From Ancylobacter rudongensis (GTDB lineage: Bacteria > Pseudomonadota > Alphaproteobacteria > Rhizobiales > Xanthobacteraceae), in NCBI RefSeq assembly GCF_900100155.1, contig NZ_FMTP01000002.1:248001-312000 (forward strand): 64,000 nt of DNA, read 5' to 3'. A program made the translations under genes and the position numbers. The notes under the pieces were generated by a model that saw nothing but the letters and a program-made list of their open reading frames with translations, was not told where the DNA came from and searched no databases. Of this stretch, positions 1 to 64,000 are shown in pieces (the stretch's first letter is position 1; each line of letters opens with the position of its first letter).

Positions 1-2
1 CC

Positions 3-32
3 TTCCGGGAGATGCGCGCGCTCTATCAATAG
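3..32 (+). CDS. 3' tail of an upstream gene (partial)
   Basis: Frame 3 reads FREMRALYQ and then a TAG stop. The window edge cuts everything upstream, so only the last nine codons are visible and the product cannot be named. It could also be a chance open stretch. Confidence 0.3.
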   Translation, partial: FREMRALYQ

Positions 33-139
33 CAGGCGTTCCGTCGGTGGCATGATCCGGCACGCCCGGATCGCGGCTGCGCTATGGTCTTCGCATCGAC
101 ACCGGCGGATGCACACCGGGGGATGCACCGGGGGGATTC

Positions 140-1054
140 ATGGAGCGCAAGACGGGCACCAGCGGAACGACGGCCCGCCCGGGCGGCGAGGCGAACGGTC
201 TTCGGCCTCACGGCGAGGGGCCGACGGTGGCCGCGCTGCTGGATGCGCAACGCCAGAACGCACACGACCCCGACGACGGCACGGCCACCCGTTCCGGATG
301 GCGCCGGGGCCTGCGCGAGCTCTATGCGGGGACCGACCGGCGGGCGACCCGCTTCCAATGGGCGGTCGCCAGCATCGACCTCGTCATCGTCGGCTTCTTC
401 ATTCTGGGCCCGGTGCTCCAGCACTGGCGGGGTTATCTGTGGATCGACTACGCCGTCGCCCTGCTGCTTGCCGCCGATCTCTCGGCGCGGGCGATCGCGT
501 CGGTCCATTTCGGGCGCTGGCTTCGGCAGCCCGTGGTCTGGGTCGATCTGGTCGTCCTCGCGACGCTGCTCGCGCCGCTCTGGCTGGCGAATCTGGGTTT
601 CCTGCGGATCCTGCGGCTGTGGTCGATGTCGCAGAAGGACATCTTCTGGCGCGCGCTGCGCCGACGCGGCTATGGCGAGTGGGAGGATGTCGGCCGCGCC
701 GGCATCAACCTCGTCACCTGCCTGTTCGTCATCACCGGCTTCATCTACACGGTCTTCGCCCGGCCGGGCTCAGGCATGGAGGGGTGGATCGACGCGCTCT
801 ACTTCACCGTCGCCACCATCACGACGACGGGTTTCGGCGACATCACGCTTCCTGGCCCGGCCGGCAAGCTGACCGCGATCGTCACCATGATCGTCGGCAT
901 CTCGCTTTTCGTGCGGCTCGCCCAAGCGCTGTTCCGCCCCTACAAGGTCTCGTTCCGTTGCCCGACCTGCGCGCTGATGCGCCATGAGCCCGATGCGGTG
1001 CATTGCAAGGCGTGCGGGCAGCTGCTCACCATTCCCGACACGGGCGGAGAATGA
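140..1054 (+). CDS. Potassium-channel-type membrane protein with C-terminal zinc ribbon
   Basis: 304-aa inner-membrane protein of the Ion_trans_2 class. Hydrophobic segments lie near residues 75-95, 100-118, 132-150, 188-206 and 243-262. The pore-loop selectivity filter TTTGFGD is at residues 228-234, matching the TxGFGD signature of bacterial K+ channels. After the last membrane segment, Cys274-x2-Cys277 and Cys289-x2-Cys292 form a probable small zinc ribbon facing the cytoplasm, an unusual tail for this family. The first 65 residues are hydrophilic and low in complexity. The ATG follows a G-rich stretch, and no other start gives a better ribosome site. It stands alone, with no evident operon partner. 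Ion selectivity is inferred from the filter only. Confidence 0.85.
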   Translation: MERKTGTSGTTARPGGEANGLRPHGEGPTVAALLDAQRQNAHDPDDGTATRSGWRRGLRELYAGTDRRATRFQWAVASIDLVIVGFFILGPVLQHWRGYLWIDYAVALLLAADLSARAIASVHFGRWLRQPVVWVDLVVLATLLAPLWLANLGFLRILRLWSMSQKDIFWRALRRRGYGEWEDVGRAGINLVTCLFVITGFIYTVFARPGSGMEGWIDALYFTVATITTTGFGDITLPGPAGKLTAIVTMIVGISLFVRLAQALFRPYKVSFRCPTCALMRHEPDAVHCKACGQLLTIPDTGGE

Positions 1055-1234
1055 ACGCGCGGGCCCGGGAGTTTGATCCGGGCGCAGATCGGCTACAGGC
1101 GCCGCCCCGGCCACTTTGCAGGCAAGCCATCCCCGGCGGTCGACAATATGCTCGATCGCCGGCGTGACGTGGCGGCGGCGGCCAGGGCCTGATCAGGCAC
1201 GCCGCGCCAGGGTTCCGCCCGATCGGAAAGGGCT

Positions 1235-1951
1235 CTAGGCGATGAAATCGTCGGCCACCGGCCGCGGGGCGGCCACGACGTCCTCGATGCGGTCGCCGGT
1301 CGGGTCCGCATGCGCGGCCTCGAACGCCGAGAGGGTGGCGCTGTCGCCTTCCGGCGGCGCGCCGGCGGGGGCGTCGAAGGTGAGGAACTCCTCGCCCTCG
1401 GCCCGCGCGTCGTCGCCGACACCGGAGAAATCCAGCAGGCCGGACGATGCGTCCTCGCCGGCCGCATCGGACTGGAGCACGAAATCATCCGCGCCGCCGC
1501 CCTCCGGCGACGAGGCGTCGCTCGACCACCACTCAGGTAGCTTGTTGAAGCTGATGCTGATGTCCTCGATCGGCCGATTGCCGTCGTCGTCAAGGCCCGC
1601 CGTGCCGCCGCCCTCCGACGACGAGGCGTCGCTCGACCACCGCTCAGGTAGCTTGTTAAAGCTGATGCTGATGTCCTCGATCGGCCGACTGCCGTCGTCG
1701 TTTCCACTGCCCAGCGTATCGCTCGACATATCCTCGATCTTGCTGAAATCGAGGCTGATATTCTCCGTTGGCCGGTCGTCGGTGCCACTGCCCAGCGTAT
1801 CGCTCGACGTGCCCTCGATCTTGCCGAAATCGATGCTGATGTTCTCCGTTGGCCGGTCGTCGACGCCGCTCCCCATGCTGGTGACGCTGGAGGGCGCGGC
1901 CCCGGAGGTGGCGTCCTGGCCGGCAAGATCGAGGCTGGCTGTCGTGCTCAT
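1235..1951 (-). CDS. Acidic tandem-repeat protein, likely type I secretion substrate
   Basis: 238 aa, very acidic, no cysteine, no N-terminal signal peptide. The ATG at 1951 has a GGGAG site eight bases upstream; a longer in-frame reading from 2035 lacks one. Four tandem repeats share the core DD..RP.E.IS-hydrophobic-x-F-x-K followed by SSD. Two copies are of 27 residues (RPTENISIDF and RPTENISLDF types) and two of about 37 (RPIEDISISF type). The C terminus ends DDFIA: an acidic residue followed by hydrophobic ones, the pattern known at the ends of PrtD-exported proteins. The gene is divergent from an ABC exporter and adaptor pair, so I infer export through that machine. No RTX nonapeptides and no enzyme domain are seen, so its role outside the cell is unknown. 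Confidence 0.75.
   Translation of the reverse strand: MSTTASLDLAGQDATSGAAPSSVTSMGSGVDDRPTENISIDFGKIEGTSSDTLGSGTDDRPTENISLDFSKIEDMSSDTLGSGNDDGSRPIEDISISFNKLPERWSSDASSSEGGGTAGLDDDGNRPIEDISISFNKLPEWWSSDASSPEGGGADDFVLQSDAAGEDASSGLLDFSGVGDDARAEGEEFLTFDAPAGAPPEGDSATLSAFEAAHADPTGDRIEDVVAAPRPVADDFIA
1500..1701. repeat. 91-bp tandem direct repeat inside the acidic repeat gene
   Basis: Copies at 1500-1590 and 1611-1701, a period of 111 bp (37 codons). They differ at only a few positions, so the duplication is recent or kept uniform by gene conversion. They encode the two RPIEDISISF-type repeat units. Confidence 0.85.
1706..1862. repeat. 81-bp-period tandem repeat inside the acidic repeat gene
   Basis: Copies begin at 1706 and 1787, a period of 81 bp (27 codons), with a few substitutions. 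They encode the two RPTENIS-type units. The whole-codon period keeps the frame and permits expansion or contraction. Confidence 0.8.
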
Positions 1952-2081
1952 CGGAGAACTCCCTTGATGAAAGCCAGTTAGAGGTAGCATATAACGGGAT
2001 GGTTGCGGGAGTGTCATCACGCCAAGGTGTTTCATCCGCGTACCGCGTTCCGTTCACTCTCCGCGAGCCGCCGCCCCATGA

Positions 2082-3851
2082 ATGCGCGTCCAAGCCATGC
2101 ACCGGCCATCGCCCCGACGCGGTGGACCCGGACGCCAGAGCCGGCCCGCGGAACCGATCGTGAATGACCTGTCCGCCCGGGGCGGCACCCCGGTGGCGCA
2201 GGCGCTGCGCGAGGTGCGCGGCGCCTTCCTGGGCGTCGGGGTGCTGAGCGGGGTGAGCAACCTGCTCATGCTCACCGGCCCGCTGTTCATGATCCTCATC
2301 TATGACCGGGTTCTGACCAGCGGCAGCGTGCCGACGCTGGTGGCGCTGGGCGTGCTGGTGATGGGGCTCTATGCCTGTCTCGGCCTCATCGAGATCCTGC
2401 GCAGCCGTGTGCTCGCCCGGATCGGCGAGCGGATCGACGAGAGGCTCGGGTCCGCCAGCTTCCGGCTGGCGCTGGAACTGCCTCTGGCCGCGCCGCCGGG
2501 CACGCCCGCCCGGCCGGTGGGTGATCTCGACCTGATCCGGGGCTTTTTCGCCGGGCCGGGCCCGGTGGCGCTGTGCGACCTGCCCTGGCTACCGGTCTAT
2601 CTCGTCGTGGTGTTCGCCTTCCATCCCTGGCTGGGCTGGCTGGCGGTGGCCGGCTCGCTGCTGCTGATGGCCAGCACGCTTGCCAGCGAGTGGGCGATGC
2701 GCGCGCCCGTGCGCGAGAGCGCCGGCCTCGCCATCCGCCGCCAGGACCGGCTGGAGGCGGGACGGCGCAATGCCGAGGTGCTGCGCGCCATGGGCATGGC
2801 CCCGGCCTATGCCGCCGGCTGGAGCCGGATCAATGACGAGCATGCGCGGCTGCGCCTGCGCCTCGCCGACATTGCCGGGCTGCATGGCGGCCTCACCCGG
2901 GCGCTGCGGCTCGCGCTGCAATCGGCGGTGCTCGGTCTTGGCGCCTATCTGGTGATCCGCCAGCAGCTTTCGCCGGGCGTGATGATCGCGGCCTCCATCG
3001 TCACCGCCCGGGCGCTGGCCCCGGTCGAGCAGGCGATCGCCAACTGGCGCGGCTTCATCGCCGCGCGGCAGGCCCGCGCCCGGCTGGAGACGCAGCTCGC
3101 GCGCCCCCCCGATGCCGAGAAGCTGGTTCTGCCGGCGCCCGCGGCCAGCCTCGCGGTGGAGCACATCGCCGTCGCGCCGCCGGGCGTGGCACAGCCGGTG
3201 GTGCGGGAGGCGAGCTTCCGGCTGGAGGCGGGGCAGGGCCTCGGCATCGCCGGTCCGAGCGGCTCGGGAAAGTCGAGCCTCGCCCGGGCGCTGGTGGGAA
3301 GCTGGCCCTGCCTGCGCGGCACCATCCGGCTCGATGGCGCCGAGCTGAAGCAGTGGCCGCCGGAGGCGATCGGCCGCCATATCGGCTATCTCCCGCAGGA
3401 TGTGGAGCTGTTCGACGGCACTGTGGCGGAGAACATCGCCCGCTTCGAACCAGGGGCCCCGGCAGAGGAGGTGCTGGCGGCGGCCCGCAATGCCCATTGC
3501 CACGAGATGATCCTGCATTTTCCCGAAGGCTACGACACGCGGATCGGGATTGACGGCATGGCGCTCTCGGCCGGGCAGCGCCAGCGCATCGGGCTGGCCC
3601 GCGCGCTCTACCGCAAGCCCTTTCTCATCGTGCTCGACGAGCCCAATGCCAATCTCGACCGGGATGGCGAGGCGGCGCTCGCCGCCGCCATCCGCGCCGC
3701 GCGCGAAGGCGGTGCCATCGTCATCGCCATCGCCCACCGAACGCAGCTGCTCGGCACGCTCGACCAGCTGCTGATCCTGAAGGAGGGCCGGGTCGCCGAT
3801 CTCGGGCCGCGGGACGAGGTCCTCGCCCGGCTGAAGATGCCGGTGGAGTAG
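2082..3851 (+). CDS. Type I secretion ABC transporter (PrtD family)
   Basis: 589-aa fused membrane/ATPase exporter of the PrtD type. Membrane segments fall at about residues 45-75, 80-100, 155-210 and 270-300. The nucleotide-binding domain has Walker A GPSGSGKS at 391-398, signature LSAGQRQ at 495-501, Walker B FLIVLDEP at 514-521 and switch His552. There is no C39 peptidase domain, so it should handle substrates with a C-terminal uncleaved signal. The HlyD-type gene follows after 3 bp. The divergent repeat protein is the obvious candidate cargo. The start is uncertain: in-frame ATGs at 2082 and 2097 and a GTG at 2160 are all possible. No outer-membrane TolC-type gene is nearby, so that partner must be encoded elsewhere. 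Confidence 0.9.
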   Translation: MRVQAMHRPSPRRGGPGRQSRPAEPIVNDLSARGGTPVAQALREVRGAFLGVGVLSGVSNLLMLTGPLFMILIYDRVLTSGSVPTLVALGVLVMGLYACLGLIEILRSRVLARIGERIDERLGSASFRLALELPLAAPPGTPARPVGDLDLIRGFFAGPGPVALCDLPWLPVYLVVVFAFHPWLGWLAVAGSLLLMASTLASEWAMRAPVRESAGLAIRRQDRLEAGRRNAEVLRAMGMAPAYAAGWSRINDEHARLRLRLADIAGLHGGLTRALRLALQSAVLGLGAYLVIRQQLSPGVMIAASIVTARALAPVEQAIANWRGFIAARQARARLETQLARPPDAEKLVLPAPAASLAVEHIAVAPPGVAQPVVREASFRLEAGQGLGIAGPSGSGKSSLARALVGSWPCLRGTIRLDGAELKQWPPEAIGRHIGYLPQDVELFDGTVAENIARFEPGAPAEEVLAAARNAHCHEMILHFPEGYDTRIGIDGMALSAGQRQRIGLARALYRKPFLIVLDEPNANLDRDGEAALAAAIRAAREGGAIVIAIAHRTQLLGTLDQLLILKEGRVADLGPRDEVLARLKMPVE

Positions 3852-3854
3852 CCG

Positions 3855-5192
3855 ATGCACACTGTCACGCCCCCCGAAACTCCGGCCCGCGCCATCTCCC
3901 CCGCCGCCCGCGCGATCCGGCGCGACCTTGCGCTCGGCTTCGGCGTCATCGCCCTGCTCATCGGCGGCCTCGGCGGCTGGGCGGCGACGACGGAACTCGC
4001 CGGCGCGGTGATCGGCAACGGCACGCTGGAAGTGGACGGGCGGGTGAAGAAGGTGCAGGCACGCGACGGCGGCGTGGTCGGCGCCATCACCGTGCGCGAC
4101 GGCGACCGGGTGGCCGCAGGGGAAGTGCTGGTCCGGCTCGACGACACGCTGACGCGAGCCAACCTCGCCATCGTCGAAGACCAGATCCGGCATCTGGTCG
4201 CCCGGCGCATGCGGCTCATCGGCGAGCGCGATGGCACGGCGCGCCTCGCCGTTCCCGAGGAGTTGCAGCCCGCCGATGATCCCTCCGGCCGTGCCGCCGC
4301 TCTCGTCGCCGCCGAGCAGTCGCTGTTCAAGGCCCGCCGCGACCTCGGCGCCGGGCAGAAGCGCCAGCTTGAGGCGCGCATCGCCCAGATCCACCGCGAG
4401 GTCGAGGGGCTGGCCGAGCGCCGGGACGCCAAGACCGAGGAACTCGCCTGGAACGCGCGCGAGCTGGAGAGCGTCACCACGCTGCACGGCAAGGAGCTTG
4501 CCACCCTCGGCCAGGTGGCGGAACTGAGCCGGCTGCGTGCCCAGCTCACCGGCGAACATGGCCAGTTCGTCGCCGAGATCGCCCGCGCCGAGGCCCGCAT
4601 CGCCGAGACGGAACTTGCGATCATCGAGATCGACCAGCAGCGGCAGGCCGAGGCGATGGCCAGCCTGAGCGAGATCGACTTCCGTCTGGCCCAGCTTGCC
4701 GAGCAGCGGATCGCCGCCTTCGAGCGGTTGCAGGGAATGGAGGTGCACGCCCCGCAGGCCGGCGTCGTCCACGACCTCGCCGTGCACACACTCGGCGGTG
4801 TCGTCGCGCCAGGCGAAACGCTGATGCAGATCGTGCCGAGTGCGGACGCGCTGGTGGCCGAGATGCGGCTGCGCCCGCGCGACATCGACCAGGTCCACAC
4901 CGGCGAGCCGGCGGTGCTGCGGCTCACCGCCTTCAACCAGCGCACCACGCCCGAGCTGGCCGGCACGGTGACGCAGGTCTCCGCCGATGTGCTGGTCGAC
5001 GCGGCCAGCGGCGAAAGCTGGTACACGGCGCGAATCACCCTCGACCCCGCCTCGGTGGCGAAGCTCGGCGGGCTCCAACTGGTGCCCGGCATGCCGGTGG
5101 AAGTGTTCATCCATACCGAGCCGCGGCTGGCGATTTCCTATTTCCTCAAACCGCTGAAGGACCAGCTGATGCGCGCCTTCCGCGAGGAATGA
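3855..5192 (+). CDS. HlyD-family periplasmic adaptor of the type I secretion system
   Basis: 445 aa, the membrane-fusion partner of the preceding ABC exporter. A short cytoplasmic N terminus is followed by one membrane span (about residues 30-55). A biotinyl-lipoyl-like half domain (about 60-100) comes next, then a long Glu/Arg/Ala-rich helical hairpin (about 105-290), the second lipoyl half and a beta-barrel region to the end. The hairpin would dock with a TolC-type channel. The ATG lies 3 bp after the exporter stop, so the two are surely co-transcribed. Confidence 0.9.
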   Translation: MHTVTPPETPARAISPAARAIRRDLALGFGVIALLIGGLGGWAATTELAGAVIGNGTLEVDGRVKKVQARDGGVVGAITVRDGDRVAAGEVLVRLDDTLTRANLAIVEDQIRHLVARRMRLIGERDGTARLAVPEELQPADDPSGRAAALVAAEQSLFKARRDLGAGQKRQLEARIAQIHREVEGLAERRDAKTEELAWNARELESVTTLHGKELATLGQVAELSRLRAQLTGEHGQFVAEIARAEARIAETELAIIEIDQQRQAEAMASLSEIDFRLAQLAEQRIAAFERLQGMEVHAPQAGVVHDLAVHTLGGVVAPGETLMQIVPSADALVAEMRLRPRDIDQVHTGEPAVLRLTAFNQRTTPELAGTVTQVSADVLVDAASGESWYTARITLDPASVAKLGGLQLVPGMPVEVFIHTEPRLAISYFLKPLKDQLMRAFREE

Positions 5193-5599
5193 GGGCGCAA
5201 GGCCGGGCGGACGACCTGCCGGCGGTGAGCCGGGCGGCGGCATCCAGGCCGACCGCGCCGGAGCGGGTCTCGCCGATCTGCAGGAGGTGGCGGGCCGACT
5301 CCGAGCGCACGCAAATGGCGGTCGAGCCGGTCGCCCCGAAGATCATCGCCGAGAGCCTGAAGGACTTCTCCGAGGTCGCGCGAGCCAAGCTGCGCATAGA
5401 GGCCGGTGAATATCACCGCGGCCATCTGCGCACGCTCGCTCAGTGGGTCGAGGTGGTGAGCAGGTCAGAGATTCGGCGGATGGGGAACAAGTCGGACCGT
5501 CTGCGCACGCGTGCTGCCGCATCACGCGTCGGAGCGGCGGCGAACGGTGTTCGCAGTTTTGTACGGAAGTGGCGCGCCCGAAGAGATTCGAACTCCTGA
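5189..5599 (+). CDS. Hypothetical protein at the left edge of the integrated element
   Basis: 136-aa open frame whose ATG overlaps the adaptor stop by 4 bp. The middle (about residues 43-100) is charged and helical-looking, with GC-rich third positions as in real genes here, and vaguely resembles phasin-type coiled proteins. The last ten codons run into the tRNA-Arg remnant that forms attL, and the stop lies inside that 47-bp core. The end is therefore the same with or without the insertion. No family is recognised. Expression of this frame is uncertain. Confidence 0.35.
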   Translation: MRAQGRADDLPAVSRAAASRPTAPERVSPICRRWRADSERTQMAVEPVAPKIIAESLKDFSEVARAKLRIEAGEYHRGHLRTLAQWVEVVSRSEIRRMGNKSDRLRTRAAASRVGAAANGVRSFVRKWRARRDSNS

Positions 5600-5616
5600 C
5601 CCCCAGATTCGTAGTC
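5570..5616. repeat. attL: left 47-bp core repeat (3' part of tRNA-Arg)
   Basis: Identical over 47 bp to 23093-23139. It covers the tRNA-Arg from its encoded CCA end through the anticodon loop, but the 5' half of the tRNA is missing here, so this copy is a non-functional remnant. The sequences diverge at once on either side of the core. Confidence 0.95.
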
Positions 5617-5737
5617 GGTCCCGGCCCGTTGTTCCGGCGCCGACTTCTCGCAAAACGCCGCCAAGCCGAGCCTATACTTTTCAATGGCTTAGCATAGGTT
5701 TCGCAAACCGTCTTACCCGGTATCATGGGAGGGCGGC

Positions 5738-7609
5738 ATGACCGATTTTCCCGACCTGATGGCGGCGGTTGCGGGGCGGCTTCTAGGGGAGCCGAACCGG
5801 GCGATGTCGTCGAAGGACGAGCTTCGCTTCGGCACCCATGGCAGCCTGTCGGTGAAGGTGGGCGGGCCGCATAAGGGCACATGGGCGGACCATGAGGCCG
5901 GCGAAGGCGGCGGCGTGCTCGACCTGATCGCCCGGCTGCAGGGCGGCGGGCGCGAGGGCGCGCTGAGCTGGCTGAAGCAGACCTTCCCCGACTTCGCCGG
6001 CCGGCCGGAGGCGCCCTCTACCGGGCGGCGCATCGTCGCCACCTACCCTTATGTCGACGAGGCCGGCGCGCTGCTGTTCGAGGTGGTGCGCTATGAGCCG
6101 AAGGAGTTCCGCCAGCGCCGGCCGGACGGCGCCGGCGGCTTCGCGTGGAACCTGCAGGGCGTGCGCCCGGTGCCCTATCATCTCCCCGAGCTGATCGAGG
6201 CCATCGGCTCGGAACGCACCGTCTTCATCGTCGAAGGCGAGAAGGACGTCGATCGCCTGCGCACCCTCAACGTACCGGCGACCTGCAATGCCGGCGGCGC
6301 CGGCAAGTGGAAGCTGGACTTCGTCGAGCACTTCGTCGGCGCCGATGTGGTGATCGTGCCGGATAATGACGATCCCGGCCGCGAGCACGCCGAGAAGGTG
6401 GCGCGGGCGCTGCAGCCGGTGGCGACGCGGGTGCGCGTGCTCACCCTGCCGAACCTGCCGCGCAAGGGCGACGTCTCGGACTGGCTGCAGGCCGGCGGCA
6501 CGGTGGAGGAACTGCACCGGCTGACGGAAGCGGCGCCGGACTGGCGCCCGGCGGCGGCGACCCGGCTGCCGGCCGTGTGGTGGGGCGACGAGGACAAGCA
6601 GCCGCCGCTCTCCTGGCTGGTGAAGGGCCTGCTGATCGAGGGCGGCTTCTCCACCGTCTACGGCCCGCCCGGCACCTCCAAGAGCTTCCTCGTGCTCGAC
6701 CTTGCCCTGCACGTCGCCCATGGCCGCGACTGGTTCGGCAAGCGGGTGGCGGCGGGCGGAGTGGTCTATGTCTCCGGCGAGGGCGGCGCCGGCATGCTGA
6801 TGCGGATGAAGGCGTGGCGGCAGGAGAAGGATGGCGAGGCGGGCAAGCCCTTCGTGCTCGTCCCTTCCTCGGTCAACCTCTATGACGACGAGGAAGGCGT
6901 CGAGACGCTGATCGCCGATGTGAAGGACCACCAGGCCCGCATGAGCGCGCCGCTGCGGCTGGTGGTGCTCGACACGCTCTCGCGCATGATCGGCTCGGGC
7001 GACGAGGACAAGGCGCGCGACATCAACGTGGTGGTGCAGAAGGCGGAGCGTATCCAGCGCGAGCTGGGGTGCCACGTCCTCGTCGTGCATCACTCCGGCA
7101 AGGATACCGATCGCGGCGCGCGGGGCTCCAATGCCCTGCTGGGCGCCGTGGATGCGGCGATAGAGATCACCCGTCACGAGACGGGTGTGTGTGCAGGCAA
7201 GATCGCGAAGGTGAAGGACGGCGGCGATATCGCGCCCTTCAAGTACGAGCTGCTGCAATCGGTTCTCGGGACGGATGAGGACGGTGACGACATCACCTCC
7301 TGCATTATCGCTCCCACGGATGCGAGCACCGGCGAGTCGAAGGGCACCACGCGGCTACCCGACGCAGCGCGCATCGCGCTCGAAGCCCTCAAGGCAGCGC
7401 TGGTCGAGCAGGGCCAGCCCTCGCCCGGCGGGCAAATCCCCAATGGCGTGAAGATCGTGTCGGTGGAGGTGTGGCGTGAGTACGCCTACCGGCGCGGTCT
7501 CGGCGACACACAGGAGGCGAAGAAGAAGGCATTCCAACGGGCTCGGGAGACCCTGTCGAGCAAGGGCGAGGTGGCAATGTGGGAGCCGTGGGCATGGCTA
7601 ATCCGTTGA
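5738..7609 (+). CDS. Phage-type primase-helicase (TOPRIM + RecA-like ATPase)
   Basis: 623 aa. The N-terminal part (about 1-90) resembles the front of virus primases but shows no zinc-binding Cys cluster. A TOPRIM region follows with VEGEKD at 165-170 and the acidic DND at 209-211. A RecA/AAA_25-type helicase domain begins about residue 290, with Walker A GPPGTSKS at 309-316 and the hydrophobic strand ending VVLDTLSR as Walker B. It should prime and unwind DNA for autonomous replication of the element. It is the first gene inside attL and is followed at once by the GGGAC/GTCCC array, a candidate origin. The ATG has a GGGAGGGCGGC stretch directly upstream. Confidence 0.88.
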   Translation: MTDFPDLMAAVAGRLLGEPNRAMSSKDELRFGTHGSLSVKVGGPHKGTWADHEAGEGGGVLDLIARLQGGGREGALSWLKQTFPDFAGRPEAPSTGRRIVATYPYVDEAGALLFEVVRYEPKEFRQRRPDGAGGFAWNLQGVRPVPYHLPELIEAIGSERTVFIVEGEKDVDRLRTLNVPATCNAGGAGKWKLDFVEHFVGADVVIVPDNDDPGREHAEKVARALQPVATRVRVLTLPNLPRKGDVSDWLQAGGTVEELHRLTEAAPDWRPAAATRLPAVWWGDEDKQPPLSWLVKGLLIEGGFSTVYGPPGTSKSFLVLDLALHVAHGRDWFGKRVAAGGVVYVSGEGGAGMLMRMKAWRQEKDGEAGKPFVLVPSSVNLYDDEEGVETLIADVKDHQARMSAPLRLVVLDTLSRMIGSGDEDKARDINVVVQKAERIQRELGCHVLVVHHSGKDTDRGARGSNALLGAVDAAIEITRHETGVCAGKIAKVKDGGDIAPFKYELLQSVLGTDEDGDDITSCIIAPTDASTGESKGTTRLPDAARIALEALKAALVEQGQPSPGGQIPNGVKIVSVEVWREYAYRRGLGDTQEAKKKAFQRARETLSSKGEVAMWEPWAWLIR

Positions 7610-7932
7610 AGCGGGACATGAATGTCCCGGCGGGACAGTCCCGGGAGTCCCGGTGGGAACGGGACACGGGACATCCCCCTAAAGGGGATGTCCCGTGTCC
7701 CGCCACACCCATGCCGGCCGTGCTGGTCGAGCTGGCGGACCGGGTGCGGCGGCTGGTGCCGAGCCACCGTGACCCCGAGGCGTTCCACGAGGCCAAATCG
7801 GAGATCGAGGCGGAGCTGCGGCGCCTGTCGCGGGTCCTCCCCCCGGTCCCTGTATGCGGGCGGCGGGAGCGCTTGAGTTCGCTAGACGGGGCGGGATTGA
7901 GTCCTAAAGTCTCCGGCTTGAGAAAGGGTTGA
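7594..7932 (+). CDS. Small hypothetical protein carrying the GGGAC repeat array
   Basis: 112 aa if started at the ATG at 7594 (a GTG at 7579 is possible). It overlaps the primase end by 16 bp. The first third is encoded by the GGGAC/GTCCC repeat array and is probably unstructured. The middle is a charged helical segment (about residues 45-85, with EAKSEIEAELRRL). The DNA may matter more than the protein in the 5' part. No family recognised. Confidence 0.5.
   Translation: MANPLKRDMNVPAGQSRESRWERDTGHPPKGDVPCPATPMPAVLVELADRVRRLVPSHRDPEAFHEAKSEIEAELRRLSRVLPPVPVCGRRERLSSLDGAGLSPKVSGLRKG
7613..7702. repeat. GGGAC/GTCCC array with perfect 19-bp inverted repeat; candidate replication origin
   Basis: In 89 bp there are four GGGAC and five GTCCC pentamers, arranged as nested palindromes. 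The right end is a perfect inverted repeat: arms CGGGACACGGGACATCCCC (7660-7678) and its complement (7684-7702) around a 5-base loop. A second dyad, CGGGACAT-GA-ATGTCCCG, lies at 7612-7629. It sits directly after the primase-helicase gene, where satellites and phages often place their origin. Origin or regulatory function is inference. A strong RNA hairpin is the alternative. Confidence 0.7.
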
Positions 7933-7934
7933 GA

Positions 7935-8513
7935 ATGCAGGATTTGCATGGCTCCTCCCTCTTCGGCGACGTGACCGGGAAGCCGGCGGAAACCCTCTCC
8001 AAGAAGGGCTTTGCCGAGGCGATCGGCGTCTCTGCCGGGCGCGTGTCGCAGATGATAGCCGGCGGGCTTCCCGTCGAGCCGAACGGGCGCATCCATGTGG
8101 CGCGGGGCAAGGCGTGGGTGGCCGAGAATGTCGACCCCAACCGGCGCCGCGCCTCGCTCGACGGCCCGGCTTCCTCGGCTTCCACCCCGCCGGCTCTTGT
8201 CTCGCATCGGGCCGTTCGCGACGCGGCGGAGGCGGAGATCGCCCGGCTGAAGGCCGAGCGCATGGGGCGTGCGCTGATCGACCGGGCGGCGACGCTGCGC
8301 ACGATTGAGAGCCGCGCCCGCTTCGAGCGCGACGCCTGGCTCGGCTGGGTGAACCGGGCCGCGCCGGACATCGCCTCCACCACCGGGGCGGACCTTGCCG
8401 CCACCGTCGCCGTGCTGGACCGGCTGGTGCGCGCCCAGCTCAACGTGCTGGCAGACCTTCCTCTCGATAAGCTGGGCGCCAGCGATGATGACTGGCAAGG
8501 AGACGACGCATGA
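7935..8513 (+). CDS. Terminase small subunit-like DNA packaging protein (HTH)
   Basis: 192 aa from the ATG at 7935 (a TTG two codons earlier is possible). Residues about 20-55 form a winged-HTH/Nu1-like segment (FAEAIGVSAGRVSQMI) as in DNA-recognising small terminases. The remainder is Ala/Arg-rich and helical, fit for oligomerisation, with an acidic tail. Its place just before the large terminase supports the call. It would choose the packaging start site and so decide whether the element packages itself. Sequence similarity to a named family is not certain by eye. Confidence 0.7.
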   Translation: MQDLHGSSLFGDVTGKPAETLSKKGFAEAIGVSAGRVSQMIAGGLPVEPNGRIHVARGKAWVAENVDPNRRRASLDGPASSASTPPALVSHRAVRDAAEAEIARLKAERMGRALIDRAATLRTIESRARFERDAWLGWVNRAAPDIASTTGADLAATVAVLDRLVRAQLNVLADLPLDKLGASDDDWQGDDA

Positions 8514-8818
8514 GCGCGACTATCGCGATGAAGGACGTGCTGGCGGCCATGGACGCTCTCCGTGCGTCCCTTGCCCGTCACGAGGCCAAGGTCCTGCAGG
8601 TCGAACACTCACTGTACTGGGAGGTGCCTCTCGAAGAAATGGACGTGAGCCTCGACGCATATCCCGAGAACCTGGACGTCGGCGATCTGGAAGACGACAT
8701 GAGCCACATCCGCGAGTTCTACTTTGCCGAGCCATGGCCGGAGATGTACGCCGAGAAGCTCGCAGCGATCCTGCGCTACATCGGCACCCTTGAGCTTGGG
8801 AAACCCGCCGATGACTGA
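8510..8818 (+). CDS. Hypothetical acidic protein between the terminase genes
   Basis: 102 aa, overlapping the small terminase stop by 4 bp and the large terminase start by 8 bp, so it is translationally coupled to both. It is acidic, with a helical first third and a Tyr/Trp/Phe-rich segment (about residues 70-85). The position suggests a packaging accessory protein, but no motif shows it. Confidence 0.65.
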   Translation: MSATIAMKDVLAAMDALRASLARHEAKVLQVEHSLYWEVPLEEMDVSLDAYPENLDVGDLEDDMSHIREFYFAEPWPEMYAEKLAAILRYIGTLELGKPADD

Positions 8819-10703
8819 CCTTGCCCAGGCGACGCTGGCCGAGCTCACCGCCGAGCTGGTCGATGCGGCCTGGCGGCGGGGGCTGCGGCCGGAGCTGCAG
8901 CTGACCGTCACCGAATGGGCGGACGCCAACCGCACCCTGCCGGGCACCAATGCCGAGCCGGGCCCGTGGCGCACCGCCCGCGTGCCCTATCTCGCCGAGA
9001 TCATGGACTGCCTCTCGACCGCTTCGCCCGTCGAGCGGGTGGTGCTGATGAAGGGAGCCCAGACCGGCGGCACCGAGGCCGGGCTCAACGCCATCGGCTA
9101 TTGGGTCGCGCACGCGCCGGGGCTCATCCTCGCCGTCTGGCCCTCCATCGACATGGTGCGGCGTAACTCGCGCACCCGCATCGAGCCGCTGATCGAGGGC
9201 ACGCCTGCCCTGCGCTCCCGCATCGCCCCGGCCCGCTCCAAGGATCCCGGCAATACGGTGGGGCTGAAGGAGTTCCCCGGCGGCGCCCTCATCATGACCG
9301 GCGCCAACTCCGCCACCGGCCTGCGCTCCACCCCAGCGCGCTATCTCGTGCTCGACGAGGTGGACGCCTTCCCGGCGGACGCCGATGGCGAGGGCGACCC
9401 GGTGGCGCTGGCGGTGCAGCGCACCGTGACCTTCCGGGGGCGGCGCAAGATCTTCCTCATCTCCACCCCGACCGAGGCCGGCGTGTCACGGATCGAGAAG
9501 GCCTATGCCGAGAGCGACCAGCGCCGCTACTTCGTGCCGTGCCCCCACTGCGGCACGCACCAGGCGCTGAGCTGGCGCGGCGTGACCTGGCCGGAGGGCG
9601 AGCCGCGCAAGGCGTTCTATGCCTGCGAGGCCTGTGGCGGGGTGATCGAGGAGGCGGACAAGCCCGCCATGCTGGCCAAGGGCGAGTGGCGGCCGACAGC
9701 CCAGGGCGACGGGCTCACCGCCGGCTTCCACCTCTCGGCGCTGTACTCGCCCTTTGAGAGCTGGGGAGAGATCGCCGCCGACTTCCTCACCTCGAAGCGC
9801 GACCCGGCGCGGCTGAAGACATGGACCAACCTCAAGCTCGGCGAGGCCTATGAAGACCGGGACATGGCGCCGCTGGCGCCTGATAGTCTCGCCTCACGCG
9901 GCATCGCCTGCGACCCGGCATGGACCGAGTTGCTCCCGGAAGGCGTCGCCGTCATCACCGCCGGCGTCGACACCCAGGACGACCGCATCGAGGTGGAGTT
10001 CGTCGGCTGGGGCCGGGGCGAAGCCAGCTGGTCGCTCGACTACGATATCCTGCACGGCGACACCTCGCGCCCCGAGGTGTGGGCGGCGCTCGATCGCCTG
10101 CTCGCCCGTCGCTTCCGTCACCAGAAGGCCGTCCCCGACCTTCCGATCCTCGCCGTGGCGATCGATTCCGGCGGGCACCGCACCGACCAGGTGATGCGGT
10201 TCTCGGCCGAGCGGCTCAACCGCCGGATATGGGCGATCAAGGGCCGAGGCGGGCCGGGTGTGCCGCCCTGGCCGAAGCGCCCGCCCAAGCTGCGCAGCGC
10301 CAGCCTCGCCCCGGTGCACATTGTCGGCGTCGACACGCTCAAGCATGGCCTGCTCTCGCGCCTGCGCATCGTCGATGGCGGCCCCGGCGCCTGCCACTGG
10401 CCGGCCGAGCGCGACTATCACTGGTTCACCGGCCTCGTCGCCGAGCGCCCGGTGCGCCGCTACACGCGCGGCGTTGCCCGCATCGAGTGGGTGCCCGACC
10501 CCGGCGTGCGCAACGAGCCCCTCGACTGCCGCGTCTACGCTACGGCCGCCCTGCACGGGCTCTATGCCGCCGGCATGAGCTTGGCCGAGATGGTGGGCAA
10601 GGTGGAAGGGGCGGAGGTGCGGGCTGGGGCTGTGGGAGCGGAGCCTGCCGGCGAAGTAATGCGCCGGGCGCCGGCCGTGGTGCGGTCGAGTTGGGTGGGG
10701 TGA
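8811..10703 (+). CDS. Phage terminase large subunit (GpA family)
   Basis: 630 aa, normal length for lambda GpA-type terminases. The ATPase has a deviant Walker A, LMKGAQTGGT at about 79-88, and Walker B YLVLDEVDAF at 178-187. A zinc-ribbon pair CPHC and CEAC follows at about 244-278. The C-terminal nuclease half keeps GVDTQDDRIEV at the expected place. Start chosen at the ATG at 8811, which overlaps the previous gene; an in-frame upstream ATG at 8724 would extend it through that gene. It packages DNA into the head encoded further right. Confidence 0.93.
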   Translation: MTDLAQATLAELTAELVDAAWRRGLRPELQLTVTEWADANRTLPGTNAEPGPWRTARVPYLAEIMDCLSTASPVERVVLMKGAQTGGTEAGLNAIGYWVAHAPGLILAVWPSIDMVRRNSRTRIEPLIEGTPALRSRIAPARSKDPGNTVGLKEFPGGALIMTGANSATGLRSTPARYLVLDEVDAFPADADGEGDPVALAVQRTVTFRGRRKIFLISTPTEAGVSRIEKAYAESDQRRYFVPCPHCGTHQALSWRGVTWPEGEPRKAFYACEACGGVIEEADKPAMLAKGEWRPTAQGDGLTAGFHLSALYSPFESWGEIAADFLTSKRDPARLKTWTNLKLGEAYEDRDMAPLAPDSLASRGIACDPAWTELLPEGVAVITAGVDTQDDRIEVEFVGWGRGEASWSLDYDILHGDTSRPEVWAALDRLLARRFRHQKAVPDLPILAVAIDSGGHRTDQVMRFSAERLNRRIWAIKGRGGPGVPPWPKRPPKLRSASLAPVHIVGVDTLKHGLLSRLRIVDGGPGACHWPAERDYHWFTGLVAERPVRRYTRGVARIEWVPDPGVRNEPLDCRVYATAALHGLYAAGMSLAEMVGKVEGAEVRAGAVGAEPAGEVMRRAPAVVRSSWVG

Positions 10704-10786
10704 GGGGGCTTAGGCGGAGCTATTGCTGATACCCCCGTCAGATGCCACGCTGCCGCTCAATCGCGCGCAGCGGGGAAGTTGAAGCA

Positions 10787-12130
10787 ATGCTGAACCTCCA
10801 AGTGAAATCGTTCCATGACGCGCTCGCGGAGACTCCTGACCTAAAGGTCAATGGTGAGTGGTTGTGTATTAACATCGAATCCCGAACCGCTTGGCCTACG
10901 AAGCCGCAAGCATTCATCTTCGAGGGCCGTCAGGTCTGGGTGATGCCACTATCAACGGACTGCTACCCTGGACTGGCTACCAGAAAACCATCCGACATGG
11001 ATCATGATGAGTGCCTAGCCCTTCTACACCGTGCACTGAGCGTCCTTACGTGGCTTGAAAACGCCGGCGCAACAGTGGTTCAGATGAGCGGCGGCAATAT
11101 TCCACGTATGATGGGGATGCGGCTGGGGTTAGGATATGCAATTCGCGAAGACTTTGATTTGTCTGATCTGCCTACGATTGAAAGTCCGCGTGGCAAGCTT
11201 GCGCTAGCGCTCATGCGCGAAGGTCGGGGACTAAACCACCCTGGCTACTCATTCCTTTCATTCTTTCGGGTGCTGGAGACAGCCATTCCGAACGGCAAGA
11301 TCCGAGGCACTTGGGTAACCGACAATATCGACAAGCTCGATGGTCACCGCGCCAAGAAAGCCATCGAAAAATTGAAGGCGACAGTTGAGGGCGATATCGG
11401 CGAACATCTCAGGGACTCGGGGCGACATGCTATCGCGCACGCCAGTTCAGAGCCGGTAATAGATCCCGACGACCCGCGCGACTCACGGCGGCTAGAGGCA
11501 GAGTTGCCGATAATCGAGGCGCTGGCAGTTTTGGCGATCGAGGAGCATCTAGGTATACAAACTACGCAAACAATCTGGAAAGAGCATCTATTTGAATTGC
11601 GGGGATGGAAGGGCATAGTTCCGCACACTGTTATTGAGGCAAGTCGCTCCGGAATACCTCCTGAATTTGAAGGTTCTATTGACCTTCCCATCATCAATTT
11701 TCGACTCCGTCGCAGTGAGCCGTTCCCATTATTCGAGGGGATGATACCGGCACGAATAGGTATCACAGATCAGCGCGTTGAGTTGGTTTATCGAAGCGCG
11801 GACGGACTCGCTGAGTTAACATTCTGGTTGAATTTCGCGGCGGAGAGGCTCGAGTTCGACATCGATAGCAGCCTCATCCTGCACGATGATGGTAGCGCGG
11901 CGGCAGTACGAAATGGAAAACAAATATGTAGATTTATCTGGGATTATTTCTGTAATGGGGAGATTCAAATTTGGGATGCGGACACGGGACGTCTTTTATC
12001 TAGGGTTGGCGCATTCATTCCAATAAATATGATGGCCAACCATGATGGCCATGTTGCTGAACTCGCAAAATGGGACGAAATTATACAATCGAGAGAACAG
12101 GCGGAGGGCATCGCGATAACTGACGTCTAA
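10787..12130 (+). CDS. Cargo protein of unknown function with HEPN-like Rx4H motif
   Basis: 447 aa from the ATG at 10787, which has a GGGGAAG site upstream; an earlier ATG at 10742 has none. It is less GC-rich than the packaging genes, with irregular codon use, so it is probably acquired. Residues about 165-240 form a helical region with RHAIAH at 213-218. That arrangement (R-x4-H after a helix) is the catalytic signature of HEPN RNases. The C-terminal third is beta-rich. No transmembrane segment. It lies directly behind the large terminase and opens the cargo block. A defence or toxin role is inference; I do not recognise the full-length family. Confidence 0.65.
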   Translation: MLNLQVKSFHDALAETPDLKVNGEWLCINIESRTAWPTKPQAFIFEGRQVWVMPLSTDCYPGLATRKPSDMDHDECLALLHRALSVLTWLENAGATVVQMSGGNIPRMMGMRLGLGYAIREDFDLSDLPTIESPRGKLALALMREGRGLNHPGYSFLSFFRVLETAIPNGKIRGTWVTDNIDKLDGHRAKKAIEKLKATVEGDIGEHLRDSGRHAIAHASSEPVIDPDDPRDSRRLEAELPIIEALAVLAIEEHLGIQTTQTIWKEHLFELRGWKGIVPHTVIEASRSGIPPEFEGSIDLPIINFRLRRSEPFPLFEGMIPARIGITDQRVELVYRSADGLAELTFWLNFAAERLEFDIDSSLILHDDGSAAAVRNGKQICRFIWDYFCNGEIQIWDADTGRLLSRVGAFIPINMMANHDGHVAELAKWDEIIQSREQAEGIAITDV

Positions 12131-12161
12131 TTATCGTATAATATACAGTTAAAAAGGCCGA

Positions 12162-12575
12162 CTATCGCAATTTCAAATTTGAAGCCACGCAAAGTCGGGT
12201 GAATACAGGTTCGTTTTTAGGCATATCGCCGCAGATTATCTTTATAATCTCTGGGTTCGCGAATTCCGGCTGCGGCTCCACCCTGTGGATCGTCATTTTC
12301 GTGCAGACGTCAATCCTGAAGTCCAACGTATCCTTCATTTCCACCGAAGTTGACTTACCCATCGATGGATCGCGAAGGTACATTAGTTTTCCGCAATTGC
12401 CGACAACTTCGGCTTGAATACTAGACATGTCACGCGTCGCAACCCAAGCGTCGAGGCGTCGCAAGTACAGGGCGCGCAACTGCTCAATCTGCTCGGGTGA
12501 GACATTAGGCAATGTTTGCGCATGAGCCGGCAGTGCAAGGGCGGTCGACAGAAAAAACAGCGTTAGTCGCTTCAC
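12162..12575 (-). CDS. Small secreted protein with four cysteines
   Basis: 137 aa from a GTG at 12575 with a perfect GGAGG eight bases upstream; the open frame extends ten codons further but without a ribosome site. A textbook Sec signal (KR, hydrophobic LTLFFLSTALALP, AHA cleavage site near residue 19) directs it to the periplasm. Four cysteines in the mature part could make two disulfides. It is convergent with the preceding cargo gene and lies 30 bp from it. Candidate roles are superinfection exclusion or host-surface change, both unproven. Confidence 0.7.
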   Translation of the reverse strand: MKRLTLFFLSTALALPAHAQTLPNVSPEQIEQLRALYLRRLDAWVATRDMSSIQAEVVGNCGKLMYLRDPSMGKSTSVEMKDTLDFRIDVCTKMTIHRVEPQPEFANPEIIKIICGDMPKNEPVFTRLCVASNLKLR

Positions 12576-12769
12576 TGCGCTTTCCTCCGGTGGGCTCACG
12601 CTCAATTATACGAAACAGCACGCTTAGAGTCTCGCGTGAGTTCATTGGGCCATTGCGCCAGCGATAGGCGTCGTGTCGACTTCGCTGCCCGGCCGCATGG
12701 CGCAAGCACCCCTTGGCTGCCGTTGGGCAAGGCAGTACCGTCCGAGAGTTGTAACGTGCGGATGGTGCC

Positions 12770-14197
12770 ATGACGGTTGAACTGCAGCCGCTTATCCTCG
12801 TGATCGCGGCACTCGTCGCCTTCGTCCTCCTCGCGGTTTTGGTCGCCCTGGCGCTAGGCTTGATGCGCGCCCGCCGGAAGCTCGCGGCCCTCGAACAACG
12901 ATTCAAGCCCGTTCTCGATGTCGAGGCCGAGATAGAGCGGCTCAGGGCCGAGGCGCACCGCACGATCACGCAGGCACTCACCGAGGCTACGGGCACACTG
13001 GAAAAGCTACGGTCCGAGACGGCCCAGGCTGAAACCCAGCTCTCGACCTTGCGGACGGACTACAAGGACAAGCGGACGACCTATGAGCGCCTGGCGGCCG
13101 AAGTCGCGATCTTCGACGAGCGCCTGGCCTTTGCAGAAATGGGCGTCTACGAGCCGCATTTCGACTTCACCGACAGCGAGGCCTACAAGGCCGAAATCCT
13201 GAAGGTGCGGGGCCTGCAGAAGGAGCTGGTGGCGGCTGGCACCGCCGTCGTCTGTCCGATCGAGTGGGCAGTGGACGGCAGCAAGGCCAAGGGCCGAACG
13301 ATGACCAACCGGAACATCCGGCTCACCCTGCGGGCTTTCAACAATGAGTGCGACGCGGCCATCGCCAATGCCCGGTGGAACAACATCAACGCCATGGAAA
13401 AGCGGATAGAGCGCGCGTCCGAGCAGATCGACAAGCTGAACGAATCCAACAAGATCTTCATTGGAAGCGAATACGCGAAGCTGAAGCTGCGGGAGCTGTA
13501 TCTCACCCACGAGCACCGTGAACGGGCGAAGCAGGAGCGCGAGGAACGATCGGAGGCCGCTCGGCTCGCCCGCGAGGAGCAGAAGCTGCTTCGCGATCTC
13601 GAACGCGCCCAGGACGAGGAGGCGCGGTATGAGCGCCTGCTGGCGAAAGCCAGGGCGGAGGCCGCGAGCTTTCAGGGGCAAAAGCTGGAAGCCTTCGAGG
13701 CGCAGATACAGGTGCTGGAGCGCGATCTCGCAGAGGCTCACGCGAAAGCCGAGCGCGCCCAGGCGATGGCCGAACGCACCCGCTCCGGCTACGTCTACAT
13801 CATCTCGAATGTCGGCTCGTTTGGCGCGGACGTGGTAAAGATCGGCCTGACCCGGCGCCTCGATCCGAACGACCGCGTGCGCGAGCTTGGCGATGCCAGC
13901 GTGCCGTTTTTCTTCGACACCCACGCCATCATCTACAGCGATGATGCGCCGGCGCTGGAGCGGGCGCTCCATGCTGAGTTCAACCGGGGCCGCATCAACA
14001 CCGAAAACAGCCGCAAGGAGTTCTTCCGGGTGCCGAGCATCGACGATGTCGAGGCGGCTGTTAAGCGGCTGGCGCCCGCCTCGGCGTTCTTCAGGGACGT
14101 GGAAGCGCAGGAGTATCGCGAAACGCTGGCGCGGCGGAATGCGGCGCTCTCCGTTTCAACGGACGCGAAGCAGAGCATGTTTCCAGAAGAACTATAA
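12770..14197 (+). CDS. Membrane-anchored DUF4041 / GIY-YIG (MUG113, T5orf172-type) nuclease-like protein
   Basis: 475 aa. One N-terminal membrane span (about 10-31) and a coiled coil (about 35-115) come first. A DUF4041-like region (about 120-260) with EMGVYEPHFDF follows, then a second long charged coiled coil (about 240-340). A C-terminal GIY-YIG-type domain (about 342-440) has GYVYI, VKIGLTRR and a downstream R-x3-L. This architecture recurs in phage and defence-linked loci. It could be an anti-phage nuclease tethered at the membrane or a DNA-processing protein. The codon use is GC-rich like the host. The ATG lacks a strong Shine-Dalgarno site. Confidence 0.8.
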   Translation: MTVELQPLILVIAALVAFVLLAVLVALALGLMRARRKLAALEQRFKPVLDVEAEIERLRAEAHRTITQALTEATGTLEKLRSETAQAETQLSTLRTDYKDKRTTYERLAAEVAIFDERLAFAEMGVYEPHFDFTDSEAYKAEILKVRGLQKELVAAGTAVVCPIEWAVDGSKAKGRTMTNRNIRLTLRAFNNECDAAIANARWNNINAMEKRIERASEQIDKLNESNKIFIGSEYAKLKLRELYLTHEHRERAKQEREERSEAARLAREEQKLLRDLERAQDEEARYERLLAKARAEAASFQGQKLEAFEAQIQVLERDLAEAHAKAERAQAMAERTRSGYVYIISNVGSFGADVVKIGLTRRLDPNDRVRELGDASVPFFFDTHAIIYSDDAPALERALHAEFNRGRINTENSRKEFFRVPSIDDVEAAVKRLAPASAFFRDVEAQEYRETLARRNAALSVSTDAKQSMFPEEL

Positions 14198-14215
14198 CAC
14201 GGAATTATCTTCCAA

Positions 14216-14249
14216 AGCGGTCTACTAGATTCCAACAGAAAGGACCGCT
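14216..14249. terminator. Possible hairpin between convergent cargo genes
   Basis: AGCGGTC (14216-14222) pairs with GACCGCT (14243-14249) around a 20-base loop, between two converging genes and touching the stop of the minus-strand one. There is no U-run, so terminator function is weakly supported. Confidence 0.3.
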
Positions 14250-15288
14250 ACATTCGGACAACGAGATATTTTATCCATATCATGGCAAATTCGATTGCAA
14301 ACTGTGTTTGCTCTCGCGATAGGACTGGCATTTCGGCACTCCCAGGCCCATGCCCTAGAGGATTCCTAATCTTAGTAAAAAATTCCTTGAGTAAAATGGC
14401 TTCCCACGGCGTAATGAATGAATTTTCCTTCGAGGCAAGATTATCTATGTAGTTGTGTGCACCTTTCTCTTTGCCGTGCGTCCATCCTTTTTGTTCTGAT
14501 ATTATTTTTATCGTACTTTCAAGGGCGCGAGCGGCATAGAATGCAGGATCGCGTCCATTAGAATCTCGTAAATCCAACGCCTCTTTCATGTCGTGATCGA
14601 CGTTCTTCCAAATCGGAGACGATAATATTAACCAAAATGGAGACTCAACTTCCTTTTGCACTAATCCTTCATTCGATATTTGAATATAACCATTGTGATA
14701 ATTAATAGGATAACCCGCTTGGGTGAACCGAGCGTTCAACTCCTCAACAGATGAGCGAAAATCAGAAAGCTCCTGCTCTCGCATCCTATGCACAGCTTGG
14801 ATCTGATCTTTGGGCAAATTTAAGTCGGCCCTCCTAAGAGAGGCGAGCGTTTTCTCAATAACTGAAACTGGTTTGCTGTGCCTCGTGGCTATTTGATTCT
14901 CCCTTAGCCTAAATCCAAGCTCAATCAAGCTGATACGATCTTTAATATGAACATCTGGAGATCCGGAAATTGGCTGATTCATCCAATTTTCGCATATTTT
15001 AATCATCGTATTTTTATGAGTTTGAATAGTATCATTTCCATTCCATTTAATATTGTACGAGTACCATTGTGGAGCAAGCTCGATAAGTCCTAGCTCTCTT
15101 GATAGCTCTCTGTGAAGTCGCGTCCAAATCTCTACGTTATAAGCAATCTCTTTTCCATCATCGTAGTATGGAAATAAATCCTCTGATAAAATTCGGAACG
15201 ACTGAACTATTAATCTCTTATCTCTGTCATCGAATGATCTAAAAATAGCGGTGCTTTCGTAGCGTCTGGCGAATATATCTATAAGCAT
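14248..15288 (-). CDS. AbiJ-like abortive-infection protein with C-terminal HEPN-type motif
   Basis: 346 aa, strikingly AT-rich against all neighbours, so recently acquired. The N terminus (IFARRYE, RLIVQSFRILSEDL, PYYDDGK) matches the AbiJ N-terminal domain 4 pattern. The C-terminal region (about 250-346) is helical, with KIRNPLGHG giving R308-x4-H313, the HEPN RNase signature. AbiJ-type proteins are known phage-exclusion toxins that act by abortive infection. The ATG has GGAG at the right distance, and the site lies in a perfect 14-bp palindrome, suggesting control at the ribosome site or operator. No antitoxin is fused; none is obvious next to it except perhaps the XRE pair upstream. Confidence 0.75.
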   Translation of the reverse strand: MLIDIFARRYESTAIFRSFDDRDKRLIVQSFRILSEDLFPYYDDGKEIAYNVEIWTRLHRELSRELGLIELAPQWYSYNIKWNGNDTIQTHKNTMIKICENWMNQPISGSPDVHIKDRISLIELGFRLRENQIATRHSKPVSVIEKTLASLRRADLNLPKDQIQAVHRMREQELSDFRSSVEELNARFTQAGYPINYHNGYIQISNEGLVQKEVESPFWLILSSPIWKNVDHDMKEALDLRDSNGRDPAFYAARALESTIKIISEQKGWTHGKEKGAHNYIDNLASKENSFITPWEAILLKEFFTKIRNPLGHGPGSAEMPVLSREQTQFAIEFAMIWIKYLVVRM

Positions 15289-15291
15289 ATT

Positions 15292-15305
15292 TTTCTCCGG
15301 AGAAA
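15292..15305. promoter_or_regulatory. Perfect palindrome over the ribosome site of the AbiJ-like gene
   Basis: TTTCTCCGGAGAAA reads the same on both strands and contains the GGAG of the minus-strand gene starting at 15288. It could be an operator or an RNA element that hides the ribosome site. Confidence 0.5.
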
Positions 15306-15414
15306 CGTAAGCGTCCGTTGGTTGTTTTGTTTGATCTTAATTCGCTATAGGTTCATCTCCCTCTATCGTCACACCGTCGAATTGAGTCTATTCGTATCAA
15401 CTTATTCATTAGAT

Positions 15415-15816
15415 TCAGGTGCCGTTCACCCGCTTCACGAACCACACCCGAAACTCCTCAATCGGCGGCGTCCATTTCGTCAGCTTACTCGCCGCCCTGG
15501 CAATCATGAACGCGGCGGCGTCGAGTTCGATCGTGACAGGCTCGGTCCGATCGCTCGAATGCTTCAGCCAAGTGAGCTCCCAATTCAGGAGCGCGATCCA
15601 TTCCTTACGGCTAAAGCGTGCCAGCGCGCGTTCGGAGGCCACCAGACCATCGAAGATCGTGTCCTCTTTCCGAAAGTCGAACATGCCTTCGGCGGCACCT
15701 GCCAGAGTGATGGCGACATCAAAGCCGCCATACTCAAGGGCCGCGATCGCTGCTTCGATCTGGCGTGTTGCCGCTTGCTCTCGCGTAAGCGTTAGCGGTT
15801 GCTCGGGAGGGTTCAC
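15415..15816 (-). CDS. Hypothetical partner of the XRE regulator
   Basis: 133 aa, helical, with the segment DVAITLAGAAEGMFD at about 34-48 and a Trp-rich stretch about 93-105. Its ATG overlaps the stop of the XRE gene by 4 bp, so the two are translated as a pair. Similar small proteins paired with HTH regulators are common in proteobacteria, but I cannot assign a family or say whether it is a toxin. No Rx4-6H motif is evident. Confidence 0.6.
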   Translation of the reverse strand: MNPPEQPLTLTREQAATRQIEAAIAALEYGGFDVAITLAGAAEGMFDFRKEDTIFDGLVASERALARFSRKEWIALLNWELTWLKHSSDRTEPVTIELDAAAFMIARAASKLTKWTPPIEEFRVWFVKRVNGT

Positions 15817-16046
15817 GGCCGCTCTTTCCTCAACCGCACCCCCGGCCCTTCGCCGTTCTCGGCGACGAAGATGACGCCAGCCCCCTCCAGCGCGCGCTGG
15901 ATGGCCGACACCGCCTCCTCTGAGACAGCTCGACGAGCCTTCTCGAAGTCAACGACCGTGGACAGTCCGAGGCCCGCTGCGGAGGCGAGCTGCGGTTGCG
16001 TCCATTCGATGAGTGCGCGGGCCGCACGGCTCTGAGCTGGCGTCAT
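15813..16046 (-). CDS. XRE-family HTH regulator (likely repressor of the element)
   Basis: 77 aa, one HTH_XRE domain (QSRAARALIEWTQPQLASAA, then GLGLSTVVDFEKARRAVS). The ATG has no Shine-Dalgarno site, and an operator dyad ends four bases upstream of it, suggesting a leaderless transcript. Two identical dyads overlap the rightward promoter at 16064-16092, so this protein probably represses both itself and rightward genes. It forms an operon with the 133-aa partner. It is shorter than lambda-type repressors and lacks a LexA-like peptidase domain. Release from repression is therefore unlikely to be by self-cleavage; the partner or a helper-phage protein may do it. Confidence 0.82.
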   Translation of the reverse strand: MTPAQSRAARALIEWTQPQLASAAGLGLSTVVDFEKARRAVSEEAVSAIQRALEGAGVIFVAENGEGPGVRLRKERP

Positions 16047-16050
16047 TGGA

Positions 16051-16105
16051 TCAACATTTTCTGTTGACGACCGCAGTCAATCAACCTATCAACATAAACT
16101 GTTGA
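16051..16105 (+). promoter_or_regulatory. Twin-operator promoter facing right
   Basis: TTGACG (16064-16069), 17 bases, TATCAA (16087-16092) form a good sigma-70 promoter. The dyad TCAACA-N5-TGTTGA occurs twice, at 16051-16067 over the -35 and at 16089-16105 over the -10, with centres 38 bp apart. The left copy also abuts the start of the XRE gene. This is a classic repressor-controlled divergent control region. Confidence 0.8.
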
Positions 16106-16131
16106 TCCATTCCTATCACAGGAGCACGCGC

Positions 16132-16245
16132 ATGGGCACCCATGAACGCGAACGGGTGAGGTACGTCCCCAGCCGGCGCGCGGCGCTTGGCCGTGGTGTG
16201 CCGAGCCCCATGCGGCCCCGCAGCCATGTGGCTGAAGGCTCCTAG
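16132..16245 (+). pseudogene. Truncated copy of the Tat-leader gene family
   Basis: 37 codons (MGTHERERVRYVPSRRAALG...) behind an AGGAGCACGCGC leader that is almost the same as the leader of the gene at 16595 (MDSHVRERESLVPSRRQAL). Similarity stops after about 20 codons, and a TAG ends it. It is either a decayed paralogue or a very small leader-peptide gene, first in the transcript from the twin-operator promoter. Confidence 0.45.
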
Positions 16246-16594
16246 CCGGATGGGCGGGGTGCGTTCGGATAAGCGCACGCTGGGCATCCGGGGCCGCGCG
16301 TCCGTCAAGGCGCGCTGGACTTCCTGCCCGGCGTGGAACGCACCCCGCCCGCCACCGGCAGGGGCCTCGCCCGGCGGATGGGTGCCTCTGGCCTCCGCGC
16401 GCTGATCTTGGCCAGCGCGCCGGAGGGCACCGCACCCACCATCAGCTGAGGCCCCGGCCCGGAGGGGCGTGGCGCGGCCGGCCGGCCCGCGCTGGGATTC
16501 CTGGGCAGCGCGGTGCGCGCCACGCCCCTTCGTCATCGAGCCGCCGGCGGCGTTCGCCGGCCTTTCAACCTTCCCACCATTGAGGAGCACGCGC
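16246..16594. other. Non-coding, hairpin-rich stretch
   Basis: No convincing gene on either strand; open frames here have shadow-like composition. Visible stems are: GTGCG/CGCAC just after 16260; a 14-bp stem of AGGGGCGTGGCGCG (16463-16476) with its complement at 16516-16529; and an inner CGCGCTG/CAGCGCG stem. It lies between the promoter and the first intact rightward gene. It could be a structured leader, a small RNA or a packaging site. Confidence 0.5.
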
Positions 16595-17020
16595 ATGGAC
16601 AGCCATGTTCGCGAACGGGAGAGCCTTGTTCCCAGCCGGCGCCAGGCGCTTTGCCTTGGCGCGGCGCTTGTGACCGTGCCGACGGGCGTTCTGGCGCTGG
16701 CAGTGCCGACCCCAAGCCTTGCGGCGCCGGTCCCGATCACCCCCGCCGACCCGCTGCAGCGCGCCCGGTCGGCGTGGCTGGCCTTCGCCGCCGCCATGGA
16801 CGAGCTGGCGGCGCCGGGTGATGGCTGGAGGCTGGAGGGCGCCGGCGCGCGGCGTGCCGCGCATGGGCGCCCGGCCGAGGCGTGGGTCTATGCCAGCCGG
16901 CTGACCTATGAGTGGCAGGCCGATCCGCGCCTGCGCGCCGGCGGCTTCCTCGACGAGCGCGCCGAGCCGATCGACCTTTGGCGCAAACCCCGCGTCTCCC
17001 AACCGGAGGGGCGGACATGA
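16595..17020 (+). CDS. Small protein with Tat-like leader (paralogue 1)
   Basis: 141 aa with GAGGAG upstream of the ATG. The twin-arginine motif SRRQAL is at about residues 14-19. A hydrophobic LGAALVTVPTGVLALAVP and a plausible AxA cleavage site near residue 44 follow. The mature part is about 95 residues with Trp/Tyr and charged stretches but no cysteine. It overlaps the next paralogue by 4 bp. Function unknown; export by the Tat route is inferred from the leader alone. Confidence 0.6.
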   Translation: MDSHVRERESLVPSRRQALCLGAALVTVPTGVLALAVPTPSLAAPVPITPADPLQRARSAWLAFAAAMDELAAPGDGWRLEGAGARRAAHGRPAEAWVYASRLTYEWQADPRLRAGGFLDERAEPIDLWRKPRVSQPEGRT

Positions 17021-17448
17021 GTGGCCAACCCCTCGCCCCCAGCCGGCGCCAGGCGCTCGCCCTCGGCGCGGCACTGGTCAGCCTTCCCGCCGGTGCCGTT
17101 GCAATGGCGGCGCCGCCCGATCCGATCTTCGCCCGCATCGCCTGGCATAAGCGGCTGATGGAGCCGGTGCGCGCCTGCCCGGCCGTGACGGAAGAGGACG
17201 AGGAGCGGCTCGCCGTGCTGGTCCGCACCGCCGACCATGGTTATGCCGAGATGCTCGGTACGGCGCCCACCTCGCTCGCCGGCCTGTACGCTCTGGTGGC
17301 CTATGTCGAAGGCTCCGGCCAGGGCGGCGTGCGCCGCGACCTGCCGCTCGGCACGCAGGAGACGGACGGCGGCGTGACCTATGAGGACCTGTTCCTCGCC
17401 GCGCTGCGCCGCTCCCTTTCCCAGCTGTGCCGGGAGGCGCGGCCATGA
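17017..17448 (+). CDS. Small protein with Tat-like leader (paralogue 2)
   Basis: 143 aa. The leader PSRRQALALGAALVSLPAG is nearly the same as in the gene before it, but the mature parts have diverged. After the cleavage region (about residue 33) the sequence is acidic and helical (EEDEERLAVLVRTADHGYAEML). Coupled by 4-bp overlaps to both neighbours. Genes of this kind recur in alphaproteobacterial prophage-like elements without known function. Confidence 0.65.
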   Translation: MSGQPLAPSRRQALALGAALVSLPAGAVAMAAPPDPIFARIAWHKRLMEPVRACPAVTEEDEERLAVLVRTADHGYAEMLGTAPTSLAGLYALVAYVEGSGQGGVRRDLPLGTQETDGGVTYEDLFLAALRRSLSQLCREARP

Positions 17449-17765
17449 ACGCCCACACCCGCGAGTTCGTGATGGTGGAGCGCCAGCGCCTGCGCGAGCG
17501 GGCCGAGCGCACGATCGAGGCGCTGATCGGGCTGCTCGACGAGCTGGACGGCAACCCGGACGAGGAAGACGGCGGCGATGATGAGCCGGACAGCGATGGC
17601 GAGCCCTCGCTCGGCTGGGAAGATGGCCGGCCCGAAGGGTTCGCTGGCGGCACCGGCCATTGGGATTGCGACTGCGAGCACGACCAGGCGGAAGACGGGA
17701 TCGCCGACGCGGAGGGGCTGATGGAGCAATGGGGCGGCGCGTTGAACGGGTGGCGGATCGCATGA
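17445..17765 (+). CDS. Small acidic hypothetical protein
   Basis: 106 aa, with a helical N terminus (RQRLRERAERTIEALIGLLDELDG), a long Asp/Glu-rich linker and a CDCEHD segment that might bind metal. The ATG overlaps the previous stop by 4 bp, making it the last gene of a four-member coupled set. No family assigned. Confidence 0.65.
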   Translation: MNAHTREFVMVERQRLRERAERTIEALIGLLDELDGNPDEEDGGDDEPDSDGEPSLGWEDGRPEGFAGGTGHWDCDCEHDQAEDGIADAEGLMEQWGGALNGWRIA

Positions 17766-17792
17766 GAAGCGCCGAAAGATCACCGGCCGCAC

Positions 17793-17837
17793 TTGACCGT
17801 TGGATGATGCGATGGTTATAACCGTTGCATCGTCCAA
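17793..17837 (+). promoter_or_regulatory. Promoter with long dyad before the MerR-like gene
   Basis: TTGACC (17793-17798), 18 bases, TATAAC (17817-17822). A 38-bp dyad spans it: TTGGATGATGC at 17800-17810 and GCATCGTCCAA at 17827-17837 (one mismatch), with GGTTATAACC at its heart. It also reads as two imperfect direct repeats starting ACCGTTG. It is the likely site of self-control by the MerR-like protein, and the start of transcription for the head genes. Confidence 0.7.
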
Positions 17838-17851
17838 TGGTGTGAGCTCCC

Positions 17852-18379
17852 ATGCAGTACTTTTCGCCCCAGCAGATCCGCGAACTGACCGGCATCACCC
17901 CGGAGACCCTGCGCGACTGGCGTCACCGTGGTCTGCTGACCGGGTTCGGCGTGGTGCCGCTGGAGAACGGCTGGACGCGCGATCTGGAGAAGATCAAGCA
18001 GCTCAAACGCCCGACGTGGCTGTATCTGCGTGGCGAGGTCACGACGCTCGCTCTGGCGAAGTCGCTGACGACGCTACGTGTCGAACTGAGCGCGGCTCTT
18101 CACATCGCCTCGCTGCTCAACCTTTACGTCATCGCCTGGCTGGTCGAGAGCTACGGCGCGTACCGCGACATGCCCTATGCGATCGCCTGGCCCGAAGAGG
18201 ACGGCCACCCGTCCCCCATCGGGATCGAGCCCGGCAAGTTCGGAGTTGTTCGACTCGACGACCTCAATCGCATCCCCGCCTATGCGGGCGGCAAGGCGCT
18301 TGTTTTCGACCTCAAGAAGCTGGCCCTCGACCTTCCCGAGCCGCTTCGCGACCTCCTGTCCAACGAACAGGCCTCGTGA
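17852..18379 (+). CDS. MerR-like DNA-binding regulator
   Basis: 175 aa. The N terminus (FSPQQIRELTGITPETLRDW, then RHRGLL) is a MerR/excisionase-type winged HTH. The remainder is a helical region and a small mixed domain without metal-binding cysteines. It stands just upstream of the portal gene, overlapping it by 1 bp (TGATG), and behind a promoter with a long dyad. I infer that it controls the head operon, as activators of late genes do in other satellites. Confidence 0.72.
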   Translation: MQYFSPQQIRELTGITPETLRDWRHRGLLTGFGVVPLENGWTRDLEKIKQLKRPTWLYLRGEVTTLALAKSLTTLRVELSAALHIASLLNLYVIAWLVESYGAYRDMPYAIAWPEEDGHPSPIGIEPGKFGVVRLDDLNRIPAYAGGKALVFDLKKLALDLPEPLRDLLSNEQAS

Positions 18380-19767
18380 TGATGGGCCTCGTCTCCTCCC
18401 TCTTTGACCGCGCCAAGAGCGCGCTGCGCCCGGCCTCGCGCTCCTATGAGGGCGCGGCGACGGGCCGGCGCGCGACCGGCTGGGGCGGGATGCGCAACCA
18501 GCACGGCGCCGCGCAGGCGGCCCGTGCTCCCCTCGGCTACCGCGCCCGCTATCTGGTGGCGAACAACCCGAACGCGGCGGCTGCCAAGGCGGCGTGGGTG
18601 GCGGCGCTGGTCGGCACGGGCATCGTCCCGGCCGTGACCGGCACGCTGGCGGCGCGCTGGACGGCCTGGACGGACGAGGCCGACGCCGACGGCCTGATGG
18701 ACTTCTATGGCCTCACGGCCCTGATGGTGGGCGGCATGGTGGTGGATGGCGAGGCGCTGGCGCTGCTGATCGCCACCCCGGCGGGCCTGCGCATTCGGGT
18801 GCTCGATCCCGACCAGCTGGATGCCTCGCTCACCCGCCCGCTCCCCCAGGGCGGGCGCATCGTCAATGGCGTCGAGTTCGATATGTTCGGCTCCCGCGTC
18901 GCCTACTGGATCGTCAAGGAGCGCCCGGAGATCGGCCTCGGCCTCAACCTTCAGCCGGTGCGCGTGCCGGCGGAAGACGTGGTGCATCTGTTCCGCCCCG
19001 ACTTCCCCGGCCAGGTGCGCGGCGTGTCGTGGTTCGCCCCGGCGATCCTGCGGCTGGCCGAGCATGACGAGTGGCACGGCGCCCAGCTCACCCGCCAGAA
19101 GGTCGGCGCGCTTCTCGCCGGCCTCATCACCACCACGGATGGCACCGCGCCCTTCGGCGGCGAGACGCAGGGCGAGGCGCTGATCGGCTCGCTGGAGCCG
19201 GGCGCCATGGTGGTGCTGCCGCCGGGCAAGGACGTGACCTTTTCCAACCCGCCCGCTATCGCGCAGGAGGCCAACGACTTCGCCCGCATCACCCTGCACG
19301 AGATCGCCGCCGCGCTCGGCCTGCCCTATGAGGTGCTGACCGGCGACCTCTCCAGCGTCAACTATTCCTCGATCCGCGCCGGCCTCGTCGAGTGGCGCCG
19401 CCGGGTGGAGATGACCCAGCACAATGTGATCGTCTTCCAAGCGCTGCGCCCCATCTGGCGCCGCTGGGCGATGATCGAGAGCCTGCAGGGCCGGCTTGCC
19501 GCCCGCCCGCAGGAGCTGCTCCCGGTGCGCTGGATCACCCCGAAGCAGCAATGGGTGGACCCGGCCAAGGACGTACAGGCGGAGATCGAGGCGATCAATG
19601 CCGGGCTGATGAGCCGCCGCGAGGCGGTGGCGGCGCGCGGCATGGATGTGGGCGCGCTCGACGCCGAGATCGCCGCCGACAAGGCCCGCGAGGCGAGCCT
19701 CGGCCTCGCCTTCACCGCGCCCGCCACGGCCAAGCCGACGCCGGCGATCGAGGAGACCGTGGCATGA
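18379..19767 (+). CDS. Phage portal protein (lambda GpB family)
   Basis: 462 aa, typical for lambda-type portals. The N terminus has many basic residues. Conserved features include RARYLVANNPNAAAAK (about 52-67), WFAPAILRL and the C-terminal stretch LPYEVLTGDLSSVNYSSIR (about 315-333), a hallmark of this family. It forms the dodecameric entry port for DNA and binds the large terminase. Tandem ATGs at 18379 and 18382. The stop overlaps the protease-capsid gene by 4 bp. Confidence 0.93.
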   Translation: MMGLVSSLFDRAKSALRPASRSYEGAATGRRATGWGGMRNQHGAAQAARAPLGYRARYLVANNPNAAAAKAAWVAALVGTGIVPAVTGTLAARWTAWTDEADADGLMDFYGLTALMVGGMVVDGEALALLIATPAGLRIRVLDPDQLDASLTRPLPQGGRIVNGVEFDMFGSRVAYWIVKERPEIGLGLNLQPVRVPAEDVVHLFRPDFPGQVRGVSWFAPAILRLAEHDEWHGAQLTRQKVGALLAGLITTTDGTAPFGGETQGEALIGSLEPGAMVVLPPGKDVTFSNPPAIAQEANDFARITLHEIAAALGLPYEVLTGDLSSVNYSSIRAGLVEWRRRVEMTQHNVIVFQALRPIWRRWAMIESLQGRLAARPQELLPVRWITPKQQWVDPAKDVQAEIEAINAGLMSRREAVAARGMDVGALDAEIAADKAREASLGLAFTAPATAKPTPAIEETVA

Positions 19768-21596
19768 ACGCTCCCGCCGAGATCCTCACCCGCCGCGCGC
19801 CGCTTCCCGCCTCCAGCTGGGATGCCGACAGCCAGACCTTCGAGGCCGTGCTCTCCACCGGCGCCGCCGTCGAGCGCTGGGACGTGCGCGGCCCCTATGA
19901 CGAGATTCTCCTCCTGTCGCAGCCGGCGTGGCCCGCCCGCGTGCCCCTGCTCGACAGCCACGGAAGGGAGAGCGTGGACCGCCAGCTCGGGAACGTCGAC
20001 ACGCTGCGCGTGGTCGGCGGGGACCTCCTCGGGCGCGCCACGCTCTCCCGCCACAATCCCCGCTCCCGGCGCATCGCCGCCGAGCTGTCGGACGGTGCCA
20101 CCTTCGGCATCTCCATCGGCTACGGCGTCGAGCGCTGGTCCGAGCGCACCAATGCGAAGACCGGCCGCCGCGAGAAGGTGGCCGAGCGCTTCACCCTGAT
20201 CGAGGCCAGCCTCGTCGTTGTCCCCGCCGACCCGCATGCAGGCATCAGGAGCCACGACATGACGGTCAGCACCGAGCCGGCGCCCGCGCCCGCTCATTCC
20301 ACCCCGGCCCCCGCGCCGTCCCTCAACCCGCCGGCCGCTGCAGAGCGGGCGGCGATCAACATGGAGATCCGTTCCATCGCCAACGTCGCCGGCCTCGACC
20401 AGGGCTGGATCGACAGCCAGATCGACGCCAACGCCACCACCGACGCCGCCCGTGGCGCCGCCTTCGCCGCCATGCAGGCCCGCAGCGCCCCGCTGCAGAC
20501 CTTCCACCCGACCGTGGCGACGGTCACTCAGGATCACACTGACCCGGCGGCGATCCGTTCCGCCATGGGCGAGGCTCTCGCCCATCGCCTCGCCCCCGGC
20601 CGGGTGAAGCTGGAGGGGCGCTCGCGCGCCTATGCCGGCTTCCGCATGCTGGACATGATCGGCGACCTCGCCCAGGCGCGCGGCGAACGCCTTAACCTGC
20701 GCGACCAGAACGCGCTGATGGAGCGCGCCGTCGGCGCCCATTCCACCAGCGACTTCCCGCTCTTGCTGGCGGACGCGGCCAACAAGGCCCTGCTCGCCAA
20801 CTACGCCGCCGCCGAGCCGACCTATCGCCTGATCGCCGCGCGCCGGTCCTTCACCGACTTCCGCGACCACTCTTTCCTGCGCATCGGCGACTTCCCGACC
20901 TTCCGGGAGACCAACGAGGGCGGCGAGCTGAAATACGGCACCCTCTCCGAGAACCGCGAGAAGGTGCGGGCGAAGGAGCTGAATGCCGGCATCGCCATCG
21001 GCCGCCGCGCCCTCATCAATGACGACCTGTCGGCGCTGGCGGACTTCTCCTCCATGATCGCCATCCGCGCCGCCAGCGACGAGAATGCCCGCGTCTACGG
21101 CCTGCTCGCCGCCAATGCCGCCCTCTCGGACGGCAAGGCGCTGTTCCATGCCGACCACGGCAACAAGGCCGCTGCCGGCGCCGTCCTCTCGGCCGCCTCG
21201 GTCGCCCTCGCCGTCGCCGCGCTGCGCAAGCAGAAGAGCCTCGACGGCGTGCCGCTCAACCTCGCCCCCCGCTTCCTCGTGGTTGGGCCGGACACCGAGC
21301 TTGCCGCCCGCCAGGTGCTCGCCGCCATCACCGCCGCCAAGGCGGGCGATGTGAACCCGTGGGCGGGCACGATGGAGCTGGTGGTCGACGCCAACATCAC
21401 CGGCGCGGTCTGGTACGTCATGGCGGACCCCGCTGCGGCGCCCAGCCTCGTCTATGGCTACGTCTCCGGCGCTGAGGGGCCGCAGATCCGCACCGAGATC
21501 GACTTCGACACCCGCGCCGTCAAGGTTGCCGCCGGGCTCGACTTCGGCTGCGGCGTCATCGACTTCCGTGGCCTCTACAAGAACGAGGGCGCGTGA
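19764..21596 (+). CDS. Prohead protease fused to major capsid protein (HK97/Mu-like)
   Basis: 610 aa. The front half (about 1-165) is an S78/U35-type prohead protease with candidate catalytic His66 (LLDSHGR), Ser117 (FGISIGY) and Glu147 (TLIEASL). A Pro/Ala/Ser-rich linker (about 165-195) precedes a capsid domain with the HK97-like fold to the C terminus (SFLRIGDFPTF, NAGIAIGRRALINDDL, MADPAAAPSLVYGYV). Scaffold/protease and shell are thus made as one chain in stoichiometric amounts and probably cut apart during assembly. It overlaps the portal by 4 bp and the connector gene by 1 bp. Confidence 0.92.
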   Translation: MNAPAEILTRRAPLPASSWDADSQTFEAVLSTGAAVERWDVRGPYDEILLLSQPAWPARVPLLDSHGRESVDRQLGNVDTLRVVGGDLLGRATLSRHNPRSRRIAAELSDGATFGISIGYGVERWSERTNAKTGRREKVAERFTLIEASLVVVPADPHAGIRSHDMTVSTEPAPAPAHSTPAPAPSLNPPAAAERAAINMEIRSIANVAGLDQGWIDSQIDANATTDAARGAAFAAMQARSAPLQTFHPTVATVTQDHTDPAAIRSAMGEALAHRLAPGRVKLEGRSRAYAGFRMLDMIGDLAQARGERLNLRDQNALMERAVGAHSTSDFPLLLADAANKALLANYAAAEPTYRLIAARRSFTDFRDHSFLRIGDFPTFRETNEGGELKYGTLSENREKVRAKELNAGIAIGRRALINDDLSALADFSSMIAIRAASDENARVYGLLAANAALSDGKALFHADHGNKAAAGAVLSAASVALAVAALRKQKSLDGVPLNLAPRFLVVGPDTELAARQVLAAITAAKAGDVNPWAGTMELVVDANITGAVWYVMADPAAAPSLVYGYVSGAEGPQIRTEIDFDTRAVKVAAGLDFGCGVIDFRGLYKNEGA

Positions 21597-21808
21597 TGGC
21601 GGTCAGGGACAGCCTCGAAGACCGCCTTGCCCGGCTGCGCTCAGTGCGCGCCGATGGCGTCCGCCGCCTGCGCTACACCGACGGCAAGGAGGTGGAGTAT
21701 CGCACCGACAGCGAACTCGCCGCCGCCATCGCCGACGTCGAGCGCCAGATCGCCGGGGCAAATGCCCCGGCGAAGGTCGTCTATCTCGCAACAAGCAAGG
21801 GGCTCTGA
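21596..21808 (+). CDS. gpW-like head-tail connector
   Basis: 70 aa, starting inside the capsid stop (TGATG). It has the gpW-like layout of a short amphipathic helix (LEDRLARLRSVRADGVRRL), a beta hairpin (YTDGKEVEYRT) and a second helix (LAAAIADVERQI). gpW closes the packaged lambda head and makes it competent for tail joining. In an element without tail genes this implies that heads are built to accept someone else's tail. Confidence 0.85.
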   Translation: MAVRDSLEDRLARLRSVRADGVRRLRYTDGKEVEYRTDSELAAAIADVERQIAGANAPAKVVYLATSKGL

Positions 21809-21813
21809 AAACG

Positions 21814-22014
21814 ATGGCGAAGCGCCCTGCCCTCATCCCGCAGTCTGACGCCACCCGCCTGTTCAAGGCGGCGCGGGCGGCGGGATATGCGCGGGCGCGC
21901 CTTATCACCCATCCCGACGGGCGGATCGAGATCGTCGGCGAAGACGCGGAAGCTGCCTCGCCGGCGATGGAGCTTTCGCCTTACGAAAAGTGGAAGGCGG
22001 GCAATGCGCGCTAA
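21814..22014 (+). CDS. Small hypothetical protein upstream of integrase
   Basis: 66 aa (MAKRPALIPQSD...), basic at the front, with a short beta-like segment (ARLITHPDGRIEIVGE). Its 3' end overlaps the integrase start by 11 bp. Small basic genes here often regulate integration or act in excision, but there is no clear HTH, so excisionase function is only possible. Confidence 0.6.
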   Translation: MAKRPALIPQSDATRLFKAARAAGYARARLITHPDGRIEIVGEDAEAASPAMELSPYEKWKAGNAR

Positions 22015-23092
22015 GCTCTCAGGTATCAACACGATCCGCCGCAGGCTCGCGAGCGGCAAGGAGGCGACGTACTATTATCACCGGGCGAGCGGGCAACGCC
22101 TCGCCGGCGAGCCCGGTTCGCCCGCCTTCCTCGCCTCGATCGCTGAGGCGGAAGCGAGCATGCGCAACCGGACGGCCGGCACACTGGCCGGCCTGTTCCG
22201 TGACTTCGAGCAGACCGCGAAGTGGCGCCGGCTGGCCGAGAGCACGAAGGCCGAGTATCGGCGGATTTTCACCTTCTGGGATGGCGAGTACGGAACCTGC
22301 CCTGTCCTCGCGCTGCAGGACAAGGCGTTTCGTCGCGACGTGCTGAAGTGGCACGACACCTTTTCCGCCGACAAGCCGCGTGAAGCCGACAACCGCGTCA
22401 CGATTCTCGCGCGTGTGCTCTCGTGGGCAGCAAAGGACGGCCCGCTGGACGTGAATGTCCTGCAGGGCTTCGATCGCGCGTATCAGGGCGACCGTTCTGA
22501 CAAGATTTGGCTGCCGGAGCATGTCGACGCCTTCATGGCGGTAGCGTCGCCAGAAATGCAGCTGGGTCTCGTGCTAGCACTGCATACGGGCCAGCGCCAG
22601 GGCGACCTCCTGCGCCTCGCATGGGGCAATTATGACGGCGCGCGCATCACACTGCGCCAGGGCAAGTCACGCCGTGCCGGGCGGGAGGGGCGCCTCATCA
22701 CCATCCGCTGCACCAAGGCGCTGAAGGACACGCTCGACGGCCTCGCCAAGCGCTCGACCCTGATCCTGACCACCAAGACCGGCCGGGCGTTCAAGAAGCG
22801 GTACTTCGCCGACCAGTGGGAAGCCACCTGCAAGGCGGCGGGCATCGAGGATCTACACTTCCACGATCTGCGCGGAACGACCGTCACCATGCTCTTTCAG
22901 GCCGGCTGCAACCTCGGCGAGATCGTCGCCGTGACCGGGCACACCCTGCGCCGCGCGCAGGAGATTCTCGACAAGTATCTCGCCCGCACGAGCACGATGG
23001 CGGACAGCGCAATTGCCAAGCTGGAGAACGTTCTGGAAACGGAGTTTGCAAAACAGACTGCCAAACGGGAGGCTCAGTCCGATGCTAAGTAA
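22004..23092 (+). CDS. Tyrosine site-specific integrase
   Basis: 362 aa. The N-terminal core-binding region covers about 50-150. The catalytic domain has Arg198 (TGQRQGD), His287 and Arg290 (HDLRGT), His313 (TGHT) and Tyr325 (DKYL), the complete tyrosine-recombinase set. It should integrate and excise the element at the tRNA-Arg core. The stop codon ends at the very base before the tRNA CCA, i.e. at the attR boundary, so the gene 3' end and the att site are packed together. Confidence 0.95.
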   Translation: MRAKLSGINTIRRRLASGKEATYYYHRASGQRLAGEPGSPAFLASIAEAEASMRNRTAGTLAGLFRDFEQTAKWRRLAESTKAEYRRIFTFWDGEYGTCPVLALQDKAFRRDVLKWHDTFSADKPREADNRVTILARVLSWAAKDGPLDVNVLQGFDRAYQGDRSDKIWLPEHVDAFMAVASPEMQLGLVLALHTGQRQGDLLRLAWGNYDGARITLRQGKSRRAGREGRLITIRCTKALKDTLDGLAKRSTLILTTKTGRAFKKRYFADQWEATCKAAGIEDLHFHDLRGTTVTMLFQAGCNLGEIVAVTGHTLRRAQEILDKYLARTSTMADSAIAKLENVLETEFAKQTAKREAQSDAK

Positions 23093-23139
23093 TGGCGCGC
23101 CCGAAGAGATTCGAACTCCTGACCCCCAGATTCGTAGTC
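23093..23139. repeat. attR: right 47-bp core repeat
   Basis: Identical to 5570-5616. Here the core joins the chromosomal 5' half of the tRNA, so the element's own copy of the 3' half restores a whole tRNA. Confidence 0.95.
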
Positions 23140-23169
23140 TGGTGCTCTATCCAGCTGAGCTACGGGCGC
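23093..23169 (-). tRNA. tRNA-Arg(ACG)
   Basis: 77-nt cloverleaf on the minus strand: acceptor GCGCCCG paired with CGGGCGC, D-stem GCTC/GAGC, anticodon stem CCAGA/TCTGG with loop CTACGAA (anticodon ACG, read as inosine-CG), T-arm loop TTCGAAT, discriminator G and encoded CCA. It reads CGU, CGC and CGA. It is the integration site of the element and stays functional because the inserted core repeats the 3' part. Confidence 0.97.
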
Positions 23170-23671
23170 CCGGCTTCCTGCCGATGAAGGAGGAAGCCTG
23201 TTCGCGGCGGGTCGGCAACAGGTGATAACCAACCGCGAGGGCCCGTCTGCTACCCCGTTTGCGTGCGCATTGCAAGACGCCGTGCAAACGAAGCGCACTA
23301 TCCACAGCCTAGCCACAGGCTTCCCACAGGCTTGCCGCGCGGCCGGCGCTGACGCCCGAGGCCCGTCGCGCCAGGAGAAGAGCGGCCGGCCAGGGGCTTT
23401 GTCCCCTCCAAAACGTGCGGCCGCCCGTCGTCCTCCGCGCGTCGACGCCCCACGCCGTCGTCCCGAGCCATGGCCGTGCGAAGCCTTTGCCTCCAATGCT
23501 CTCAGCCGAGATCCCCAGCCAGGAGGCTTGGCCGAGCCGAGAGTCTTGGCCGGGAGTCTTGGCCGGGATCCTCCGCCGAGAGCCTCGGCCAACCGGGCCG
23601 CGCCGGCCAGGCGCCATTGGCCAGGCATCGCCAGCCGGGCCCCGGCGCCCCGCCGGCTTCAGGCGCGGTCC
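23170..23671. other. Gap without a gene, low-complexity repeats
   Basis: About 500 bp between the tRNA and the next gene. From about 23510 to 23640 there are many near-repeats of TTGGCC and CCGAGAGTCTTGGCC type. Open frames on both strands have biased, shadow-like translations. Three TATCCACA/CCCACA-like words lie at 23298-23330. I see no promoter or RNA gene that I can defend. Confidence 0.5.
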
Positions 23672-25009
23672 TTACTGCACCTCGAACGGCATGTTGGCGG
23701 TGGCGCCGGCGCCCTTGCCGTCGCGCAGCTCGACGAAGATGCGGTAATGGCCCGGCTTGAGGCCGGAGAGCCGGGCGCCGGTCGGCCCGCTCTGGCGCAC
23801 CGAATCGGGGAAAAGCGCCGGCACCTGCTCGGCGTCGCCGCCAATGCCGCGGTCGTCGCTTTCCGCCATGACGAACCAGCGCACCTCCATCAGGTCGCCA
23901 TCGGGCTCGAGGGCGTCGAGGGTGAAGGCGCCCTCCTCGTCCGCGCTCCAGCGGGCGAAGGGCGCGCTCGGCTCCCCCGCCACCCGCAACGAGGCGATGC
24001 GCGGCGCCTGGTTGCCGCCAGGCGGCTGGCCACCCCAGGCCTGCGCCATGGCTTCCGCCGCCTCCAGCCACACGCCGTCCGGCAGCAGCAGGCTGTGCCA
24101 GCTCGGCGTCACCTCCTGCTTCTGGCCCCAGAGGAAGAGAATGGTGCCGGCCCCCTGTTCCTCCAGCGCGGCGAGATAGCGGCGCAGCTGAATCGCCTTC
24201 TGGGTCGAGCTCGGCTCGAAGGGCGCGCCCCAGGGCGCGTGCGCCGCCTGCCACTGGCCGAGCGCGCCCAGCTCGGTAATGATGATCGGCCCGTCCCAGC
24301 CCTGCTTGCGCGCCCGCTCGGCCACGGAATAGAGCGCGTCGCCATAGGAATTCAGGCCGAGCACCCTGATGCTGGGGGCCGCCTTGCGCAGCTTCTCCAC
24401 CTTGTCGGTGCCGGTCTCGGCCAGCACGGCGAGCGGCGGGTGCCTGGCATCGACGCGGGCGACCATCGCGGCCACCTCCTCGATGACAGGCCAGACCGCC
24501 GAATCATCGTCGAGATCGACCTCCACCTCATTGCCGATGCCCCACATCAGCAGCGCCGGATGGTCGCGATACTTGGTCACCACGGCTTCCAGCTCGGCCA
24601 GCTGGCGGGCGCGGAAGGCGGCATCGGTGTAGTCGGCGCCCTGCCGCGGCTGGCCGACCCACAGGCCGGCGATCACCTTCAGCCCGAGCTTGCCGGCCTC
24701 GTCGAGCAGCGGGCCGGGGTCCTCGCCATAGCTGCGCACGGTGGTGGCGCCGAGGCCCGGCAGCAGCGCCAGCGGCCCGTCACCGGCGACGCCGCGCACC
24801 GCAAAGGGCTGGCCGTCGACAAGGAGGATGTGGCCCTCGATGGTCACGTCTGTGGGCGTCGCGCCCGGCGCGCCGGGAATCACCGGGGTGGCGAGCTGGG
24901 GCTGGGCAAGGGCGGGCACCGCCATCAGCGGAACCGACGCCGCCAGCGCGCCCAGAAGGCCCCGCCGGCTGAGGATGGCCGGCGCAGGGCCGACCATGGT
25001 GGAGCTCAT
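23672..25009 (-). CDS. Tat-exported glycoside-hydrolase-like (GH2/GH5 barrel) protein
   Basis: 445 aa. The signal has twin arginines (SRRGLLGAL, about 14-22) and an ALA cleavage region near residue 36. A TIM-barrel domain follows with RSYG, the strand MWGIGNEVE carrying candidate acid/base Glu161, and ITELGALG carrying candidate nucleophile Glu246. This is the arrangement of clan GH-A enzymes with a GH2-type catalytic domain. The last 100 residues form a beta-sandwich-like tail. Substrate unknown; a cell-envelope or exopolysaccharide glucan is plausible. Start at the ATG at 25009, with a TTG two codons earlier possible. It lies 41 bp downstream of a sensor-kinase gene in the same direction. 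Confidence 0.75.
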   Translation of the reverse strand: MSSTMVGPAPAILSRRGLLGALAASVPLMAVPALAQPQLATPVIPGAPGATPTDVTIEGHILLVDGQPFAVRGVAGDGPLALLPGLGATTVRSYGEDPGPLLDEAGKLGLKVIAGLWVGQPRQGADYTDAAFRARQLAELEAVVTKYRDHPALLMWGIGNEVEVDLDDDSAVWPVIEEVAAMVARVDARHPPLAVLAETGTDKVEKLRKAAPSIRVLGLNSYGDALYSVAERARKQGWDGPIIITELGALGQWQAAHAPWGAPFEPSSTQKAIQLRRYLAALEEQGAGTILFLWGQKQEVTPSWHSLLLPDGVWLEAAEAMAQAWGGQPPGGNQAPRIASLRVAGEPSAPFARWSADEEGAFTLDALEPDGDLMEVRWFVMAESDDRGIGGDAEQVPALFPDSVRQSGPTGARLSGLKPGHYRIFVELRDGKGAGATANMPFEVQ

Positions 25010-25050
25010 TTTCAAATCGCGTCCTCTCTCGGCGCTGCGCCCCCGCGCCC

Positions 25051-26646
25051 TCAGCCGTAGGATCGCAACGCCCGATGAGCGTCGAGATCGACCGGGCGAT
25101 CGGGCACCCGCAGCTGGAAGGTAGCGCCGATCGTGCCGGGGACCAGCTGCACATCGCCGCCATGCGCCTGCATCAGCTCAGCGGCGATGGCGAGGCCGAG
25201 CCCGGTGCCGCCCCGGCTCACCGAGCCCTGGAACGCCTCGAACAGATGCGCCTGTGCCCGCGCGGGCACGCCCGGGCCGGTATCGGCGACCTCGATGACG
25301 ACAATGGCGCCCTCGCGTCGCCCGGTGATGCGGATCTGGTCGCGGGCGACGTCGTTGGGCGCACGGGCGCGCAGCGCCTCGACCGCGTTGCGGCAGAGAT
25401 TGAGCAGCACGCGAAAAAGCTGGTCCGGATCGGCATCGACCATCAGGTCGCGGTCGATCGATTCGACGAAGCCGATGCCGGTACCGTCCTCCCCCACGCC
25501 GAGGCCCAGCGTGTCGCGCACTTCCGCCACCAGCGGGGCGAGCGCCACCATGCGCCGCTCGGGCGGGGGCTCCTGCGCCTTGCCGTAGGCGAGCGTGTGC
25601 TCGCAATAGGCGATGGCACGGTCGAGCGCCGCTTCCAGCTTGGGGGCGAAGCGCTGCACCGCCGGGTCGCGTATGTCGGCGAGGCGGTCGGAAATCAGCT
25701 GCACCGAGGCCAGAAGATTGCGCAGGTCGTGGTTTATCTTCGACACGGCAAGGCCCAGCGCGGCGAGATGGTTCTTCTGCTGCAGCGTCTCGGCGATCTG
25801 GCGCTGCATGGTGGTGAGCTCGCGCTCGGCCTGGCCGATTTCGTCCAGCCGCCGGTCGTCGTCCAGGTCCAGCACCGGCAGGGTCGGGTTGAGGCGGAAG
25901 GCGACCATGCGCTGGGTGAGACGGCGCATCGGCCGCACGAACATCCAGGCGAGGCCGAGATAGACCAGCGCGCCGGTAAGGGCGGCGATCACCAGCGACA
26001 CCAGCAGCACATTGCCTGTGAAGCGCAGCATCGCCTTGCGCAGCGGCGTCTCGCTGATGACGATCTCGACGAAACCCTCGCCGCGCGGCGGGTTGCCGAC
26101 GGCGCGGATCACCCGGCCATCCGGCGAAAGCAGCGTGTCGAACGCCTCCCGCACCGCCTGCCACGGCCCGACATCGCGCACATCGGCGTGGTGGTCGACT
26201 TCCGGCGGCATGTCGGAGGAGGCCAGCAGCCGGCGGGTATTGTCACGCTTGAGCGCCACGGTGATGGCGCCGACGCTGCGCAGCAGTTCCTGCGTCAGCT
26301 GCGGCGAGATCATGCCATCCGGCGCCGCGTCGAGCACGAGGGCGGCGGTACGGGCGGAAGCGAGACGGTCGGACAGCCAGTTGAGCCGGAAGGCGGCAAC
26401 GGCCGGCACCAGAATCAGCACCTCCGCCAGCAGCACGAAGGCAAGGGTGAAGGCCAGCAGCTTGCCGGACAGGCCGAGATGGAAACCGCGCCCCTCGCAA
26501 AGCCGTGGCGCGGCGGTCCCGTCCGTGCCGCCGAACCCCGTCGTCCCCGACGGCAGCCCGCCGCCGCCCGGACGCGAGTCGGTACCGCCCGCCGTAAGGG
26601 CGGGCACGGCGACGCCATCGGTCCCGGCTTGCGAACGCTTCTTCAT
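25051..26646 (-). CDS. Membrane sensor histidine kinase (orphan)
   Basis: 531 aa from the ATG at 26646 (GGAAGAAG upstream); the open frame continues 66 codons further but without a good site. A Gly/Pro-rich N terminus is followed by one membrane span (about 60-85), a periplasmic sensor region, a second span (about 215-240) and a HAMP linker. The phosphoacceptor His306 is in KINHDLRN. The ATPase has N box LLNLCRNAVEAL, DTGPGVP and GGTGLGLAI. The NHDLRN H-box is of a variant type. No response regulator is next to it. The downstream hydrolase shares the direction and may be its target or part of the same envelope response. Confidence 0.88.
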   Translation of the reverse strand: MKKRSQAGTDGVAVPALTAGGTDSRPGGGGLPSGTTGFGGTDGTAAPRLCEGRGFHLGLSGKLLAFTLAFVLLAEVLILVPAVAAFRLNWLSDRLASARTAALVLDAAPDGMISPQLTQELLRSVGAITVALKRDNTRRLLASSDMPPEVDHHADVRDVGPWQAVREAFDTLLSPDGRVIRAVGNPPRGEGFVEIVISETPLRKAMLRFTGNVLLVSLVIAALTGALVYLGLAWMFVRPMRRLTQRMVAFRLNPTLPVLDLDDDRRLDEIGQAERELTTMQRQIAETLQQKNHLAALGLAVSKINHDLRNLLASVQLISDRLADIRDPAVQRFAPKLEAALDRAIAYCEHTLAYGKAQEPPPERRMVALAPLVAEVRDTLGLGVGEDGTGIGFVESIDRDLMVDADPDQLFRVLLNLCRNAVEALRARAPNDVARDQIRITGRREGAIVVIEVADTGPGVPARAQAHLFEAFQGSVSRGGTGLGLAIAAELMQAHGGDVQLVPGTIGATFQLRVPDRPVDLDAHRALRSYG

Positions 26647-27146
26647 GCCAAACAACGCTTCTTCCGCTCCCGCGCCGCCCCTCCCGGGCCCGACGCGCGC
26701 GCCATCGGATGGGAGGATTACGGCAGGGAAACGACGCCGGATCAGGAAAGCGCAGGCCTTTCCCCCTCCCTGGCCCGCCTCCCGCGCCCGATCACATTCA
26801 TGTAAGGCGGGCGAGCGCCGTTGCCAGAGGCGCCCCGATGGCAACGCTTTTGCGTTAGCCTTTTGCGGAAGCCTATCGCGTTAGCTGGCGGCTTGGCATG
26901 GCCCACCGCGCATGCCCCCGCGGAAGCAGCAGAGGAGCGGAGCGCGGGAAGGTGGATTGGTCGATGCAACCGGGATTGGCGCATTGACTTGGGCAGGAGT
27001 GCCCCCTATAAGCCGCCCAACCACGGCTGCCCCGCCGTTGGATTGCTTCCCGCATCTGCGATTTTCGCCCCGGCTGGTTCCGTGGCGTGCCGGAACGGGA
27101 AACCTCCGGCATCAGGGCGGCAGATCGAACAAGCGGAGAAAGACCC
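26647..27146. other. 500-bp intergenic region before rpmH
   Basis: It separates the divergent sensor kinase and rpmH. Only the rpmH promoter (entered separately) is clear. The remaining GC-rich part shows no gene-like frame. Confidence 0.5.
26984..27012 (+). promoter_or_regulatory. Promoter of the rpmH-rnpA-yidC operon
   Basis: TTGACT (26984-26989), 17-base spacer, TATAAG (27007-27012), close to the sigma-70 consensus, leaving about 130 bp of leader before rpmH. Confidence 0.75.
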
Positions 27147-27281
27147 GTGAAGCGCACTTATCAACCGAGCAAGCTCGTGCGCGCCCGCCGGCACGGCTTC
27201 CGTGCGCGCATGGCGACCCGCACCGGCCGCAAGATCATCAATCTGCGCCGTGCCCATGGCCGCAAGCGCCTGTCGGCCTGA
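27147..27281 (+). CDS. rpmH: 50S ribosomal protein L34
   Basis: 44 aa with the universal MKRTYQPSK start and [18 protein letters not shown] end. It begins with GTG and has GGAG eight bases upstream. First gene of the rpmH-rnpA-yidC-engB block. L34 is a small basic protein of the large ribosomal subunit. Confidence 0.98.
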
Positions 27282-27346
27282 CCGAGCCTTTCGACCCCAC
27301 ATGGCTGGGGCGCGCCCCTCTGTTGCCTGAGGATCGGCGCCCTATC

Positions 27347-27745
27347 ATGGACCGGCTCGTCAAGCGCAAGGATTTTCTGGCCGCAGCGTCCGCGCTGCGC
27401 GCCAATTCCGGGCCGCTCCTGCTTCAGGGCCGCGACCGCGCCGATGAGGCGCCGGCCCGCATCGGCCTCACCATTACCAAGAAACACGGCAATGCCGTGG
27501 TACGAAACCGTATCCGCCGGCGCCTGCGCGCGGCGGCCCGCGACGCCTTGCCACGCGCGGCCAAGGACGGTTTCGACTATGTGATCGTCGCCCGGCGCGC
27601 CGCGCTCGGCACGCCTTTCACCGCCCTCATCCACGACATAGAGCGGGGAATCGCCCGCCTTCACTCAGGAAGCCGGCGCCCGCCGAAGCCTGCGCGCGAG
27701 CCTGCGCAGAGCCCGCCGCGCGCCGACGGAGAGCCCCTGCCATGA
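27347..27745 (+). CDS. rnpA: Ribonuclease P protein component
   Basis: 132 aa, the basic protein cofactor that helps the RNase P RNA mature tRNA 5' ends. The RNR motif is present ([13 protein letters not shown], about 51-63), with the expected FxYVIVAR strand ([10 protein letters not shown]). The last 25 residues are a Pro/Arg-rich extension. The stop overlaps yidC by 4 bp. The true start may be slightly upstream, but [11 protein letters not shown] is the usual alphaproteobacterial beginning. Confidence 0.95.
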
Positions 27746-29571
27746 CGTCCGAAAACCGCAATATGATCCTCGCCATCGTCATGTCGATGGCGGTGCTCAT
27801 TGCCTGGCAGTTCTTCTCCGGCGTGCCGCAGATGGAGCAGCAGCGCCAGGCCGCCCAGCAGCAGGCGGCCCAGCAGGCCGCCGCGCCGGGCCAGGCCGGC
27901 AGCGAGGCCGGTTCGCAGGCTCCCGCGCCCGGCACCGCGGCCCCCACCGCCGCCGGCACCGCGCCGCGGGCGATGACCCGGGCCGAGGCGCTGGCCCGCA
28001 CGCCGCGCATCGCCATCGAGACGCCGAGCGTCATCGGCTCGGTGGCCCTGCGTGGCGGGCGCATCGACGACCTGTCGCTGAAGGGCTACCACGAGACCGT
28101 CGACAACAGCAGCCCGATCATCGTGCTGCTCTCGCCCTCGGGCGGGCCGAACCCGTTCTATGCCGAATTCGGCTGGGTGCCGGGCGCGGGCGCCAATGTC
28201 GCGGTGCCGGCCGGCGACACGCTGTGGACCGCCCCGGAAGGCGCGCGCCTCACCCCCGAGACGCCGCTCGTGCTGACCTGGGACAATGGTGCCGGCCTCA
28301 CCTTCCGCCGCACCCTCTCCATCGATGCCAACTACATGTTCCATGTGCTTGATGAGGTGGACAACACCACCGCCGAGCCGGTCGCGCTGCACCCCTATGC
28401 GCTGGTCTCGCGCCACGGCACGCCGCACACGCTCGGCTATTACATCCTGCATGAGGGCCTGATCGGCGTTACCTCCGAGGGCGGGCTGCACGAGATCAAG
28501 TACAGCGCCATCGCCGAATCCCGCAGCCAGACCTTCCCCTCGGTCGGCGGCTGGCTCGGCATCACCGACAAATACTGGGCCGCGACCATCATCCCCGGCT
28601 CGGCCGAGAAGGTGCAGGCCCGGTTCTCCGCCGCGCAGAACGGCAATGACCTGACCTACCAGACCGATTTCCTCGGCGACGCCGTCACCGTGGCGCCCGG
28701 CGCCAAGGCTTCCACCGATGGCCGCCTGTTCGCCGGCGCCAAGGTGGTGCAGCTGGTCGACGGCTACCAGGCCCAGTACAATATTGACCGCTTCGACCTG
28801 CTGATCGACTGGGGCTGGTTCTATTTCATCACCAAGCCGCTGTTCCTGGTGATAGACTGGATCTATCGCTTCGTCGGCAATTTCGGCGTCGCCATCCTCG
28901 TCGTCACCGTGCTGCTCAAGGGCATCTTCTTCCCGCTCGCCAACAAGAGCTACGCCTCGATGGCGAAGATGAAGGCGGTGCAGCCGGAGATCGCGGCGCT
29001 GCGCGAGCGCTATGGCGACGACCGCGTCAAGCTCCAGCAGGAGATGATGGCGATCTACAAGAAGGAGAAGATCAACCCGGTCGCGGGCTGCCTTCCGATC
29101 CTGATCCAGATCCCGGTCTTCTTCGCCCTCTACAAGGTGCTGTTCGTCACCATCGAAATGCGGCACGCGCCGTTCTTCGGCTGGATCCGCGATCTCTCCG
29201 CCCCCGACCCGACGACCATCTTCAACCTGTTCGGTCTCATCCCGTGGGATCCCGGCACAGTGCCGGTCATCGGCCACTTCCTCATGCTCGGCGTCTGGCC
29301 GATCATCATGGGCTGCACCATGTGGGCGCAGATGAAGCTGAACCCGGCCCCGCCGGACCCGACGCAGAAGATGATCTTCGACTGGATGCCGCTGGTCTTC
29401 ACCTTCATGCTGGCCTCGTTCGCTTCCGGCCTCGTCATCTACTGGGCATGGAACAACACGCTCTCGGTGCTGCAGCAGTCGATCATCATGCGCAAGAACG
29501 GCGTGAAGGTGGAATTGTGGGACAATGTGAAGAGCATCTTTGTCCGCACGAAGAAGCCGAAGGCCGGCTGA
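27742..29571 (+). CDS. yidC: Membrane protein insertase YidC
   Basis: 609 aa, normal for the Gram-negative form. An N-terminal span (about 7-23) is followed by a Gln/Ala/Pro linker and a large periplasmic beta domain (about 80-330). The conserved five-span insertase core begins near 355, with [20 protein letters not shown] and [18 protein letters not shown]. It inserts proteins alone or with SecYEG. It overlaps rnpA by 4 bp, and engB follows after 19 bp. Confidence 0.97.
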
Positions 29572-29590
29572 TGCGGGGACTTTGAACGCC

Positions 29591-30265
29591 ATGGAACAGG
29601 CCGACGATACGTCTGCTGCGTCGGCCTTCACGGCCGACGAGATCGAGGCCGGGCGGCGCCTCTTCGCCGGCGAGTGGACCTTCCTCACCGCGGCGCCCAC
29701 CATCGCCACGCTGCCGCCGATGCGCTCGATCGAGATCGCCTTCGCCGGCCGCTCCAATGTCGGCAAGTCGAGCCTGGTCAACGCGCTGACCGGGCGCAAG
29801 GCACTGGCCCGCACCTCGGTGACGCCGGGGCGCACGCAGGAGCTGATCTTCTTCGGCCTCGGGCCGGAGCTGACCCTGGTCGACATGCCGGGCTATGGCT
29901 TCGCCAAGGCGCCGAAGGACAAGGTCGACGCCTGGACCGCCACCGTCCACGCCTACCTGCGCGGGCGGGCCAATCTCGCCCGCGTCTTCGTGCTGATCGA
30001 TTCCCGCCACGGGCTGAAGCCGATCGACCGCGAGGTGCTGGACGGGCTCGACAAGGCCGCCGTCTCCTATGCCGTTGTGCTGACCAAGGCCGACCAGCTG
30101 CGGGCGGACGAGCTGGCGGAACGGGTGGCGGAGACGCAGGCGGGCCTGGCCCGGCGCCCGGCGGCCTTTCCCATCGTCTTCCCCACCTCCAGCCGCGAAG
30201 GCTTCGGCATCGGCGACCTCAGGGCGGCGGTGATCCGGCTGATGGCCGAGCGCGGCATACGCTGA
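29591..30265 (+). CDS. engB: Ribosome biogenesis GTP-binding protein YihA/EngB
   Basis: 224 aa, of the YihA/YsxC small GTPase family. G1 GRSNVGKS at 53-60, G3 DMPGYGFA, and G4 TKAD are present. An N-terminal extension of about 45 residues precedes the G domain. It acts in large-subunit assembly. Start at the ATG at 29591 with GGGGAC upstream; an in-frame TTG three codons earlier is an alternative. Confidence 0.95.
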
Positions 30266-30389
30266 GGCATCTTCCTGCGGGTTGGCGCGTTAACGTCCTG
30301 CAGGGTTAGATCGCCGGCTTTTGACCCCTGTCATGGCCGCCCCCTGTCGACCGCGCGAGGATCGCGCGCGTCAACCGCAGGAGAGTGCC

Positions 30390-31463
30390 ATGCCCAAGAT
30401 GAAAGCCGCCATCTTCGTCGAACCCGGCCGAATCGTCCTCGATGAGAAACCGATTCCCGAAATCGGGCCGCTCGACGCGCTGGTGCGCATCACCACCACC
30501 ACCATCTGCGGCACCGATGTGCACATCCTCAAGGGCGAGTATCCGGTCGCCCGCGGCCTCACCATCGGCCATGAGCCGGTGGGCATCATCGAGAAGCTCG
30601 GCTCGCAGGTGACGGGCTATGCCGAGGGCCAGCGGGTGATCGCCGGCGCCATCACCCCCTCAGGCTATTCCTATGCCTGCCTGTGCGGCTGCGGCTCGCA
30701 GGACGGGCCCGGCATGAAGCACGGCTTCAAGCCGATGGGCGGCTGGAAGTTCGGCAACACCATTGACGGCACCCAGGCCGAATATGTGCTGGTGCCCGAC
30801 GCCCTCGCCAATCTCGCCCCGGTGCCGGATGCGCTCTCCGACGAGGAAGTGCTGATGTGCCCGGACATCATGTCCACCGGCTTCTCCGGCGCCGAAAGCG
30901 GCGCGGTGCAGATCGGCGACATCGTGGCGGTGTTCGCGCTCGGCCCGATCGGCCTGTGCGCCGTCGCCGGCGCCAAGCTCAAAGGTGCCACCCGCATCAT
31001 CGGCGTCGACACCGTGCCGGAGCGGCTCGCCATCGCCCGCCAGCTCGGCTGCAGCGATGTGGTGGACTTCAAGCAGGGCGACGTGGTCGAACAGATCATG
31101 GCGCTGACCGACGGGCGCGGCGTCGATGTCGCCATCGAGGCGCTGGGCACCCAGGGCACTTTCGCCAGCGCGCTGAAGGTGCTGCGCCCCGGCGGCACGC
31201 TGTCCTCGCTCGGTGTCTATTCCACCGACCTGACCATTCCGCTCGGCGCCTTCTCCGCCGGGCTGGGCGACAACAAGATCGTCACCACGCTCTGCCCCGG
31301 CGGCAAGGAGCGCATGCGCCGGCTGATCGACGTCATCGCCTCCGGCCGCGTCGACCTCAAGCCGCTGGTCACGCATCGCTTCAAGCTGGACGACATCGAG
31401 GCCGCCTACGACCTGTTCTCGCACCAGCGCGACGGCGTGCTGAAGGTGGCGATCACGCCGTAG
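30390..31463 (+). CDS. Zinc-dependent alcohol dehydrogenase (isopropanol-dehydrogenase-like)
   Basis: 357 aa of the medium-chain dehydrogenase family. Catalytic zinc ligands are Cys40 (TICGTD), His61 and Glu62 (GHE). The four-cysteine structural zinc lobe is missing; ACLCGCG stands in that area. The Rossmann fold has ALGPIGLCAV, and Asp in IIGVDTVPER suggests NAD+ rather than NADP+. Resembles secondary-alcohol/isopropanol dehydrogenases. A good AGGAG site precedes the ATG. It is the last gene on this strand before a repeat-filled gap. Substrate not determinable from sequence. Confidence 0.88.
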   Translation: MPKMKAAIFVEPGRIVLDEKPIPEIGPLDALVRITTTTICGTDVHILKGEYPVARGLTIGHEPVGIIEKLGSQVTGYAEGQRVIAGAITPSGYSYACLCGCGSQDGPGMKHGFKPMGGWKFGNTIDGTQAEYVLVPDALANLAPVPDALSDEEVLMCPDIMSTGFSGAESGAVQIGDIVAVFALGPIGLCAVAGAKLKGATRIIGVDTVPERLAIARQLGCSDVVDFKQGDVVEQIMALTDGRGVDVAIEALGTQGTFASALKVLRPGGTLSSLGVYSTDLTIPLGAFSAGLGDNKIVTTLCPGGKERMRRLIDVIASGRVDLKPLVTHRFKLDDIEAAYDLFSHQRDGVLKVAITP

Positions 31464-31641
31464 AGCGGCCGGGAGCCACTCTCTCCCTCTCGCCGTCGGG
31501 GAGAGGGTTGGGGTGAGGGGCGCTCCGTCGCAGGGGCGTTTCCATCAATCGCAGCGGCGCGGCGAAGGACAGGGACGGCACCTCAATGGCTCCAGCAATC
31601 CCGGATCGGCCCTGAGGGCCGGCCGGGATGACGCGCGCGGG
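31464..31641. repeat. REP-like palindromic elements
   Basis: A CTCTCCC...GGGAGAG hairpin followed by GGTTGGGGTGAGGGG (about 31479-31520), and a second unit with GGCCCTGAGGGCC and a CGGGATGA end (about 31590-31632). They lie between two converging genes. Similar units occur at four other intergenic sites in the window. Confidence 0.65.
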
Positions 31642-31965
31642 TCAGCCATCATTGGCGGAAGAGAGCTGCTCGGCCGGGATATAGCCGCCCTGCTGGCGGA
31701 TGCGCAGGCCCGGACCGCCGCCGGTGCTGGCCTGGCCCGGCGCGAGCAGTTCGATGCCGGCCTCCTCCAGCGCCCGCAGCATCCTCCCCGCCTCGCCGGG
31801 GTCAAAATCGTCCACCGTCTCCCCGCCGCGCTCGAAGGCCTCCAGCCAGGCCGGGGTCACGCGCGCCTTCTCGGCCAGCTCGGCGACGCTCCATCCGAGC
31901 AGGGCGCGCGCCGCCCGGCACTGGCCGGCGGAAAGGGCGAGGCTGGCGGGAAGGGTTTCGGGCAT
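31642..31965 (-). CDS. Small XRE-type HTH protein
   Basis: 107 aa from the ATG at 31965 (AGGAG upstream; the open frame continues to 32025). One HTH domain at about 12-65 (AARALLGWSVAELAEKARVT), followed by a Gly-rich end GPGLRIRQQGGYIPAE. This single-domain type is common in alphaproteobacteria and often regulates itself. It lies 102 bp downstream of ptsN and may be its own unit. Target unknown. Confidence 0.75.
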   Translation of the reverse strand: MPETLPASLALSAGQCRAARALLGWSVAELAEKARVTPAWLEAFERGGETVDDFDPGEAGRMLRALEEAGIELLAPGQASTGGGPGLRIRQQGGYIPAEQLSSANDG

Positions 31966-32067
31966 GGCGAGGCTCCTGACGTCTGACCCTGTTGAGGTAG
32001 GGCGCGGGGCGGGGAAAGTCATCACCCGCCCGCATCTTGTCCGGCGAAGGCCGACGCCGCCGGCGTT

Positions 32068-32532
32068 CTATGCCGCGTCGGTGGCCGCCGTTCCGGTCAG
32101 CAGCGTGTGGATCGCCTGCGCGTCGCGGCAGTGGCGCAGCTTGCGGGCGGTCTCGGGATCGCGCAGCAGCCGGGCCACCCGCGCCAGCGCCTTGAGGTGA
32201 TCGGCACCCGCCGCCTCCGGCGCCAGCAGCAGGAAGATGAGGTCGACGGGCTCGCCGTCCAGCGCCTCGAAGTCGATCGGCCGCTCCAGCCGGGCGAACA
32301 TGCCGAACAGCTTGTCCATCTTGGCCAGCTTGCCGTGCGGAATGGCGATGCCGTTGCCGACGCCGGTGGAGCCGAGGCGCTCGCGCTGGTTCAGCGTCTC
32401 GAAGATCTCGCGCTCGTCACGCTTCAGCAAGGCCGCCGCATGGGCGGAAAGCTCCTGCAGCGCCTGCTTCTTGCTGCCGACCTTGAGGGTCGGGAACACG
32501 GCGGATGGGGCCAGTATGTCGTTCAGAGCCAT
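32068..32532 (-). CDS. ptsN: Nitrogen PTS enzyme IIA
   Basis: 154 aa of the EIIA-Ntr family with the phosphorylated His66 in IAIPHGK. It receives phosphate from NPr and signals nitrogen/carbon state, often acting on potassium transport and sensor kinases. It follows rpoN and hpf in the usual order. No membrane PTS permease is encoded here, as expected for the regulatory system. Confidence 0.95.
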   Translation of the reverse strand: MALNDILAPSAVFPTLKVGSKKQALQELSAHAAALLKRDEREIFETLNQRERLGSTGVGNGIAIPHGKLAKMDKLFGMFARLERPIDFEALDGEPVDLIFLLLAPEAAGADHLKALARVARLLRDPETARKLRHCRDAQAIHTLLTGTAATDAA

Positions 32533-32623
32533 GAGACGATCCGCGGCGTGGCGATCCGGGTCGGGGCGAGACGAAGCGCGCGAGCCGCTCCAGCGGCCGC
32601 GCGCTTCCCATGAGGCAGGGTGA

Positions 32624-33229
32624 TCAATGGATTTCGTCCGCCAGGGCGTTGGCCGGCGGGTCTACCCAGCCGACATGACCGTCCCCGCGCCGGTAAACGA
32701 CGTTGATGCGGCCATGGCCGGCATGGCGGAACACCAGGGCGGTGGCGCCGGTGAAGTCGAGTTCGAGAACCGCGTTGCTCACCGAGAGGCGCGGCAGGTT
32801 GGCCGTTGCCTCGGCAACCACGGTCGGGCACCAGCCCTCGCTGGGCTCGGTATCCTCGTGGTCGGGTGCCGAGAAGACGGTGAGCGGAACGGTCTCGCCG
32901 CGCGGGGCGGGCTCGCTCGTGCCCTCGCCATTGCCGGCGCGGCGCTTGACCCGGCTCTTGTAGCGCCGCAGCCGCGTCTCGATCCGCTCCACGGCGGCAT
33001 CGGCGCTGGCATAGGGGTCCTGCGCGTCCGCATGGGCCTGCAGCACCGTCCCGCTGTCGAGATGCAGTGCACAGTCCGCGCGATAGCCGGAACCCTCACG
33101 GGCTACGGTGACGTGGCCGGACCAGCCACCGTCGAAGTACTTGTCCATCGCCCCGGCGACGCGATCGGAAACGCGCTGCCTGAGAGCTTCGCCCACGTCG
33201 AGATTTTTTCCTGAAACCCGCAGCGGCAT
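32624..33229 (-). CDS. hpf: Long-form ribosome hibernation promoting factor
   Basis: 201 aa from the ATG at 33229 (AAGGA upstream; the frame runs on to 33307). The S30AE domain covers about 1-100 (MPLRVSGKNLDVGEALR). A linker and the C-terminal dimerisation domain follow, ending in LVFRHAGHGRINVVYRRGDG. The long form makes 100S ribosome dimers in stationary phase. Located between rpoN and ptsN. Confidence 0.94.
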   Translation of the reverse strand: MPLRVSGKNLDVGEALRQRVSDRVAGAMDKYFDGGWSGHVTVAREGSGYRADCALHLDSGTVLQAHADAQDPYASADAAVERIETRLRRYKSRVKRRAGNGEGTSEPAPRGETVPLTVFSAPDHEDTEPSEGWCPTVVAEATANLPRLSVSNAVLELDFTGATALVFRHAGHGRINVVYRRGDGHVGWVDPPANALADEIH

Positions 33230-33432
33230 CGTGACTAGTCCTTCTGCTGGGGCGGGTCGGGAAGCGTTCGCGAAATCGCCCCTCGCCCTGCCCGAACTCC
33301 CTAACATGCCCGGCCGGTGCCACTAAGAGGTATGAGCCGCGAAGGAAAGTGTCAACGAGAAGCGGTGGACAGCGTGTGTGAAGCTTGTGTGAAGCCGGTT
33401 TGAACCCGCCTCGCGCCCCCGTGCCGGCCGGC

Positions 33433-35049
33433 TCAGCCGGCGGCGGCGGCCGCCTGCTTCTCGCGCCGGCGCTGCACGGAGGAGGGAATCCGCATCGCCT
33501 CGCGATATTTCGCCACCGTGCGGCGGGCAATGTCGATGCCGGCCTCGCGCAGGCGCTGCACCAGAGTGTCGTCGGAGAGCACGTCGTCCGGGCTCTCCGC
33601 CTCGATCATCTGCTTGATGCGGAAGCGCACCGATTCCGCCGAATGCGCCTCGCCGCCATCGGAGGACGAAATGGAGGACGAGAAGAAATACTTCATCTCG
33701 AAGATTCCGCGCGGCGTCGACATGTATTTGTTGGACGTCACGCGCGAGACGGTTGATTCGTGCATGCCGATGGCGTCCGCCACCATACGCAGGTTCAGCG
33801 GCCGCAGGTGCTGCACGCCGAGCGAGAGGAAGGCGTCCTGCTGGCGCACGATCTCGGTCGCCACCTTGAGAATGGTGCGGGCGCGCTGGTCCAGCGAGCG
33901 GGTGAGCCAGGTCGCCGTCTGCATGCAGTCGGAGAGAAAGGCCTTTTCGCGCTCATTTCGGGTGATTTTTTGCACCCGGGAATAATAGGCCTGGTTGACC
34001 AGCACCCGCGGCAGGGTCTCGGAATTGAGCTCGACCAGCCAGTTGTCGGTCGCCCCGCGCACGAACACATCCGGCACCACCGGCTGGATGATCCCGGAGC
34101 CGAAGGCGAGGCCCGGCTTGGGGTTCAGCCGGCGGATTTCGCCGACCATCTCGGCCAGGTCCTCGTCGTCGACGCCGCACACGCGCTTGAGCGTGCCGAA
34201 TTCGCGCCGTGCCAGCAGTTCGAGATGGGCCAGCAAGGCCGCCATGCAGGGATCGTAGCGGTTGCGCTCGCGCAGCTGGATGGCCAGGCACTCGGCCAGA
34301 GAGCGCGCGCCGATGCCGGGCGGGTCGAAGGTCTGCACCACGGCCAGCACCTTCTCCACCGTCGCCAGCGGGGCGCCGAGCCGCTCGGCGACGCCGGCAA
34401 GGTCGGCGGAGAGATAGCCGGCCTCGTCGATCAGGTCGATGAGGTTGAGGCCGATGAGGCGTTCGACCGGATCGCTGACCGCCAGCACCAGCTGGGCTTC
34501 GAGATGGTCGGCCAGCGAGGTCTCCGCCGAGACGAAGGCTTCGAGATTGTAGCCCTCGGCGTCCTGCCCGCCGCCGCCCGTCCCGGTCCATTCGGAATAG
34601 GAGGGCCCTTCGCCGCTGGGCTGCGGGGCCACCGGCTCACGGCCGGTATCGTCGGGAAAGACGTTCTCCATGCTGGTGTCGAGGCGGTCCTCGATGGCGC
34701 TGCGGCTGGTGTCGAGCCGCTCTTCCAGCCAGTCCGACACCCGCTCGTCGCGGCCGTCGCGCTCGTCCCGCATGTCGCGTTCGCCGGCGGCTTCCGCCCT
34801 CGGGTCGAGATCGGCATCGCTGGTGCGCTCGCGCACCGCGCCGGCCTCGGCCTCGCCCTCCCCCGTGCCGGCCCGCTCGCCCTCGGGCTCGGTCTGGCGT
34901 TCCAGCAGCGGATTGCGCTCCAGCTCCGCCTCGACATAGGCCACCAGATCGAGATTGGAGAGCTGCAGCAGCTTGATCGCCTGCATCAGCTGCGGCGTCA
35001 TCACCAGCGACTGGGTCTGGCGGAATTCGAGACGCGGACCTAGCGACAT
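33433..35049 (-). CDS. rpoN: RNA polymerase sigma-54 factor
   Basis: 538 aa. The Gln-rich region I begins at once (MSLGPRLEFRQTQSLVMTPQ). An acidic region II (about 60-135) follows, then the core-binding part, and a C-terminal HTH with the RpoN box ARRTVAKYRE at about 508-517. It directs transcription from -24/-12 promoters with activator ATPases, for example in nitrogen metabolism. Start at the ATG at 35049 (GGAG upstream) rather than a GTG three codons earlier. Part of the lptC-lptA-lptB-rpoN-hpf-ptsN run. Confidence 0.97.
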   Translation of the reverse strand: MSLGPRLEFRQTQSLVMTPQLMQAIKLLQLSNLDLVAYVEAELERNPLLERQTEPEGERAGTGEGEAEAGAVRERTSDADLDPRAEAAGERDMRDERDGRDERVSDWLEERLDTSRSAIEDRLDTSMENVFPDDTGREPVAPQPSGEGPSYSEWTGTGGGGQDAEGYNLEAFVSAETSLADHLEAQLVLAVSDPVERLIGLNLIDLIDEAGYLSADLAGVAERLGAPLATVEKVLAVVQTFDPPGIGARSLAECLAIQLRERNRYDPCMAALLAHLELLARREFGTLKRVCGVDDEDLAEMVGEIRRLNPKPGLAFGSGIIQPVVPDVFVRGATDNWLVELNSETLPRVLVNQAYYSRVQKITRNEREKAFLSDCMQTATWLTRSLDQRARTILKVATEIVRQQDAFLSLGVQHLRPLNLRMVADAIGMHESTVSRVTSNKYMSTPRGIFEMKYFFSSSISSSDGGEAHSAESVRFRIKQMIEAESPDDVLSDDTLVQRLREAGIDIARRTVAKYREAMRIPSSVQRRREKQAAAAAG

Positions 35050-35103
35050 GGCGCGCACTCTCCACGGGCGGCGGCAACAGCGGTGGGCGGGGAGCGGTCC
35101 ATG

Positions 35104-36096
35104 CTACAGACGGAACTCCTCGCCGAGATAGAGGCGGCGGACTTCCTCGCTCGCCACGATTTCCTCGGGCGAGCCTTCCATCAGCACGGAACCGGAGTGG
35201 ATGATGTAGGCGCGGTCGATCAGGCCCAGCGTCTCGCGCACATTGTGGTCGGTGATCAGCACGCCGATGCCGCGCTCGGTGAGCTGGCGCACCAGCGCCT
35301 GGATGTCGCCGACCGCGATGGGGTCGATGCCGGCAAAGGGCTCGTCCAGCAGCATGAAGGTCGGGCGCGAGGCCAGCGCGCGGGCGATTTCCACCCGTCG
35401 CCGCTCGCCGCCGGACAGGGCGATGGAGGGCGACTTGCGCACATGGGTGACGCGGAACTCTTCCAACAGCTCGTTGAGCTGGCGCTCCCGCTCGCGCCGG
35501 TTCGGCTCCACCACCTCCAGCACCGCGCGGATGTTGTTTTCCACCGACAGGCCGCGAAAGATCGAGGCTTCCTGCGGCAGGTAGCCGACGCCGAGGCGGG
35601 CGCGGCGGTACATCGGCAGGTGGGTCACGTCGTGGCCGTCGAGCTCGATGCGGCCGGCATCGGCCTTCACGAGGCCGGTGATCATGTAGAAGATGGTGGT
35701 CTTGCCGGCACCGTTCGGCCCCAGCAGGCCCACCGCCTCGCCGCGCCGCACATGCAGGCTGGCCCCGCGCACCACCTGCCGGCCGCCATAGCTCTTGGCA
35801 AGGCCGACCGCGTTCAGCATGCGCTGTTCGCCCACCGTCGGCTCAGGCGTGCGGAACGCCGTCACAGTGGACCTGGCCGGAGCCGATTCGGCCGTGCGGA
35901 CGGACGGCGCCTCGCGCGGCGCGCGCAGATCCGCCGCCAGCGCTGCTTCGAAATCGGCCTGGAAACGCGCCTCGATGTCGTCGGCTTCGGGCGCCGCCTC
36001 GTCATGGCTGCCGAAGCCGCGCACCGGCGCGGACGCGGACTCGGAACGTTGCGACGCTGTTTTGCCACGTCCGACGATCGTCGAGAAAAGTCCCAC
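35104..36096 (-). CDS. lptB: LPS export ABC ATPase LptB with N-terminal extension
   Basis: 330 aa from a GTG at 36096 with a perfect GGAGG seven bases upstream. Residues from about 92 onward are a standard LptB of about 240 aa: Walker A GPNGAGKT, signature LSGGERRRVEIARAL, Walker B FMLLDEPFAGIDP, switch ITDHN. The first 90 residues are a low-complexity acidic/Ala-rich extension not needed for the ATPase. An internal ATG (MLNAVGLAKSYGG) could also start the short form. With LptFG it powers LPS transport. 54 bp upstream of rpoN. Confidence 0.93.
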   Translation of the reverse strand: MGLFSTIVGRGKTASQRSESASAPVRGFGSHDEAAPEADDIEARFQADFEAALAADLRAPREAPSVRTAESAPARSTVTAFRTPEPTVGEQRMLNAVGLAKSYGGRQVVRGASLHVRRGEAVGLLGPNGAGKTTIFYMITGLVKADAGRIELDGHDVTHLPMYRRARLGVGYLPQEASIFRGLSVENNIRAVLEVVEPNRRERERQLNELLEEFRVTHVRKSPSIALSGGERRRVEIARALASRPTFMLLDEPFAGIDPIAVGDIQALVRQLTERGIGVLITDHNVRETLGLIDRAYIIHSGSVLMEGSPEEIVASEEVRRLYLGEEFRL

Positions 36097-36323
36097 GCGC
36101 ACCCTCCGTGGTGAGATCACCACCCGGAAGGTGATAAACGTTCGGCGCGCCGCTGGCAAATCGCGATGCAAGAACCGGGCCGAAATGGGGGCAGAGTCAG
36201 GCGGAACCCGGAAACGGGTGTTTGCATACCCATGACCCCTGGGCGGAAACCCGTAGCGCCGGGGATCGCTCAGCCGGGCGCCGCCCGGGCTCGCAAGAGG
36301 CGCGAGCCGGTCCCGCGGGCGGC

Positions 36324-36983
36324 TTACGGCGCCGGCTTGGGCTTGGCGGCCGGCGCGGCCGGCTTGCCCCCGGGCAGGCCGCCGCCGCTGCCCATGCTGT
36401 TGGGCACGATCAGGCTTTCAATGCGGCCGCCATCGAAGCGCGACAGCCCGCTGGTCAGGTCGACGGTCAGCTTCTTGCCGCGAATGACATTCGGCCCGGA
36501 GGTGAGCACGACGGGGTTGCCGGTGAGGGTGATGGTGTTCGCCTTGGTCTCGAACACGCCCTGGTCGCCGGTGGCGGTCTGTTCCTTGGTGGTCACGACC
36601 ACCGAGCCGTTGATTTCCAGCCGGCGGATGGCGGACGAGTTGATCGGGCTGCCGGCGGCCAGCGCGTCGCCGGACGGCGCCGCCGCCTCCTTGCCGCCCG
36701 TTTCCTTGCCGTCGTAGAAAACCACCAGTTCCTTGCAGCGCATCGTGGTGTCGCCCTGCTGCACCACCACATTGCCGCTGAACACCGCCTGCTTCTGCTG
36801 GTCGCGCACTTCCAGGCTGTTGGCGTTGATCCGGATCGGCGCGTCGCGATTCGCCGCGAAGCCCTGCAGGGCGTTCGGGACATTGTTGCCTTGCGCCTGG
36901 GCGGCCGAGGCCAGCGGGCCGAGGCCGGCGGCGATGACAAGGGCGGCAAGGCCGGCACGGCTGAAAGCGAGGGGCATGTTCAT
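36324..36983 (-). CDS. lptA: LPS periplasmic bridge protein LptA
   Basis: 219 aa. A signal peptide (about 1-28, ending AAQAQ) is followed by an OstA/LptA beta-jellyroll (INANSLEVRDQQKQAVFSGN onwards). A Pro/Ala/Lys tail closes it. It forms the filament that carries LPS across the periplasm between LptC and LptD. Start at 36983 or the next ATG at 36977. It lies 47 bp downstream of lptC. Confidence 0.92.
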   Translation of the reverse strand: MNMPLAFSRAGLAALVIAAGLGPLASAAQAQGNNVPNALQGFAANRDAPIRINANSLEVRDQQKQAVFSGNVVVQQGDTTMRCKELVVFYDGKETGGKEAAAPSGDALAAGSPINSSAIRRLEINGSVVVTTKEQTATGDQGVFETKANTITLTGNPVVLTSGPNVIRGKKLTVDLTSGLSRFDGGRIESLIVPNSMGSGGGLPGGKPAAPAAKPKPAP

Positions 36984-37030
36984 GCCGACATGTCTAGCCG
37001 CCCCGCGCCGAGGGTTCAATGAGGGCAGGG

Positions 37031-37834
37031 TCACGGATGTGTGCCGGCGGCGCCGGCCTCGACCGCCGGCGCCAGCGCAGCCTTGCCGGCCGCAGGCGCT
37101 GCCGCCGGCGCGTCGGCTACCGGCATCTTGAAGTCCAGCTGCACATTGCCGACCAGAAGCGCGCGTGAATCCTTCTGCGACACTTCCAGCGTGTCGGCGG
37201 TCAGCTTGCCGTCGAGATAGGTCAGCTCGACCGGGCTGTTCGACACCATCGTGCCGCCCTTGATGTCGATCGAGGCCTCTTTCAGCCGCCCGCCATAGCC
37301 AGAGGAGGTGTCGAAGGTCACGCCGCCATCCAGGGTGAGATTCTCGGTCTTGGTGTCGTAGCTGCCGCCGATGGCGGTGAGGTTGGCCCAGCCCTTGTCC
37401 GCCAGTTCCAGCTTGGCCTCGATCTTGTCGAGGGTGATTCGGTTGGGCTGCGTCAGGTCCTGCGAGGCGGAGAAGGCGGAAACATTGTAGCCGCGATTAT
37501 CGGCGGTGAAGCCATGCAGGCGGGGAAACTCCATCTTCACCTGCGTGCCCGACAGTGACACCCGCCCGAGGTCGAAGGGCAGGTCGACGGCGAGGGTGAA
37601 GGGATCGAGATAATTGATCGCCAGCGTGGTGCCGAGCGCCAGAACCACGCCGAGCGGCAGGGCGACACGAAAGAAACGCACCCGGCGGCTGTGACGCCGC
37701 GCGTTCTTGAACAGCTGGGCCTGCGAGGGGCCGCGCGAGCCGCCAGGAGCGGAGGCGTGAGTCGGCACGCGGCGCTCCACCGGCTCGCTCGCTTTCGCGC
37801 CCCGCAAAACGGGGGGTTCGACATGCTTGTTCAT
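37031..37834 (-). CDS. lptC: LPS export protein LptC
   Basis: 267 aa. A cytoplasmic N terminus (about 60 aa), one membrane span (about 58-75, FFRVALPLGVVLALGTTLAI) and a periplasmic OstA-like beta domain (about 95-235) precede an Ala/Pro tail. It passes LPS from the LptBFG complex to LptA. Start at MNKHVEPP (37834). Confidence 0.92.
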   Translation of the reverse strand: MNKHVEPPVLRGAKASEPVERRVPTHASAPGGSRGPSQAQLFKNARRHSRRVRFFRVALPLGVVLALGTTLAINYLDPFTLAVDLPFDLGRVSLSGTQVKMEFPRLHGFTADNRGYNVSAFSASQDLTQPNRITLDKIEAKLELADKGWANLTAIGGSYDTKTENLTLDGGVTFDTSSGYGGRLKEASIDIKGGTMVSNSPVELTYLDGKLTADTLEVSQKDSRALLVGNVQLDFKMPVADAPAAAPAAGKAALAPAVEAGAAGTHP

Positions 37835-37976
37835 GCGCGACGGTTCATCCCCGGCTGACGGCCACCTCCGCACCCCGGCCGCCGCTCAAGATGGCGGCTT
37901 CCGACCAAAGGCGCAAGCCGGAGCGGCCGCATGCTTCCCACTCGCCCGAGAAGCCGGCGATTGTCAGGCGGCACGC

Positions 37977-38609
37977 TCACATATGCGCGAAAATATCCTC
38001 GTCCGGCCATCCCGCGAGGTCGAGCTTGGCGCGGGTCGGCAGAAATTCGAAGCAGGCCTGCGCCAGCTCGCCGCGTCCCTCGCGCGCCAGCATGGCGGCG
38101 AGACGGGCCTGCAGCGCGTGCAGGTGCAGCACGTCGGAGGCGGCGTAGTGCAGCTGCGCGTCGCTCAGTTCCTCGGCCGCCCAGTCCGAGCTCTGCTGCT
38201 GCTTCGACAGGTCGATGCCGAGCAGTTCGCGCACCAGCTCCTTCAACCCATGCCGGTCGGTATAGGTGCGGGTCAGCCGCGAGGCGATCTTGGTGCACCA
38301 CACCGGCGAGACGGTGAGATCGAAGGTCTTGCCGAGCACCGCCACATCGAAGCGGGCATAATGGAACAGCTTCACGCTGCGCGGGTCGGTGAGCAGGCTT
38401 TCGAGGTTCGGCGCGCTGCCCGGCCCCGCCCCGGCGGGAATCTGCACCACATCGGCGGTGCCGTCGCCCGGCGACAGCTGCACCACGCACAGCCGGTCGC
38501 GGTGCGGCTTGAGGCCGAGCGTCTCGGTGTCGATGGCGACGAAGGGGGCCTTGTCGGGGGTATAGCGGGCGAGATCGACAAGATCGCCGCGATGCAGGCG
38601 GATGCTCAT
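37977..38609 (-). CDS. rnd: Ribonuclease D-type 3'-5' exonuclease
   Basis: 210 aa, single exonuclease domain without the HRDC repeats of full-length RNase D. The DEDDy motifs are seen: FVAIDTETLGL (Asp27, Glu29), KLFHYARFDVAVL, and YAASDVLHLHAL. It is expected to trim 3' ends of stable RNAs. The short form before lptC is the usual arrangement in Hyphomicrobiales. Start at MSIRLHRGDL. Confidence 0.9.
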   Translation of the reverse strand: MSIRLHRGDLVDLARYTPDKAPFVAIDTETLGLKPHRDRLCVVQLSPGDGTADVVQIPAGAGPGSAPNLESLLTDPRSVKLFHYARFDVAVLGKTFDLTVSPVWCTKIASRLTRTYTDRHGLKELVRELLGIDLSKQQQSSDWAAEELSDAQLHYAASDVLHLHALQARLAAMLAREGRGELAQACFEFLPTRAKLDLAGWPDEDIFAHM

Positions 38610-38699
38610 GGGAACCGTGGGTTCTGAAAGGTTTGCGCTGCTTAGCACCACCTGCCCCGCCGCAGCAACCTCCCGCGGCCTCCCGGGCCGGGCGGGCGC

Positions 38700-39656
38700 T
38701 CAGGCCAGAAGCGCGTCGGCGAGGAGGCCGGCAAGCAGGATCAGCCCGGCGTCGCGGTTGGAGCGAAACAGGCGCAGGCACAGGGCGCGATCGTCAATGT
38801 CGAGCCGGCGTATCTGGGTGACAAGCTGCACGGTGAAGATGCCGAGCCCGCCCCAGGCCGTCGGCCCCGCCCCCGCGCTCGCCAGCGCAAGTCCGATCAG
38901 CACCACCGCCGCGCCATAAAGCCCGACCAGCCATTTGCGTGTCTGGCCGGCGAACAGCAGGGCGGAGGATTTCACCCCGACAATGGCGTCGTCCTCGCGG
39001 TCCTGATGGGCATAGATGGTGTCATAGCCCACCACCCACAGCACCGCCCCGGCATAGAACAGCAGGGCCGCTGGCGGCAGCGCCTCCAGCAGCACGGCGA
39101 AGCCCATCAGCGCGCCCCAGGAGAAGGCAAGGCCGAGCACCAGCTGGGGAATCCACATCACCCGCTTCATCAGCGGATAGACCGCCACCAGCCCGAGCGA
39201 GGAGAGCGCCACCGCGATGGCGAAGCCCGGCAGGCAGAGCAGCACCACCAGCCCCACCAGGCACTGAAGGGCGAGAAAAAGCACCGCGCCCGTCAGCGTC
39301 ACCTGCCCGGCGGGCAGCGGACGCGAGCGGGTGCGCTCCACCTTCCCGTCAATGTCGCGGTCGAGAATGTCGTTCCAGGTGCAGCCGGCGCCGCGCATCG
39401 CCACCGCACCGAGGGTGAACAGCGCCGCCCAGACCGCCGCCTGCCCATAGGCAGCGACGCCGCTTTCCGCCTGCACCCGCAGGGCGAGCGCCAGCGACCA
39501 CCAGCAGGGAATCAGCAGGAGCCAGCTGCCGATCGGCCGATCGGCCCGGGCAAGGCGGAGAAAGGGGCGCAGCGCGGCGGGGGCGTAGCGATCGACCCAA
39601 TTGCCGGACGAATCGGCCGGGGCCGGCGCGACGGGAGACGGCGCGGCGGTCGTCAT
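38700..39656 (-). CDS. ubiA: 4-hydroxybenzoate polyprenyltransferase
   Basis: 318 aa, an integral membrane protein with eight to nine spans. The two Asp-rich prenyl-diphosphate sites are clear: NDILDRDID and YAHQDREDD. It prenylates 4-hydroxybenzoate in ubiquinone synthesis. The N-terminal 35 residues are polar. The gene for a secreted protein ends 4 bp upstream in the same direction. Confidence 0.95.
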   Translation of the reverse strand: MTTAAPSPVAPAPADSSGNWVDRYAPAALRPFLRLARADRPIGSWLLLIPCWWSLALALRVQAESGVAAYGQAAVWAALFTLGAVAMRGAGCTWNDILDRDIDGKVERTRSRPLPAGQVTLTGAVLFLALQCLVGLVVLLCLPGFAIAVALSSLGLVAVYPLMKRVMWIPQLVLGLAFSWGALMGFAVLLEALPPAALLFYAGAVLWVVGYDTIYAHQDREDDAIVGVKSSALLFAGQTRKWLVGLYGAAVVLIGLALASAGAGPTAWGGLGIFTVQLVTQIRRLDIDDRALCLRLFRSNRDAGLILLAGLLADALLA

Positions 39657-39660
39657 CGGC

Positions 39661-40368
39661 TCAGCGCAGCGCGTCGCCACCGAGCGTGTCGAACACGCCG
39701 CCCGGAGGAGCCTCCATCGTCGGCAGCCCGGTCGACAGACCGAGGCCCGCCGATACCGAGCCCTGTGGGGGCGGGCCGCCAGGGCCGGCGCCGCCGCCGC
39801 TCTCCTGCAGCTTGGCCACCTCGCAGACGCGGTTGCGCGTCGAGTTCACCGAGGTGACGTTCTCCTTGAACTTCGCCAGCACATCGTCCGGCACGCCGCA
39901 TTTGGCCTTGTTGGTGTTGAGGAAGGAATAGAACGCCTGCTGCGCGCTGGCGAAGCTGCGGAACATCGGACACAGCTCGCTGGGCGGAAGCTTCTTCTTC
40001 GACGCCGACTGGAGGGCGCCGCCGCGCTTTTCGAGATCCTCGCGCAGCTCGGCGATCCGGCCATGGCAATTGGCGGCGTCCGGACCCGCCTGCTGCGGCG
40101 CGCTCACCCCGGGGGCGGCGCCAAGACCGGGAGCGCCAATACCGGGCGAGTAGCCCGGGGCGACACTCGGGCTGAAGCCCGGTGACGGCTGCGCGGCCGG
40201 CAATTCCGCCTGCGGCGCCGGCTCGATCGTCACCGCGCCCGAGGAGGCGCCGTCGGTCGAGCCGCCAGGGGCGCCGATCCACTGCGCGCCGGCCGGAAGG
40301 GTGCCCAGGAGGCCGACAAGCGCTAGGCCCGCCAGGGCCGCCAGCGCGGAGCCCGCCCGCAGGCGCAT
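39661..40368 (-). CDS. Hypothetical secreted protein
   Basis: 235 aa if started at MRLRAGSALAALAG, which gives a clean signal peptide with cleavage after AGAQ; a longer start at 40398 is open. The mature part begins with a Pro/Gly-rich stretch with repeated PG-phi-GAP-like words. A helical core with four cysteines (CHGRIAEL, LCPMF, KCGVPDDV, VCEVAKLQ) follows, then a Gly/Pro tail. The core resembles periplasmic proteins conserved in Hyphomicrobiales without known function. Linked to ubiA by a 4-bp gap. Confidence 0.75.
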   Translation of the reverse strand: MRLRAGSALAALAGLALVGLLGTLPAGAQWIGAPGGSTDGASSGAVTIEPAPQAELPAAQPSPGFSPSVAPGYSPGIGAPGLGAAPGVSAPQQAGPDAANCHGRIAELREDLEKRGGALQSASKKKLPPSELCPMFRSFASAQQAFYSFLNTNKAKCGVPDDVLAKFKENVTSVNSTRNRVCEVAKLQESGGGAGPGGPPPQGSVSAGLGLSTGLPTMEAPPGGVFDTLGGDALR

Positions 40369-40512
40369 CGGGTGACTGTTCAAAGGCCAATCTCTCATCA
40401 GGAGGTCGATCGGTGCCGTGTCATTGACCAAGCGTGATACAGAGGCATGAAAGATTGGGCAACATCACGGCGCACGCGATATTGCCTGCATATTACGGAC
40501 AAAAAACGCCCC

Positions 40513-41280
40513 ATGACCCGCGCTCCCGCCGATTCCACCGCCGAACCCTATGATTTCCGCGCCCAGAGGCTGTTCGTCGACGATGCGCTCACCGAGGGCG
40601 CGCAGGTCAGTCTCGACCGCGACCGGGCGCATTATGTCTCCGACGTGATCCGGCTGGCGGTGGGCGGGCACCTTCATCTGTTCAACGGCCGCGATGGCGA
40701 GTGGCGCGCGGTGCGCGAGGCGGGCGGGCGGCGCGAAGTGCTGCTGCGCTGCGAGGCCCTGTTGCGGCGCCAAACCCCGCCGCCCGATCTCGACTATGTG
40801 TTCGCCCCGCTCAAGCATGCGCGGCTCGACTATATGGTGCAGAAGGCGGTGGAGATGGGCGCCGGCCGGCTGGTGCCTGTAATGACCCGCCGCACCCAGG
40901 CGACGCGCGTCAACACCGAGCGCATGCGCGCCAATGTCATCGAGGCCGCCGAGCAATGCGGCATCCTCACCCCGCCCGACGTGCTGGAGCCGGTCACGCT
41001 GCCGCGCTGGCTCGCCGATCTGCCGCCCGAGCGGGTGCTGGTGTTCTGCGACGAGGCGGCGCCGCAGGCCGACCCGCTCGCGCCGCTGCGCGCCGCGATC
41101 GCCGGCCCGCTCGCGGTGCTGATCGGCCCGGAAGGCGGCTTTGCCGACGAGGAGCGCCGCCTGCTGGCCACCCGTCCGGGCGCCGTGGTGCTGTCGCTCG
41201 GCCCGCGCATCTTGCGCGCCGACACCGCCGCCGTGGCGGCATTGGCTTTGGTGGAGGCCGCCCGGCAGGCCGCGCCCTGA
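40513..41280 (+). CDS. rsmE: 16S rRNA m3U1498 methyltransferase
   Basis: 255 aa. The N-terminal PUA-like domain is YDFRAQRLFVDDALTEGAQV. The C-terminal SPOUT knot has LAVLIGPEGGFADEE and LSLGPRILRADTA, the AdoMet-binding signature. Start at MTRAPADS; the frame is open further left without a good site. It is divergent from the secreted-protein gene. Confidence 0.95.
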   Translation: MTRAPADSTAEPYDFRAQRLFVDDALTEGAQVSLDRDRAHYVSDVIRLAVGGHLHLFNGRDGEWRAVREAGGRREVLLRCEALLRRQTPPPDLDYVFAPLKHARLDYMVQKAVEMGAGRLVPVMTRRTQATRVNTERMRANVIEAAEQCGILTPPDVLEPVTLPRWLADLPPERVLVFCDEAAPQADPLAPLRAAIAGPLAVLIGPEGGFADEERRLLATRPGAVVLSLGPRILRADTAAVAALALVEAARQAAP

Positions 41281-41515
41281 CCGCCCGCCCCGCAGAAACA
41301 CCACAGAAGCCGGCATGGATTTGCAACAAATAAACAAAAAACATCCTCTCAATTAGAGTAAATACACGTTATATTCTCAATTACCCGCACTTTTGAAAGG
41401 TCACATTACGGTCTTACTTTTCCATCATCCCTCACCCCGCCGCCAAGCAAGCTGATTCTCTGCCGGCTAAGCTGTGATGCGACGCGCGATCTGGAATGAA
41501 TGCGGGGAGGACGCC

Positions 41516-42649
41516 ATGCCCGGGACCAGCACGGAAGAGTACCGCATCGGCATCGAGGAAGAGTATTTCGTCGTCGACACGGCGAGCAAAAGCGCCCTGA
41601 GGCGGATGCCGTCCGCCTATATGGGAGCGGTGCGCGCGGCGCTCGGCCCCGGCGTCAGCGGCGAAAGGCTGCACGCCCAGATCGAAGTGATGACCCGCCC
41701 GCACCGCGCCGCCGCCGACGCAAGGCGGGAGCTGCACGGCCTGCGCCGCAGCCTCGCCGAGGTAAGCGCGGGGTTCGATCTCGCTTTCATCGCTGCCGGC
41801 ACCCACCCCACCGCCAGCTGGCAGAGCGGCAAGCGCCCCCCGACCCAGCGCGATGACGGGCTGATGCACGATCTGCAGATGCCGGGCGAGCGCAACCTGC
41901 TGTGCGGCATGCATGTGCATGTGGAACTGCCGGACGCCGACCAGCGCATCGACGTGATGCGCCGCATCCTGCCCTATCTCCCGGTCTTCGTGGCGCTCTC
42001 CACCTCCTCGCCGTTCTGGGAATCCCGCCGCACCGGCCTGATGGGCTATCGCCTCGCCGCCTATGACGAATTGCCCCGCACCGGCCTGCCGGAACTGTTC
42101 GAGAGCGCTAGGGATTACCAGGACTATATCGACGCGCTGGTGGCGGCGCGGGCGATCCGCGATTCGAGCTATGTGTGGTGGACCATCCGCCCCTCGGAGA
42201 AGCAGCCCACGCTGGAACTGCGCGCCCCCGACAGCTGCACCCGGGTGGAGGATTCGGTCGCCATCGCCGCGCTGTACCGGGCGCTGGTGCGCCATCTCGT
42301 GCGCAATCCGAAGCTCAATGCCGGCATTGACGCGGTCGACCGCGCCATCGCGGTGGAGAACAAGTGGCGGGCCCAGCGCTACGGCATCCATGGCAGCTTC
42401 GTCGATCGCCACACCCGCGAGGCGGTGCCGGTCGCGCAGGCGGTGGAGCGTCTGATCGACCAGCTGACCGATGATGCCGACGCGCTCGGCGGGCGGGCGG
42501 AGCTGGAACATCTGCGCACCATCATGCTGAGTGGCACCAGCGCCGACATCCAGATCGCCGTCTTTCAGGAAGCCGCCCACCGCACGGGCAATCGCGCGGA
42601 AGGGCTGAAGGCGGTAAATACCTGGCTCACTCACGCCTCGGCCCAATAG
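41516..42649 (+). CDS. Carboxylate-amine ligase, YbdK/GCS2 family
   Basis: 377 aa. [10 protein letters not shown] near the start supplies metal-binding glutamates, and [13 protein letters not shown] is the second motif. YbdK enzymes show weak glutamate-cysteine ligase activity in vitro, and the natural substrate is unclear. The ATG has a GGAGG site. It precedes the true gshA by about 145 bp in the same direction, an interesting pairing of two gamma-glutamyl ligases of different families. Confidence 0.88.
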
Positions 42650-42794
42650 GGGGCGGATTCGGGCGAACGCAGCGGCAGGTTGAAGGGCCGTTTGCGGCGC
42701 CGCAATCTCCATTTTCGGTCGGTAGTTACCGTGATTTGCGCCGGCCCTGCGCCTGTGTATGGTCGCGCGCCCAGCATGCCGGCCGGAGTTCCCT

Positions 42795-44165
42795 ATGGCG
42801 CGAGACCAGATCGACACGCAGCCCATCGAAAGCCGCGACGAACTCGTCGCCTGGTTTGAAGCGGGCAGCAAGGCGCCGTCGAAATTCCGGATCGGCACCG
42901 AGCACGAGAAATTTCCCTTTACGCTGAAGGGCCATGAGCCGGTGCCCTATGAAGGCGCCAACGGCATCCGCGCCCTGCTCGAAGGTATGCAGGCGCTGAA
43001 TTGCTGGGAACCGATCATGGAAGGCGAGACCATTATCGGCCTCGCCGATACGGTCGGCGGCGGGGCAATCTCGCTGGAACCGGGCGGGCAGTTCGAACTG
43101 TCAGGCGCGCCGCTGATCACCATTCACGAGACCTGCGCCGAGGTGAACAGCCATCTCGACCAGGTGCGCGAGGTGGCGACGCCGCTGGGCTTCGGCTTCC
43201 TCGGCCTCGGCATGAGCCCGAAATGGACGCTGGCGGAAACGCCCGTGATGCCCAAGGGGCGCTACAAGATCATGTCGAACTACATGCCGAAGGTCGGCAC
43301 GCATGGCCTCGACATGATGTTCCGCACCTGCACCGTGCAGGTGAACCTCGATTTCGCCTCCGAGGCGGACATGGTGAAGAAGCTGCGCGTCGGCCTCGCG
43401 CTGCAGCCCGTGGCCACCGCTCTCTTCGCCAATTCGCCCTTCACCGAAGGCAAGCCGAACGGCTTCCTCTCCTTCCGCTCGGAAATCTGGCGCGACACCG
43501 ACAATAACCGCGCCGGCATGCTGCCCTTCGCCTTCGAGGACGGCATGGGGTTCGAGCGTTATGTCGACTACGCGCTGGACGTGCCGATGTATTTCATCAA
43601 GCGCGGCGACGCCTATATCGACGTCGCCGGCTCGTCCTTCCGCGACCTGCTCGCCGGCCGGCATCCGGCCGTGCCGGGCGATAGCGCCACCGTCTCCGAC
43701 TGGGCCAACCACCTCTCCACCATCTTCCCCGAGGTGCGGCTGAAGCGTTACCTCGAAATGCGCGGCGCCGATGGCGGGCCGTGGCGCAATCTGTGCGCCC
43801 TGCCGGCGCTGTGGACCGGGCTCTATTACGACACCACCAGCCTCGACGCCGCCTGGGACCTCGCCAAGGGCTGGAGCGCCGAGGAGCGGCAAAAGCTGCG
43901 CGACGACGTGCCCCGGCTCGGCTTCAAGGCGGAGATCGCCGGCCGCTCGATGCTGGATCTGGCGCGCGACGTGGTCGAGATCGCCCGCGCCGGCCTTGTC
44001 CGCCGCGACTATCGCGACAGCCAGGGCCGCGACGAGAGCCGCTTCCTCGCCCCGCTGGAGGCCAGCCTCAAAGCCGGCCAGACCCCGGCCGAGCTGCTGC
44101 TGGCGCGCTATGAGGGCGCGTGGAACCGCTCGGTCGAGCCGGTGTTCGTCGAGGATGCTTATTGA
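42795..44165 (+). CDS. gshA: Glutamate-cysteine ligase (plant/alphaproteobacterial type)
   Basis: 456 aa, the usual length of the GCS class found in plants and alphaproteobacteria. Recognisable are FRIGTEHEKFPF, SLEPGGQFELSGAP, MPKGRYKIM and TCTVQVNLDFASE. It makes gamma-glutamylcysteine, the first step to glutathione. The paired cysteines used for redox control in plants are not obviously conserved. Start at MARDQIDTQ (42795). It converges on the LysR gene. Confidence 0.95.
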   Translation: MARDQIDTQPIESRDELVAWFEAGSKAPSKFRIGTEHEKFPFTLKGHEPVPYEGANGIRALLEGMQALNCWEPIMEGETIIGLADTVGGGAISLEPGGQFELSGAPLITIHETCAEVNSHLDQVREVATPLGFGFLGLGMSPKWTLAETPVMPKGRYKIMSNYMPKVGTHGLDMMFRTCTVQVNLDFASEADMVKKLRVGLALQPVATALFANSPFTEGKPNGFLSFRSEIWRDTDNNRAGMLPFAFEDGMGFERYVDYALDVPMYFIKRGDAYIDVAGSSFRDLLAGRHPAVPGDSATVSDWANHLSTIFPEVRLKRYLEMRGADGGPWRNLCALPALWTGLYYDTTSLDAAWDLAKGWSAEERQKLRDDVPRLGFKAEIAGRSMLDLARDVVEIARAGLVRRDYRDSQGRDESRFLAPLEASLKAGQTPAELLLARYEGAWNRSVEPVFVEDAY

Positions 44166-44205
44166 GGCAGACGCCTGTTGAGGCACAGCCACGCGCGGGG
44201 GAGGC

Positions 44206-45090
44206 CTACTCCGCCGCGATCGCCGTCTCGGAAATATTGTCGAGCCCCTGCACAATATGATGCGCCAGCGCATCGGCCAGCGGCGAGGCCTCGTGCCGGT
44301 TGCGCAGCAGGCCGATGCGGCAGGGCGCCAGCGTCGGAAAGCCGTCGGAGGGCCCCAGCACCCGCATGCCCGGGCGCAGGCCCGATTCCGGCAGCACCGA
44401 GATGGCGAGCCCGGCCAGCACCGCCGCCGAGACCGCCGTCGAGTTGGACGAGGTGTAGAGGATGCGGAACGGCCGGTCGGCGGATTGCAGCATCGAGATC
44501 GCCTCCTGCCGCCAATTGCAGGTCTGCCGCCCCAGCGCCAGCGGCACCGGGGTTTCCAGATGCAGCGAATGGCGGGTGGAGCCGACCCAGAGCAGCTGCT
44601 CGCGGCGGATGATCTCGGTCTCGCGATTCATCGTCTCGCAATCGGTAATGATGGCGAGGTCGAGATCGCCGGTGTCGATGCGGTCGATGAGATCGGTCGA
44701 GGGATCGCAGACCACGGTCAGCTCGACATTGGGATGGGTGGCGGAGAACCGCGCCATGATCTCGGGCAGGTATCGGTCGGCATAGTCGTCCGGCACGCCA
44801 AGCCGCACCCGGCCCGACAATTCGGCCGAGGCGAGGCTCGCCATCGCCTCGATGTTCAGCTTGACGATGCGGCGGGCATAATCGAGCAGCCGGTCGCCCT
44901 CGTCGGTGAGGCGCGAGGCGCGCCCATCGCGGGCGAAGATGGCCCGGCCGACCCGCTCCTCCAGCCGCTTCATCTGCATCGACACCGCCGACTGGGTCTT
45001 GTGCACCACGTCAGCGGCTTTCGTGAAACTGCCAGTTTCAGCGATTGCAATGAATGTTCTTAATTGATCAATGTCCAGCAACACGCTCAT
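44206..45090 (-). CDS. LysR-family transcriptional regulator
   Basis: 294 aa. The winged HTH covers about 4-62 (IDQLRTFIAIAETGSFTKAA). The substrate-binding domain begins near residue 90 and ends in an acidic tail. It starts at MSVLLDIDQL with GAGGG upstream. A perfect 20-bp palindrome lies 20 bp in front of it, between it and the divergent DUF1127 gene. LysR proteins usually repress themselves and control the divergent gene. Effector unknown. Confidence 0.9.
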   Translation of the reverse strand: MSVLLDIDQLRTFIAIAETGSFTKAADVVHKTQSAVSMQMKRLEERVGRAIFARDGRASRLTDEGDRLLDYARRIVKLNIEAMASLASAELSGRVRLGVPDDYADRYLPEIMARFSATHPNVELTVVCDPSTDLIDRIDTGDLDLAIITDCETMNRETEIIRREQLLWVGSTRHSLHLETPVPLALGRQTCNWRQEAISMLQSADRPFRILYTSSNSTAVSAAVLAGLAISVLPESGLRPGMRVLGPSDGFPTLAPCRIGLLRNRHEASPLADALAHHIVQGLDNISETAIAAE

Positions 45091-45109
45091 CGGAGCCCTC
45101 ACGACGGCC

Positions 45110-45129
45110 TATCATCAACGTTGATGATA
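45110..45129. promoter_or_regulatory. Perfect 20-bp palindrome, likely LysR operator
   Basis: TATCATCAACGTTGATGATA is fully self-complementary. It lies in the divergent space of the LysR and DUF1127 genes. LysR sites carry a T-N11-A core, and this symmetric site offers it. Confidence 0.7.
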
Positions 45130-45283
45130 TCAGCGATCATAAACATTCGCTAGTGTGATCGATTGCCGTCCTCCATAACAATCCCGCCGCGAACGGATGA
45201 TGTCGATATCGGGTGGCTCCAGCGCCTTCCCGCGATCAGAAAGCCCAACGTCGTCGCTGCGCGGCCGGCACATGGAGGTTACG

Positions 45284-45697
45284 ATGTCGTATGTTGGCGA
45301 AGTTCGGAGAACCGCGTTCTCCTCGTTCGGTACCGCGGCGAGCGGTCTGCTGATCGCCGTTGTCATGGGTTCCATCCAGTTCATCAAGGCGGTTGCCCGC
45401 CGGCGCCATCTCGCCCAGCTCGGCGGGTTCGACGATCGCATGCTGCGCGACATCGGCCTCACCCGCGGCGATGTGCTCGACGCCTCGTCCGGCCCGCTCT
45501 GGCAGGACCCGACCGCCCTGCTCGTGGTGCGTGCGGTGGAACGCCGCGCCGCCCGCCGCATGACCATGCGCGAGGCGCTGCGTGAGGCCGCCCGCCAGGA
45601 TGCGGCGCAGAACGCGCGTCAGGAATCCCGCCGCGACGGCACCGCCAGCCATATGCCTGTCACCCCGCGCCGCGACGATACCGTCTCCTGCGGCTGA
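45284..45697 (+). CDS. DUF1127 protein
   Basis: 137 aa. A short hydrophobic stretch (about 17-35) precedes the DUF1127 core LGGFDDRMLRDIGLTRGDV (about 49-67). An Arg/Ala/Gln-rich helical tail follows. GGAGG lies six bases before the ATG at 45284, so the longer frame is not used. DUF1127 proteins in this order affect RNA turnover and phosphate or stress responses, possibly by binding RNA. A strong terminator follows. Divergent from the LysR gene and possibly controlled by it. Confidence 0.85.
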   Translation: MSYVGEVRRTAFSSFGTAASGLLIAVVMGSIQFIKAVARRRHLAQLGGFDDRMLRDIGLTRGDVLDASSGPLWQDPTALLVVRAVERRAARRMTMREALREAARQDAAQNARQESRRDGTASHMPVTPRRDDTVSCG

Positions 45698-45777
45698 TCA
45701 TGCCCGCCACTCCTTCGCGGCCACATCAGGCCGACCGAGTCTACGGCGACATCGACCCCCTCGTGTCGCCGACTTGA

Positions 45778-45808
45778 AGCCCGCTGGCTGGTCCAGCGGG
45801 CTTTTTTT
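45778..45808 (+). terminator. Intrinsic terminator of the DUF1127 gene
   Basis: Ten-base arms AGCCCGCTGG and CCAGCGGGCT around a 5-base loop, then seven T. Confidence 0.92.
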
Positions 45809-45929
45809 CTGCCTGCACGTGTTTGCGAAAGTGAAATCCCGTCCTTGCACCGGCGGGGATGCACGCCCGCGCGGTCCGGTCCATATGGGGAGCGCCGGCA
45901 CGATGCCGGAGACAAGGGGACCCTCTCCC

Positions 45930-46991
45930 ATGGCACAGCTTCTCGAACTCGGCCTCGACACTTTCGGCGACGTGACGTCAGGCGCCGACGGCAAGGCACT
46001 CTCCCACGCGCAGGTGATCCGCGATGTGGTGGAGGAGGCGGTTCTGGCCGACGAGGTCGGCATCGATTTCTTCGGCGTGGGCGAGCATCATCGCGACGAT
46101 TTCGCCGTCTCGGCGCCGGAAGTGGTGCTGGCCGGCATCGCCACGCGCACGAACCGCATCCGCCTCGGCTCGGCGGTGACGGTGCTGTCCTCCGACGACC
46201 CGATCCGGGTGTTCCAGCGTTTCGCCACGGTGGATGCGCTGTCGAACGGGCGGGCGGAGGTGATTCTCGGGCGCGGCTCCTTCACCGAATCCTTCCCTCT
46301 GTTCGGTTTCGACCTGCAGGACTATGAGGCGCTGTTCACCGAGAAGCTCGACCTGTTCGCCGCGCTGCTGCGCGACAATGGCTCGCCGGAGGGCGTCAGC
46401 TGGCAGGGTGATCTGCGCCCGCCGCTCAAGGGCCAGCACGTCTATCCGCTGGTGGAAACGGGCACGCTGAAGACTTGGATCGGGGTGGGCGGCTCGCCGG
46501 AATCGGTGGTGCGGGCGGCGCGCTATGGCCTGCCGATGATGCTGGCCATCATTGGTGGCAACCCGGCCCGCTTCGCCCCCTATGTCGAGCTCTACCACAA
46601 GGCGGTGGGCCAGCTCGGCGGGGAAAGGCTGCCGGTCGGCGTGCATTCGCATGGCTATATCGCCGAGACCGATGCGCAGGCGCGCGAGGAGTTCTATGCC
46701 GACTACAAGCGCATGCATGACCGCATCGGCGCCGAGCGCGGCTGGCCTGCCTATGGCCGCGACGCGTTCGAGCACGAGATCGCGCACGGCTCGCTCTATC
46801 TTGGATCGCCGGAAACCGTGGCGCGCAAGATAGCGAAGACGGCGAAGACGCTCGGCCTCCAGCGCTTCGACCTGAAATACAGCGCCGGGCCGCTCTCCCA
46901 CGCGCGGATGATGCGCGCCATCGAGCTCTACGGCACCAAGGTGATCCCGCGCGTGCGGGAGATCCTGGCCGAGGAGAAGGTGGAGGCGTGA
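45930..46991 (+). CDS. LLM-class flavin-dependent oxidoreductase
   Basis: 353 aa of the bacterial-luciferase-like monooxygenase family. The TIM barrel has EVGIDFFGVGEHHRDDF (about 42-58) and SAVTVLSSDDPIRVF, followed by ILGRGSF. It would use reduced FMN (or F420-like cofactor in some relatives) to oxidise an unknown substrate. A flavin reductase is not nearby. The ATG at 45930 begins MAQLLELGLDTFGD; the open frame is longer but crosses the upstream terminator. Confidence 0.88.
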   Translation: MAQLLELGLDTFGDVTSGADGKALSHAQVIRDVVEEAVLADEVGIDFFGVGEHHRDDFAVSAPEVVLAGIATRTNRIRLGSAVTVLSSDDPIRVFQRFATVDALSNGRAEVILGRGSFTESFPLFGFDLQDYEALFTEKLDLFAALLRDNGSPEGVSWQGDLRPPLKGQHVYPLVETGTLKTWIGVGGSPESVVRAARYGLPMMLAIIGGNPARFAPYVELYHKAVGQLGGERLPVGVHSHGYIAETDAQAREEFYADYKRMHDRIGAERGWPAYGRDAFEHEIAHGSLYLGSPETVARKIAKTAKTLGLQRFDLKYSAGPLSHARMMRAIELYGTKVIPRVREILAEEKVEA

Positions 46992-47200
46992 GCGGTCGAG
47001 GCCGTTGGAAACGTGATCCCCGCGGTTCGGGAACCTGTGCGGCATCCTTCGAGGCTCGCTGCGCTCGCACTTCAGGATGACGGCGTGCCGGCTGGGCTTG
47101 CCCGTCACGCCCTTCGTCATGCTGAGGTGCCGGCCGCAAGGCCGGCCTCGAAGCAGGCTGGCGATAACGGCCCCCTCCCCGGCGGGGAGGGGGCCCTGCC
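46992..47200. repeat. REP-like palindromic element between converging genes
   Basis: CATCCTTCGAGGCTCGCTGC begins near 47040. It faces an inverted match, CTTCGTCATGCTGAGGTGCC with GGCCTCGAAGCA, near 47110-47155. A CCCCTCCCCGGCGGGGAGGGG hairpin-like word (split across 47171-47191) follows. Confidence 0.6.
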
Positions 47201-48601
47201 TCACACGTTCAGTAGCAGATATTCCCGCTCCCAGGGCGAGATCACCCGCATGAAGGTGTCGAACTCGGTCTGCTTCACCGCCGTATAGGTCTTCACGAAG
47301 GATGGCCCGAGCACGGTGGCGATCTCCTCGGAATGCTGCATCGCCGCCACCGCTTCGAGCAGGCCGCGCGGCAGCTCGAAATCGAGGCCCTTGGCGTCGG
47401 CTTCCAGCGGCTCGGTCGGGCGCAGCCCTTCCACCATGCCGAGATAGCCGCAGGCGAGCGAGGCGGCGATCACCAGATAGGGGTTGGCGTCGGAGGACGG
47501 CACCCGGTTCTCCACCCGCCGCGCCGCCGGTGAGGAGGGCGGAATGCGCAGGCCGGCGGTGCGGTTGTCATAGCCCCACTGCACGTTGATCGGCGCCATC
47601 GAATCGCGCGTCAGCCGGCGATAGGAATTCACGTAAGGCGCGAGGATCGACATGACAGCCGGCAGATAGCGCTGCTGGCCGGCGATAAAGGAGAAGAACT
47701 CCGGCGTCGGGTCGCCATCCGAGTCGGAGAAGATGTTCTTGCCGGTTTCGCCATCGACGATGGACTGGTGGATGTGCATGGCCGAGCCCGGCTCGTCGGC
47801 GATCGGCTTGGCCATGAAGGTGGCGTAGATCTTGTGCTGCAGCGCCGCCTCGCGGATCGTCCGCTTGAACAGGTACACCTGGTCGGCGAGCACGATGGGA
47901 TCGCCGTGCAGCAGGTTGATTTCCATCTGCGCCGCGCCGTCCTCATGGATCAGCGTGTCGATCTCCAGGCCCTGCGCCTCGGAATAATCGTACATGTCCT
48001 CGAACAGGGCGTCGAACTCGTTCACCGCCTGGATCGAATAGGACTGGCGGCCGATTTCCGGCCGGCCCGAGCGGCCGATCGGCGGCTTCAGCGGGTAGTC
48101 GGCGTCGATGTTCGGCTCGACCAGGTAGAACTCGATCTCCGGCGCCACCACGGCCTTCCAGCCCTTCTTGGCGTAGAGATCGACCACGTTCTTCAGCACC
48201 TGCCGCGGCGCCAGCTCCACCGGACGGCCGTCGCGGTGATAGGCGTCGTGGATGATCTGGGCGGTCGGGTCCTGCGCCCAGGGCACGATGGCGAGGGTGG
48301 AGAAATCCGGCTCCATCACCAGATCGCTGTCCACCACCACCGAATCGACGAGGTTGTCATAAGGCGGGTAGTCGCCGGAGATGGTCTGGAAAAACACGCT
48401 GAGCGGCAGGTTCATCGTCGGGCCCGAGAGGAACTTGGACACCGGCATGATCTTGCCGCGCCCCACCCCGGCAAGGTCCGGGACGGCGCATTCGATCTCG
48501 GTGATGCCGCGCGCGCCCATCCACGCCTTCGCCTCGGCGAGGGACGCCACACCGCGGGGATTGTCGACCGCGTCCTTGTCGGAACGCTTCTTCTTGGCCA
48601 T
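47201..48601 (-). CDS. puuA: Gamma-glutamylputrescine synthetase (glutamine-synthetase family)
   Basis: 466 aa. GS-fold motifs are present: APEIEFYLVEP, ADEPGSAMHIHQSI, and RRVENRVPSSDANPYL with the catalytic Arg/Glu. It lacks the adenylylation Tyr region of GlnA. Its location beside the potGHI transporter and a PuuB-like oxidase points to putrescine use: it ligates putrescine to glutamate with ATP. It is divergent from potG across about 190 bp that should hold both promoters. Confidence 0.88.
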   Translation of the reverse strand: MAKKKRSDKDAVDNPRGVASLAEAKAWMGARGITEIECAVPDLAGVGRGKIMPVSKFLSGPTMNLPLSVFFQTISGDYPPYDNLVDSVVVDSDLVMEPDFSTLAIVPWAQDPTAQIIHDAYHRDGRPVELAPRQVLKNVVDLYAKKGWKAVVAPEIEFYLVEPNIDADYPLKPPIGRSGRPEIGRQSYSIQAVNEFDALFEDMYDYSEAQGLEIDTLIHEDGAAQMEINLLHGDPIVLADQVYLFKRTIREAALQHKIYATFMAKPIADEPGSAMHIHQSIVDGETGKNIFSDSDGDPTPEFFSFIAGQQRYLPAVMSILAPYVNSYRRLTRDSMAPINVQWGYDNRTAGLRIPPSSPAARRVENRVPSSDANPYLVIAASLACGYLGMVEGLRPTEPLEADAKGLDFELPRGLLEAVAAMQHSEEIATVLGPSFVKTYTAVKQTEFDTFMRVISPWEREYLLLNV

Positions 48602-48792
48602 GATTGCCTTCCTGATGCGCTTTCTGCGCCGCCAGAGGCAATCACGCCCCGCTTATGGCCGTCAAGGCGGCGGCGCGTCGCCACCTTTAAAGGCATGGTA
48701 AAATTGTTCGCATTCTGCCGTTGAGCCGTCACGAGAAGCCGGTTAGCGTCTACCGGCCGACATAGCCGGCGGGGGAAACGGGATCAGTCAGC

Positions 48793-49968
48793 ATGAGCAC
48801 CGGCGTCGCCGAAAAGACGCAGAAGACCATTGGCGGCATCCGCCGGAAATTCGCTCCCTGGAACGACCCGCAGGCCGTCCCGCTGATCAGCTACAAGAAC
48901 GTCACCAAGCGCTTCGGCGAGTTCGTGGCCGTCGACAACCTCTCCCTCGACATCTATGAGCGCGAATTCTTCGCCCTGCTGGGCCCGTCCGGCTGCGGCA
49001 AGACCACGCTGATGCGCATGCTCGCCGGCTTCGAGGATCCGACCGAGGGCCAGATCACCCTGGCCGGACAGGACCTCGTCGGAACGCCGCCCTACAAGCG
49101 GCAGACCAACATGATGTTCCAATCTTACGCGCTGTTCCCGCATATGACCGTGTGGGACAACATCGCCTTCGGCCTGAAGCAGGACCGGATGGAAAAGGGC
49201 GCGATCGACGCCCGGGTCGAGGAAATGCTCAAGCTGGTCAAGCTTGAGAAATTCGCCAAGCGCAAGCCGCACCAGCTTTCCGGCGGCCAGCGCCAGCGCG
49301 TCGCGCTCGCCCGCTCGCTGGCCAAGCGGCCGAAGGTGCTGCTGCTGGACGAGCCGCTCGGCGCGCTCGACAAGAAGCTGCGCGAGGAGACCCAGTTCGA
49401 GCTCATGGACATCCAGATGGAGCTCGGTATGACCTTCCTGATCGTCACCCACGACCAGGAAGAGGCGATGACGGTGGCCGACCGTATCGCGGTCATGAAC
49501 CAGGGCCGCCTGGTGCAGGTCGACCAGCCAGCGGTGATCTACGAGCACCCCAATTCGCGCTATGTCGCCGATTTCGTCGGCGACGTGAACATTCTCGACG
49601 CCACGGTCGAGACGGTCGAGCCCGGCATGGTGACGCTGCGCCCGGTGGCGGCGCCGGAGCGGCGCTTCCGCATCGCCCAGGACTGCGCCGCCAAGCCCGG
49701 CGACAGCGTCGCCATCGCCCTGCGGCCGGAAAAGATGCGGGTCGAGCTCGATCCGCCGGCGGATACCAACGTCAATTGCGTCCAGGGCGAGATTTGGGAC
49801 ATCGGCTATCTCGGCGACCTCTCGATCTACCATGTCGAGCTGCCCGGCGGCGTCCGGGTCAAGGCCGCCAAGCCCAACCTCACCCGCATGGTCGAGCGCC
49901 CCATCACCTGGGACGACAAGGTCTATGTGTACTTCTCGCCCGATGCCGGCGTGGTCCTGACCAGCTGA
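48793..49968 (+). CDS. potG: Putrescine ABC transporter ATP-binding protein
   Basis: 391 aa. Walker A GPSGCGKTT at 64-72, signature LSGGQRQRVALARSL, Walker B VLLLDEPLGALD, and a C-terminal TOBE regulatory domain (about 300-385, ALRPEKMRVEL). The N-terminal 30 residues precede the ABC fold, as in PotG rather than PotA. First gene of potG-potH-potI. Confidence 0.93.
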   Translation: MSTGVAEKTQKTIGGIRRKFAPWNDPQAVPLISYKNVTKRFGEFVAVDNLSLDIYEREFFALLGPSGCGKTTLMRMLAGFEDPTEGQITLAGQDLVGTPPYKRQTNMMFQSYALFPHMTVWDNIAFGLKQDRMEKGAIDARVEEMLKLVKLEKFAKRKPHQLSGGQRQRVALARSLAKRPKVLLLDEPLGALDKKLREETQFELMDIQMELGMTFLIVTHDQEEAMTVADRIAVMNQGRLVQVDQPAVIYEHPNSRYVADFVGDVNILDATVETVEPGMVTLRPVAAPERRFRIAQDCAAKPGDSVAIALRPEKMRVELDPPADTNVNCVQGEIWDIGYLGDLSIYHVELPGGVRVKAAKPNLTRMVERPITWDDKVYVYFSPDAGVVLTS

Positions 49969-49978
49969 GGAGGCCCCG

Positions 49979-50890
49979 ATGGCAAGCAAGGCGACCGGGC
50001 GATGGCTGGTCCTCGCCGTTCCGTATCTGTGGCTGCTGGCGCTGTTCCTCGTCCCGTTCCTGATCGTCTTCAAGATCAGCCTGTCGCAGGACGCCATCGC
50101 CCAGCCGCCCTATTTCCCGACCTTCGATCTGGCGGAAGGCTGGGCGGCGTTCAAGGAGGCCTTCGCCGAACTCTCCTTCGAGAATTACGGCTATGTGCTC
50201 TCCTGGGACAATGAGTTCATCGAGGCCTACGGCTCCAGCCTCTGGATCGCCGGCATCTCCACCCTGCTGCTGCTGCTGGTGGGCTACCCGATCGCCTATG
50301 GCATGGCGCGGGCGCCGAAATCGCTCCGCCCGACACTGCTGATGCTGGTGATCCTGCCGTTCTGGACCTCGTTCCTGATCCGCGTCTATGCCTGGATCGG
50401 CATCCTCTCGCCCGAGGGGCTGCTGAACCAGCTGCTGTTCGCGCTCGGCATCATCAACCGCGACGCGCCGCTGCAGATCCTCAATACCGACACGGCGGTC
50501 TATATCGGCATCGTCTATTCCTACCTGCCCTTCATGATCCTGCCGCTCTACGCGGCGCTGGAAAAGATGGACGAGACGCTGCTCGAGGCCGCCGCCGATC
50601 TCGGCTGCCCGCCCTTCGCGGCGTTCTGGAAGATCACCTGGCCGCTCTCGCTGCCGGGCGTGTTCGCCGGCTGCCTGCTCTGCTTCATTCCGGCGGTGGG
50701 CGAGTTCGTCATCCCCGATCTGCTCGGCGGCTCGGACACGCTGATGATCGGCAAGGTGCTGTGGACCGAATTCTCGGTGAACCGCTCCTGGACCGTGTCC
50801 TCGGCGGTGGCGGTGCTGCTGCTGCTGGTGCTGGTGATCCCGATCGTCTTCTACCAGAACCTCCAGGCCCGCGAAGTGGAGAGACGCTGA
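49979..50890 (+). CDS. potH: Putrescine ABC transporter permease PotH
   Basis: 303 aa, six membrane spans. The EAA loop EAAADLGCPPFAAFWKITWP (about 202-221) docks the ATPase. A large periplasmic loop follows the first span. It starts 10 bp after potG and ends overlapping potI (TGATG). Confidence 0.93.
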   Translation: MASKATGRWLVLAVPYLWLLALFLVPFLIVFKISLSQDAIAQPPYFPTFDLAEGWAAFKEAFAELSFENYGYVLSWDNEFIEAYGSSLWIAGISTLLLLLVGYPIAYGMARAPKSLRPTLLMLVILPFWTSFLIRVYAWIGILSPEGLLNQLLFALGIINRDAPLQILNTDTAVYIGIVYSYLPFMILPLYAALEKMDETLLEAAADLGCPPFAAFWKITWPLSLPGVFAGCLLCFIPAVGEFVIPDLLGGSDTLMIGKVLWTEFSVNRSWTVSSAVAVLLLLVLVIPIVFYQNLQAREVERR

Positions 50891-51708
50891 TGCGCAAGGG
50901 ACTCTCCTGGTTCAACGTCACCTCGATCGCGCTGGGGTTCGCCTTCCTCTACATCCCCATCGTCCTGTTGGTGATCTACTCCTTCAACGCCTCGCGGATG
51001 GTGACGGTGTGGGCGGGCTTCTCCACCCACTGGTACTGGCAGCTGTTCCAGAACCAGCAATTGCTGGACGCCGCCTGGGTGACGCTGCGCGTCGCCTTCC
51101 TCACCGCCACGGTGGCGACCGTGCTGGGCACGCTGGCGGCGATCACGCTGACCCGCTATGGCCGCTTCACCGGCCGCACCCTGTTCTCCGGCATGGTCTA
51201 TGCGCCGCTGGTGATGCCGGAAGTCATCACCGGCCTGTCGCTGCTGCTGCTGTTCGTGGCGGTCGACATCGACCGCGGCTTCTGGACCATCACGTTGGCA
51301 CACATCACCTTCACCCTGTGCTTCGTCTCGGTGGTGGTGCAGTCGCGCCTCGTCACCTTCGACCGCTCGCTGGAAGAGGCGGCGCTCGATCTCGGCTGCC
51401 CGCCCTTCAAGACCTTCTTCGTGGTGACGCTGCCGATCATCCTGCCGGCGGTGATTTCCGGCTGGATGCTGGCCTTCACTCTGTCGCTGGACGACCTCGT
51501 CATCGCCAGCTTCACCACCGGCCCCGGCGCCACCACCCTGCCGATGCGGATCTACAGCCAGGTGCGGCTCGGCGTGACGCCGGAAATCAACGCCGCCTGC
51601 ACCATCCTCATCGCCATCGTCACCGTGGTGGTGATCGTCGTCTCGATCATGACCAAGCGGCAGGAAATCGAGCGCCAGAAGGCCGAGCGGCTGGCGGCGG
51701 CGGGGTAG
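50890..51708 (+). CDS. potI: Putrescine ABC transporter permease PotI
   Basis: 272 aa, six spans, EAA loop EEAALDLGCPPFKTFFVVTLP (near 160-180; written in part: EEAALDLGCPPF). It pairs with PotH to form the channel. Its ATG lies in the potH stop. No periplasmic binding protein (PotF) gene is adjacent, so the solute-binding subunit must be elsewhere. Confidence 0.93.
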   Translation: MRKGLSWFNVTSIALGFAFLYIPIVLLVIYSFNASRMVTVWAGFSTHWYWQLFQNQQLLDAAWVTLRVAFLTATVATVLGTLAAITLTRYGRFTGRTLFSGMVYAPLVMPEVITGLSLLLLFVAVDIDRGFWTITLAHITFTLCFVSVVVQSRLVTFDRSLEEAALDLGCPPFKTFFVVTLPIILPAVISGWMLAFTLSLDDLVIASFTTGPGATTLPMRIYSQVRLGVTPEINAACTILIAIVTVVVIVVSIMTKRQEIERQKAERLAAAG

Positions 51709-51995
51709 GCCGGGGCCGCCTCACGCCGCGCCGCTTCCCGCGCGTCCCCTCCAGCCTATTGCCTTCCCTCATCCCCGGGCGTGTCCCGGGAATCCAGACT
51801 CCCATGCTGGCGCCAACGGTGAAGCCTGGGTGCCCGGGTCGAGCCCGGGCATGAGGGACGCTCTGGCTGCGCCGGCACATCAGGACGTCGATGGCCGGAG
51901 ACGCCATCCATGGCCCACCCGACCGGGCATCGCCCGCGCGCCCCTGCTATAGTGCCCGCACGCGCCTCCCGAATCGGACCTTGCCGGATCTCCTC
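51709..51995. repeat. REP-like element upstream of mutL
   Basis: Paired words CCTCATCCCCGGGCGTGTCC (about 51777) and GGGTCGAGCCCGGGCATGAG (about 51836) form a long imperfect inverted repeat of the same family seen near 56.4 and 60.7 kb. The remaining 130 bp lead to mutL without a clear promoter. Confidence 0.65.
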
Positions 51996-53873
51996 ATGCC
52001 GCTGCGCCTTCTGCCTTCCACCCTGGTCGACCGCATCGCCGCGGGCGAGGTGGTCGAGCGCCCGGCGGCGGCGCTGAAGGAGATTGTCGAGAACGCGCTC
52101 GATGCCGGCGCCACGCGGGTCGAGATCATCATCGATGGCGGCGGCCGCCGGCTGATGCGCGTCACCGACGATGGCTGCGGCATGAATGCCGAGGACCTCG
52201 CCCTTGCAGTAGAGCGCCACGCCACCTCCAAGCTTGATGGCGAGGACCTGCTCGCCATCCACACGCTCGGCTTTCGCGGCGAGGCTTTGCCCTCCATCGG
52301 TTCGGTGGCGCGGCTGTCGATCACCAGCCGGCCGCGCGAGGCCGACAGCGCCTTCGAAATCCGCGTCGAGGGCGGGGTCAAATCCCCGGTGCGCCCGGCG
52401 GCGCTCGGCTTCGGCACAAGGGTGGAGGTGCGCGACCTGTTCTTCGCCACCCCGGCGCGGCTGAAATTCCTCAAATCCGAACGGGCCGAAACGGCGGCGG
52501 CGGTGGATGCGGTCAAGCGCCTCGCGCTCGCCCGGCCCGACGTCGGCTTCACCCTCGTCACCGATGATCGCCCGCCCCTCACCTGGCCCGCCCGCGCGCG
52601 CGACCCGGCCGGGCGGCGCGCCCGCATCGCCGATGTGCTCGGGCAGGAAGCCGGCGGCAACGCGCTCGATGTCGAGGGGCTGCGCGAGGGCGCGCGGCTG
52701 TCGGGCCTGGCCGGCCTGCCGACCTATTCCAAGGCCAATTCGCTGTCGCAATATCTGTTCGTCAATGGCCGCCCGGTGCGGGACAAGGTGCTGATCGGCG
52801 CCATCCGCGCCGCTTACGCCGACCTGCTGCCCTCCGACCGCCACCCGGTGACGGCGCTGTTCCTCGACCTCGACCCGCGCGAGGTGGATGTGAACGTGCA
52901 CCCCGCCAAGACCGAGGTGCGCTTTCGCGACGCCGGCAATATCCGCGCGCTGATCGTCCGCACCCTCACCGACGCGCTCACCTCAGGGGTGCCGCGCACC
53001 ACCTCCACCGCCGCCGACCGGCTGACCCAGTTCGCCCGGCGCGACTTCTCGACCGATTACCGGCCCGAGGCGCGGCCGGGGAATTACGACTGGTCGCGCT
53101 CCTGGGCGGCACCGGAAGGCTTTGCCGGCAGCGCGCCGACCGAGGCCGGCTTGCGCGAGGCGCCGTCGCGCTTCGATTTCGACCTGCCGGGCGCTGACGG
53201 GCGCGGCTTCGATGGCCTCGGCCTCGGCCTCGCCCTCGCCCCCGCGGCCGATGCCCGCGCCAATGCCGCCCCGGCCGCTCCGGAGGCGCTGGAGCGCCCG
53301 CTCGGCGCCGCCCGGGCGCAGCTGCACGAGACCTACATCATCGCCCAGACCCGCGACGGGGTGGTGGTGATCGACCAGCATGCCGCCCATGAGCGCATCG
53401 TCTATGAGAAGCTCAAGGCCGCCATGGCGCGCGACGGCCTCGCTCGGCAGATGCTGCTGGTGCCGCTGGTGGTCGAGCTTGACCCCTCCGAGGCGGCGCG
53501 GCTGGCGGAACGGGCGCCGGCGCTGGAAAAGCTCGGCCTGGTGATCGAACCCTTCGGCCCCGGCGCGCTGCTGGTGCGCGAGGTGCCGGCGCTGCTCGGC
53601 GATGCCGACATCACCGCCCTGCTGCGCGAGCTCGCCGAGCACGCGGCGGAATGGGACGACGCGCTGCCGCTGGAGCGCCGGCTTCTCCATATCGCCGCCA
53701 CCATGGCCTGCCACGGTTCGGTCCGCGCCGGCCGCCGGCTGCGGGTGGAGGAGATGAACGCCCTGCTGCGCGAAATGGAAGAAACGCCCAACGCCGCCCA
53801 GTGCAATCATGGCCGGCCGACCTTCGTCACTTTGGCGCTCGCCGATATCGAGCGGCTGTTCGCGCGGCGATGA
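51996..53873 (+). CDS. mutL: DNA mismatch repair protein MutL
   Basis: 625 aa. The GHKL ATPase has ENALDAGAT, DDGCGM and TLGFRGEALPSI. A variable Ala/Pro linker (about 340-440) precedes a C-terminal dimerisation/endonuclease domain with DQHAAHERIVYE (from residue 460), which fits the DQHA(x)2E(x)4E metal motif. ACHGSVRAG and QCNHGRPTF complete the site. It is therefore an endonuclease-type MutL, as in bacteria without MutH. Start at MPLRLLPSTLVDRIAAGE (51996). It ends overlapping an alternative start of the oxidase gene. Confidence 0.97.
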   Translation: MPLRLLPSTLVDRIAAGEVVERPAAALKEIVENALDAGATRVEIIIDGGGRRLMRVTDDGCGMNAEDLALAVERHATSKLDGEDLLAIHTLGFRGEALPSIGSVARLSITSRPREADSAFEIRVEGGVKSPVRPAALGFGTRVEVRDLFFATPARLKFLKSERAETAAAVDAVKRLALARPDVGFTLVTDDRPPLTWPARARDPAGRRARIADVLGQEAGGNALDVEGLREGARLSGLAGLPTYSKANSLSQYLFVNGRPVRDKVLIGAIRAAYADLLPSDRHPVTALFLDLDPREVDVNVHPAKTEVRFRDAGNIRALIVRTLTDALTSGVPRTTSTAADRLTQFARRDFSTDYRPEARPGNYDWSRSWAAPEGFAGSAPTEAGLREAPSRFDFDLPGADGRGFDGLGLGLALAPAADARANAAPAAPEALERPLGAARAQLHETYIIAQTRDGVVVIDQHAAHERIVYEKLKAAMARDGLARQMLLVPLVVELDPSEAARLAERAPALEKLGLVIEPFGPGALLVREVPALLGDADITALLRELAEHAAEWDDALPLERRLLHIAATMACHGSVRAGRRLRVEEMNALLREMEETPNAAQCNHGRPTFVTLALADIERLFARR

Positions 53874-53893
53874 AAGCCCGGCAAGAGGCAGGC

Positions 53894-55174
53894 ATGGCGT
53901 CCGAAACCGATCACCCCACGAGTTGGTACGCTGCCACGGCCAACCGCTCCTCCCCCCTCCCCCCGCTGCAGGGCGGGGCGCGGGCGGATGTCTGCGTCAT
54001 CGGCGGCGGCTATACCGGGTTGTCGGCGGCGCTGCATATGGCCGAGGCCGGGCTCGACGTGGTGCTGCTGGAAGCCGGGCGCGTCGGCTCGGGCGCCTCG
54101 GGCCGCAATGGCGGGCAGATCCACACCGGCCAGCGCCGTGACCAGGACTGGCTGGAGGCGCGTGTCGGCCTCGACGATGCCAAGGCGCTCTGGCGGATGG
54201 CGGAGGACGCCAAGGCGCTGCTGCACGATCTCATCACGCGCCACGCCATCGACTGCGACGTCCGCCCCGGCCTCATCGTCGCCGACCACAAGCCGGGCTA
54301 TGTCGCCCATAGCCACGCCTATGCCCGAAAGCTCAACGAGGTCTACGACTATCCCCACGCCGCGCCGCTGACGCGCGAGGAGTTGCGGGAGATGGTCGGC
54401 TCCGACGCCTATCATGGCGGCATGATCGACCATGGCGGCGGCCATCTGCACCCGCTCAACCTCGCGCTCGGGCTCGCCGAGGCGGCGCGGCGGGCCGGGG
54501 CCCGGCTCTATGAGCGCTCCCGCGCGCTGCGCATCGAGGAAGGTGCGAAGGTGCGCGTCATCACCGCCGCCGGCTCGGTGGAGGCGGATTGGGTGCTGGA
54601 ATGCGGCGACGGGCTGCAGGACGGGCTCGACCGCCGGGTCGACACCCATGTGATGCCGATCGCCAACTACATCGCCGCCACCGCGCCGCTCGGCGAACGC
54701 GCGCGGGAGATCATTTCCAACGGCGCGGCGGTGGCCGACAGCCGCTTCGTCGTCAATTACTACCGTCTCTCGGGCGATGGCCGCCTGCTGTTCGGCGGCG
54801 GCGAGAGCTACAAGCGCGGGCTTCGGCCCAACCCCGGCGCGTTCGTACGCCCCTACATGCTGAAGATCTTCCCCCAGCTCGCCGATGTCAGCATCGACTA
54901 TGGCTGGGGCGGCATTCTCGGCATCACCATGACCCGCCTGCCCTTCGTGCGGAAGCTCTCGCCGCGCGTGCTCACCGCCGCCGGCTATTCCGGCCAGGGG
55001 GTGATGCTGGCGCCCTATTTCGGCAAGCTGCTGGGCGAGGCGGTGCGGGGCCAGCTCGGCGAGTTCGACCTTTTGGCGCGCCTGCCGGTGCCGGCCTTCC
55101 CCGGTGGGCCGCTGATGCGCTGGCCGCTGCTGGTGGCCGGCATGAGCTATTACGCCCTGCGCGACCGGCTCTAG
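53894..55174 (+). CDS. puuB: Gamma-glutamylputrescine oxidase-like FAD oxidoreductase
   Basis: 426 aa from the ATG at 53894 (AAGAGG upstream), the same length as typical PuuB; an ATG at 53870 overlapping mutL is the alternative. DAO-family FAD fold with VCVIGGGYTGLSAALHMAE, LLEAGRVGSGASGRNGGQ and the C-terminal AAGYSGQGVMLAPY. With PuuA and PotGHI nearby it should oxidise gamma-glutamylputrescine. Related FAD amine oxidases are an alternative assignment. PuuC and PuuD are not in the window. Confidence 0.82.
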   Translation: MASETDHPTSWYAATANRSSPLPPLQGGARADVCVIGGGYTGLSAALHMAEAGLDVVLLEAGRVGSGASGRNGGQIHTGQRRDQDWLEARVGLDDAKALWRMAEDAKALLHDLITRHAIDCDVRPGLIVADHKPGYVAHSHAYARKLNEVYDYPHAAPLTREELREMVGSDAYHGGMIDHGGGHLHPLNLALGLAEAARRAGARLYERSRALRIEEGAKVRVITAAGSVEADWVLECGDGLQDGLDRRVDTHVMPIANYIAATAPLGERAREIISNGAAVADSRFVVNYYRLSGDGRLLFGGGESYKRGLRPNPGAFVRPYMLKIFPQLADVSIDYGWGGILGITMTRLPFVRKLSPRVLTAAGYSGQGVMLAPYFGKLLGEAVRGQLGEFDLLARLPVPAFPGGPLMRWPLLVAGMSYYALRDRL

Positions 55175-55178
55175 CCGC

Positions 55179-55703
55179 GTGCCGGAATTTCACGCCTATG
55201 CCCGCGACGTGATCGCCTTCGTCGAGGCCCATGCGCATTACGCGCCCTATGTCGCCTTCCTGCTCGCCTTCTGCGAATCCCTGGTCATCGTCTCGCTCGT
55301 CATTCCCGCCACCTTCGTCCTGCTTGGCCTCTCCCCGCTCATCGCCGCCGGCGGCGTGCCGCTGCTGCCGGTCTGGGCGGCAACGGCGGCGGGCGCGGCG
55401 CTGGGCGACAGCGTGTCCTACTGGATCGGCTTCCGCCTGAAGGGCAGCGCCCGCCAGCGCTGGCCGCTCAACCGCTTCGCCGGAGGGCTGGCACGCGGCG
55501 AGCGCCTTTTCCTGCGCTACGGTATCTGGGGCGTGTTCTTCGGCCGCTTCTCCGGCCCGCTGCGCGCCATCGTGCCGCTGATCGCCGGCATGTTCGCCAT
55601 GCCGCCCTTCCAGTTCCAGATGGTGAACATCACCTCGGCCATGCTGTGGGCGCTGGTGATCCTCGGCCCCGGCGCCGCGGCGGTGAAGGCGCTGGGCTAC
55701 TGA
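55179..55703 (+). CDS. DedA-family membrane protein
   Basis: 174 aa starting with GTG. Four to five hydrophobic segments. The DedA/SNARE-associated signature is seen: a Gly-rich re-entrant part (GAALGDSVSYWIGF) and FGRFSGPLRAIVPLIAGMFAMP. Members help membrane homeostasis, probably as lipid scramblases or flippases. It starts 4 bp after the oxidase stop. Confidence 0.88.
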   Translation: MPEFHAYARDVIAFVEAHAHYAPYVAFLLAFCESLVIVSLVIPATFVLLGLSPLIAAGGVPLLPVWAATAAGAALGDSVSYWIGFRLKGSARQRWPLNRFAGGLARGERLFLRYGIWGVFFGRFSGPLRAIVPLIAGMFAMPPFQFQMVNITSAMLWALVILGPGAAAVKALGY

Positions 55704-55802
55704 GCTGGCTCGCGAGCGAACCGGGCTTGCGTTTCCTCAACGACACCGGGCCCGGCTTCCCCGACACAGGGCGCAACCAACGCAGCCGAGGAAGGAACCC
55801 CA

Positions 55803-56300
55803 ATGGCCAAGATCCACGAAGTGGAAGGCGACATCCTGCTGAGCGGCGCCGCCGCGATCGCCCATGGCGTGGCGCCCAACGATCATTTCGACACCGGCCT
55901 CGCTCTGGCGCTGCGCGAGCGGTATCCCTCGCTGGCGAAGGATTTCCGCCATTATTGCCGCATCGAGAACCCCAAGGCCGGCGGGCTCTGGGTGTGGAGT
56001 GGCGTGGCGGAAGAGGGCGGCGCGGCGCGCATCGTCAATCTGCTGACGCAGGAAGCGGCGGAAAACGCGCTTGGCCGGCCCGGCCGGGCGACGACCGAGA
56101 ATGTCGGCCACGCGCTGAAGGCGCTGGCGCGCCATGTCGAGGCGGAAGGTATCGCCAGCCTCGCCTTGCCGCGCCTCGCCACCGGCGTCGGCGGGCTGGA
56201 CTGGGCCGAGGTGAAGCCGCTGATCGCGCGGCATCTGAGCGAGCTCGACATCCCGGTCTATGTCTATGTGGTCTACCACAAGGGCCAGAAGGGCCAATGA
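55803..56300 (+). CDS. Macrodomain protein
   Basis: 165 aa, one macrodomain of the ADP-ribose-binding fold: EGDILLSGAAAIAHGVAPND (about 8-27), then ALPRLATGVGGLDW (about 121-134) forming the phosphate loop. Relatives remove ADP-ribose from DNA, RNA or proteins. GGAAGGAACCCC precedes the ATG. Not linked to a toxin here. Confidence 0.85.
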   Translation: MAKIHEVEGDILLSGAAAIAHGVAPNDHFDTGLALALRERYPSLAKDFRHYCRIENPKAGGLWVWSGVAEEGGAARIVNLLTQEAAENALGRPGRATTENVGHALKALARHVEAEGIASLALPRLATGVGGLDWAEVKPLIARHLSELDIPVYVYVVYHKGQKGQ

Positions 56301-56600
56301 GCCGGGGCTGAAGGCGGCGGCCTGAGGCGGGGCAATTCCTGCCGTTCGCTGCCGTCCTTCTGGCGCTCCCTCCCCCGCCCTCATCCCCGGGCTTGACCCG
56401 GGGACCCAGACTTACCCCAAATCGTCATCCCGGAACGGCCACAAGGCCGTATCCGGGATCGCGTGCGGGAAGCGGCTATCTCTGCCGGCGATCCCGGCTC
56501 TGCGGCTTCGCCTTCGGCCGGGATGACAACATTTGGTAGCCGGGAACGAACATGGCCGGGACAAGCCCGGCCATGACGTTGTTTCCGAAAGCGAAAAACC
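56301..56600. repeat. Cluster of REP-like elements
   Basis: Three units in the gap between converging genes: CTCATCCCCGGGCTTGACCC (about 56379), GTCATCCCGGAACGGCCACA with CCGTATCCGGGATCG (about 56424-56460), and ATCCCGGCTCTGCGGC with TTCGGCCGGGATGACA (about 56490-56528). A further GGCCGGGACAAGCCCGGCC stem lies near 56552. Confidence 0.7.
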
Positions 56601-57635
<1,035 letters not shown>

Positions 57636-58304
57636 TCATGCGTTGGTTTTTTGGCAGGCCGGCGCGGCGTTGGCCGTGCCGTAGAGGGCGAGGAACTGGT
57701 CGGTGGCGCGGGCGGCGTCGCGCTCGATCTCCGCCGGCGTCAGGCTGAGCGTGTCGCCGAGCAGCAGGCGGATCTGCACGTCGCGGCCGACCAGGCCGAT
57801 AAAGCTGCGAAAGGCGGTCTCGGTGTCGTCGAAGTCGATCAGCCCCGCCTCGCGGCCGGCCTCCAGCACCGGCTTCAGCCGGGCGCCGATGGCGAAGCGG
57901 CCATTGGCCAGCATGATCGCGCCAAGGCCGCCGCCCGGCGCGCGCGCGCCGGCCTGCGCGATGGCGAAGCGGTTGAGCGCGATCGAGGTCGGGCTGGAAA
58001 TCACCCCGAGCCAGTTGGCCGCGAAGCGGATGAAGCTGTCGCGCAGGGCGAGCGCGTCGAGACGGGTGCGGTCATAATTGCCGGTGCGGACCTTGGAGGC
58101 CTGCCAGCGCACGGTCGCGGTCAGCAGCCCGTCGCGGTCGCCGAACCATTTATACAGGCTTTCCTTGGAACAGGAGGCGCGGCGCGCCACCGCGTTCATG
58201 GTCAGCTCGCCGCCCTGCTCCACCATCAGCGCGAGCACGGCGTCGAGGACCGCCTGCTGGCGCTCCGTGAACGTCTCGTCCTGCGTGTCCGGGGGTAAAG
58301 CCAT
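57636..58304 (-). CDS. TetR-family regulator
   Basis: 222 aa from the ATG at 58304. N-terminal HTH at about 12-60 (MNAVARRASCSKESLYKWFG). The ligand-binding half is helical. The open frame continues to 58349, but a dyad at 58322-58336 lies there, so the short start is preferred. It lies directly upstream of ilvC. It may control itself, ilvC or the EamA gene next door. Confidence 0.85.
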   Translation of the reverse strand: MALPPDTQDETFTERQQAVLDAVLALMVEQGGELTMNAVARRASCSKESLYKWFGDRDGLLTATVRWQASKVRTGNYDRTRLDALALRDSFIRFAANWLGVISSPTSIALNRFAIAQAGARAPGGGLGAIMLANGRFAIGARLKPVLEAGREAGLIDFDDTETAFRSFIGLVGRDVQIRLLLGDTLSLTPAEIERDAARATDQFLALYGTANAAPACQKTNA

Positions 58305-58321
58305 GGGCGGAAAGGGTCCGT

Positions 58322-58336
58322 ACCGTACGTTACGGT
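58322..58336. promoter_or_regulatory. TetR operator candidate
   Basis: ACCGTA-CGT-TACGGT, a 15-bp dyad with perfect 6-base arms, 18 bp in front of the TetR start and about 50 bp behind the EamA gene end. Confidence 0.6.
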
Positions 58337-58388
58337 TCTCGTACAGCACCGCCCGCCACTCCGCAAGCGGGCCGGCGGTGTTCCCCCA

Positions 58389-59333
58389 TCAGCGGCGGCG
58401 AAGGGCGTTGAGGCGGGCCCGCCATGTCAGGGGCTGCGCCGAGGCCAGCGCGACGCCGGACGCCGCCAGCGCCATGCCGGCCCAGGCGAGCAGCGGCATC
58501 TCTTCGCCAAGCAGGAAAAAGGCAATCAGCGCCGAGCAGGGCGGTACCAGGAAGAACAGCGCCGAGACCTTCGCCACCTCGCCGGCGCGGATCATGGCGA
58601 GATAGAGCGAGATGGCGATCAGCGAATTGCCGATCACCAGATAGGCCAGCGCTGCCACGAAGGGGACCGACCAGTCGACATGGCCGTCATCGAGCAGGAG
58701 CGCCAGTGGCAGGGTGAACACGAAGCCGACGGCATATTGCACGCAATTGGTGACCAGCGGGTGCTGGGCGATGCCGTGGCGCTTCTCATAGAGCGAGGCG
58801 GTGGACATGGCGAGCAGCGCGCCCACCGCCAGCAGGATGACGCCGGGCGAGGTGACCTCGATGGCGGCGCGCGAGACGATCACCAGCCCGGCGCCGGCAA
58901 GGCCCAGCAGCAGCCCGCCCCAGCGCAGCAGGCCGACGCGCTCGCCGGCAAAGACCGGCGCGGCAAGGCCGACCACGATCGGCTGCATGGAGACGATCAG
59001 CGCCAGCGCGCCGGCCGAAATGCCATAGCGAAAGGCGAAATAGCTCAAATCGAAATACAGCACCTGGATCAGGAAGCCGACGATGAACAGGTTCAGCCAT
59101 TCCCGCCGCGTGCGGGGCCGCGCCGGGCGGAACCAGGCCAGCAGTGGCAGCAGCACCACCAGCACCAGCCCATAGCGCATCGCCAGCAGGGTGAAGGGGC
59201 CGGTGGAGAGGATGCCGATCTTGCCGACGGCGAAGCCGCCCGACCACAACAGCAGGAAGATGAACGGCGCCGCCATCAGCCACAGGGGCTTGCCTGCTGC
59301 CGTCGCCGGCACCGCGCCTGCACGCTCGCTCAC
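58389..59333 (-). CDS. EamA-family (DMT) transporter
   Basis: 314 aa from a GTG at 59333 with GGAGG ten bases upstream; the frame is open to 59432. Ten hydrophobic segments in two EamA repeats (FLLLWSGGFAVGKIG, and LVIGNSLIAISLYLAMI). Exporter of metabolites such as amino acids in many relatives; substrate unknown. Confidence 0.85.
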   Translation of the reverse strand: MSERAGAVPATAAGKPLWLMAAPFIFLLLWSGGFAVGKIGILSTGPFTLLAMRYGLVLVVLLPLLAWFRPARPRTRREWLNLFIVGFLIQVLYFDLSYFAFRYGISAGALALIVSMQPIVVGLAAPVFAGERVGLLRWGGLLLGLAGAGLVIVSRAAIEVTSPGVILLAVGALLAMSTASLYEKRHGIAQHPLVTNCVQYAVGFVFTLPLALLLDDGHVDWSVPFVAALAYLVIGNSLIAISLYLAMIRAGEVAKVSALFFLVPPCSALIAFFLLGEEMPLLAWAGMALAASGVALASAQPLTWRARLNALRRR

Positions 59334-59525
59334 GTTTCCCACGCCTCCGTCGCTCTCGCGTGGCGACGGCGCGAGGCGCCGCGACGCACCCCGCGAAACA
59401 CCATCTTCACACGGCTTGACCGGACAGGCCAAGCGTTCGTGTGCAGCGCAGCACAGGCGTGGGGCTCGACTTTAGCCCGCGCGCCGTCCTATCCGGGACC
59501 GTCGACAGAAAACGGAGCCCCCGCC

Positions 59526-60086
59526 ATGCCCCTGCCGAACATAAGCCTGCCCACCGCCGACGACATCATCGCGTTCTGGCGCGAGGCCGGGCCGGACCGC
59601 TGGTTTGCCAAGGACGATGCCTTCGACGCCGCCATCCGCGCCCGCTTCCTCACCGCCTATGAGGCGGCGGCCGCCGGCACGCTGACGGGCTGGGAGGAGA
59701 CGGCGGAGGGCTGCTACGCGCTGATCCTGCTGCTCGACCAGTTCCCGCGCAACCTGTTCCGTGGCTCGGAACGGGCCTTCGCCACCGACGCACAGGCGCG
59801 CGCGGTAGCGGATACCGCCATCGCGCGCGGCTTCGACCGCGCCTTCGAGCTGCCGGAGCGGCGCTTCTTCTATGTGCCATTCATGCATTCGGAGGAGCTG
59901 GCGGACCAGCAGCGCTGCGTCGCGCTCTGCGAAGCGGCGGGCGATGAGGAAGGCCTGCACCACGCCGTCATCCACCACGACATCATCCGCGATTTCGGCC
60001 GCTTCCCGCACCGCAATCCGGTGCTGGGCCGCGCCATGTCGGAGGAAGAGCACGCCTTCCTCACCTCAGGCGGCTTCGCCGGCTGA
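59526..60086 (+). CDS. DUF924 protein
   Basis: 186 aa, all-helical. The family pattern DIIAFWREAGPDRWF near the start is followed by LLLDQFPRNLFRG (about 70-82), FFYVPFMHSEEL and FPHRNPVLGR. DUF924 proteins have a TPR-like fold and no agreed function. It stands alone between an EamA transporter (divergent) and ilvN (convergent). Confidence 0.9.
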   Translation: MPLPNISLPTADDIIAFWREAGPDRWFAKDDAFDAAIRARFLTAYEAAAAGTLTGWEETAEGCYALILLLDQFPRNLFRGSERAFATDAQARAVADTAIARGFDRAFELPERRFFYVPFMHSEELADQQRCVALCEAAGDEEGLHHAVIHHDIIRDFGRFPHRNPVLGRAMSEEEHAFLTSGGFAG

Positions 60087-60125
60087 GGGCGGCGGCGCGG
60101 CAGGCCGGGCCGCCGCGCCTGTCCT

Positions 60126-60641
60126 TCACATGCCCTCGGCGCCGCGGCCGATGGCGGCAACGCCGGTGCGCGAGACCTCGACCAGGCCGAGCGGCTCCAG
60201 CAGCGAGACGAACTGGTCGATCTTCTCCGGCTTGCCGGTGATCTCGAACACGAAGCTCTCCAGCGTGGTGTCGACCGTGCGGGCGCGGAAGCTGTCGGCG
60301 ATCAGCAGCGCTTCCTGGCGCAGTTCGCCCTTGCCGCGCACCTTGATCAGCGCCAGCTCGCGCTCCACCGACTTGCCGGCGACGGTGAGGTCGACCACCC
60401 GGTGCACCGGCACGAGACGATCAAGCTGGCTCTTGATCTGCTCGATGATCGGCGGCGCGCCGGTGGTCACGACGGTGATGCGCGAGAGGTGCGAGGCATG
60501 GCTGACCTCGGAGACGGTCAGGCTGTCAATGTTGTAGCCGCGCCCGGAAAACAGGCCGACGATGCGGGCGAGAACGCCCGGCTCGTTGTCGACCAGCATG
60601 GACAGGGTGTGGCGCTCGGCAGGCTCGATAACGGGAGGCAT
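60126..60641 (-). CDS. ilvN: Acetolactate synthase small (regulatory) subunit
   Basis: 171 aa. The ACT domain at about 10-80 (HTLSMLVDNEPGVLARIVGL) binds valine for feedback inhibition. The C-terminal half binds and activates the catalytic subunit. Also named ilvH in this group. It lies downstream of ilvB across about 160 bp that hold a REP-like unit. Confidence 0.96.
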   Translation of the reverse strand: MPPVIEPAERHTLSMLVDNEPGVLARIVGLFSGRGYNIDSLTVSEVSHASHLSRITVVTTGAPPIIEQIKSQLDRLVPVHRVVDLTVAGKSVERELALIKVRGKGELRQEALLIADSFRARTVDTTLESFVFEITGKPEKIDQFVSLLEPLGLVEVSRTGVAAIGRGAEGM

Positions 60642-60799
60642 GGGGCACTCTGAAAAGGGGGCTGCTGAAAAGCGAAATATCCATCATTCCTCATGGCCGG
60701 GCTTGACCCGGCCACCCAGACGTCGGCGTCACCCGGACACTGGGTCCCCGGGTCGCGCCCGGGGATGAGGGAAGGAAGCGAAGGCGACGAAAACGCACC
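60642..60799. repeat. REP-like element between ilvB and ilvN
   Basis: CCTCATGGCCGGGCTTGACC (about 60691) and GGGTCGCGCCCGGGGATGAG (about 60751) form an imperfect inverted repeat like those at 51.8 and 56.4 kb. It sits inside the ilv transcript and could change message decay between the two subunits. Confidence 0.65.
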
Positions 60800-62560
60800 T
60801 CACACCAGCATCTTGCCTTCCTCGTCGATGGCCTCGTCCAGCGCCTCGGGATGATCAGGCAGGATCATCTCGTTATGCGGCTTGCCCGACGGGATCATCG
60901 GCAGGCAGTTCTCCATCTTGTCGACCAGGCAGTCGAACAGCACCGGACGGTTGACGTTCAGCATCTCCTGGATCGCCCCGTCGAGATCGGCCGGGTTGGA
61001 ACAGCGAATGCCGACGCCGCCATAGGCCTCGGCCAGCTTGACGAAGTCCGGCAGCGATTCCGAATAGGAATGGGAGTAGCGCCCGCCATGCAGCAGGTCC
61101 TGCCACTGCCGCACCATGCCCATATATTCGTTGTTGAGCACGAAGATCTTCACCGGCAGGTTGAACTGCAGCGCCGTCGACATTTCCTGCAGGCACATCT
61201 GGATCGAGGCCTCGCCGGCGATGTCGATCACCAGGCTGTCGGGATGGGCCACCTGCGCGCCGATCGCCGCCGGCAGGCCATAGCCCATGGTGCCGAGGCC
61301 GCCGGAGGTCATCCAGCGGTTAGGCTCCTCGAAGTGGAAGTGCTGCGCCGCCCACATCTGGTGCTGGCCGACTTCCGTCGTGATGTAGACGTCCTTGTCC
61401 TTCACCGCATTGTACAGCGCCCGGACGGCCTGCTGCGGCTTGATGATGCGGTCGGAGGGCTGGAACGCCAGCGACTTGCGGGCCCGCCACTTGTCGATCT
61501 GCCCCCACCAGGAGGCGATCGCCTGCCGGTCCGGCTCAGCCTTCATGCCGCGCCACACGGTCAGCATGTCTTCCAGCACATGCTTCACATCGCCGATGAT
61601 CGGCAGGTCGACCTTGACGTTCTTGTTGATCGAGGACGGGTCGATGTCGATGTGGATCTTCTTCGAGCCCGGCGAGAAGGCGTCGAGGCGGCCGGTGATG
61701 CGGTCGTCGAAGCGCGCGCCGACGCACACCATGACGTCGCAATCATGCATAGCCATGTTGGCTTCATAGGTGCCGTGCATGCCCAGCATGCCCAGCCACT
61801 GCCGGTCGGAGGCCGGGAAGGCGCCGAGGCCCATCAGCGTCGAGGTGACGGGATAGCCGGACAGCCGGGCGAATTCGCGCAGCAGGCGGCTCGCCTCGGG
61901 GCCGGAATTGATCACGCCGCCGCCGGTATAGAGGATCGGGCGCTTGGCCTTGGCCAGCATCTCGACCGCCGTCTTGATCTTCTCCGGGTCGCCCTTCAGC
62001 CGCGGCTGATAGGTGCGGTGCTGGATGTTCTCCGGCCCGACATACATGCCCTTGGCGAACTGCACGTCCTTCGGGATGTCGACGACGACGGGACCCGGGC
62101 GGCCGTTCTGCGCGACATAGAACGCCTCGTGCATCACGCGGGCGAGGTCGTTGATGTCACGGACGAGGTAGTTGTGCTTGGTGCAGGGCCGGGTGATGCC
62201 GACCGTGTCGCACTCCTGGAAGGCGTCCGAGCCGATGAGATGGGTCGGAACCTGGCCGGTGATGCAGACCAGCGGAATGGAATCGAGCAGCGCGTCGGTG
62301 AGGCCCGTCACCGCATTGGTGGCGCCGGGGCCGGAGGTGACGAGCACCACGCCCACCTTGCCGGAGGAGCGGGCATAGCCCTCCGCCATGTGCACCGCAC
62401 CCTGCTCGTGCCGCACGAGAATGTGCTTCACCTGGTTCTGGTGGAACATGGCGTCATAGATCGGCAGCACCGCGCCGCCGGGATAGCCGAACATGTGCTC
62501 GACACCCTGATCGATCAGGGCCTGCATCACCATTTCGGCGCCGGTCATCTCGCGCATCAT
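60800..62560 (-). CDS. ilvB: Acetolactate synthase large (catalytic) subunit
   Basis: 586 aa (also called ilvI). FGYPGGAVLPIYDAMF carries the start of the active site. RHEQGAVHMAEGYARS supplies the Glu that activates thiamine diphosphate. The FAD region and the C-terminal cofactor domain follow. The Mg2+ motif reads IAGEASIQM, i.e. Glu where most relatives have Asp. Makes acetolactate and acetohydroxybutyrate. A leader peptide and terminator upstream suggest attenuation. It starts MMREMTGAEM; either Met may be used. Confidence 0.96.
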   Translation of the reverse strand: MMREMTGAEMVMQALIDQGVEHMFGYPGGAVLPIYDAMFHQNQVKHILVRHEQGAVHMAEGYARSSGKVGVVLVTSGPGATNAVTGLTDALLDSIPLVCITGQVPTHLIGSDAFQECDTVGITRPCTKHNYLVRDINDLARVMHEAFYVAQNGRPGPVVVDIPKDVQFAKGMYVGPENIQHRTYQPRLKGDPEKIKTAVEMLAKAKRPILYTGGGVINSGPEASRLLREFARLSGYPVTSTLMGLGAFPASDRQWLGMLGMHGTYEANMAMHDCDVMVCVGARFDDRITGRLDAFSPGSKKIHIDIDPSSINKNVKVDLPIIGDVKHVLEDMLTVWRGMKAEPDRQAIASWWGQIDKWRARKSLAFQPSDRIIKPQQAVRALYNAVKDKDVYITTEVGQHQMWAAQHFHFEEPNRWMTSGGLGTMGYGLPAAIGAQVAHPDSLVIDIAGEASIQMCLQEMSTALQFNLPVKIFVLNNEYMGMVRQWQDLLHGGRYSHSYSESLPDFVKLAEAYGGVGIRCSNPADLDGAIQEMLNVNRPVLFDCLVDKMENCLPMIPSGKPHNEMILPDHPEALDEAIDEEGKMLV

Positions 62561-62625
62561 GGTCTTGTTCCTTTTTACGCTCGTCGTCTCTTGCGTCGTT
62601 TGCGGAAGGGTCGAGGGAGTGCCAG

Positions 62626-62651
62626 AAAATCAAAAGGCCCCGTCAGGGGCC
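62626..62651 (-). terminator. Attenuator-type terminator before ilvB
   Basis: On the minus strand GGCCCC-TGAC-GGGGCC is followed by TTTTGATTTT, 35 bases after the leader-peptide stop and 65 bases before the ilvB start. Confidence 0.85.
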
Positions 62652-62684
62652 ATTTCCGCGCGTCACCGTTGAGCGGAGCAGCCG

Positions 62685-62741
62685 TTAGGCCAACTCCGCG
62701 GCGACGCGCCATCCTACGATAAGGGTAATATTCTTGCGCAT
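62685..62741 (-). CDS. ilvB leader peptide
   Basis: 18 codons reading MRKNITLIVGWRVAAELA, with GGAG ten bases before the ATG. Ile, Leu, Ile and Val codons come within five residues, and two more Val/Leu codons follow. It precedes an intrinsic terminator and ilvB. Attenuation of ilvBN is documented in Caulobacter. Ribosome stalling at these codons would prevent the terminator from forming. Confidence 0.72.
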   Translation of the reverse strand: MRKNITLIVGWRVAAELA

Positions 62742-62772
62742 TGCGGCGCCGCTCCTTCGTAAAGTTGCGCGA

Positions 62773-62801
62773 GCTGTACAGGGGCCCCGCGCAGGCGTCA
62801 A
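62773..62801 (-). promoter_or_regulatory. Promoter of the ilvB leader
   Basis: Minus strand: TTGACG (62801-62796), 17 bases, TACAGC (62778-62773). The -10 is weak, but the spacing is ideal and the start would lie about 25-30 bp before the leader ATG. Confidence 0.5.
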
Positions 62802-62901
62802 GACACTCGGTGTCCTGAGGCGAAGAATGTAAGGTGATAGCGCACTTTTCGTGGCGGGTGAACGCCGCTATACCGCGCGTGGAAACAGGGAGTTGGCGTT
62901 C

Positions 62902-63717
62902 ATGACGCAGATGCGGCTCGTCGTCGTCGGGGCCTCGGGCCGCATGGGCCGGGTGCTGGTGCGCGCCATCAGCGAGGCGCCCGATCTCCTGCTGGTCGGG
63001 GCCGTGGACCAGCCCGGCAGCGAATTCCTCGGCCGCGACGCCGGCGAGCTCGCCGGCCTGCCGCCGCTCGGCCTCAAAGTCTCGGACGACCCGCTGACGC
63101 TGTTCGCCGCCGCCGACGGGGTGATCGACTTCACCATTCCCGCCGCCAGCGTCGCCTATGCCGCCTTCGCCGCGCAGGCGCGCATCGCGCATGTCATCGG
63201 CACGACAGGCTTTTCGCCGGAGGAGGAGGCGCGCATCGCCGCCGCCGCCCGCCATGCCGCCATCGTGCGCTCGGGCAATATGAGCCTCGGCGTCAACCTT
63301 CTCTCCGCGCTGGTACGGCGCGTGGCGCGCACGCTCGATCAGGATTTCGACATCGAAATCGTCGAGATGCACCATAACCGCAAGATCGACGCTCCCTCCG
63401 GCACCGCGCTGCTGCTGGGCGAGGCCGCCGCGCAGGGGCGCGGGGTCACGCTGGCGGAGAATGGCGTGTTCACCCGCCACGGCCTCACCGGCCCGCGCCA
63501 GCCGGGCGATATCGGCTTCGCCACCCTGCGCGGCGGCACGGTGGTGGGCGAGCACAATGTGATCTTCGCCGGCGCCGGCGAGCGGATCGAACTCGCCCAC
63601 AAGGCCGAGGATCGCGGCATCTTCGCCCGCGGGGCGCTGGCCGCCGCCCGCTGGGCGCGCGGGCGCAAGCCCGGCCTCTATTCCATGACCGATGTCCTCG
63701 GCCTCACCGACTTCTGA
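62902..63717 (+). CDS. dapB: 4-hydroxy-tetrahydrodipicolinate reductase
   Basis: 271 aa. The NAD(P)H loop [13 protein letters not shown] is at about 6-18. [11 protein letters not shown] and the catalytic [15 protein letters not shown] (His-His and Lys) follow. Step in lysine and diaminopimelate synthesis. Start at [13 protein letters not shown] with GGGAG upstream. Divergent from the ilvB leader and followed 20 bp later by gpmA. Confidence 0.97.
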
Positions 63718-63737
63718 TCGACCCGGAGAACGACCCG

Positions 63738-64000
63738 ATGTCCGAACGCCTTCTCGTCCTCGTGCGCCACGGCCAGAGCGAGTGGAACCTCAAGAACCTG
63801 TTCACCGGCTGGCGCGACCCGGATCTCACCGCCCTCGGGGTCGAGGAAGCGAAGAAGGCCGGCGCGCGGCTGAAGGCGGAGGGCTACCAGTTCGACATCG
63901 CCTTCACCTCGCAGCTGTCGCGGGCGCAGAAGACGCTGGACCTCGCACTGAATGAGCTTGGCCAGACCGACCTGCCGATCACCCGCGACCTCGCGCTGAA
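63738..64000 (+). CDS. gpmA: 2,3-bisphosphoglycerate-dependent phosphoglycerate mutase (partial)
   Basis: The first 87 codons are visible and the window end cuts the rest. [18 protein letters not shown] at about 8-25 contains the phosphohistidine His11 and is diagnostic. [12 protein letters not shown] follows. Glycolysis/gluconeogenesis. Downstream of dapB, probably co-transcribed, as in other Hyphomicrobiales. Confidence 0.95.

Follow-up and report, generated by a model that had tools for sequence, protein, structure and literature searches.

A repeat array behind a primase-helicase gene as a proposed replication origin, with a repeat word that covaries with the predicted recognition helix

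The 64-kb stretch of DNA analysed here (the window) contains a dense array of short repeats directly behind a primase-helicase gene. Very probably, replication of an integrated, satellite-like element of 17.6 kb starts at this array, which would be read by the element's own primase-helicase; both the origin function and the binding are inferred. This degree of confidence stems from the finding that the repeat word and the predicted DNA-reading residues change together in relatives. The analysis shows the position of the array, the recurrence of its layout, the predicted fold of the presumed reader, the covariation between residues and bases, and the joint divergence of reader and array in one pair of loci (L001/L003).

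The array, its presumed reader and the surrounding element

Array and hairpin: The initial annotation had proposed a candidate origin beside the primase on the basis of nine GGGAC/GTCCC pentamers in 89 bp, a perfect 19-bp inverted repeat with a 5-base loop and a second dyad, all directly after the primase-helicase gene and far denser than the surroundings. These observations hold throughout. The pentamers start at positions 7613, 7624, 7632, 7638, 7647, 7661, 7668, 7690 and 7697, and the array begins 3 nt past the helicase stop codon (7607-7609). Seventy-six pentamers are present in the whole window, and a scan in 10-bp steps found no other 90-bp stretch with four or more; at the window rate, the array stretch is expected to hold ~0.1 (Poisson tail ~3e-15, uncorrected for the choice of site). 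The arms of the inverted repeat (7660-7678 and 7684-7702) pair without mismatch, and the second dyad reads CGGGACAT-GA-ATGTCCCG. Folded as DNA, the array stretch reaches -43 kcal/mol (z -8.5), a value equalled by none of 200 shuffles. The array is not AT-rich (33% AT against 31% in the rest of the locus), and its richest 30-mer reaches 53% AT compared with 43% in controls. The annotation had further placed the repeats within a small coding frame. The array does lie inside an open frame (7579-7932), but the peptide that is conserved in relatives can start past it. The small ORF beyond the array has no Pfam or PHROG match.

Table 1. Positions, within the window, of the array, its parts and the genes of the surrounding element
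Feature	Position	Strand	Remark
Left attachment repeat	5570..5616	.	47-bp exact copy of tRNA-Arg(ACG) 3' end
Toprim-type primase / AAA_25 (RepA, T7 gp4-like) helicase gene	5738..7609	+	Pfam, PHROG and structure matches
C-terminal winged-helix domain, residues 513-623	7274..7606	+	Predicted, AlphaFold2 models
Predicted recognition helix, residues 592-609	7511..7564	+	K596, K597 and R601 covary with the DNA word
Repeat array, nine GGGAC/GTCCC sites (word CGGGACA)	7612..7702	.	Proposed origin; putative winged-helix binding sites
First dyad, CGGGACAT-GA-ATGTCCCG	7612..7629	.	Read from the sequence; folds as DNA
Terminal 19-bp hairpin, two sites per arm	7660..7702	.	Loop 7679-7683
CTAAAG hairpin tip (recurring CTWWAG apex)	7679..7684	.
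Small conserved ORF past the array	7711..7932	+	Start ATG 7711 or GTG 7720
Terminase small subunit	7929..8513	+	PHROG 57
Terminase large subunit (gpA)	8724..10703	+
Portal protein	18181..19767	+	Stretch tested; open frame from 17800
Fused head protease / major capsid protein	19752..21596	+	Stretch tested; open frame from 19392
Phage-type integrase	21887..23092	+	Abuts tRNA-Arg
Right attachment repeat	23093..23139	.	Inside tRNA-Arg(ACG) (23093-23169)

Primase-helicase: A single polypeptide carries a helicase part, a primase-like part and a winged-helix part. The helicase part matches AAA_25 (Pfam, E 9e-51); Toprim_3 and Toprim_2 match below the Pfam cut-off, and several PHROG DNA-primase families match as well. 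The full-length AlphaFold2 model is modest (pTM 0.44; best TM by query ~0.3). T7 gp4 and Twinkle head its structure matches, RepA, RecA and KaiC are also found, and the RepA-type helicase fold is represented among the best matches by 1nlf, 1g8y and 1olo, a likeness that concerns the fold only, without oligomer data. A winged helix is predicted for the C-terminus: the AlphaFold2 model of this domain (mean pLDDT 76, pTM 0.63) has the element order helix-strand-helix-helix-strand-strand, and a Foldseek search with the domain alone returned weak matches that include winged-helix proteins, none with E < 0.001.

Element: The two 47-bp repeats delimit an element of ~17.6 kb. Capsid-forming satellites (cf-PICI-like) carry an integrase with an attachment site, a primase, a terminase, a portal and a protease/capsid, and no tail genes. 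The gene set of such satellites is present between the repeats (attachment repeats, integrase, primase, terminase, portal and protease/capsid), and no match to tail genes was found in the 16 stretches scanned, some small ORFs lying outside the scan. The element looks like a capsid-encoding satellite; no data bear on its dependence on a helper. Its cargo includes MauJ, T5orf172 and AbiJ-type domains. Positions 10742-15816 of the window have a lower GC content (49-60%) and encode a protein with an AbiJ N-terminal domain and a T5orf172/DUF4041 protein; the cargo of this segment is possibly made of defence genes.

Recurrence of the array and covariation of its word with the helicase

Survey of relatives: Relatives were fetched by protein similarity to the helicase from genomes, viral contigs and phage records, and the counts below refer to the matches listed. 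We scored an array wherever a single hexamer recurred at least six times inside a 200-bp span between -50 and +350 relative to the helicase stop. Removal of near-duplicates reduced 299 ORFs to 233, of which 229 have at least 200 bp downstream. Among the matches listed, an array stands at the helicase stop in 115 of these 229 non-redundant loci, compared with 10 of 2401 control windows of 400 bp from the same loci; a further ten, upstream of -50 and within the 3' portion of the helicase frame, bring the total to 125. The first copy is found at a median of 4 bp past the helicase stop. The top hexamers are of 61 kinds, some of them shifted readings of one word, and registration on AC yields 29 five-base cores, some with doubtful registration. 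Among the matches listed, arrays are commoner behind helicases with a winged-helix match (101 of 142) than behind those without one (24 of 87), so that 24 arrays follow helicases that do not match the window-type winged helix. The remaining 41 of the 142 have fewer than six copies; some have four or five, a level also reached by shuffled sequence. Both the array frequency and the figure of 101 of 142 may lean upward, because the query alignments A2 and A4 and the winged-helix profile A5 were built from helicases whose arrays had already been seen. One scan used a hand-made locus list that omitted L013, L015, L016, L019, L020, L026 and L027 (primase-only matches or fragments), L072 and L118 (which run off the contig) and L172 (a duplicate); L097 is without a stop, and 4 of the 138 further loci gave no helicase ORF.

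Several loci depart from the common layout. Some of the 24 arrays without a winged-helix match, those of L024, L106 and L205 (GGGACA or GCGACA words), follow a helicase with another HTH-like C-terminal end (IPKSTV or similar). The array is translated inside the 3' helicase frame in L051, L052, L056, L059, L129, L149 and L157, giving VTCDD-like repeats in L051. In the viral contigs L044-L050, L053 and L055, a TCATCA repeat occurs in 13 copies in 250 bp, 450-1940 bp past the helicase. Rhizobium phage 16-3 (L032 5074-5432; 56250-56606) has an intergenic array behind p101, with 15 CGTGACA words in a gap of 357 bp, which makes it a candidate for the origin of this classical phage. The parts examined of its deposited annotation mark no origin, and the terms 'replication' and 'repeats' are absent from a paper on its relative AP-16-3.

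Hairpin tip: Perfect stems of at least 10 bp are present in 46 of the 125 arrays, 41 of which carry the word inside the arm, and in 5 of 352 control stretches. This control is flattering, since short stems are to be expected wherever words occur in both orientations. A CTNNAG tip with at least two further pairs occurs in 57 of the 125 arrays and in 12 of 569 control stretches, and 52 of the 57 tips are CTTTAG, CTATAG, CTAAAG or CTTAAG. Words face each other at equal distance from the centre (within 2 bp) in 32 of the 51 examined, mostly at 6-10 bp. The recurrence of the tip while word and stem change suggests a function of its own; that it serves melting or priming is a guess, made without priming data. 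The richest AT 30-mer exceeds the control in 85 of the 125 arrays, by a median difference of 0.03.

Close relatives: The same array stands behind the helicases of L002 (95% identical) and L004 (80% identical), and it is also kept in L031 and L124. In L003, whose helicase is 89% identical overall, the layout of the array is the same and the words have changed from CGGGACA to CGTGACA in nine copies, so that the pentamers read GTGAC/GTCAC. The DNA of L001 and L003, compared in 60-bp windows numbered from the helicase stop, is 81-96% identical from -960 to -240, 51-71% between -240 and +120, and 85-96% from +120 to +540; identity is also low (65%) in two further windows, +540 and +660. At the protein level, 40-residue blocks are 87-100% identical to residue 520 and then fall to 77%, 57% and 34%. 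The helicase body is 93-94% identical, the winged helix has much diverged and the array has been switched as a whole. The nearest winged helix to that of L003 among the loci compared is in L004, at 56%, and no donor was found among the loci collected, so fast local divergence instead of exchange remains possible. The initial annotation had expected an origin to persist in relatives while the encoded peptide changes, an expectation that is mostly borne out. The array is kept in L002, L004, L031 and L124, and an in-frame stop in L004 breaks the small peptide frame just past the array; the array-encoded end of the peptide differs in L003 because the words have switched (translation seen from 60 bp past the stop). 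Past the array, L002, L003 and L031 conserve the peptide, as L004 and L124 largely do. The opposite case, a conserved peptide with the repeats lost, was to refute an origin and does not occur in these five loci; L003 comes nearest, with the word lost and an array still present.

Residues and bases: Of the 125 arrays, 102 have a helicase that aligns to the C-terminal profile, and 99 combine a gap-free helix with a word. The register of the words was set on AC with a fixed rule, blind to the protein but drawn up after many words had been seen. The words of L036, L038, L139 and L153, which lack AC, were registered by hand and bear on r0, where r0 denotes R601, r-4 residue 597 and r-5 residue 596. 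Mutual information in 624 residue-by-base tests on the 99 helix/word pairs places the top four associations all on the recognition helix: r-4:p-2 (z 15.9), r-5:p-4 (11.2), r0:p+1 (11.1) and r-4:p-3 (10.5). Tests with z above 4 number 37, with 18 among the 66 of the helix region and 19 elsewhere. G at p-2 accompanies K, R or Q at residue 597 in 64 of 66 cases and other residues in 2 of 33. Among xGAC words, K or R at 597 goes with G at p-3 (xGGAC) in 45 of 50 and Q with T (xTGAC) in 8 of 10; these unfiltered counts are the figures of record, a filtered set of 55 words having given 44 of 47, 8 of 8 and 8 joint changes. G at p-4 is found in 65 of 75 cases with a basic residue at 596 and in 1 of 24 without one, where C takes its place in 20. 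Residue 601 is R in 88 of 99. The agreement of R601 with AC in 88 of 88 is weak evidence, as registration requires AC. R601 is lost in all four helix-bearing arrays without AC, which are 4 of the 11 cases lacking R: D occurs with G (L036, GGGAG), N with A (L038, GGGAA), and A and K with T (L139 and L153), the D601 and N601 pairings resting on one locus each. Proteins that read DNA commonly pair Arg with G, and Asn or Gln with A.

The shuffles behind the mutual information ignore relatedness, and we therefore added a set of diverged sequences, a count of changes on a tree, and comparisons of disjoint and distant pairs. In 51 sequences less than 45% identical outside the helix, r-4:p-2 ranks first, r-5:p-4 third and r-4:p-3 fourth, the second rank being taken by r-23:p+1, outside the helix. 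On a tree of the helicase body there are 8 changes of Q and 8 of T, 6 of which coincide, a number that none of 500 label shuffles reached; joint minus T changes amount to 2, against a mean of 6.7 and a minimum of 3 in 500 label shuffles. Among disjoint pairs, the three residues differ in 30 of 32 with different words and in 10 of 27 with the same word (p 3e-6), and divergence elsewhere in the domain is likewise higher for different-word than for same-word pairs (0.60 versus 0.41). Distant pairs (body identity below 50%) share the 5-mer in 125 of 214 when the three residues are the same, as opposed to 332 of 3847 others and to 37 of 215 when three control positions are used instead; K596-K597-R601 with GGGAC accounts for 74 of these 125 agreements. 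The code has exceptions: K accompanies GTGAC in L041, L120 and L295 (W-type helix), L299 and L133 combine K with other bases, L103 and L010 have Q without T, and 10 of 75 basic residues at r-5 lack G at p-4. Within these alignments, residues 596, 597 and 601 of the predicted recognition helix covary with the array word, which supports binding of the helicase to the array, a point on which there are no binding data. The CGTGACA arrays of L041, L120 and L295, with K and not Q at 597, raise the question of another way of reading this word.

Proposed mechanism and alternative readings

As the simplest reading, we propose that the CGGGACA words would be bound by several winged helices, in which K596 and K597 recognise GGG and R601 the C-G pair, and that this binding would gather helicase subunits on the array. 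The helicase would then assemble and open the DNA, the CTWWAG-tipped hairpin being perhaps the site of melting or priming, and the primase part would make the primer. Being neighbours, reader and sites could switch specificity together, via concerted mutation or exchange of a cassette of C-terminus plus array. Binding, loading, melting, priming and autonomous replication are all inferred, by analogy with known systems.

Covariation by itself suggests no more than binding of the helicase, and it would also fit an operator or copy-number control, in which the helicase on the array represses its own operon or later genes and replication starts elsewhere. Autonomous replication has not been shown, and GC skew lends no support to an origin: the cumulative curves of the complete phages 16-3 and X2_25 have no turn at the arrays. 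We nonetheless regard this alternative as unlikely. The array sits at the 3' end of a gene rather than at a promoter, a search for sigma-70-like promoters in 7400-8000 found none (other promoter types lay outside it), and the following gene differs among relatives while the array stays behind the helicase. That gene encodes a terminase in the window and VRR-NUC in X2_25; in L039 and L119 the ORF after the array is HNH-like when read by eye.

The terminase small subunit gene that follows the array could point to a packaging (pac/cos) site recognised by that subunit, but the word covaries with the recognition helix of the helicase, and phage 16-3 has its annotated cos end (60186-60195) over 3.5 kb away from the array, with terS located at 46-510. 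We rejected this extremely improbable reading on the position of cos and terS. The strong hairpin would suit a transcription terminator behind the helicase gene, with the repeats incidental; it lacks a T-run, no terminator-like site was found in 7400-8000, and the repeats upstream of the hairpin and the covariation would be left unexplained, so that a terminator is highly improbable and was set aside. An Rfam search around the array gave no match at the gathering score, and a known RNA was likewise discarded. Nested palindromes within an open frame could also represent a dispersed (REP-like) repeat or a selfish insertion. We give this idea almost no credence and dropped it: a pattern of three words (two direct, one inverted, gaps of at most 30) occurs at a single place in the 4.5-Mb genome (G000), and relatives have an array at the same position with another word. 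The candidate origin of the initial annotation is thus backed by its position, by recurrence in 115 of 229 loci and by covariation, its function as an origin being itself inferred.

With more reserve, we lean towards a wider reading, in which a broad class of phage and satellite initiators, each a single polypeptide of primase, RepA-type helicase and winged helix, reads a short asymmetric word NNN-AC-A repeated beside its own gene. The words would have diversified into roughly two to three dozen cores of five bases, under a partly predictive code set mainly by three residues of one helix; specificity would change by concerted switching and cassette exchange, private origins would avoid cross-replication, and the CTWWAG tip would be kept in many as a shared place for melting or priming. 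An origin behind the initiator gene, a winged-helix initiator and the swapping of reader and origin are already in print separately. Among the matches listed in a literature search (titles and starts of abstracts), we did not find this helicase class with arrays, the many words, the residue-base code or the common tip. The priority of the array family is not established, as subscription papers, for example those on SaPI origins, lay outside the search. In many phages and satellites, likely origins could be located without data other than sequence, and the arrays offer naturally occurring data on the co-evolution of initiator and origin, including a residue-to-base code.

Comparison with known replication systems

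As we read it, the array works like the origins of PICI, P4 and RSF1010 and meets the definition of none. It shares with PICI and SaPI its position only, 3 nt past the stop in the window; in the portion of the source available, their iteron origin lies immediately 3' of the initiator gene, the rep-ori segment of the E. coli PICI EcCICFT073 supports plasmid replication, and two iteron sets flank an AT-rich region (PMC6092414). The window array lacks an AT-rich region; its 5-7-base words form a single set in both orientations, together with a GC-rich hairpin, and the helicase beside them is of the RepA/gp4 type.

The P4 alpha protein resembles the window primase-helicase, with its putative Toprim-type part and predicted winged helix, in that one protein combines these functions. 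The helicase of P4 alpha is of the SF3 type, whereas that of the window is AAA_25/RecA-type, and the window array abuts its gene. According to the accessible text, alpha has a Toprim primase and a winged helix, the latter binding the origin repeats, after which the protein unwinds and primes (PMC4234260). The RepA-like helicase fold is the point of likeness to RSF1010 (IncQ), where RepA, RepB' and RepC are separate; in the window the helicase, the primase part and the presumed reader are fused. RSF1010 is described in the same partial source as having iterons and short stem-loop priming sites, ssiA and ssiB (PMC4234260). That the window hairpin acts as an ssi-like priming site is a guess by analogy, made without data on priming.

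The plasmid pRN1 has a primase-helicase (ORF904) with a C-terminal winged helix and an essential stem-loop 3' of the gene, an arrangement that resembles the one predicted in the window, and its authors note the same layout in several bacteriophages (PMC4234260, as far as the excerpt goes). Unlike the window system, pRN1 has an archaeo-eukaryotic primase, an SF3 helicase and no iterons, and its binding words are unidentified.

A parallel to the covariation comes from PLEs, satellites of Vibrio cholerae, in which changes in the DNA-binding domain of RepA_N go together with changes in the origin and the two are exchanged as modules (PMC8263062). The part of that paper at hand describes a RepA_N domain and three semi-palindromic iterons of ~30 bp, mentions no helicase part, and gives two specificity groups and no residue-level code, in all of which PLEs differ from the window system. 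The changing words of the arrays suggest why elements alter their origins, namely to keep replication private, as that available part argues for PLEs (PMC8263062).
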